Below, in pieces: positions 1-37,011 of a stretch of DNA of 37,011 nt. The notes under the pieces are model-generated. The model searched no databases, was not told where the DNA came from, and saw only the letters and a list, made by a program, of their open reading frames with translations. This DNA comes from Saprospiraceae bacterium. Its GTDB lineage: Bacteria; Bacteroidota; Bacteroidia; Chitinophagales; Saprospiraceae. A program made the translations under genes and the position numbers. Each line of letters begins with the position of its first letter. Position 1 is the first letter of the stretch. Location: contig JAHDEO010000005.1 in assembly GCA_020628725.1 (NCBI GenBank), positions 11,174 through 48,184 on the forward strand, given 5' to 3'.

Positions 1-2
1 GG

Positions 3-55
3 GTTTTGGCTTCGCCAAAACGAATGTTTTAAACTTAAACTTATTCTTAAACTTA
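3..55. repeat. Hairpin gttttggc-ttc-gccaaaac and aaacttaaactta direct repeats at window edge
   Basis: Read directly from sequence; truncated by the window start. Confidence 0.7.
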
Positions 56-62
56 AACTTTT

Positions 63-1211
63 TTAGGCTGCAATTTTCTGATAATCAAGACCTAAACATC
101 TTAAAACTTCTCCGTGCAATACTTTCGCACTTCTCTCCCATGAATATTTTTCACGAATAATTCGGGCGATATTATCCAATTCCGCCTGAGGTGGTGGCAA
201 GGTAATATTTAACCAAATCATCGTTTGCAACAAGCCCGGATTATCCGGCGAGATGTGATTATTTTTGAAAAAATTAAAATCCTGCATCGCGGTTACATTC
301 GAGCAAATTGTATTCACACCCAATGCCGCCGCTTCCAATGGTGGTATGCCAAATCCTTCTGCTTTGGATGGATAAACGAACAGATTAGCAGCACGATACA
401 ATTCTAATAATTCCTTATCGCTTGCATTTCGTACCCAATGAAAATGTGCAGATTCTTTTTGGTTTAATTTTTTGAATGAATTAGTTAATGCGCTATCATT
501 CAAGGTGTTATTTCCTACAAAAACGAGATGCACACCTTGTTTTGCTAATTCCAAATCTTGCCATGCATCTAATAATGCTAAGTGATTTTTGCGAGGCTCA
601 AGGCGGCTCACGTAAAGGATGTATTTATCCCAGCCAAATTTATTTTGTACAAATTCTTGTGATTTTTTTCGGTCAAAAGGCAAGAGAAATGACTCCATCG
701 GCGCATTAGGCGTGATGGAAATTGTGTCGGGATTGATTCGGTAATGTTGTGCGATTTTTTGGCGTGAATATTCCGAAACTGTCAGTCGAATTTCACTTTG
801 TAGGAGGGAGCGTTTGAATAGAAAATTACGTTGCGTTCGATAGCTCCAACCAAACTCCCCCGGAAAGTCATTGAATAGCACATCATGAGTAGTCACGATG
901 TATCGACAGGCTTTTTTTATTGGAGTAATATATTGAAAATGAGCGAATTCAATATCATTCTTGCGGATTAATTCGGGGAATTCATTCAGCCATAATTTTA
1001 GCCGCGATTTATTTTTTAAAGGTAAAAAACGAACATTATACTTACCAAAAACTTCCATTACTGCCGCCTCATCATACCCCGCAAAATATAATTCATACCT
1101 GTCTCCATAGCTTTCCAACAAAGCCAAATACAATCCCTTCAAATAGGTTAAGCTGCCCTGACCTTCGCCCCCAAAATTACGGGCATCTACCAAAAGTTTA
1201 ATCTTTTTCAT
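63..1211 (-). CDS. Glycosyltransferase, GT4/group 1 family
   Basis: Protein from MKKIKLLVDARNFGGEGQGSLTYLKGL, with YILYVSRLEPRKNHLALLDAW and NLFVYPSKAEGFGIPPLEAAALG motifs typical of GT-B group 1 enzymes. The ORF is open to 1304, but that N-extension (LTAKTVITG) is a translated inverted repeat, so the start is placed at 1211. Confidence 0.88.
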   Translation of the reverse strand: MKKIKLLVDARNFGGEGQGSLTYLKGLYLALLESYGDRYELYFAGYDEAAVMEVFGKYNVRFLPLKNKSRLKLWLNEFPELIRKNDIEFAHFQYITPIKKACRYIVTTHDVLFNDFPGEFGWSYRTQRNFLFKRSLLQSEIRLTVSEYSRQKIAQHYRINPDTISITPNAPMESFLLPFDRKKSQEFVQNKFGWDKYILYVSRLEPRKNHLALLDAWQDLELAKQGVHLVFVGNNTLNDSALTNSFKKLNQKESAHFHWVRNASDKELLELYRAANLFVYPSKAEGFGIPPLEAAALGVNTICSNVTAMQDFNFFKNNHISPDNPGLLQTMIWLNITLPPPQAELDNIARIIREKYSWERSAKVLHGEVLRCLGLDYQKIAA

Positions 1212-1242
1212 GAGTCTGAAATTATCGAACGAAAAACACCCT

Positions 1243-1354
1243 GTAATGACTGTTTTAGCTGTCAAGTGTATAAAAATTGTAATTCCTAATTTACTATAGA
1301 GCAATAGCTTAAAACTATTTCTTCAACTCACTTGACAGCTAAAGCAGTCATTAC
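1243..1354. repeat. Inverted repeat, word B copy 1 (26-bp arms)
   Basis: gtaatgactgttttagctgtcaagtg (1243-1268) versus cacttgacagctaaagcagtcattac (1329-1354), one G/A difference. Confidence 0.95.
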
Positions 1355-2587
1355 GGTATCATCGTCAACCGATTTAATCGCCGTGTGTCGTGTGAATAAA
1401 GAAGTTCCCAAAAATGCCGCTACCAAAAACCAAAACAACTGCGTATTGATATTCGCATTCGGCAATAGCATCACAAAAAACAACCAAAAAGTAAAAGGTA
1501 ATTTCCATAGAAAAGTCCCCACAAAAATCAACAACAAACCAAAGCCAATAAAGCCGTAATCATAGATAAATGCCGGCACAATTCCCGTGTCAAATTCATC
1601 GTCATCCTCGTCAATCACAAAGCCTGCCATTGCTTTCGGAATATCCACACCTGCTGCTCCTGCGCCCTTGCCGAGCATCAATTTTCCTAAGTCTTTTTCA
1701 TTTTTAAACAGGTAGTACGGCACACCAATTCGAGCGAATGCACTGGGGTCGGATTTTTGCAGTTTTCTCATCATTTTATCGGTGGTGTAAGTATCATCTT
1801 GTAAAATTTCTCCCACTTCACGAAGCCTCACAATCGACTCATTATCTGAATATTGTACAAAATTAACTACTGACCTTCCTATTAAAATAAACGGCACTAA
1901 AAGCACCAATTTAAGAGCAGCATCAAAGCGTTTGAAATAATGCCAACCCCACCCCAGAGCCACCACAAGTGCTAATAATATTCCGTAAGCAGAACCCAGC
2001 AAAACAACCGATAAAGCATAAGCACTTAACATCAAATAAAAGGCTTTGTCTTGTGCATAATTTCGCAAATGATTCCAACACAAAAAGCAGATACTCACAA
2101 TAAATGCCGCATAAGAAGGCTCAGAAGAAAACCCGCATGGGCGGCTTCCCGCGCTCGTCTCCGTAATACCAATCAATCCACCCGCTAATGATTGTGTATG
2201 TCCTGCTTTCAATGCTAATGTTGCAAGTATTATATTCGCAAAAAACATCCCCAAAATCACCACAAAAATCCACTCTAATTGCCTTTTATCACTTTGTTTT
2301 AATAAGTTATACAGCAGTATCATTTCCACCACAAAAGCCAGCGAATATATCAATGAAGTCGGACGTATGTCAGGGTAATTTATCGTATTATTTACCAAGA
2401 AAAAACCACCCAATAAGACTAAAAGTATCGGCAATCCCAAGTCGGATTTTTTTGAAAATAACGTCACATATCCGATATACAAAGCCATGAGCAAATGGAA
2501 GGGGGTCAGTGGAGCTTTCCCCACCGTTGCCACACTTATATCTGTCATCGAAAGTGCAATGAATAATATGACAATCAGATATTTCAT
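1328..2587 (-). CDS. O-antigen polymerase/ligase-like multi-spanning membrane protein (Wzy-like)
   Basis: About 10 hydrophobic segments, large periplasmic loop, position inside a polysaccharide operon; its ATG overlaps the upstream stop. The last codons (VMTALAVK) lie in an inverted-repeat arm. Confidence 0.72.
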   Translation of the reverse strand: MKYLIVILFIALSMTDISVATVGKAPLTPFHLLMALYIGYVTLFSKKSDLGLPILLVLLGGFFLVNNTINYPDIRPTSLIYSLAFVVEMILLYNLLKQSDKRQLEWIFVVILGMFFANIILATLALKAGHTQSLAGGLIGITETSAGSRPCGFSSEPSYAAFIVSICFLCWNHLRNYAQDKAFYLMLSAYALSVVLLGSAYGILLALVVALGWGWHYFKRFDAALKLVLLVPFILIGRSVVNFVQYSDNESIVRLREVGEILQDDTYTTDKMMRKLQKSDPSAFARIGVPYYLFKNEKDLGKLMLGKGAGAAGVDIPKAMAGFVIDEDDDEFDTGIVPAFIYDYGFIGFGLLLIFVGTFLWKLPFTFWLFFVMLLPNANINTQLFWFLVAAFLGTSLFTRHTAIKSVDDDTVMTALAVK

Positions 2588-3981
2588 ACCGTAGCGTGAG
2601 CTTCCAGCTCGCGTTCTGCGTGTGTATGCGTATCACGAGTCAATATTTTTAAAAACCCCTCTGCCACCTTCCGCACATTTTCTTTTTCCATAATTTTCGG
2701 ATTCGCATTCGGGTCAGAAAATGTCCCTTCAAATGAATTTCGCGACAAATATTGACAAAACTCCAAACGATTATCCTCTTCCGATTTCAATTCTTCACAA
2801 AGCAAATTCAAATCCGCGCAATCATTCAATTCATTCCACGTAATTTGCCGACAATAATTCATACGATTAAAAAAGGTTGGAGCTAAAGTCAGCGACGGAA
2901 CTTGCATTAAAGCTGCTTCATAAGCGATTGTTCCTGTTACGGTTACGACTAATTTTGCCTGATTAATTAATGCCCATGAATTAGTCGATTCATGTACAAA
3001 ATGTAAATTCGGCAATGCATCTAACTCACGATAAAAAGCCAAACTTCTATCCCCCACTGCATTTGTATGTTCCTTCACAATCAACTGCCAGCCATGCGGC
3101 AAAGCCCGCCAAATATTCTTGATATTCACCAATTGGTCTTCGTAATATCGTCCGAATACATCAATCGAAGCCTCCGGTTGTTTATGTAAACCAACGAAGA
3201 CGTAATTCGTATTTTTGATATCTTCAAAATCGATTCTTTTTACACTTCGGTAGGTTTCTTTACGCCATTCCTCACCTGCACGCGAGCGAAACTGGGTTTC
3301 TTTATTTGTGATGAGTGTCGGGTCGTTTTTATCAATGTTTTCACTGGTAAAAAATCGCTTCGCACGACTTAGTCGTCCGCTGAATGAGCGATTTTTTTTC
3401 ATTTTTTTATCATTAATAACGAGGTAATCCGGTTTTTTTAATTCAAAAATGCTGTCACATATTTCGTGTGAATCTCTCTCTCTGAAGGGGGCTTCCAAAA
3501 TCTCCGACTGATGCTCATCCATAAAAAAAGCAAACCGCCCATTTGGAATCCGTACCACATGCGGACACAGATAACGACACCCCAAATCCGGCAATCTTCG
3601 CGTCATACGATGCACCAACACCTCATGCGCCCAAGTCGTCTCACCAAACACCGTTTTTACCTGATGCTTTTTCAAAAAATCATAAATCGGTTGTTGTATA
3701 TTGGTCAAAAAACGAATGCCATTTGCAGCTTCATGTCTCAAAACTCTATCTCCAAATACCAGTTCATTAATCTTGAATTCTCCAACAGGCGCACCGTCAC
3801 TTTGCATCCAATCTCGATTGAGATATAATACTTTTTCTTCCGAGTAATGTTTACATAAAAAATTGCGTAGTTGTTCATTCACAACTATCCAAACTATCTC
3901 AAAATCAGCCTTTTCTAACTCCCTTGCAATTGCATCGAAAAAGTAAGTTTTAGAAAAATTAGCCATGAAACATACCGTCAT
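2584..3981 (-). CDS. Capsule/surface polysaccharide transferase-like protein (possibly KpsS/Capsule_synth-type GT-B)
   Basis: Contains GWQLIVKEHTNAVGDRSLAFYREL and LVVTVTGTIAYEAALMQVPSLTLAPTFFNR, a GT-B-like C-terminal pattern. ORF is open to 4101, but the extension YVTQTFLSVLRYRTDRNVCV is a translated palindrome; likely start at MTVCFMANFSK (3981) or MANFSK (3966). Confidence 0.5.
   Translation of the reverse strand: MTVCFMANFSKTYFFDAIARELEKADFEIVWIVVNEQLRNFLCKHYSEEKVLYLNRDWMQSDGAPVGEFKINELVFGDRVLRHEAANGIRFLTNIQQPIYDFLKKHQVKTVFGETTWAHEVLVHRMTRRLPDLGCRYLCPHVVRIPNGRFAFFMDEHQSEILEAPFRERDSHEICDSIFELKKPDYLVINDKKMKKNRSFSGRLSRAKRFFTSENIDKNDPTLITNKETQFRSRAGEEWRKETYRSVKRIDFEDIKNTNYVFVGLHKQPEASIDVFGRYYEDQLVNIKNIWRALPHGWQLIVKEHTNAVGDRSLAFYRELDALPNLHFVHESTNSWALINQAKLVVTVTGTIAYEAALMQVPSLTLAPTFFNRMNYCRQITWNELNDCADLNLLCEELKSEEDNRLEFCQYLSRNSFEGTFSDPNANPKIMEKENVRKVAEGFLKILTRDTHTHAERELEAHATV
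2591..2613. repeat. Short hairpin word J
   Basis: gtagcgtgagcttccagctcgcg; gagc/gctc core with flanking gcg. Confidence 0.6.
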
Positions 3982-3993
3982 AATTGTAATTTT

Positions 3994-4054
3994 CGTAACA
4001 CAGACATTCCTGTCTGTGCGGTAGCGTAACACAGACAGGAATGTCTGTGTTACG
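3994..4054. repeat. Inverted repeat, word C copy 1 (25-bp perfect arms, 11-nt loop)
   Basis: cgtaacacagacattcctgtctgtg ... cacagacaggaatgtctgtgttacg. Confidence 0.95.
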
Positions 4055-5354
4055 TAGCTTGTGTAATAAGAAAAAATGCTAATCCGCCCCTCGTCAACCA
4101 TTTAAATTTCACAAAATTCACTTCATTTTTTTTGAGGATTTTAAATTGTGATTCTAATGCGAGAAATACGGCTGCCAAATTCGTGAGAATTAAAACCGAT
4201 AAGGATAATCGCCCTGTTTGATGCAACACAAACATTGCTGCAAGCATCGTTAAAGTTATCATCAAAAAGTGAATATTCATTTGGTGTGAGAGCTTCTCTC
4301 GATGAATAACATTAGAATTGAATGCGATCCCCACCCAAAACAAAGCATGAAAGCAAAGCATAAAATAAACATTTTTATACTCCAAAAAACTTGTTTTCAA
4401 TAAGGTCAAGTATTCACCAAATACTAATGGAATAATTTTCCAAGACATTAAAATTAGTACGAAAATAACTCCCCACATTATCGTAAACCAAGCATCCAAA
4501 ATAGCAGGTTTCGATTGGTATATTTTACGAAAAAAAGCCACCAAAAACACTTGCTGCATAATCACCGCCAACGTCGCAAATCGCAAATAGAATGTGTAAT
4601 AGCCTACTGCCTCCAAATCAAAAAAATACTCAACCAAAATACGTCCTCCCGTTGTCAGGAAAATCACTAAAAAGGCAGAAAGAATGATATGTCGCCCGTA
4701 GTCAATTGCTTGGGTATAACGTTGAAATGAAAAATCACTTCGATATTTCCACCAATTCAAAACATTGATTATCAATAGAAAAAATAAAAATCCACATAGT
4801 GCAAACTCAAACAAATCATAGCTAAACACGCCGCCTACTCCATTCAATCCTACGATATAAAAGAAAAGTATCAGCAATACAGCCGAGTCAGTCACAACGG
4901 CTTTTTTCACATGGTCATGTGATTTAAGAATGGAAGAAAGCAACATTTGAATGGCGACAATTCCACCCAATAATATCGCTAAAGAAAACTTACGAGGCAC
5001 ACCAAACCCCAAGCAATAATTTCCTAAAAAAAATAATAGGGTAAGTCCCGCAATTCCGGCAGCATGTAGATAGAAAAGAGATTGAAAACCTTCCACTTGA
5101 AGCTTAAGGTTAAAGTAAGGATACGCCCCTTGAAGCCCCGCCGTCAGCACAATTGCCAACAAAACACCGACACCAAGCGCGTACTCAAACAGCCCGTACT
5201 GAGCCACATCTGTCACGACATTGGAGAGTAAAATGACGGATAAAAAACTAAAGAATTTGATGACACCAAATACCAAGCCCACCTGCACGATACGCCACAA
5301 CATATCACCGTATTTAGCGATAAAAGGTTGACTCGAAATTCGTAGTGATTTCAT
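4050..5354 (-). CDS. Polysaccharide flippase / MOP-superfamily membrane protein (Wzx-like)
   Basis: 12-14 predicted hydrophobic segments, about 434 aa, operon context. Confidence 0.72.
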   Translation of the reverse strand: MKSLRISSQPFIAKYGDMLWRIVQVGLVFGVIKFFSFLSVILLSNVVTDVAQYGLFEYALGVGVLLAIVLTAGLQGAYPYFNLKLQVEGFQSLFYLHAAGIAGLTLLFFLGNYCLGFGVPRKFSLAILLGGIVAIQMLLSSILKSHDHVKKAVVTDSAVLLILFFYIVGLNGVGGVFSYDLFEFALCGFLFFLLIINVLNWWKYRSDFSFQRYTQAIDYGRHIILSAFLVIFLTTGGRILVEYFFDLEAVGYYTFYLRFATLAVIMQQVFLVAFFRKIYQSKPAILDAWFTIMWGVIFVLILMSWKIIPLVFGEYLTLLKTSFLEYKNVYFMLCFHALFWVGIAFNSNVIHREKLSHQMNIHFLMITLTMLAAMFVLHQTGRLSLSVLILTNLAAVFLALESQFKILKKNEVNFVKFKWLTRGGLAFFLITQAT

Positions 5355-5456
5355 TGTTTCATGGTTATATTGTTACATTGTTTTATTGCTGTATAATATC
5401 GGTTTTTGCATAGCAAAAACAATAATAACAATGAAGCAATATAACCATGAAACAAT
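5353..5456. repeat. Inverted repeat (word E, 20-bp perfect outer arms) with nested gtttttgc-ata-gcaaaaac hairpin
   Basis: attgtttcatggttatattg (5353-5372) versus caatataaccatgaaacaat (5437-5456). Confidence 0.95.
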
Positions 5457-5469
5457 TGAGCAATGTAAT

Positions 5470-6519
5470 TTAAAAATGCGTCCAATTAAGTGGTGTTCCG
5501 GCTTTGATTTCAGTGGCGACTGCTTTGCCGATTAAGCCTTCAAAATATTTGGGTGGAAGTCCGTCACCGGGACGTATAACTCGCAGATTATCAATGCTAA
5601 ATGTGTCCCCGGGGTGAACGTCTTTGACCACATAGACAGAGCGTTTGAAACGCTTACTTTTTTGCTCGGCAGACTGTATGCCGTACTGTACTTTGCCCAA
5701 TGCTTCAAAGGCACGATTGGCTTCTACGACGAGCGATTTTAGTTCCTGCGGTTCAAGGCTGAAAGCACTATCTACACCACCGTCGGAACGGCTAAGTGTA
5801 AAGTGTTTTTCGATAACTCTTGCCCCTAAAGCCACTGCCGCTACAGGTGCACCGATACCCATTGTATGGTCAGAAAGTCCGACGATAATATCGTCGAAAA
5901 GCTGTGCCATGTGTGGAATCGTCATCAAATTAGTGGTACTTGGTGAGGCGGGATACGTACTTGTACATTTCAGTAAAACCAACTCCTTGCACCCATGCTC
6001 ACGCAGCACACGTACAGACTCGTCGATGTCCGCAAGTCGCGTGAGTCCGGTGGACATAATGACAGGTTTCCCCGTCTGCGCGACCTTTTTTAAAAGCGGG
6101 TGGTCGGTATTTTCAAAGGAAGCAATTTTATACACTTCAACGCCTAATTCTTCCAAAAAATCAACAGCACTCGCATCAAATGGCGAACTAAACGCAATTA
6201 AACCTAAATCCTTCGCTTTCTGCATGATAGGTTTATGCCACTCCCATGGTGTATAGGCTTTTTGATAGAGTTCATAGAGGTTGTTACCGTTCCATAATGA
6301 ACTCTTATCATCAATATTAAACAAGCCATGACGTGCATTAATCGTCATCGTATCTGCCGTGTATGTCTGCAGTTTGATAGCATCTGCACCTGCCTCTGCT
6401 GCCGCTTCGACTATTGCCAATGCACGGTCTAATGACTGGTTGTGATTGCCGGACATTTCGGCTATGATGAATGGGCGATATGCAGCCCCGATTTGTCTGT
6501 CAGCGATGTTAATTGTCAT
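5470..6519 (-). CDS. pseI: Pseudaminic acid synthase
   Basis: NeuB-family protein with PFIIAEMSGNHNQSLDRALAIVEAAAEAGADAIKLQTYT, plus a C-terminal SAF-like domain (GDTFSIDNLRVIRPGDGLPPKYFEGLIGKA). Confidence 0.93.
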   Translation of the reverse strand: MTINIADRQIGAAYRPFIIAEMSGNHNQSLDRALAIVEAAAEAGADAIKLQTYTADTMTINARHGLFNIDDKSSLWNGNNLYELYQKAYTPWEWHKPIMQKAKDLGLIAFSSPFDASAVDFLEELGVEVYKIASFENTDHPLLKKVAQTGKPVIMSTGLTRLADIDESVRVLREHGCKELVLLKCTSTYPASPSTTNLMTIPHMAQLFDDIIVGLSDHTMGIGAPVAAVALGARVIEKHFTLSRSDGGVDSAFSLEPQELKSLVVEANRAFEALGKVQYGIQSAEQKSKRFKRSVYVVKDVHPGDTFSIDNLRVIRPGDGLPPKYFEGLIGKAVATEIKAGTPLNWTHF

Positions 6520-6551
6520 TATTTTGATTATTTATAAACACGATAACCGTT

Positions 6552-6579
6552 GTAGAGACGCGATTAATCGCGTCTCTAC
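6552..6579. repeat. Perfect 28-bp palindrome (word D)
   Basis: gtagagacgcgattaatcgcgtctctac is its own reverse complement. Confidence 0.97.
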
Positions 6580-6581
6580 CG

Positions 6582-7460
6582 CTATTTCAGTATCATTCCT
6601 ATTTTCATTGTTGAACGGTCTAAACCGTTTGTTTCCAGATTTTCGAGGGTCAATGCGCCATTAGGTGTTTTTACGGTAATTGAATTGTCACTTAGTTGGA
6701 GTATTTCGCCGTTTTTTTGTTCGTAATTAAAACCTGTATCGGAAAAAACGGCTTTGTGTGCGATGATTTTGTGTTCATCAAAAAACGTAAATGCGCCGGG
6801 ATAAGGTTTGGCTTGTGCGCGTACCCAATTGCGAATACGTTCCTTGCTCCAATCCCAAATTATTTGTCCGTCTGCGGGTGTTCTTTTGCCAAAATAAATG
6901 GCATTTTCTTTCTTTTGTGGAGTAAATTTTATCGTATTATTTTGAACGGAATTCAGGACGGATTCGGCGAGTCCGGGATAGAGAGCTTCGTATTTCTTGA
7001 GGATGTTTGCGCCAGTGTCTATTGGTGTTATGGGTACTTTTATTTGTTCGACTATATCACCGTTATCTACTTCTTTATCAATAAGATGTGCGGTAATTCC
7101 AGCTTCAGTTTCGCCGTTTATGATTGCCCATACGTGCGGGGTGCGCCCACGATATTTAGGTAATAGCGAACCGTGAATATTAATAGCATATTGACGGGGT
7201 AAATCAATTAAATCTTGTTCAATGATGAATAAATAATTTACGGATAATAACACATCACATTCAATGTTCTGTATGAATTCCGTAGCGCGTCCTTTACGCG
7301 GATTGCCAACGAAAAGCGGCAGCGATTTTTCACGCGCCAAATCAATAATTGCATCCGAACCTTTATTCGTAAAGACCGCCTGAATATCAAATCCACGTTC
7401 CAAAAGATGTTTGAAAATAACGTGTCCGAGATGCCCGCTGACCATTAAGGATGTCGTCAT
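6582..7460 (-). CDS. Formyl-THF-dependent formyltransferase-like protein (Fmt/ArnA-N-like), probable sugar N-formyltransferase
   Basis: INIHGSLLPKYRGRTPHVWAIINGETEAGITAHLIDKEVDNGDIV is the formyltransferase signature; flanked by pse genes. Start MTTSLMVSGHLGH at 7460; the ORF extension to 7553 enters a repeat. Confidence 0.85.
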   Translation of the reverse strand: MTTSLMVSGHLGHVIFKHLLERGFDIQAVFTNKGSDAIIDLAREKSLPLFVGNPRKGRATEFIQNIECDVLLSVNYLFIIEQDLIDLPRQYAINIHGSLLPKYRGRTPHVWAIINGETEAGITAHLIDKEVDNGDIVEQIKVPITPIDTGANILKKYEALYPGLAESVLNSVQNNTIKFTPQKKENAIYFGKRTPADGQIIWDWSKERIRNWVRAQAKPYPGAFTFFDEHKIIAHKAVFSDTGFNYEQKNGEILQLSDNSITVKTPNGALTLENLETNGLDRSTMKIGMILK

Positions 7461-7492
7461 GATATTTTTGTTTTTGAAATGAAAATTGTTTG

Positions 7493-7625
7493 AACTACGA
7501 AGCACACAAAGGACACTAAACCTAATTAACGCAAAAGAAAACGAAGGTTTCAAAGAAATTTCTTATTAATCCTTGTGTTCTTCTACGTCTGTTTTGTTTT
7601 CGTGTCCTTCGTGAACTTAGTGGTG
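7493..7625. repeat. Long imperfect inverted repeat (word I)
   Basis: aactacgaagcacacaaaggacac ... gtgtccttcgtgaacttagtgg, imperfect pairing through most of the spacer. Confidence 0.75.
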
Positions 7626-7640
7626 TATAATTGTCGGATT

Positions 7641-8642
7641 TTATGTTGTAATTTCTTCAGGAATCAACAACGATTTAATCTGATGAATGATGCGTTCTCC
7701 GCTTTTTCCGTCAAATATTTTTCGTTGATTGTATGCGGCTATTTGTATGTCATTTTCCGTAAGATTTTCCAGTTTATCTAATTCAAACGCTAATTTATTT
7801 TTCAATAAAAACTGCTGAATATACTTTTGATTATCAGCTATTTGATGCAAAAAAAGCGTTCCGCCAACATGCAAATATTCGTATGCAATCGTACTTGGTG
7901 GAAGAATGGCAACCGGACACTCGCGCATCACGGCTGCCATTTTCTTCGGAGGGATATTGCTAAACAGTTCCACATTTGGAAGATGTAAGGAAGTGTATTT
8001 TTCAAGTTCATCACGATGCAAATATGCTGCACCGATAATGACCTTTATTTTATCCTGAATGTTTAATGATTTAAGTTTTTTTAGAATATGTAAGGTGTCA
8101 TTTTTAGGGTCTGCTCCGCCGAGGCAGAGTAAAATATTTTGATTTTGGGGAATTGGAGAATCACGCTTTTTAGCTGCTTCTAAAAACGGTTGTTTGAGTA
8201 CGGCGTATTTTGGTCCCAAGCAAAATTCGGTATGCGATTCTGCCGAAAAATCCTTTACACTCCAACCGCCTGAATGATTAATCACTACATCCGCGACATA
8301 GTGTTTATCCGCTAAGTCATCAATGCAAATCAATCGGTATCCTTGCGCCCGAACCGCCCGTTGGTAATCCGTGCCAAAATGATACCCGTCCAAGATAAAC
8401 ACATCCCTTTTTTCCGATAAATGCTTGCCAATCCACTTGACTTCATCAGCATTTGTATTTATATGGACGGGTATTTCGTAGAGATTTTTACAAACTTTAT
8501 TTATTTGATTTTTAAGGCTTTCCGGGATGTTTCTCGTTACAAAAACACATTCAAACTCTCCCGACAACATCTCCGCCAAAGCCAGACATCGTGAGATATG
8601 ACCAAGCCCAATTTTCGAGTTCCCATCTGCACGAAGAATCAC
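7641..8642 (-). CDS. pseG: UDP-2,4-diacetamido-2,4,6-trideoxy-beta-L-altropyranose hydrolase
   Basis: ILRADGNSKIGLGHISRCLALAEML start, then FILDGYHFGTDYQRAV and LCLGGADPKNDTLHILKKL. No nearby ATG; GTG at 8642 gives VILRADG. The ORF extension to 8708 translates a repeat. Confidence 0.86.
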   Translation of the reverse strand: MILRADGNSKIGLGHISRCLALAEMLSGEFECVFVTRNIPESLKNQINKVCKNLYEIPVHINTNADEVKWIGKHLSEKRDVFILDGYHFGTDYQRAVRAQGYRLICIDDLADKHYVADVVINHSGGWSVKDFSAESHTEFCLGPKYAVLKQPFLEAAKKRDSPIPQNQNILLCLGGADPKNDTLHILKKLKSLNIQDKIKVIIGAAYLHRDELEKYTSLHLPNVELFSNIPPKKMAAVMRECPVAILPPSTIAYEYLHVGGTLFLHQIADNQKYIQQFLLKNKLAFELDKLENLTENDIQIAAYNQRKIFDGKSGERIIHQIKSLLIPEEITT

Positions 8643-8770
8643 GGTAAACGGTAAACGGCGAACGGTAAACGGTGGCGTGTTGTACGTAGATTCAGTTTTG
8701 CATTGCATGATATTTTTCGGATAAATAAAAGAAAATCGTTAGCCGTTGGTCGTCCGTCGTTTACCGTCCT
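8640..8770. repeat. Repetitive imperfect inverted repeat (word F)
   Basis: cggtaaacggtaaacggcgaacggtaaacggt ... cgttagccgttggtcgtccgtcgtttaccgt. Confidence 0.8.
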
Positions 8771-9962
8771 ACGCTCGCATAAGTTGCGGTACTTGCGTTG
8801 GTTTTGAAATTTCGTTGACAAATTCGAGTATGTGATTGATGACTCGGTCTTGTTCCTCATCGGTCAAAGTTGGGAACATTGGTAGGCTGAGACATTGCTC
8901 ATAATATTGCTCTGCATTAGGATACATACCTTCTCTGAAACCCAGCTTTTTATAATACGGCATTGTGTGTACAGGGATGTAATGCACCTGTGCATAAATA
9001 CCTTGTGACCTGAGATAGTCGTATAATTCCTTGCGATTTTCGACTTGAATTACATATAAATGGTAGGCATGTCCCACGCCTTCTTCGAGCGCGAGTGTGC
9101 GTACCTGACCGTAAAATGCCTCGTCATATTTCACCGCAATTTCCCGTCTGCGTTCTACGCCTTCATGGGCACGTTTGAGTTGTGAAAGTCCCAACGCACA
9201 TTGCATATCTGTGATGCGATAGTTGTAACCCAACTCCTGCATTTCGTAATACCATTTGCCCGGTGTTTGGGTTAATTGTTCGGCATTTTTCGTAATTCCG
9301 TGTGTACGAAGGAGGCGTAATTTTTCGTATAAGTGCGGGTTATTTGTCGTAATCATTCCGCCTTCGCCACATGCGATATGTTTAACCGGATGAAATGAAA
9401 ATATGCTCAAATCAGCGTATTGACCATTACCACAACGCACTTCATCTCCTTGACTATCAACGAAATATCCTCCCGGCGAATGACATGCATCTTCAATCAT
9501 CCAAAGTCCATATTCATTTGCCAATTCATGCAATTTTTCCAAATTCACCGGATAACCTGCAAAATTTACAGGAATGATACCGCTATATGTTCCCATTGGC
9601 GCAGCCTCCAACATCTGGCGGACATAATCAATGTCAATCAGCGCGGTTTCAGGGTCAATATCTGCAAAGTCAATATCGCCGCCGGAGTACAAAACACAGT
9701 TTGCAGAAGCTGCAAACGTGATAGGCGTAGTGATAACTTTTGTGCCTTCCTGCACCCAAAGTACCTCTGTGCAAAGGTGTAATGCAGTCGTCCCATTCGA
9801 AACGGCAACCGCATATTTTGCCCCTACATAATCTGCAAATGCTTGCTCAAATTCCTCGACAACGGGACCTTGTGTGAGCCAATCCGAACGCAGTGTATCC
9901 GTTACCGCTTGTATATCTTCGTCGGTAATCCACTGTCTGCCGTATGGTATTATTTTTCTCAT
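8769..9962 (-). CDS. pseC: UDP-4-amino-4,6-dideoxy-N-acetyl-beta-L-altrosamine transaminase
   Basis: DegT/DnrJ/EryC1 aminotransferase: MRKIIPYGRQWITDEDIQAVTDTLRSDWLTQGPVVEEFE, SNGTTALHL, FSFHPVKHIACGEGGM (PLP lysine). Confidence 0.92.
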   Translation of the reverse strand: MRKIIPYGRQWITDEDIQAVTDTLRSDWLTQGPVVEEFEQAFADYVGAKYAVAVSNGTTALHLCTEVLWVQEGTKVITTPITFAASANCVLYSGGDIDFADIDPETALIDIDYVRQMLEAAPMGTYSGIIPVNFAGYPVNLEKLHELANEYGLWMIEDACHSPGGYFVDSQGDEVRCGNGQYADLSIFSFHPVKHIACGEGGMITTNNPHLYEKLRLLRTHGITKNAEQLTQTPGKWYYEMQELGYNYRITDMQCALGLSQLKRAHEGVERRREIAVKYDEAFYGQVRTLALEEGVGHAYHLYVIQVENRKELYDYLRSQGIYAQVHYIPVHTMPYYKKLGFREGMYPNAEQYYEQCLSLPMFPTLTDEEQDRVINHILEFVNEISKPTQVPQLMRA

Positions 9963-9992
9963 TTGTTTTCCTTTTATTGTATGATGATGCTT

Positions 9993-10047
9993 CGTAACAC
10001 AGACATTCCTGTTTGTGCCGCGTACAGACAGGAATGTCTGTGTTACG
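9993..10047. repeat. Inverted repeat, word C copy 2
   Basis: cgtaacacagacattcctgtttgtg ... acagacaggaatgtctgtgttacg, one mismatch. Confidence 0.93.
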
Positions 10048-10071
10048 TTTTTTTTAATGTATAATTTCGCT

Positions 10072-11112
10072 TTAAGCTGCTTTTTTCAAGATGACAAATG
10101 AGGTATCAACATGGTCATGAATCAGCCCCCTCAATTTCTCTACTGTCAACCATTCTGTGTTCGTTCCAGAGTCATAACTGAAGCCTTCGGGTACAGGTTT
10201 TGCATCATAATGGAGTAGATAATCCTCTTTAGTTTTATCTAAATATGTGAGGTTGGTCGGGCAGATAACAAAGTGCTTTTTCAACTCAATGGTGTTATAA
10301 GAATCTGCCGGAGTAATCATTTCTTCGTGGAGTTTTTCGCCCGGTCTGATTCCGATAATTGGGTGTTCACAATCCGGTCCGATTGCTTGAGCTATATCCG
10401 TGATTTTGTAGGATGAAATTTTGGGAATAAATATCTCTCCGCCAAGTGCATTTTCAAGTGCAAAAAGTACCAAATCAACCGCACCTTTTAGGGTGATATT
10501 GAAGCGGGTCATACCTTCATGTGTAATCGGAAGTGTGCCTTCCGCGCGTTTTTTAAGGAAAAATGGAATAACAGAACCACGCGAACCCATCACATTACCA
10601 TAACGCACAACAGACAGCTTCAAATCACGCGAACCTTTCATATTATTTGCCGCTACAAAGAGCTTATCGGAGCATAATTTTGTTGCGCCGTAGAGGTTAA
10701 TTGGAGCAGCTGCTTTATCAGTAGAAAGTGCGACGACAGATTCAATTTTATTGTTCAATGCAGCCTCAATAATGTTTTGTGCGCCGAGTATATTTGTCTT
10801 GATACATTCCATTGGATTGTACTCGGCGGCAGGTACTTGTTTGAGTGCTGCAGCGTGTATGATGATGTCCACATTTTCGCAAGCACGAGAGAGGCGAGCA
10901 GCGTCTCTGATGTCACCAATAAAATAGCGGACTGATTTGTGCTTTATCGGAGAAAATTGCTGCGCCATTTCGTACTGCTTCAACTCATCACGCGAGTAAA
11001 TAACAAGGCGTTTTACTTTTGGATATTTCTGTAAAATAGTCTCCACAAATTTCTTCCCGAATGAGCCGGTGCCGCCTGTAATGAGTATAGATTTTCCGTT
11101 TAGATTAAGCAT
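10072..11112 (-). CDS. pseB: UDP-N-acetylglucosamine 4,6-dehydratase (inverting)
   Basis: SDR/FlaA1-type: MLNLNGKSILITGGTGSFGKKFVETIL, STDKAAAPINLYGATKLCSDK, RYGNVMGSRGSVIPFF. Confidence 0.93.
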   Translation of the reverse strand: MLNLNGKSILITGGTGSFGKKFVETILQKYPKVKRLVIYSRDELKQYEMAQQFSPIKHKSVRYFIGDIRDAARLSRACENVDIIIHAAALKQVPAAEYNPMECIKTNILGAQNIIEAALNNKIESVVALSTDKAAAPINLYGATKLCSDKLFVAANNMKGSRDLKLSVVRYGNVMGSRGSVIPFFLKKRAEGTLPITHEGMTRFNITLKGAVDLVLFALENALGGEIFIPKISSYKITDIAQAIGPDCEHPIIGIRPGEKLHEEMITPADSYNTIELKKHFVICPTNLTYLDKTKEDYLLHYDAKPVPEGFSYDSGTNTEWLTVEKLRGLIHDHVDTSFVILKKAA

Positions 11113-11385
11113 GATATTTCCTTTTTTCGATTGTTGATAATGAGCAAAAAATGTTATTTGAGGTGAGGTAAAAACTACGTTTTTCTTTTAATTCAAATGT
11201 AATTTAAATTTAATTTGATTAGCGAATTAAAAAATCATTTTTGTGACGTGGTTTATTTAGATGATTGAAAATAAAAATCTGTTTATCAATTATTTATTAT
11301 CAAAATAAAAAAATAATTTAATCGCAAAAAAAATGATGTTTTTTATGCGAAAGGAGGAAATAAATAATGGAAATTGTTGAAAAAC

Positions 11386-12423
11386 CTACTCTTTCAAAGT
11401 GTCTGAAATTATTTTAAATATGAGCATAAAAAACATAGCTGCGATGATACCAATTACTAAGCCCTTTACGACAAACCAAGTTCGTGACGGTGAGTATGCT
11501 TCAAGGGGTAAAACGGGACGTTCGGTGACAATTATCGCGGGTGTTTCTTGCCCTAATTCCCTACTGGCATGAGCATATTGTTGTTGCAAATTATCAAGCT
11601 GTCTTTTGCCCATTTCTATGTCAAATTCGAGGGTTTTTATTTCTGTATTTAAAAAGCTTTTTGATGAGTTTGCAGTACCTTGTTTTTTTGCGTTTTTATA
11701 ATTGACCAAATGAGCATAATTTGTTTTGATTTCAGTACGTAATGAATCAATTTGTCCGCTTAAAATATCAAAACCTTCCTGCTTCGGATATAGCACAGCT
11801 TCTTCGTAAACCTTCTTCAAATTCTGCGCTAAATACTCTACAAAAAAAGCAGATAATTCTTCCGAAGGAGAAGAAAAATTGACGGTAAGTAAGCCAACCT
11901 TCTCTTCCATTGAAGCATGAATAAATCCGTCAGAAAAATCAGTCTCATGAGTCGTGATTTTTTTGATAATTCGATTCAACACCTTGCGATGAAGTTCATC
12001 AAATTCTAATATATTTTTATTCGTAAAAGAAAAATCAGGTGGAAGTTGGAAGGGAATAAAATTAGGGTAGGTTGCTTGATAAATTTTGAGATAATGATTG
12101 ATGAAATAATCTTCTTTTCCTCCGATATTTACCTTATCAAAAAGTGTATTTTCAACCACCAATCTGGAGTTGGCAACTTTTGAGAAAACTTGTACAATCG
12201 CAGCATTATTTTTAGCAGAAGCATCCATTCGGAAAAGTGCGGACACCTTTGCATTATAGGTAGGTTTTACATCCTTTTTTGGATAATAAGAAAAGGCTGC
12301 AAACAACAAACCTCCAATCACCGATAAATACCAATAGCGCAAAAAATACCGCAGGTATTCCTGCGATTGCAACAGCAATTGCCGTAAAGTAATCTCGTCC
12401 GATGTCCTTGGATGATTTGCCAT
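11386..12423 (-). CDS. Wzz-like chain length determinant / polysaccharide co-polymerase
   Basis: TM near N-terminus (YLSVIGGLLFAAFSYY), coiled-coil middle, C-terminal proline-containing TM (ERPVLPLEAYSPSRTWFVVKGLVIGIIAAMFFMLIF). Confidence 0.78.
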   Translation of the reverse strand: MANHPRTSDEITLRQLLLQSQEYLRYFLRYWYLSVIGGLLFAAFSYYPKKDVKPTYNAKVSALFRMDASAKNNAAIVQVFSKVANSRLVVENTLFDKVNIGGKEDYFINHYLKIYQATYPNFIPFQLPPDFSFTNKNILEFDELHRKVLNRIIKKITTHETDFSDGFIHASMEEKVGLLTVNFSSPSEELSAFFVEYLAQNLKKVYEEAVLYPKQEGFDILSGQIDSLRTEIKTNYAHLVNYKNAKKQGTANSSKSFLNTEIKTLEFDIEMGKRQLDNLQQQYAHASRELGQETPAIIVTERPVLPLEAYSPSRTWFVVKGLVIGIIAAMFFMLIFKIISDTLKE

Positions 12424-12494
12424 ATTTTTTTCATTTAAAAACAGGGAGAGAAGGCAGCTCTTCCCGTTAATACTAAAACTCTAATACATATTTT

Positions 12495-14012
12495 TTATTT
12501 TACAATTACAACAGTCCCACTTTTTAAGAGATTTTGCGTCTTATCCAATATGAGGCGATAAAAATACGCGCCGGCAGGTAGTGATTCATCGGATTGCATG
12601 AAGGTTCCTCGCCAATTATTTTGGTAAGGCGCAGCCTGATAAACCAATTGACCGCTACCATTGAAAATCTCTAATTGGGAATCGTCAAGATTCACTTGTC
12701 CCCTTGTCGAATTGACTGTGAATAAGTCATTTTTACCGTCTCCATTTGGAGTGATTTTTCCGGTGACAACCAATTCCATATCGGATAATACAGGAGTATT
12801 TTTCGGTGTCAAGCCTTCTTCAACATGGAGGGAGATAAGCCCCGATGTAATGGTCAAACCGGGTAATTCAGGATTGGTAATTTTGGCGTAATAGATGCCT
12901 GCGTCCTGCTCTGAAAGTGCATTAAATGTTAGGTGTTTTTCGGAAGTATTTGTTTTGTATTGTTCATCGTCTTTATACCAATTATATTCATTGCGGTTGG
13001 TGTATTCAAGGGGTAAATCCATACGGTAATTTTCTTGCAAAGCCTTGAAAGCCAATGCGTCATCGTATTCAGGATGTTGTTCTTTATAATCTTCGGGTTT
13101 GGTAAAAAATTTAGTACTAGGGACAAGTTGAGCGAAGTCAAACTGATTGCGAGCGACAATGAGTCGTTTAAAATTATTGAGCTGTCGGAAATCCCAAAGT
13201 TCCGATAATTCATTGCCAGACACATCCATGTGTTCCAGTTTTTTGAGTTGACAAAAATCGGGAACTGCACCCTCTAAATCGTTATTTTGCAATAATAAAA
13301 CACGCAATTTGGATAGGTTAAATTTTGGGATGTTGCTATGTAAGTTATTATGCGGTAAATACAAAAAGCGTAGCTTAGGGCAAGCCGCGAAAGTTGGAAT
13401 TGTTCCCTCCACCTCATTATAATCCAATTCAAAACGCTCCAAACTTTTAAGGTGTGTAAATTCGGGAATTTGCCCTGAAATATTATTGCTTGACAAGCTA
13501 ATCACCGTTGCTTTTTGTAAGCCTGTGAAATCAGGGAGCGTTCCGGTCAGTTTGTTACTGCCAAGATATAATCGGATTAAATTGGGGAGTTGAAGGTCGG
13601 GCAATTCGCCTTGAAGGTTGTTGCCGCCTTTACTTTTTGCAGTATTGTCGGGTACGCCATCGAGGTCGATTGAATTGACACTACGCCCTAATTTACAGAG
13701 GGTTACGCCATACCATTTTTCCAGTGGTTCGTCTAAATTCCATTTAATTTTCCAATTTTCACCGCCTGTTGCATGGTATAATTCGACGAGTGCCAATGAA
13801 TCCGCCTGACGTGCTGCGTAAGCTCCTTTTGACACACTTTTACTCGTATTTGTATGAGAAAAAATCAAGCAAACACACATCAACACCATAGACAAACGCA
13901 CCAATCGACACATGGAAATACCAATGGAGTTTTCCATTGATTCACAGTCAATTATCTTTGAATTGTCTAATGAACACAATCTTTTTTCGTTATTATTTTG
14001 TGAATATTTCAT
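12495..14012 (-). CDS. Secreted leucine-rich-repeat protein with gliding-motility/T9SS-type C-terminal domain
   Basis: Hydrophobic N-terminal segment, LRRs (LPNLIRLYLGSNKLTGTLPDFTGLQKATVISLSSNNISGQIPEF), C-terminal TPNGDGKNDLFTV...AGAYFYRLILD CHU_C-like domain. Start could be internal at 13937. Confidence 0.85.
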   Translation of the reverse strand: MKYSQNNNEKRLCSLDNSKIIDCESMENSIGISMCRLVRLSMVLMCVCLIFSHTNTSKSVSKGAYAARQADSLALVELYHATGGENWKIKWNLDEPLEKWYGVTLCKLGRSVNSIDLDGVPDNTAKSKGGNNLQGELPDLQLPNLIRLYLGSNKLTGTLPDFTGLQKATVISLSSNNISGQIPEFTHLKSLERFELDYNEVEGTIPTFAACPKLRFLYLPHNNLHSNIPKFNLSKLRVLLLQNNDLEGAVPDFCQLKKLEHMDVSGNELSELWDFRQLNNFKRLIVARNQFDFAQLVPSTKFFTKPEDYKEQHPEYDDALAFKALQENYRMDLPLEYTNRNEYNWYKDDEQYKTNTSEKHLTFNALSEQDAGIYYAKITNPELPGLTITSGLISLHVEEGLTPKNTPVLSDMELVVTGKITPNGDGKNDLFTVNSTRGQVNLDDSQLEIFNGSGQLVYQAAPYQNNWRGTFMQSDESLPAGAYFYRLILDKTQNLLKSGTVVIVK

Positions 14013-14050
14013 TAATAGTTTTGAATTAAAATAGTGCGTTGTGGTGTTGT

Positions 14051-14146
14051 GTAATGACTGCTTTAGCTGTCAAGTGCGTTTAATACACCAAAGCAATTAT
14101 TTATAAATATTTTCCATGACTACTTGACAGCTAAAGCAGTCATTAC
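14051..14146. repeat. Inverted repeat, word B copy 2 (25-bp arms)
   Basis: gtaatgactgctttagctgtcaagt (14051-14075) versus acttgacagctaaagcagtcattac (14122-14146), perfect. Confidence 0.95.
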
Positions 14147-14153
14147 GGGGCTT

Positions 14154-15329
14154 TTACCCAGATTGTGAGTATCTCTGTAAGGTGCGGATAGAAAGTGCAG
14201 GCTGCTTGCGCTTGGGTACGATAGTCGGTTGTGGATTTTCAACTACATCACCGTAAAGCATTGCCATTTTTTTCCAAGTATATTTTCGTTCTGCGATAAG
14301 TCTAAGATTTTCAGCAACTTGTGCCAAAGGCTGGAAGTCTATATTGCCAACTATTTGATATAAATCAATACCATTTTCAAAGAAAATTGCTTGATTATTC
14401 GTCGTTACGCGATTGTAAATGACATCGTAAGAGACAATTGGTAAACCCAAAAACATCGCCTCTACCAATGACGGATTCGTACCACCCGCGCTATGTCCAT
14501 GAACATAAAAATGGGCGTTGGAACGCAGCAAATTCAATTCCTCTGATTGGTAAATCGGGTCGAGTAAATAAATGTGTTTGAACTTGTCGAATCTTGCTTT
14601 CAAGTCTTTTCCATATTGGCTATTATTCCAATTACCCACTATTACAAATGGCTGATAAGGCAATTTAGAAAAAGCCTCAAGAATGATATGGATATTATTT
14701 TCCGGCTCAATTCGAGCGACTTTGAAGGCGTATTTTTTATTCAAAAACGGGTAACGAATCGCATCTTTTGGTCTCTTTTGAACTTGTGCAACATGGTCTG
14801 CGCCGTATTCGATGAGACGACTGTCGCGACTGTATCGTATTTTTACATACTCTTTCAAAATGCGGTTGTCAGTAATGATTTCGTCCGCATATTTACAAGC
14901 CATTTTTTCACTAAACAATAAAAAACGCTTTGCAAAACGCCCCCATTTAGGTCTGCGCCACTCCAATCCATCAATATTTACCATGATTTTTTTACGGGTA
15001 AATAATTTGATAATCGGCAAAAAAATACAACCCGAAACACCCAAAACCAATGCCGCATCACAAGTACGAAGCGCGAGAATGAGCGACCACAAATCGTAAA
15101 AAATACTCTGTGCGCCATTCGCATTGAGGGGAATGTATTCGAGCTTTGCGCCGTTGAATTCATCCATTCGTTCCTCTTCATCATAGGCTTTTTTGCTGCA
15201 ATACACCGTCATGTCAAAGCGGTCATGTAAATGTATAACCAAGTGATGCACAAGGGTTTCAAAGCCCCCATACTTTGCAGGTACGCCTACCGTACCGACT
15301 ATGCCGAGTGTCATTTTTTCCTTTTTCAT
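14154..15329 (-). CDS. Glycosyltransferase with DUF1972-type N-terminus (rhamnosyltransferase-like)
   Basis: MTLGIVGTVGVPAKYGGFETLVHHLV, VNIDGLEWRRPKWGRFAKRFL, HGHSAGGTNPSLVEAMFLGLPI. Start at 15329 (MKKEKM) or 15314. Confidence 0.86.
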   Translation of the reverse strand: MKKEKMTLGIVGTVGVPAKYGGFETLVHHLVIHLHDRFDMTVYCSKKAYDEEERMDEFNGAKLEYIPLNANGAQSIFYDLWSLILALRTCDAALVLGVSGCIFLPIIKLFTRKKIMVNIDGLEWRRPKWGRFAKRFLLFSEKMACKYADEIITDNRILKEYVKIRYSRDSRLIEYGADHVAQVQKRPKDAIRYPFLNKKYAFKVARIEPENNIHIILEAFSKLPYQPFVIVGNWNNSQYGKDLKARFDKFKHIYLLDPIYQSEELNLLRSNAHFYVHGHSAGGTNPSLVEAMFLGLPIVSYDVIYNRVTTNNQAIFFENGIDLYQIVGNIDFQPLAQVAENLRLIAERKYTWKKMAMLYGDVVENPQPTIVPKRKQPALSIRTLQRYSQSG

Positions 15330-15408
15330 TGTAGTGCATTTGTGGCTGCCTCTCATGTACCAACAGGCACACGAGGGCAAGCCCATTTAGAGGAATGGGA
15401 GAACGAAA

Positions 15409-15637
15409 GTTCAAGTTCAAGCGTCAAATTCAAGCTCAAATTCATTTTGAATTTGACTCATTCGCTTGCTTGATTATCCATTAAAAAATAATCCAACAAA
15501 AGGGTCTGATAACCTGTGGTTGTGGTGTTCCGAGTAAGTATTTTGAACAAGCTTATCGCGTAGTTCTTTTGTTAATAATTCGCTGAAAGCGAATCAAATT
15601 TGAACTTGCTCTTGATGCTTGAACTTGCTCTTACTCA
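15409..15637. repeat. Low-complexity inverted repeats (word G: ttcaagttcaagcg / cgcttgaac, plus hairpins)
   Basis: caaattca-ttt-tgaatttg (15437-15455), attcgct-gaa-agcgaat (15578-15594), tttgaacttgctcttgatgcttgaacttgctc on the far side. Confidence 0.7.
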
Positions 15638-16726
15638 AGCAGATGTCTTCCTATGTGGTGGCATCTGAATAAGTGTGTGGTGAGTGGTGTGTTTGCGTTT
15701 TTCAGCTTCCTTTTTTCCAATATTTTTTACCAACAAAATGAAAATCATCATTGTGCAAGTAAAAACGAGAAGCCCCATGAGTAGAGATATGCTTGTATAA
15801 TTAGCGGCGAATAAAATCAAACAAATATTGAATGTGATGAGTGTTACACAAATTAGCGGTGTACTCATTTTTGCAGTATCCAACATGATATGATGGATGT
15901 GTTTTCTATCCGGTTGAAAGGGAGAGTTGCCCTTCGACATGCGCGTAATGAATACACGGACTAAGTCGATGACCGGAATGAAAATAATCGCGGCGATGAT
16001 AAGCGGTGCTTGTGTCGCACCTGCGCCGTAATATGACATGTTCAAAAATTGAATGCACAATACACCGATAATCAACCCAATAAGCGTGGAGCCTGTGTCG
16101 CCCATGAAAATTTTGGCTTTGTAAAAATTAAATTTCAAAAAGCCAATAATTGCTCCGGCAAGTGCAAAAGACAGTATGCTCCAAGCCGATTCGCCCATGA
16201 TGGCAAAGAGGATTCCGAAAGCTAATGCGCCGAGTGTGCCGAAACTTCCCGCGAGTCCGTCTATTCCGTCAATCAGGTTGTATGCATTGGTGAGTGCTGC
16301 CAAAAACAACAGCGTCATTCCAAAACTCAAGACCGGATGTATATGCTCTAAACCCATAAAACCATAAAAGCCCTCAATGCTGAATCCCGCATAAAACAGG
16401 ATTCCGGCAGCAGTTAGTTGAATGAGTAGTTTACGCGAGGCGCGAATTGGTAGAATGTCATCGACAATACCAATCATTGCTATCAACAGTGTTGCAGCTA
16501 TGAGATAATTAATAGCACCAAGACCGGAAAATAACGAAGCAGCTATCCAAAATCCGGCGAATATGGCGATACCGCCGAGCGAAGGTGTTGGGTGAGTGTG
16601 TAGTTTTCGAATATCGGGTTGGTCATAGACTTGCCGATGGTGGGCAATTTTGATAATCGCAGACGTACCTACGTACGCCACCGCGAGTGCCGTCGCAAAG
16701 GACAGCAAGGTGTAAAGTAGAACCAT
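15635..16726 (-). CDS. Undecaprenyl-phosphate sugar-1-phosphate transferase (WecA/MraY family)
   Basis: Multi-TM; RKLHTHPTPSLGGIAIFAGFW, NLIDGIDGLAGSFG, FMGDTGSTLIGLIIG, DRKHIHHIML signatures. Confidence 0.92.
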   Translation of the reverse strand: MVLLYTLLSFATALAVAYVGTSAIIKIAHHRQVYDQPDIRKLHTHPTPSLGGIAIFAGFWIAASLFSGLGAINYLIAATLLIAMIGIVDDILPIRASRKLLIQLTAAGILFYAGFSIEGFYGFMGLEHIHPVLSFGMTLLFLAALTNAYNLIDGIDGLAGSFGTLGALAFGILFAIMGESAWSILSFALAGAIIGFLKFNFYKAKIFMGDTGSTLIGLIIGVLCIQFLNMSYYGAGATQAPLIIAAIIFIPVIDLVRVFITRMSKGNSPFQPDRKHIHHIMLDTAKMSTPLICVTLITFNICLILFAANYTSISLLMGLLVFTCTMMIFILLVKNIGKKEAEKRKHTTHHTLIQMPPHRKTSA

Positions 16727-16760
16727 ATTGTAGAGCCTCTTGTGATGAAAGATGATGTTT

Positions 16761-16824
16761 TTGCATGTACTGTGTTTCCCAAGACAGGAGAAGTAGTTTC
16801 CAAGTACTTCTCTAAAACATGCAA
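16761..16824 (-). promoter_or_regulatory. Structured leader candidate: three-way junction upstream of WecA-like gene
   Basis: P1 ttgcatgt/acatgcaa (8 bp), P2 gagaagta/tacttctc (8 bp), P3 ctgt/acag (4 bp), nested without overlap; loops gtttccaag and gtttcccaag. Confidence 0.6.
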
Positions 16825-17154
16825 TACAAATTTAATGTGTATAGTGGTGTGTTTGCTTTACAGGAAAATGCAACTTCGTGACATGGTAGTGTTGAAAGTC
16901 AATGTTAAAAAACACCTGCTGGTTGTATTTTTTATAAGTATAGCTTATTTATAAATGACTTATTTTATGGTGAAAAAAATAGGAAAAAGGTAGGTTTTAG
17001 GCAAAATAGTGAAAAAAACGACGTGTTTTTTAGCGTCACAAATTTTCATAATCAAATTCTATATAAGAAGTTGCCTTTGAAAAAATGAAGTGACTAAAAT
17101 AGGAGAGAAATTGATGTGATAATTCCTTCTGAATGTTCTAAAACATGGTGATAC

Positions 17155-17187
17155 AAAAAAAGCCATCTCACAATGAGACGGCTTTCT
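17155..17187 (-). terminator. Rho-independent-like terminator after small lipoprotein gene
   Basis: Minus-strand AAAGCCGTCTCATTGTGAGATGGCTTTTTTT: 12-bp stem with one wobble, then T-run. Confidence 0.8.
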
Positions 17188-17207
17188 ACTATTTTTTCTA
17201 AGTCGGA

Positions 17208-17462
17208 TTATTCTTTGTCGCAGGTAATTTCAACATCTGTCCATTCTTCACCCGCAGAGGTGACGGTTTCTCTAAATGTTTCTTCCCACTCATCAAGTTC
17301 CTCGTCTGTATCACGACAAAGTGGGTCTGTTACGACGGTTTCGTTATTGTCAGGTCTTTCGTATGTGCATACAAGACAGCCACCATCATCTTTGCAAGAA
17401 GTGAAAGTGGTTAAAGTTCCTAAACAAAATAAGGCAACCAAGCCTAAAAGCATGTTTCTCAT
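17208..17462 (-). CDS. Small Cys-containing putative lipoprotein
   Basis: MRNMLLGLVALFCLGTLTTFTSC lipobox-like signal followed by an acidic body; terminator-like hairpin immediately downstream. Confidence 0.6.
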   Translation of the reverse strand: MRNMLLGLVALFCLGTLTTFTSCKDDGGCLVCTYERPDNNETVVTDPLCRDTDEELDEWEETFRETVTSAGEEWTDVEITCDKE

Positions 17463-17612
17463 AAAAAATGATTTAATATAAATTAAAAAATATCCGAATG
17501 TTTGACACACTTGGCGGGAAGTCTGATAAGGTTCGCACGTAGCCCCAAAATTAATGCCAATCTTATACTTATAATTACGATGTTTTTTATAATTGGTTTC
17601 GCATTGACAAAT

Positions 17613-17652
17613 AAAAAATGCGCTTAATGACCAAAGCCACCAAGCGCACTTT
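17613..17652 (-). terminator. Rho-independent-like terminator after giant gene
   Basis: Minus-strand AAGTGCGCTT...AAGCGCATTTTTTAT: stem tgcgctt/aagcgca with following T-run. Confidence 0.7.
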
Positions 17653-17672
17653 CAAAAATTATATTACCTCAT

Positions 17673-20600
17673 TCAATACTTCACAAATTCAATCGTCTCA
17701 CGATGTATTCCATTTCTCAAATGAATAAAATATACTCCATCACTAAGCTGCGACACAGGAATCATAATCTGGTTATTCGTTGGAATCGTCCAAGACGTTT
17801 TATAGATTTCCTGACCGAGTGTATTGTAGATTTGACATTGCAAATCGCCCAATAAGCCATCTTTATAATCAATGAAAATCTCATCCTTCGCAGGATTCGG
17901 ATAGACATTGAAATCAACGCCCAATGGCTTGCGATAAATCGCCACCGTACGGCTGTAGGTACTGCTGCCATCCGTGTCAAATTGTTCTAATCGGTAATAC
18001 GAATTTCCGCTAAAAGGCTGCTCGTCTATATGTTCGTAATTTTGAATCGTACTGCTCGTTCCGGCAGCTTGTACTTTTGTAATTGACTCAAAATCAACGC
18101 CATTGCGACTGCGTTGTACTTCGAAGTAATCGCTGTTTTGCTCGGTGGCTGTCTGCCAAAGCAATTGCACATCGCGTTCACGATTAATCGCATTAAATGA
18201 CACCAACTCAACAGGTATCAAAATCGCGGTATCTCGTATCCAAAATTCCGAGAAATCATCTACTTGAAATTCCACATAATTCACACCGAAATCCGTACCC
18301 AAAGTCGTTGTGATAAAGGTCAAATCTCCACCTTCCGTCGGGTCATACACATCATCTTCGCCTGTACCTGAATAGCGGACTACGCTGAGTTCATTCTCCA
18401 TCGGTGAATTATTTCCGGTTAGATTTTGATATTCTCCATCCGTAAAATACAAGCGTACGCTCACCATCGACTGCGGTGCAATTTCCGGAGAAATACGATA
18501 ATGACGTTCCATTAAAGTGTATTCGCCATTATAGTCGATAGGCATATCATTGACGTATAAATTCGCACTGACATTACCCAAATCACTACCCGATGTATTG
18601 AGAGAAAATAAAATGCGTCCCATGTTATCGGTGAAATGTTGCCAGCCTTGCAAGTCCGTGACACACACGCCCGCGCTGACCGCATCCGCCATTGGAAGAC
18701 CGGCTCCCATCGCACAAGTCGGAATACTTGACAAATCGACTTCCACCGTCACGATGTCTGTACTAAATGCCACACCATCACTCACCGAGACCAAGAAATC
18801 TAATTCCTGCCCCTGATTCGCTGCCGTGATTGAGAAAGAAGGTGTCGCAATCGTCTCATCATTCAGCGTGATGCCATCCGGAGGATACCATTGGAAGGTC
18901 AAATCATCGCCATCCGGGTCGAATGAATTTGTCGCGTCCAACATATAAGTCGTTTCCATAGTCACGAGGCTGTCCAAGCCTGCATCCGCGACAGGAAGGG
19001 CATTGCTGCCGACCTCGATTTCCCAAGTCGCATAGCTGATGTCGTTCCCCGAAACACCACTTGTGTATTTATTGAGTAATGTCAAATCAACGCCTATGGA
19101 ATAAGTACCCGGCGTATCATCTATCGTCGATAATCCGGTTAATTCAAACTCTGTCAATGATATCGCTTCAATAGATAAATCACTCGCATCCAGCACATTA
19201 TTATCATACAATAAAACTAAAGCATTTTGTACTTCTGAAAAATCCAATAATTGCGCGGAGAAAGTCAGGACCAGCGTATCAGGATGCTCAGTCAGCACTT
19301 GATTAGGTGCTAAATCCCAGTCTGCCGTCAATGCGGATTCATCAATGTAAATGTCGAAATTCGCTTCAACCGTGTTGCCATCTTCATCGGTAGCTTCCAC
19401 CAAAATCGCCGTATTACCGCCCGTATCGAATAGCAAAGGCACTGTGACCGCACCCGCGGGAACGGCATTGAGTGTCGTCAGCAAGGTCAATGAACCATTA
19501 TCATCTTGATAAATCCGAATCACATCCGCCGCTTGATTGATGCCAAATGATAAATCCAACACATTCGTAGCCGTCACACCATCCACTAGCGAGTAACCCA
19601 TATCCGGCGAGATGCCCAAGCCCGAAATCGCAATTTCGGGTGTTCTGTCCACCGTCCAAGTGGTCGTTTCTGTGCCTGTTCCGAAATTACCTGCTAAATC
19701 ACTAATTTGGCTCACGTCAACATTCAACACATAATCGCCTTCGGGATAGGTTGTTTGGTCAAATGATTCTACTTTGAAAGAAGTTGGATTTACGATGCTG
19801 ATTTCGGCAGGGTCGAGGTATTGCGCCGCACCGTCTTTCAATAAGCTAATCGCCATCGTATCAAACTCCATTATCGCCTCATCAAAATTCATATTTGCAC
19901 CTGTATAATGTTGTGCATCCAAACCACCGCCGATGAAGCGGAGTAGGTTGGTCAATTGTGGTGCTTGTGTATCCATCGTGAAGGTTTCGGATTGCATCGC
20001 CAAGCCCGGTGTACCGCCGTCCGATTCGATACCTGTCATGTCAATTATCAATTCATATTCACCATCATTACTGATAAATGAATTGATATTCGTCACTTCA
20101 AATAAAGTATTTTCCGCATTCAATGGGCTAATCGTAAACGTACCCGCCTGTATGCCGCCACCAAACATCACCTCCAAATCATCCGCCGTGAAGGTCGCGG
20201 GATTGATAGGCATATTGAATAAAATTTGTATCGTATTCAATTGATTGGTAAAGCCGTTTTCAGGAAAACCTGTAAACTCCAATACAGACGGAACGGATAA
20301 AAATTGTGTCCACGAAACTTGCTCGCCGACTTCGCCGCTCGTACCCGTAAGGTCTTCTACACCAGCCGCTTGTGCGGTGAATACATAGAAACCATCATTC
20401 ACCGTGAGAGCCGAAATATCTACTTCAAATGTCACCGAATCAATCTCTGTGATAATGACTGAATTATCAATCAAATTACTGCCGCCTTGCAATCTCAACA
20501 TCAAGTCTTCCGTACCAAATGTACCGTCAATAATTTCCTCGCTGAATGTGACTGTCAGCGTTTCAACTTGCATCGCAGTCAATTGGTTGGGATGTCCTTC

Positions 20601-23600
20601 AATACTGACGACGAAGGGCGGATTCGGGTCTTTCGGACTCCAAACGACCGTGTATGTGACTTCATCAAAGGTGTCAAAATCATCTACAAAATGGAATTTA
20701 TCTTCGTAAACAGGCTCTTTGCTATCGGGCAGTGTAACGTGCGTCAACCAAGCATTTTTCAACGGAATTTCCTGTCCGTCGCTATCGCGTGTGACGCTGA
20801 CGATTTCAAAGTTACCATTACCGGGGTCGTCTATTTTAATGTAATTCCAACCTTGTGCGGACGGGTCAATGTGGAAGGTATTCGTATTGCCTGCGGCAAG
20901 AATATTTCCTGTAAAATACGCGTCTTGTGCTTCAAAAACATCGTAAATCAAATTCCCTTGTGAAAGGTAAATCGCGTCCGGTGTTTCGTTGGCATCTTGT
21001 ATTTCATTCACCAAGAAATCATCCACACCGTCATCCTGTGTATATACCTCAATCGTGTGAATCGACTCATGCAATTCCACCCCGCTAATCAGACTCAAAT
21101 CAGGATTTCCAAAACTACTCAAATGGACAAGATTTGTTTCATAACTAATAAAATGTCCCAATAAAGTACTCGTGAAATACCATTGCCCGACCTTCGTGGA
21201 AAGCGGGGCGATGTCGCCGAATTGAATATTGGTTAATCCCATATTCGCGGGTTCGCCTTGTAGATTTGAACCAATCAAGCTGAATTCAATCGCCAAACCG
21301 TCTTCATTTTTAACGATTTCGGGTTGGGCAGATTCGATGAGAACGCCCATCGCCACGCCGTAACCATTATTTTCTACCATCACTGCTAATTCAGCAGGAA
21401 TAATCGGTTCGATAGCTTCGGTCAATGGGTCATCGCCGTAAATATCGCGCTGCATGAAATAGTGCAAATACAAATCAGGACTCGGATTCACCTGCAATGT
21501 AACCGGAATCAAAGGCACTGTCACCTCCAAACCGCTAAATGGGTCAAGGTAGCTGACCGAACCGCCAAAGGAATAATTCACCGGAACGGTAGGTGCAGCA
21601 CCGGGTTCGGGGATGAAAAGAATCGTTGCCGAGCCATCTTGTTGGGCGGCAAGCGAGCCTGTACCATCTACTCCCGTAAGGTTATTCAATCCTGTGACTT
21701 CGATTTGGAATAAATCATTACTCAATACGCCGTCGGGATTGAGAATTTCCAAATTCAATTGTAAATCTTGCAAGGCATCTGTCGGATGACCGTTGAATAC
21801 GCCGAGTGTACCTTCAAAGGCTTCGCGGGTCATGGTGAGTTGTTGGCTGATTTGAATGGTGACAGAAGAACATACGCCACTATTTGATTCGCCCTGATCT
21901 ACGATAATGTCAATAGATTCGTACAACATTTCATCAATACTCGCATAACCTCTATTAAATGCGTAGTCTTGAACTGACTGAATTTCAGCAATATACGCTT
22001 CGATGGAATCACGATTGACGATATTGGGATAAGTCGCATTGGGTGCATAAATACCATTGCTCCATGCCATTTGCGTCTCATTCCAACGACTGATAAATGC
22101 GTCAATTTCACTTTCTGAAATATCAAAATCCGCTAATTGTGCTTTAATATCATTAGCATCGCTTGGACTCACAGGCAGTTCATTGTCAACAAAGGGGCTG
22201 AGTGCCACCGCAAATTCGCTGACATTATCATTATCGGCTAATGGACCGAAATATTCGTCCATCCATGCATTATGCGCCTCGTATGCCATTTGAACTTGCA
22301 CTAAATCATCTCCTGCCTGTTGGATGATAGGCGGTACATCACCGGAGCTTTTATAAAGAAAATCCTCTAATTGTAAATTGCCATCACCGTCGCTACACAA
22401 GTCACCTCCGGCACAGGAATTAATGGTACAGATGATACTGATAATACAACCAATTCCCTTCTTAGGAATACACCCCAAAAGCCCGAAAAATGCGCCCGTA
22501 TTTGAGCCGCTTGTCAATACACCACCGATGCAGCCAATGGCACCCGTAGGCGGATAACAACCCAGTGCCGTAAAAACAACACTATTCACGCAGGCATTAC
22601 ATCCGATTTCCGTAACGGTACTCGGTGTATTATTATTAGGATTGCTCGGACCTGTGCCCGGACAGCCCGGACAGCCATTTGGTGAGCCACCGCCCGGACC
22701 AAAACCACCACCGGGAAGCCCCGAACCATTGCCCGGACATACCCTTCCGGAGTAGGTAAACATCTCTCCGCCTTGTTGCCACAAACCATTATCTCCGCAT
22801 TCGTACCAATACGCCGTAAAGGTGAAATCTTGACAATTTCCACTAAGACTCTGCGATTGGAAACTCTCGAAACCATCCTTTTCAATACCGAGAAAATCGG
22901 ATACATCTCCGTAGGTATTATAACCGTCATCATTGACGAATTCCTCGTTTTGTCCGCCGTTTCTGCGTCGCATCACGACAGGAACTTGGATGGCTTGTTG
23001 TGCCAATAAATCAGTTGGGGTGTAATTGGTAATAAACTCATATTCAGGGTCATCTGTCGGGAAATTCAATTCCACATCCCGCGCTGTGATTAAGCCGAAA
23101 TTGGTCATCGTCGCATAAAAGTTATATTCTTCGCTACCAAATAATTGCGGCATGGAATCCGGCATTTCGAGCAAGACTACGGGAGCAGGAACGTTGGTTT
23201 CAAACTCCATTATGAGGTCGATTTCATACACATCTTCCACCGTTGTCGGCACTACATCCCAAGTGAATGAAATCGCCTGATAAGGTAAAAATACCGTCTC
23301 GGTGACGTCTGTTCCGGGTAAAATTTCGACGGTGTTGTTGTAGCCTTCATGTTGCTCAGCTTGTACGGTCAGGCGCAGCGTACCTTCAGGCAGGCTATCC
23401 GCCATGAACAGCCCGTCTTCGTCGGTGACACCTTCGGCAAAAACTTCGCCTGTGAAGTAGTGGCTGATTTTCACTTGTGCGCCGGCTACGTGTGGAGCTT
23501 CTTCAGTAAAATAAGTGTATTGATCCACCACATCTACGATGATACCACCCGTTTCTTCGGATACTTTTTCGACGGTATATGGGATATTGAGGAAATTGCC

Positions 23601-26600
23601 ATTGGCGGCATTAATCACGATATTACCATTAGCAGGAGTATTTAATGGTAGTGACGCACCCGGCTTGAACTCAATGATTACCAGCGAAGTATCACCCGAT
23701 TCAAGTGAAGGCATCGTCGGTAATGTAATCAATGACATAAAATCTACCGGAGGTAGGCTTACGGTAATTTCACCCGTTTCTCCTTCACCATTATTATAAA
23801 TTTGAAATTCTAAATAATTGGATTGTGTTTGTGAAATGGTGCGGTTGATACTCGAAATTTCCGCGCTGATATAGCCTTGTTGTGCTTGACAGAAATAGAA
23901 CGCCGTTTGTTCGTACGACAAGTTTTCGTCGGAAGTAATTCGCAGTGGAATTTCCTGATAAAAACCAATCGGCGATACTTCCGTTCCGTTTACGGTGTAA
24001 TTAAATTCCTCTGTCGCACCACCCGCAATCGCAGGAATCGTATCAAATGTAACCGATGCGCCCGCCGGAAGCGACAAAGTTTCTGCCATAACATTATTCA
24101 AGGTAACGTCGCTTCTATTTCTCACGGAAATAGTGCCTGTTATCGGTTCGTTGAGCAATACTTCCCATAAAATAAATTGATTCGCATTGAGTTCTATTCC
24201 GAGAATATCAAATTCGTCTTGTGCTGTATTCGCGCCCATATCCGGGAAGGATGCTCCTACTTCGTAATGTCCCGCTTCGTTCGGAAGTGGTTCAAAAACA
24301 GTGGAATACGCGCCGCTGCCATCCGTTGTTACAGAAAATTCACGACGAATATTATCGCCTGTAATCACGTATAATTCTAACTCAACATTAGGCACAGGCG
24401 TATCAAATTCATCCACCGATTCACCATAAATCACAATATCATCACCTTGCAAAAAGACCGCCTCATCTACGATAGCCGTACCGAAATAATCCGGCTCTAA
24501 AGTGACCGTAAGCGGTTCGGAAGTGTTGTTTTGATATTGAATTTCGGTAATCGTACTTTCCGGATTGACCTCAAAAATCAGATAGTACGCTCCAGCCTCG
24601 TAAGGCGTGATGCCGACATCCCAAATTTCCAACGTATCACCAATCGCAATCGACGTATTGGTGGTGTATTGACCAATTTGAAAATCACTATTATTCAAAA
24701 TAGGGTCGTCCGAAATATAGCCACGTATCACCGCGCCACTCGGCGCAGATGCCAAGCCACTATTCGTTAAAAATACACGGAAATTAAAAGGTTCTTGTGC
24801 CGCCAAATTGGTGTCATCCAATGTAACATTTACTATCTCAAAATCGGGTTTATTATTGTCCGTGACAATCACAAACACAATACCCGGTGAGAAGTCCGTA
24901 GCCTCGGCTTGAATCGTAACTTGCTGATTACCATCGACTATACCATCTGCAACTGTTTCAATATCGACATTTACGGAAGATGCGCCTATAGGAATTATGA
25001 CCGTAGCAGGTAGCACCAATTCCGTCTCATCTGATGAAGTGAGATTGACGGTTAGCGGAACGTCAGTCGGGGTATTTCTTTCGATGCGAAGTGTACCTGC
25101 ATTCGTCGAACCTTCTGCCAAAGACAGCGGATTGACGAAAGCGGTGAGCGTAGGACCGTCGTTGTCCAGTACCGTAAGCGTATCCGAAAATACACCTGCA
25201 CTCGTACTTGACGCCGTACAATTACAAGACGCAATCAGGACAGATGCCGTGATTTCTATCTCTCTAATACCTTCATTTTGAAGATTATCAAAGACGCCGA
25301 TAAAGAAGCGTTTTTCCATCTCACCCGGACCAAGCGGCACGGTGGAAGGCAAGTACAAAGCTCCCGGACTATCCGTTGCAATATCGACTTGCAAGACACT
25401 ACTCGCATTGCCCAAGCGGGTAATTACGCCTTCGGTAGCATAAAAACCCGATGATTCGGAAATGGTATCGTTTGTAATCGCAAAAGTAATCGCGGGAATG
25501 TCCTCGTCATTGGTGAGGGTAAATGAGGCGTTGGCTGCCACAAGCCCTGCCGAACCTGCTGTGATAGTGATAATTTCGTCCTCTTCGGCAATGTCGTCGT
25601 CGGGTAGCGTGACTTGTACATTTGCGGTGGTCATCCCCGGTGGAATGACAACGGGCGTAGGCAAAGGCACTTCATCCGGCGAGTCAGAAATGATGTTGAT
25701 AAATAAGGTGTCGGGCGAAGAAAAATCAGTCACTATATCAAAATCCAAGACTTCGCCTTCGGCAATCATCGCAGGTAAATTATTGATGGATAAAGTCGGA
25801 ATTTCATCATCAATTAATAAAAACTGCTCTGTATCAGGCGTGTAGCCCGTCGCGCTTGCCGTCATTTCGATTTCTATATCTCCTTCTAAATCAGAATTTT
25901 GAATGGAATAAATGTAAAATGCTCTACCCGCTTGCCCCGCGCTGATAGTCACGGTGGCAGAGGCATTGAAACGTGCGGGTTCGTTCAAAGTGATATTGAC
26001 CGTTTGACTTTGTACGGTTGAGCCACTGCGTGTGACGGTGCAGTAGAGACTGTTGCCCTCGTTAATTTGGTCATTTGCCAATGTCAAGAAAAGGATACTC
26101 TCAATCGTCCATGCTTGATTTTCAAAGGCAATATTATTCGCCGTAGAAAGCGGAATTTCAAGAATATTCGGGATAATTTCTACTACAAAAATCCCTTGAT
26201 TGCCGATGTTGAGGTCGTTCGGCAAGTTGAGGTTATAACTGCGATTGAAGAAGGCTCCGGCTTGAAGTGAGTCCGTTCCATCGTAGTCAAATTGTCCGAC
26301 CAAAGTACGATTTTGACCGCCGGGAGCTTCGATATAGACCTTCTCTGTCCAATCCGTGACTGCTGCGCCATCGCCGATATTTCCAATCGTCCATGTGACG
26401 GTGGCAGGGTCGCCGGGTTGTGCAGTCGTTAAATCTGACACCACATTAATCACTTGTAAATCAGGTAATTCAGGAAGTGGATTTACGGTGATTGTGACGG
26501 TGGCGGTAGCTTCGCAGCCGTTGTCGTCTGTCGCGACGACTTGGTACATTTGCGTCTCGAAAGGTGCAACTTGGAGGGTCGGGCTAAATGGATTTTCGCC

Positions 26601-29600
26601 TTCGAGTTCGCCACTCCATTCGTAGTTGGTTGCGCCGCTTGCGGTCAAGGTCAGCGTATCGCCATAGTCAATTGTCGCATCAGGTGTCACCACCAAATTG
26701 ACTGCCGGATAAGAAATGACCTCAATCGAAGTGGTGTCGTTGAAGGTCAATTCATCCGTACCCAAAAGCGTATATGCCGCGAGCGTGTAGGTGCTGTCTG
26801 CGATGAGTGTGACGGGCGTTGCAAAGGTATGTTCGAGTGTAAATCCGGGGTCAATTGACTGATTTACAGTTTCTACGATGGGAGTGTCATCGCCCAATTG
26901 ATAGGCTACATCAAAATTAGATTGAGTGAGGCTGCCCGGATTTTTGATGACGATGGTTACGTCGCTATTCGGTGGAATGTCGCAGCCTGTGGTCGGGCTT
27001 AGAATGTCGATGACGCCTAAATTATTTTCCAAACTCGTAAACTCATCTGCACCAATATCGGGCGCAAGCGGATTACGAAAATCACCGTCAATATCTTCAG
27101 GCAAACCATCAACGGGTGTACCTTGTTCGCTTAATAATTGTTGGGCGATGTGGAGATCGTCATTCGCAATAAATTCGGGGTCAAGATTGAAGGAATTGGC
27201 ATCGTGTCCACTGCCCGATTGCCAACTTCCAAGGCTGGTACGATTGCCCATGAGATAGCCAACCTTTCCACCGGGAGCGTAAAAATCGTTGTAATCTGAC
27301 TCGGTGATGTCGTTGGAATTTTCCGCATAAATAGCGTATCCTGTGCCGATATTTGCGAATATATTATTTTTGAGATTCGCAAAATTACCATTCAAATAAA
27401 TGGCGCGTCCTGCGGTCGCTTCGTTGGCTGTAACGAGGATATTATTGTGGAAAATGTCAATGTAATTCCCACTAAGTCGCATTCCGTAAGTCGTACTTGC
27501 GCCGTCAATCGTTACAAAATTATTTCCGATAAGTCCATGTACTTCTGTGCTTGCAGTGCCTGCGCTTACATCAATTCCATAAGTTGCATCATTGAGAATC
27601 AATGTGTTACCAATCACTTCAAAAGCATCACGAGGGCTTAACATATAAATGCCTCGACTCATGCTTCCTGTATTGATAATATCATTCGACCGGATAACCG
27701 GAGCAATGTGATAGCGTATGGTAATGGCATCGCTTGATTGCCCTGTAAACAGATTATCCTCGACTAATAAATTGGTCGAATTATTATAACTATTATCATA
27801 AAAACCATAAGTACCACCGCTAAATTGATTTTCTGTTATTTGTAAATTATCTACAAAATTATCCACGCGAATACCCATATACGAGGTCGAAAATCGACAA
27901 TTATTGATATTTACATTTTCATTTGTACCGGATAAAATCATGCAGTACGCGCTATTCGCATCTTGCTCAAAAGTCAAGTGGCGGAACTCGATGTGATCGG
28001 TGCTATCTAATTGAATGACGATATTACCATAATCGCTCACGCCATTCATTATCGTGACACTCGTACTGTCCTGACTTTCGGATTGAAAGAGGATTTGGTC
28101 ATTGACGGATGCGCCGAGGATTTGATTGATTTCGACATTTTCAGCGTATGTACCGTCTTGAATATTGAAGGTGACATCGCCGACTACGCCGCCACGTTCG
28201 AGGGCTTCGGCGGCTTGTGTAATGGTTTGAAAATCAGCATTATTTGTGCCTATTGTGTATGTGCCTATGAGGGCGGCATACATGTCATCAACTTCGAGGG
28301 TATCGTTGTCAGCGTAGCTGTCAGCTTGCCCGTTGGGGTCGGCTACCCAGACTTTCAAATCATAGGGTTGCGCCACGTCAAATTGGAAGGTACCAATCGA
28401 CACATCATCGGATGTACCGGAGGGGATATTGCCCGTCCAGTTCACCTCGCGGATAGTATCGTTGTTCATTGACCAGCTAATCGTAGCGGAAGTCAAGGGC
28501 GTAGTGAAATTATTGACAACGTTGATAATCAGTTCATTAGTGCCTTGTGGGAAGGGTGGTGTAGGCGAGATTAAATTTACGATTCCAATGTCATCAAAAG
28601 CAGTCGGTGACTCGTCCGCACCGATATAGGGCGAAAGCGGATTCCGTTCATCGCCCTCAATATCTTCCGTGACACCTGCAATCGGAATACCCACTGCGAG
28701 GAGAATATTATTGGTATGTAAATCATCTGCCGACTGGAATAGCGGGTCGAGCGAGATGGAATTACCGTCTTGCTGCGTGGCAAATTCCCAAGCGGTCAAA
28801 TCGGCGGCGTCTGCACCGTCCCAATTACCAAGCGTCGCGCCTGTGGTGTGGTAATCGTTATAATCTTGCACCAAGCCCGTCGTCGTGTAACCTTGCATTG
28901 CCCAACCGCCGCCTTGATGTGAGAAGATGTTGTTGCGAATATCCGCGTTATCACTATATCGTTGGTAAAATGCTTCGTAACTCGCTGCACCTGTTGTCAG
29001 GACGCTATTGAAATATACATTGGTGTTGTCTGCATTATATAAATAAAAGCCATCGCCTTGCGACGAAACCATATTATTGATAATGCGAGAGCTTTGTGCC
29101 GCAACGCTCAGGTCGCGTACATATAAGCCTGTGTTGGTGCTGTTGTTGTAAATTTGATTGTTTTCAATTTGAGTGTATTGGCTGTTACGAGCGTCGATAC
29201 CTGTGTTTCTTATGTCAACTGTATTGCCCATAATTTCAAGGGTATTGGCAACATAACGGACGTAAATGCCCGAACTGCCGTTGGGATTATTTATTTCATT
29301 ATTATGAATAATAACGCTATCGCCATCGTAATTGTAAATTTCGTAATTGCTACTTGTATGAACGCTGTTAATTTGATTATCTGTGATAATGACGCCGTTC
29401 AAAGTATTACTTGACAAAGAAATCGCTTCGCGACAATTATTAAATTCATTCCCCGAAAAACGAAAATCAGCGCAGCTTCCGCTATACGAATTATAGATTG
29501 CGTGGGTATTATTTCCATTAAAAATGCAATTGGAAATATCGAGGTTATTTATGCTGCCATTCAATCTGAAAATGAGGTTATAAGAACCAAAAGGTCGGAA

Positions 29601-32600
29601 AGTCAGATTTTCAAAACAAACATTATCCGTCCCGTTTAATCTGACCACAGCAAAAGCGTTGTTGTCATACGGCGAATTATATTCTATAAGCACATCCGCA
29701 GCATTACCTGTTTCTGAGCTAAATGTTACTTTGTTTACCTCCGAACTTCCGGTTATTTGTCCCAATACCAATTGCTCTGTAAAGGTGTCGCTTCGCATCA
29801 ACATACGCACCGAATCGCGTACTCCGCCGTAATTGAGGGCGTCTTGTACAGCAGCCAAATCAGCAAAGTCAGGCGATGTACCGCCAATCGTAAATTGACC
29901 TGCTAAAGTCGTATAGAAGTTGCTGATAACCAGTGTGTCATCTGTCGGGTCGAGGTCGCTTGCGCCATTGGGTCGGGAAGACCAAATGCGGATTTCGTAT
30001 TCCGTAATTTCCTCAAAATCGTAATTGCCGAGTGGGACATTTTCGCTGTCGCCTACGTTCAAATTACCCACCCAAGCGACGGGTGTTTGTGCCATGCTAT
30101 TCACTTCCCAATACAGCGAATCCGTCATCAAAATACTCGGTCCGCTATTCAACAAATCTACCGAAACAGGATGCGTGCCGGGGTCAAGCGGCAACTCAGG
30201 TTCGGCGAATGTGATACCTGCATTGTCGCCCGTAGGTGTGAACTCATACGCGCCCATATCCGGCGGCGTGCTACGTGTAGTGCCTTCAATATCAAGCGGA
30301 TGTTCGGTAATTGTTTCTCCTGCTTCATCAAGTAAAGCCTGATTTGGGCGGAGGTCGTCAGCACTATTGTAAACGGGATTAGTTACAACGGAATTGGCGT
30401 CTTGCGAAGAGGCAGCTTGCCAGTCAGCGAGGTTGGCGTAGTTGGTGTCTTGCCAATTGCCAAAATTGCTGCCTGTGCTGTAATAGGCGTTGTAGTCTTG
30501 CACCAAATCGGTCTGAGAATAAGCGTAAATCGCCAAGCCGCCGCCTTGGTGTGAAAAGACGTTATTACGGAAATTCGAGTAATCAGAATATCGCTGATAA
30601 AACGCCTCGTAGTTTGCCGCACCTGTCGTCAATACACTGTTGAAATAGACATCCGTGTAATCATTATTATAACAATAAAAACCATCGCCCTGCCCGGAAA
30701 CCACATTATTGACTACGCTTGAGCGTCGGGCAACATTACCATTATCGCGGACATATAAGCCTGTATTTGTACTGAAATTATAAACTTGGTTATTTTCGAT
30801 TTGAATATGTCCAGCATTACGGGTGTCGATACCTGTGTATCTTATGTCAACTGTATTACCCACAATTTCAAGGGTATTGGCAATATAACGTGCGTAAATT
30901 CCCGAACTACCATTTGGATTATTCATTTGATTGTTATGAATAATAATACTATCGGGGTCGTAACAATAAATATCATAATTACTTCCTGTGTGAACGCTGT
31001 TAATTTGATTATCTGTGATAATAACGCCGTTCAAAGTATTACTTGACAGGTGAATTGTTTCGCGGCAATTATTAAATTCATTATCCGAAAAATTAAAATC
31101 AGAACAAGCTCCACTATAAGAATTATAAATCGCGTGGGTATTATTTCCATTAAAAATACAATTGGAAATATCGAGGTTATTTATGCTGCCATTCAATCTG
31201 AAAATGAGGTTATAACTGCCTCCAAGCGGCTCAAAAGTCAGATGTTGAAAAGCTACGTTGTCTGTTCCTTGCAATCTGACCATTGCAAAATTATTATTAT
31301 CATACGGCGAATCATATTGAATGGTGACATCGGCTGCATTGCCGGTTTCTGCTTGGAAAGTGACGGTGTTTGTCGGCGAAGTTCCCGCGAATTGCCAGAG
31401 ATATAATCGCTCGATGTATGTACCGCTTCGTATTAACATATTGACCGCACCGCGTATTCCACCATAATTTACGGCATCTTGTGCCGCAGTCAAATCAGCG
31501 AAATCAGGCGATGCGCCGCCCACTGTAAAATCCCCTGCCAATGTGGTGTATAAATTACTGATAACCAATGTGTCATCCATTGGGTCAATATCTGTCATTC
31601 CATTCGGACGGCTTGACCAAATGCGGATTTCGTATTCCGTAATTTCATCAAATTGGTAATTGCCGAGTGCGACACTTTCGCTGTCGCCTACATTCAAATT
31701 ACCTGCCCAAGCAACGGGTGTTTGTGCCACGCCATTCACCTCCCAATACAAGGAATCGGTCATCAAAATACTCGGTCCGTTATTCATCAAATCCACTGAA
31801 ACGGGGTAGGTTCCGGGGTCAAAAGGCGTGAGTGGCGCGGTATAGGTGATGCCTGAATTGTCGCCCGTTGCAGTAAATTCGTATGCGCCCATGTCCGGTG
31901 GCGTACTGCGCGTAGTACCTTCAATATCAAGTGGATACATGGCAATCGCTGCGCCTGCGTCGTCGATGAGTGCTTGATTTGGTCGTAGGTCAGTCGTGCT
32001 TGTATAGACGGGATTGGCGTTGATAGAATTGGCGTCTTGCGAAGATGTGGCTTGCCAGTCGGCGAGGTTGGAGTAGTTGGTGTCTTGCCAATTTCCGAAA
32101 TTGCTGCCCGTGTTGTGATAGGCGTTATAATCTTGTACCAAATTCGTTGCAGCATAGCTGTAAATTGCTAAACCGCCACCTTGATGTGAGAAGATATTAT
32201 TGCGAATGTCGGTATTGTCCGAGTATCTTTGATAGAATGCCTCGTAGCTGCTCAAACCTGTTGTAAGAACGCTATTGAAATAGACATCTGCGTAGTCATT
32301 ATTGTAGAAATACATGCCATCGCCTTGCCCGGAAACGACATTATTGACGATGCTTGAGCGTCGGGCAACATTACCGTTATCGCGGATATACATGCCCGTA
32401 TTTGTACTGAAATTATACACTTCGTTATTTTCAATTTGAACGTGTGTGGAATTTCGAGCATCAATACCTGTGTATCTTATATCAACTGTATTGCCCACAA
32501 TTTCAAGGGTGTTGGCAACATAACGCGCGTAAATGCCCGAACTACCGCTTGCATTGATAGATGTATTATTATGAATAATCAGACTATCAATATCATAGCA

Positions 32601-33239
32601 ATAAATATCGTAATTGCTGCCTGTATGGACGCTGTTGAATGTATTATCTGATATAATGACATCGGTCATACTGTTATTGCTGAGAGAAATCGCTTCGCGA
32701 CAATTATTGAATTCATTATTGGTGAAACTCAATCCTGTACAACTTCCACCATAAGAATTGTAAATGGCGTAGGTGTTATTTCCATTAAAAACGCAATCGG
32801 AAATCTCGACATCGCTCGTTCCATTTGACAATCTGAAAATGAGGTTATAATTATTACCGAGCGGTTCAAAGGTCAGGTTTTGGAAACGGATATGGTCTGT
32901 GCCATCCAATCGGACTACAGCATAGTTGTTGCCATCATACGGCGAATCGTATTGAATCGTGACATCGGCTGCACTGCCTGTTTCGGATTGAAATGTAATC
33001 GTATTGGTGCTTGATGCGCCGAATATTTCTTCGATGGTCATTTGCTCGATGTACGTCCCTGAGCGTATGTCGAAAATGACGGGCGAGCTGATTCCGTTGA
33101 GATTCAGGTCATTAACGGCGTCCGAAAGCGTCGGGTAATCCGGCGAACTGCCGCCGATTGTGTACGTTCCTGAAAGTTGACTATGTGCTAAAAAGGGGAA
33201 AAGGAGTAGAGTAGATAGAAGGTAGAATCGTGTCATCAT
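17673..33239 (-). CDS. Giant (5188 aa) secreted multidomain protein: four tandem parallel beta-helix modules, Calx-beta/CARDB-like and Ig-like repeats, PKD-like domain, T9SS type A sorting domain
   Basis: Signal peptide MMTRFYLLSTLLLFPFLAHSQ; repeated beta-helix segments; C-terminal DFNVYPNPAKDEIFIDY...LSDGVYFIHLRNG sorting domain; uninterrupted ORF. Confidence 0.95.
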   Translation of the reverse strand: MMTRFYLLSTLLLFPFLAHSQLSGTYTIGGSSPDYPTLSDAVNDLNLNGISSPVIFDIRSGTYIEQMTIEEIFGASSTNTITFQSETGSAADVTIQYDSPYDGNNYAVVRLDGTDHIRFQNLTFEPLGNNYNLIFRLSNGTSDVEISDCVFNGNNTYAIYNSYGGSCTGLSFTNNEFNNCREAISLSNNSMTDVIISDNTFNSVHTGSNYDIYCYDIDSLIIHNNTSINASGSSGIYARYVANTLEIVGNTVDIRYTGIDARNSTHVQIENNEVYNFSTNTGMYIRDNGNVARRSSIVNNVVSGQGDGMYFYNNDYADVYFNSVLTTGLSSYEAFYQRYSDNTDIRNNIFSHQGGGLAIYSYAATNLVQDYNAYHNTGSNFGNWQDTNYSNLADWQATSSQDANSINANPVYTSTTDLRPNQALIDDAGAAIAMYPLDIEGTTRSTPPDMGAYEFTATGDNSGITYTAPLTPFDPGTYPVSVDLMNNGPSILMTDSLYWEVNGVAQTPVAWAGNLNVGDSESVALGNYQFDEITEYEIRIWSSRPNGMTDIDPMDDTLVISNLYTTLAGDFTVGGASPDFADLTAAQDAVNYGGIRGAVNMLIRSGTYIERLYLWQFAGTSPTNTVTFQAETGNAADVTIQYDSPYDNNNFAMVRLQGTDNVAFQHLTFEPLGGSYNLIFRLNGSINNLDISNCIFNGNNTHAIYNSYSGACSDFNFSDNEFNNCRETIHLSSNTLNGVIITDNQINSVHTGSNYDIYCYDPDSIIIHNNQMNNPNGSSGIYARYIANTLEIVGNTVDIRYTGIDTRNAGHIQIENNQVYNFSTNTGLYVRDNGNVARRSSVVNNVVSGQGDGFYCYNNDYTDVYFNSVLTTGAANYEAFYQRYSDYSNFRNNVFSHQGGGLAIYAYSQTDLVQDYNAYYSTGSNFGNWQDTNYANLADWQAASSQDANSVVTNPVYNSADDLRPNQALLDEAGETITEHPLDIEGTTRSTPPDMGAYEFTPTGDNAGITFAEPELPLDPGTHPVSVDLLNSGPSILMTDSLYWEVNSMAQTPVAWVGNLNVGDSENVPLGNYDFEEITEYEIRIWSSRPNGASDLDPTDDTLVISNFYTTLAGQFTIGGTSPDFADLAAVQDALNYGGVRDSVRMLMRSDTFTEQLVLGQITGSSEVNKVTFSSETGNAADVLIEYNSPYDNNAFAVVRLNGTDNVCFENLTFRPFGSYNLIFRLNGSINNLDISNCIFNGNNTHAIYNSYSGSCADFRFSGNEFNNCREAISLSSNTLNGVIITDNQINSVHTSSNYEIYNYDGDSVIIHNNEINNPNGSSGIYVRYVANTLEIMGNTVDIRNTGIDARNSQYTQIENNQIYNNSTNTGLYVRDLSVAAQSSRIINNMVSSQGDGFYLYNADNTNVYFNSVLTTGAASYEAFYQRYSDNADIRNNIFSHQGGGWAMQGYTTTGLVQDYNDYHTTGATLGNWDGADAADLTAWEFATQQDGNSISLDPLFQSADDLHTNNILLAVGIPIAGVTEDIEGDERNPLSPYIGADESPTAFDDIGIVNLISPTPPFPQGTNELIINVVNNFTTPLTSATISWSMNNDTIREVNWTGNIPSGTSDDVSIGTFQFDVAQPYDLKVWVADPNGQADSYADNDTLEVDDMYAALIGTYTIGTNNADFQTITQAAEALERGGVVGDVTFNIQDGTYAENVEINQILGASVNDQILFQSESQDSTSVTIMNGVSDYGNIVIQLDSTDHIEFRHLTFEQDANSAYCMILSGTNENVNINNCRFSTSYMGIRVDNFVDNLQITENQFSGGTYGFYDNSYNNSTNLLVEDNLFTGQSSDAITIRYHIAPVIRSNDIINTGSMSRGIYMLSPRDAFEVIGNTLILNDATYGIDVSAGTASTEVHGLIGNNFVTIDGASTTYGMRLSGNYIDIFHNNILVTANEATAGRAIYLNGNFANLKNNIFANIGTGYAIYAENSNDITESDYNDFYAPGGKVGYLMGNRTSLGSWQSGSGHDANSFNLDPEFIANDDLHIAQQLLSEQGTPVDGLPEDIDGDFRNPLAPDIGADEFTSLENNLGVIDILSPTTGCDIPPNSDVTIVIKNPGSLTQSNFDVAYQLGDDTPIVETVNQSIDPGFTLEHTFATPVTLIADSTYTLAAYTLLGTDELTFNDTTSIEVISYPAVNLVVTPDATIDYGDTLTLTASGATNYEWSGELEGENPFSPTLQVAPFETQMYQVVATDDNGCEATATVTITVNPLPELPDLQVINVVSDLTTAQPGDPATVTWTIGNIGDGAAVTDWTEKVYIEAPGGQNRTLVGQFDYDGTDSLQAGAFFNRSYNLNLPNDLNIGNQGIFVVEIIPNILEIPLSTANNIAFENQAWTIESILFLTLANDQINEGNSLYCTVTRSGSTVQSQTVNITLNEPARFNASATVTISAGQAGRAFYIYSIQNSDLEGDIEIEMTASATGYTPDTEQFLLIDDEIPTLSINNLPAMIAEGEVLDFDIVTDFSSPDTLFINIISDSPDEVPLPTPVVIPPGMTTANVQVTLPDDDIAEEDEIITITAGSAGLVAANASFTLTNDEDIPAITFAITNDTISESSGFYATEGVITRLGNASSVLQVDIATDSPGALYLPSTVPLGPGEMEKRFFIGVFDNLQNEGIREIEITASVLIASCNCTASSTSAGVFSDTLTVLDNDGPTLTAFVNPLSLAEGSTNAGTLRIERNTPTDVPLTVNLTSSDETELVLPATVIIPIGASSVNVDIETVADGIVDGNQQVTIQAEATDFSPGIVFVIVTDNNKPDFEIVNVTLDDTNLAAQEPFNFRVFLTNSGLASAPSGAVIRGYISDDPILNNSDFQIGQYTTNTSIAIGDTLEIWDVGITPYEAGAYYLIFEVNPESTITEIQYQNNTSEPLTVTLEPDYFGTAIVDEAVFLQGDDIVIYGESVDEFDTPVPNVELELYVITGDNIRREFSVTTDGSGAYSTVFEPLPNEAGHYEVGASFPDMGANTAQDEFDILGIELNANQFILWEVLLNEPITGTISVRNRSDVTLNNVMAETLSLPAGASVTFDTIPAIAGGATEEFNYTVNGTEVSPIGFYQEIPLRITSDENLSYEQTAFYFCQAQQGYISAEISSINRTISQTQSNYLEFQIYNNGEGETGEITVSLPPVDFMSLITLPTMPSLESGDTSLVIIEFKPGASLPLNTPANGNIVINAANGNFLNIPYTVEKVSEETGGIIVDVVDQYTYFTEEAPHVAGAQVKISHYFTGEVFAEGVTDEDGLFMADSLPEGTLRLTVQAEQHEGYNNTVEILPGTDVTETVFLPYQAISFTWDVVPTTVEDVYEIDLIMEFETNVPAPVVLLEMPDSMPQLFGSEEYNFYATMTNFGLITARDVELNFPTDDPEYEFITNYTPTDLLAQQAIQVPVVMRRRNGGQNEEFVNDDGYNTYGDVSDFLGIEKDGFESFQSQSLSGNCQDFTFTAYWYECGDNGLWQQGGEMFTYSGRVCPGNGSGLPGGGFGPGGGSPNGCPGCPGTGPSNPNNNTPSTVTEIGCNACVNSVVFTALGCYPPTGAIGCIGGVLTSGSNTGAFFGLLGCIPKKGIGCIISIICTINSCAGGDLCSDGDGNLQLEDFLYKSSGDVPPIIQQAGDDLVQVQMAYEAHNAWMDEYFGPLADNDNVSEFAVALSPFVDNELPVSPSDANDIKAQLADFDISESEIDAFISRWNETQMAWSNGIYAPNATYPNIVNRDSIEAYIAEIQSVQDYAFNRGYASIDEMLYESIDIIVDQGESNSGVCSSVTIQISQQLTMTREAFEGTLGVFNGHPTDALQDLQLNLEILNPDGVLSNDLFQIEVTGLNNLTGVDGTGSLAAQQDGSATILFIPEPGAAPTVPVNYSFGGSVSYLDPFSGLEVTVPLIPVTLQVNPSPDLYLHYFMQRDIYGDDPLTEAIEPIIPAELAVMVENNGYGVAMGVLIESAQPEIVKNEDGLAIEFSLIGSNLQGEPANMGLTNIQFGDIAPLSTKVGQWYFTSTLLGHFISYETNLVHLSSFGNPDLSLISGVELHESIHTIEVYTQDDGVDDFLVNEIQDANETPDAIYLSQGNLIYDVFEAQDAYFTGNILAAGNTNTFHIDPSAQGWNYIKIDDPGNGNFEIVSVTRDSDGQEIPLKNAWLTHVTLPDSKEPVYEDKFHFVDDFDTFDEVTYTVVWSPKDPNPPFVVSIEGHPNQLTAMQVETLTVTFSEEIIDGTFGTEDLMLRLQGGSNLIDNSVIITEIDSVTFEVDISALTVNDGFYVFTAQAAGVEDLTGTSGEVGEQVSWTQFLSVPSVLEFTGFPENGFTNQLNTIQILFNMPINPATFTADDLEVMFGGGIQAGTFTISPLNAENTLFEVTNINSFISNDGEYELIIDMTGIESDGGTPGLAMQSETFTMDTQAPQLTNLLRFIGGGLDAQHYTGANMNFDEAIMEFDTMAISLLKDGAAQYLDPAEISIVNPTSFKVESFDQTTYPEGDYVLNVDVSQISDLAGNFGTGTETTTWTVDRTPEIAISGLGISPDMGYSLVDGVTATNVLDLSFGINQAADVIRIYQDDNGSLTLLTTLNAVPAGAVTVPLLFDTGGNTAILVEATDEDGNTVEANFDIYIDESALTADWDLAPNQVLTEHPDTLVLTFSAQLLDFSEVQNALVLLYDNNVLDASDLSIEAISLTEFELTGLSTIDDTPGTYSIGVDLTLLNKYTSGVSGNDISYATWEIEVGSNALPVADAGLDSLVTMETTYMLDATNSFDPDGDDLTFQWYPPDGITLNDETIATPSFSITAANQGQELDFLVSVSDGVAFSTDIVTVEVDLSSIPTCAMGAGLPMADAVSAGVCVTDLQGWQHFTDNMGRILFSLNTSGSDLGNVSANLYVNDMPIDYNGEYTLMERHYRISPEIAPQSMVSVRLYFTDGEYQNLTGNNSPMENELSVVRYSGTGEDDVYDPTEGGDLTFITTTLGTDFGVNYVEFQVDDFSEFWIRDTAILIPVELVSFNAINRERDVQLLWQTATEQNSDYFEVQRSRNGVDFESITKVQAAGTSSTIQNYEHIDEQPFSGNSYYRLEQFDTDGSSTYSRTVAIYRKPLGVDFNVYPNPAKDEIFIDYKDGLLGDLQCQIYNTLGQEIYKTSWTIPTNNQIMIPVSQLSDGVYFIHLRNGIHRETIEFVKY
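26930..33180 (-). repeat. Intragenic tandem repeats encoding beta-helix plus Ig-like modules (period about 1.64 kb for the first three; fourth shorter and diverged)
   Basis: YTIGGSSPDYPTL / FTVGGASPDFADL / FTIGGTSPDFADL / YTIGTNNADFQTI restart four times; 'gataacca(a/g)tgtgtcat' recurs at about 31560 and 29924. Confidence 0.9.
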
Positions 33240-33656
33240 AACGAAAATTTGATGAGTGTTATTAGTGTTTGAATAATCATATATCCATCGGGAGACTAAA
33301 TAGTCAACCGTTCAGTGGATGAAAAACTGTTCTATAATTGGTTTTGGTCAGCAGAAGGTGTGAATGGACGGGAGCATAATTAGATGTGAAAATATTTTAT
33401 GCCAAGACATACTTCAAAAAAAAACATGAAATGTGACATTGTAAAAATATTTTTATTCTAATACAAGGTAAAAATAATATTAAAATAACTTAAAGTAAAG
33501 TTTTATTGAATTATTTTTTGTTTGTATTTGATATTATTATGGTGTATAAAAAATGATAAGAAAAGTGCCTGAAAGCAAAACAACCGCCCCAAATTAAATA
33601 TGGAATGGCTGCTCATTTTTCGGTGTTCGGAAGTATGTTGTTGGGAATTTTTGTGG

Positions 33657-33730
33657 TACTCCGGACGGGGCTCGAACCCGCAATCTCCCGCGTGAAAGGC
33701 GGACGACTTAACCAATTTGTCCACCGGAGC
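33657..33730 (-). tRNA. tRNA-Glu (anticodon UUC), encoded CCA at 33654-33656
   Basis: GCTCCGG...TCCGC CTTTCAC GCGGG...GCGGG TTCGAGC CCCGT CCGGAGT A CCA; full cloverleaf. Confidence 0.93.
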
Positions 33731-33823
33731 TTGGTAATGCTACAATGCTTGAATGATGTAATGCTACAATGTAATGAGTGAATGAGCGAATTTTGAATGA
33801 ATGAATATTTTCAATGCACGTCG

Positions 33824-33896
33824 TAATCCGAATAGGAATCGAACCTATATCCCCTGAGTCAAAGTCAGACATCTTAAGCCATTAGACGACCGGATT
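33824..33896 (-). tRNA. tRNA-Gln (anticodon UUG)
   Basis: AATCCGG...TCTGA CTTTGAC TCAGG...ATAGG TTCGATT CCTAT TCGGATT A; full cloverleaf, no encoded CCA. Confidence 0.9.
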
Positions 33897-33900
33897 ATAT

Positions 33901-34063
33901 AATGCTTAAATGTCAATGAGTGAATGAGTGATTTTGAATGAGTGAATGTTTCATGTGTGGATTTTTTTACAAAAAAATAAATCAAATCGCATGTTGGAAA
34001 CATTCACTCATTCGCTCATTCATAATTCACTCATTTATTGTAGCATTATCGCATTTAAGCATT
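33901..34063. repeat. 163-bp palindromic spacer unit 1 (tRNA-Gln to CAU tRNA)
   Basis: Outer arms aatgcttaaatg/catttaagcatt; inner arms gagtgaatgtttc/gaaacattcactc. Confidence 0.9.
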
Positions 34064-34069
34064 GCTTGG

Positions 34070-34152
34070 ACGCGGAGGCGGGAATCGAACCCGCGAGGCA
34101 CAAAGGCAGATGCTTATGAGACACCCCCGATACCAACTTCGGACACTCCGCA
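34070..34152 (-). tRNA. Unusual tRNA with CAU anticodon and about 14-nt variable region; encoded CCA at 34067-34069
   Basis: TGCGGAG/CTCCGCG acceptor (U1:G72 wobble), GGTGT CTCATAA GCATC anticodon arm, variable TGCCTTTGTGCCTC, T arm GCGGG TTCGATT CCCGC, T73 then CCA. Confidence 0.7.
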
Positions 34153-34182
34153 TTTTTTAATGATGCAATGTTGAAATGATGT

Positions 34183-34345
34183 AATGCTTAAATGTCAATG
34201 AGTGGATGACTGAATTTTGAATGAATGAATATTTTATGTGTGGATTTTTTTACAAAAAAAATCAAATCGTACGTTAGAAATATTCACTCATTCGCTCATT
34301 CATAATTCACTCATTAAATATTGTAGCATTATCGCATTTAGCATT
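34183..34345. repeat. 163-bp palindromic spacer unit 2, direct repeat of unit 1 (CAU tRNA to GAA tRNA)
   Basis: Shares tgtgtggatttttttacaaaaaaa, attcactcattcgctcattcataattcactcatt and ttgtagcattatcgcattta with unit 1. Confidence 0.9.
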
Positions 34346-34360
34346 TCATCATTACTCTGT

Positions 34361-34432
34361 GGCAACACGGGAGTCGAACCCTGCCCTCTGGTGCTTCAAA
34401 CCAGCGCGCATCACCCCGAGCGCTTTGTTGCC
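34361..34432 (-). tRNA. tRNA-Phe-like (GAA) with degenerate T stem
   Basis: GGCAACA/TGTTGCC acceptor, GCGC/GCGC D stem, CTGGT TTGAAGC ACCAG anticodon arm; T region CAGGG TTCGACT CCCGT pairs fully at only three positions. Confidence 0.55.
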
Positions 34433-34438
34433 ATGTGT

Positions 34439-34620
34439 GTCAATGCTTAAATGTTGAAATGATACAATGCTACAATGGGAATGAGTGAATGAGTGTCCCG
34501 ATAGCTATACGGGATGAATGTGTGAATACTCGGATTAAAAATATTCACTCATCCACTCATTTATAATTCACTCATTAATTGCAGCATTACAACATTCAAG
34601 CATTTCAGCATTGACATATT
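34439..34620. repeat. Palindromic unit 3 with different loop (gtcccgatagctatacgggat)
   Basis: aatgagtgaatgagtg ... cactcatccactcatttataattcactcatt; outer tcaatgcttaaatg / catttcagcattga. Confidence 0.85.
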
Positions 34621-35026
34621 GTCGCATTATCGCATTGCAGCATTGTCACATTAAAACCGAAATTCGCAACTGCCGCACTGACAGCTACAAACTCCTTTGA
34701 GGAGAGCTATCAGATGATTCGCATAAGGCACATAAAGGCTACCATACAAAACGCCTGTTCGCGCTGTACTGCCTGTTCGTAAAATTCGATATATTGAATG
34801 TGCTGAATCATTTTAAATTTAGATTTGTAAAATTGAGTTACGCCCATATCTACAATTTGACGAGAAAATAAGTTCCCGTAAAATGACTTTTTTATGAAAA
34901 ACTTTATCTCGATGCAACCGTATACTGTCTTATACCAGACATATTAATGTGGCAAACTTGTTTCCAAGCAATAAAATACGCACCTTGTATTTGGAAACAT
35001 TTACACATCCTCCAAATTGAAGAGTT

Positions 35027-35860
35027 ATGGTAAAAAAAATACGCAATACGATTTTTATATTAGCTTTGAGTGTCAGCTTGGCGTTTTCTCAGACGGTGCA
35101 TGATTTCACGGTCGTAGATACGCACGGTAATACGCACGAACTTTACGCAGATTATCTTGACCAAGGCAAGACCGTTGTTATTGACTTTTTCTGGGTCAAT
35201 TGTGGACTGTGTTTTAATCTTGGTCCATATATGGAATCGCTTTACCAAGAGTGGGGAGGCGGAGAATATGATGTGCAATTTATCGGTTTGACGATTATGG
35301 CAGGCGATGACAATATGGACGTGATCAGTTTTGATAATGGAGCAGGAATTTCTTACCCTTCCATTAGTGCGGAAGGTGGAGCTATCGAAGCAGGTGCACC
35401 ATTTTTGGATGACGATTATGGTTTCTTTGAAGGTACGCCCGGTATTGCTGTCATCTCACCGGATGGTTCGGTGCAATTTGATATATTTGGTAGTGCGCCC
35501 AGTTCTGTTATTCCTATGGTGGAGCAACAAATTATTGACTCTGGAGCGAGACATCCTTCTGAAATCACAGATGTAGAAGATGCCCTTCCTGTTTTTGAAG
35601 AATTAGTGGTATTTCCCAATCCTGCGCGTGATTTTGCTTCAGTCAATTTTACACTCAATGAAAATGCTGATGTCAATGTTCAGGTATTCAATATGTTAGG
35701 ACAGTCTGCATTGGAAGTCTTCAATGGCAATAAATACCCGGGTTATCATCAAGTGGACTTCGATCCGTCTCTACTCTCACCCGGTACTTATTTTGTTCGT
35801 ATTGCTGCGAATGATAATGTACAAACTACACGTCTCATAAAACTACACTCCAATCCGTAG
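35027..35860 (+). CDS. Secreted thioredoxin-like/TlpA-type protein with T9SS type A sorting domain (CGLC motif)
   Basis: Signal peptide; TVVIDFFWVNCGLCFNLGPYMESLYQEW; C-terminal VFPNPARDFASVNF...SPGTYFVRI. Confidence 0.85.
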   Translation: MVKKIRNTIFILALSVSLAFSQTVHDFTVVDTHGNTHELYADYLDQGKTVVIDFFWVNCGLCFNLGPYMESLYQEWGGGEYDVQFIGLTIMAGDDNMDVISFDNGAGISYPSISAEGGAIEAGAPFLDDDYGFFEGTPGIAVISPDGSVQFDIFGSAPSSVIPMVEQQIIDSGARHPSEITDVEDALPVFEELVVFPNPARDFASVNFTLNENADVNVQVFNMLGQSALEVFNGNKYPGYHQVDFDPSLLSPGTYFVRIAANDNVQTTRLIKLHSNP

Positions 35861-35901
35861 CATACGATAATGCCTAAATAACGTAAGGCTACAACATTAT
35901 A

Positions 35902-35951
35902 AATGCGTTAATACTGACGAATATAAGTCGCGGTATTAACGCATTTTTTTT
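35902..35951 (+). terminator. Rho-independent-like terminator between the two thioredoxin-like genes
   Basis: aatgcgttaatac ... gtattaacgcatttttttt: 13-bp perfect stem then T-run. Confidence 0.85.
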
Positions 35952-36127
35952 GAAAAATAACTTCAATTTCAACTTCTTTCCACTCATTCTTCAATGTCAC
36001 AAGCTTAACATATTTTGTTAATTGCTTGTTTCTCCAACACAAAATTCGCATCTTAGCATTTAAGAACGTATAATTTATTCTTTATACGTTCCTTGGAAAC
36101 ATTTTTTAACACCAAAACCCATAAATT

Positions 36128-36976
36128 ATGGTAAAAAAAATACGCAATACTTTCTTCATAATGGCTTTGAGCGCGAGTTTGGCTTTCGCTCAAACTGCAC
36201 CTGATTTTACAATTACAGATACGGATGGCGTAGAACACAGTCTTTATGCTGATTATCTTGACCAAGGCAAAACAGTCGTTATCGACCTCTTTTTTGCTGA
36301 CTGTCCGCCATGTCACGGACTTGCACCGACTCTTGAAACTATTTATCAAGATTGGGGCGCAGGGCAATACGATGTCCAATTTATCGGTCTTACAGGCGAT
36401 CCTGTCGGAGTAGATAATGACATCAAAGTCCGAATTTTTGAAGCACAAACAGGCATTACCTATCCTTCTGCGAGCAATCAAGGTGGCGGACCGGAAGCGG
36501 CACTGCCTTATACCACCAATACGAACAACCAGTTTGGAACATTTGAAGGTTACCCTACAATAGTAGTCATCGCACCGGATAGAACCGTACAATTTGAAGT
36601 AGTACTTGGAAATGTGCCAAACGCGGCTGCTCTAATCAATCAGGCTATCGACAATACAGGTGCAACACATCCTTCGGAAATTACCGATGTAGAAGATGCC
36701 GTTCCTGTTTTTGATGAATTGACGGTATTTCCCAATCCTGCACGTGATTTTGCTGCTGTTAATTTTAATTTGAATGAACATGCAGATGTCAATATTCAGG
36801 TGTTCAATATGTTGGGACAATCGGCATTGGAAGTTTTCAATGGCAATAAATATCCGGGTTATCATCAAGTGGATTTTAATCCATCTTTGCTTTCACCCGG
36901 CACTTATTTTATTCGCATCACTGCGAATGATAGCGTACAAACTACGCGGCTGATTAAGCTACATTCGCACCCTTGA
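36128..36976 (+). CDS. Secreted thioredoxin-like/TlpA-type protein with T9SS type A sorting domain (CPPC motif), paralog of 35027..35860
   Basis: Signal peptide; TVVIDLFFADCPPCHGLAPTLETIYQDW; C-terminal domain nearly identical to its neighbour. Confidence 0.87.
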   Translation: MVKKIRNTFFIMALSASLAFAQTAPDFTITDTDGVEHSLYADYLDQGKTVVIDLFFADCPPCHGLAPTLETIYQDWGAGQYDVQFIGLTGDPVGVDNDIKVRIFEAQTGITYPSASNQGGGPEAALPYTTNTNNQFGTFEGYPTIVVIAPDRTVQFEVVLGNVPNAAALINQAIDNTGATHPSEITDVEDAVPVFDELTVFPNPARDFAAVNFNLNEHADVNIQVFNMLGQSALEVFNGNKYPGYHQVDFNPSLLSPGTYFIRITANDSVQTTRLIKLHSHP

Positions 36977-37011
36977 TAATGCGATAATGCTTAAATGATG
37001 CAATGCTACAA

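Follow-up and report, generated by a model that had tools for sequence, protein, structure and literature searches.

The window, by which we mean the whole 37,011-nt stretch of Saprospiraceae DNA that was analyzed, carries a minus-strand operon (4050-16726) that is headed by a wecA-like gene together with a gene for a DUF1972 glycosyltransferase. The downstream genes include PseB, PseC and PseI, and because each of these scored above its NCBIfam cut-off, we assigned the cluster as an operon for pseudaminic acid, a surface sugar. A leucine-rich-repeat protein with a type IX secretion signal (12495-14012) lies within the operon, and one open reading frame that extends over 5188 codons (17673-33239, minus strand) is located a short way upstream of it. 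A hairpin that follows an upstream small ORF is likely to separate that ORF from the pseudaminic-acid operon. The leader of the operon was compared between the source genome (G000), a sister species (G199) and two congeners (G003 and G191). The features of the leader and its surroundings are as follows:

15635-16726, minus strand: gene that opens the operon, for a wecA-like glycosyl-phosphate transferase (PF00953, 5e-39)
16727-16762, minus strand: A-rich spacer ahead of the start codon, mostly unstructured, identical in the sister species G199
16763-16768, minus strand: 3' arm of helix P1, ACATGC (+55 to +60), from complementarity and predicted pairing
16770-16787, minus strand: P3 hairpin, CTGT-CTTGGGAAAC-ACAG, from folding; only in G000 and G199
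16788-16812, minus strand: P2 hairpin, GAGAAGTA-CTTGGAAAC-TACTTCTC, from folding; only in G000 and G199
16817-16822, minus strand: 5' arm of helix P1, GCATGT (+1 to +6), paired in the MFE structure (P 0.85-1.0), with paired counterparts in G199, G003 and G191
16822, minus strand: predicted transcription start (+1), the fifth base past the -7 box by the published Flavobacterium spacing
16827-16834, minus strand: -7 promoter box TAAATTTG, a perfect match to the consensus TAnnTTTG, read directly; same place in all four orthologs
17157-17184, minus strand: likely terminator, a GC-rich hairpin and T-run after the upstream small ORF, read directly

An earlier note on this DNA had described three helices (P1, P2 and P3) and two matched loops that form a three-way junction in the 5' leader of the operon. 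All of these parts are present at 16761-16824, the junction was reproduced by folding of both strands, and reading of the minus strand confirmed that the loops are nearly identical (CTTGGAAAC in P2 and CTTGGGAAAC in P3). The place and strand given to the element were correct, the sense strand being the minus strand. The significance of the fold on this transcribed strand is modest: its energy of -17.4 kcal/mol corresponds to z = -2.15, five of 200 shuffles were equally good, and 2.2% of the GC-matched 64-nt windows in the region matched its stability. The plus strand, which is not the sense strand of the operon, gave -21.6 kcal/mol and z = -4.25. The suggestion that P1, P2 and the loops together exceed chance did not hold for P1 and P2 alone, because the 37-kb window contains perfect 8-bp hairpins at about 17 distinct sites and, when gaps of 3-60 are allowed, 8-bp inverted repeats at 173 positions. 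It was the comparison of orthologs that lifted the element above chance, given the high identity of the leader relative to the sequence preceding it and the pairing of the same hexamer in all four orthologs.

In mapped Flavobacterium promoters, the corresponding box lies at -12 to -5 (PMC9723704). Applied to the -7 box, this spacing predicts +1 at 16822, where the P1 core begins exactly 4 nt past the box, and gives a predicted 5' UTR of 96 nt. The mRNA would therefore begin base-paired. The two outermost U-A pairs of the helix (16761-16762/16823-16824) fall at -2 and -1, outside the predicted RNA; the sister species lacks one of these pairs, with the six inner pairs of P1 intact. Judging from the sequence, the mRNA of the pseudaminic-acid operon probably starts inside a hairpin that conceals its first bases.

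Orthologs were sought in 398 sampled genomes of the family and six genomes of the genus, with a wecA cut-off of E 1e-75. Orthologous wecA was recovered only from G000, G199 (92% amino acid identity), G003 (62%) and G191 (59%), all of one genus, and gene order supports the orthology fully for G199 and G003 and in part for G191. The leaders of G000 and G199 share 97% identity, compared to 79% for the preceding intergenic region and 88% for wecA. Common to all four orthologs are the TAnnTTTG box, a 4-nt interval, a hexamer NNATGT and its perfect complement ACATNN located 20-50 nt downstream; the pairs are GCATGT/ACATGC in G000 and G199, GAATGT/ACATTC in G003 and AGATGT/ACATCT in G191. Positions +1 and +2 read GC, GA or AG across the three lineages, each with a matching change in the partner, and offset 0 was the sole offset with pairing in all four orthologs. 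The predicted pairing probability of +1 to +6 was 0.85-1.0 in G000, 0.83-0.99 in G199, 0.74-1.0 in G003 and, more weakly, 0.55-0.92 in G191. Two genomes have the 3' arm of P1 at +55 and the other two have it at +27 or +28, and we therefore describe the pattern as maintained pairing rather than strict column-by-column covariation, with compensating changes that come from three independent lineages only.

The frequency of such pairing was estimated in several ways. A paired hexamer was found after 8 of the 453 distinct TAnnTTTG sites in the DNA examined, four of the eight being these leaders, and the background rate after a -7 box is about 1-2%. Dinucleotide shuffles of the downstream sequence gave a chance of 0.9% for G003 and 4% for G191; with any position taken as the reference, a 6-bp complement was present at 2.4% of positions overall and at 6.7% in this AT-rich intergenic region. 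The combined chance for two independent lineages is ~4e-4 to 4e-3, a product computed for a test that was chosen after the pairing had been seen. In distant wecA homologs (~40% identity), the -7-like boxes are not followed by a +1 hexamer that pairs. The combination of a -7 box with NNATGT...ACAT was not enriched over a reversed control within the genus, indicating that the element is not a regulon-wide leader.

A comparison of ortholog leaders, a kind of check that the earlier note had proposed, bore out the pairing of the P1 core, with compensating changes, but not P2, P3 and the paired loops, which are common to G000 and G199 only. In the leader of G003, a simple P1 closes a 21-nt loop and a separate hairpin comes after it; in that of G191, P1 closes a 20-nt loop. 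Each of the twin loops carries one change in G199, with the cores GG(G)AAAC retained, and AAAAACATCAT of the A-rich spacer is also retained in G003. A DNA search of 199 family genomes with the element yielded nothing but itself above noise, and a search with the loop-pair pattern yielded itself and a single unrelated match, in which only 6 nt separate the two loop words. The covariance model (R2), run on the 199 family genomes and selected loci, recovered only G000 and G199 and missed the leaders of G003 and G191; its seven further matches (E 0.05-0.6) were at noise level. The genome contains no second copy of the twin structure. Since P2, P3 and the loops are common to the sister species alone, they do not constitute a conserved ligand- or protein-binding core, and the view of the twin-loop junction as a functional unit is unsupported beyond these two species. 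By these sequence comparisons, the junction elaborates the 5' stem locally and is no conserved receptor. We also considered whether the twin loops arose by an internal duplication of 22 nt; this was dropped, as removal of the duplication barely improved the alignment with G003 and G191, and G003 has weak counterparts of both loops.

We propose, with about even confidence, that the element is a 5'-terminal stem-loop of the operon mRNA that would shield it against 5'-end-dependent decay, by analogy with ompA and papA of E. coli. What the orthologous leaders share is a paired 5' end and, after it, an A-rich stretch that stays mostly open up to the start codon. In E. coli, 5'-terminal pairing blocks RppH and RNase E, and 5' structures stabilize mRNA because both enzymes require a single-stranded 5' end (PMC3997798). 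Transcription of the pseudaminic-acid operon would begin at 16822 and nucleotides +1 to +6 would be sequestered in P1, with P2 and P3 as lineage-specific hairpins within it. If the RNA folds in vivo as predicted, there would be no free 5' end, pyrophosphohydrolase and 5'-sensing RNase E/G would act poorly, and the long polycistronic message could survive longer as attack on its 5' end is hindered. RNase E/G is encoded in the genome (E 1.8e-95). Bacteroidota are a group of organisms without Shine-Dalgarno sites, and the unstructured A-rich stretch after P1 would remain open to ribosomes. The unpaired probability in G000 is 0.86-0.89 for the 20 nt after P1 and 0.5-0.7 near the start codon, a region that is mostly open and not occluded.

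The ompA and papA stems likewise start at or near +1 and are followed by a single-stranded ribosome-binding stretch (PMC3997798). Pairing rather than sequence matters in these stems, and RNase E/G is present, as it is here. Unlike those simple stems, the structure in G000 and G199 is a three-way junction, in another phylum that lacks Shine-Dalgarno sites, and stabilization would be expected by analogy. Support for the suggested cis-acting leader RNA comes from the spacing of the -7 box, the conserved leader and the recurrent 5' hairpin with compensating changes. The anatomy of the element is well supported, and we infer its function. For the wider claim of a new class of regulatory RNA the evidence is negative, and the element is best read as an ordinary message-protecting device rather than a new kind of switch. 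The protective reading, if right, would provide comparative evidence in Bacteroidota for selection that maintains pairing at the +1 of an mRNA, extending to this phylum a mechanism whose known cases are mainly from E. coli. It would also offer a small concrete target for studies of 5'-end-dependent decay in a phylum whose mRNA decay is little studied.

The twin loops raise the question of whether an RNA-binding protein or an sRNA acts in trans by reading GGAAAC, to control how the operon is translated or how stable its message is; we regard this as rather doubtful. Two near-identical loops with GGA/GGGA do occur in a single leader, and their cores are retained in the sister species with a weak counterpart in G003, but each loop was altered once in G199, the similarity of the loops is at p = 0.09 in G003 and absent in G191, and the twin structure is single in the genome. 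CsrA-type leaders carry twin GGA hairpins, and the leader described here similarly has two GGA-containing hairpin loops; unlike in CsrA-type leaders, these loops do not overlap the ribosome site, and CsrA had no match over the cut-off in the genome (95% complete). It is quite unlikely that selection for hiding the first six nucleotides is combined with an unknown RNA-binding protein that reads the GGAAAC loops, resulting in regulated access to the 5' end. A chance fold of a conserved, otherwise unremarkable leader is unlikely: the modest z-score, the share of matched windows with equal stability and the frequency of 6-bp complements in this intergenic region are all consistent with it, but the same register is paired in all four orthologs despite changed bases. 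The dyad protein-binding site that had been suggested, a double-stranded DNA operator at the promoter with the P1 arms as half-sites, could account for the ATGT found 6 nt past the -7 box in all four promoters. Such an operator is very unlikely because the distance between the arms is 48, 21 or 20 nt depending on the species and their flanking bases change together.

Bacteroides upxY usually heads its own operon and prevents termination within the untranslated leader. The pseudaminic-acid operon is also a polysaccharide operon of Bacteroidota, the usual target of UpxY (PMC12118408), and the source genome encodes one UpxY-family protein, at 127 bits (cut-off 100). Unlike in the Bacteroides systems of capsule antitermination, this single paralog is encoded in a separate locus, on contig C642, and the first gene of the operon is wecA-like. 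The covariance model detected no copy of the element in the ~3-kb loci around upxY, and none was detected near the upxY homologs of three congeners. LoaP recognizes a hairpin of the UNCG type that precedes a NusA-dependent terminator (PMC12691694), and the LoaP/dfn leader resembles the present one in placing a hairpin before a long biosynthetic operon. In contrast to that leader, neither loop here is of the UNCG type (CTTGGAAAC and CTTGGGAAAC), and no terminator-like site was found on the minus strand between 16822 and 16726. The processive antitermination raised in the earlier note is thus unsupported, and recruitment in trans of the UpxY/NusG-type antiterminator of this genome is highly improbable. 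A riboswitch or attenuator that senses a sugar nucleotide would fit a three-way junction heading the leader of a biosynthetic operon but is extremely improbable: the leader had no Rfam match even at E up to 5, with only tRNAs above the gathering threshold in the window, no core is conserved among the orthologs, and there is neither a competing terminator nor an occluded start codon.

A few further observations were made. The neighbor of the UpxY-family gene is, as we take it from reading the sequence, a UDP-GlcNAc 2-epimerase-like ORF. An inverted repeat, AATGGATAACGAATAATGGATAATGTACAA.../...TTGTACACTATCCATTATCCATT, takes up the gap before the UpxY-family gene (L067 1831-1926) and resembles a small mobile repeat element. 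The window also contains three tRNA genes (33657-34432, minus strand), the last with a weak score of 37 bits. On the plus strand, 35027-35860 and 36128-36976 encode two neighboring redoxin-like proteins, each with a type IX secretion signal at its C terminus, and the two genes are probably a tandem duplication.
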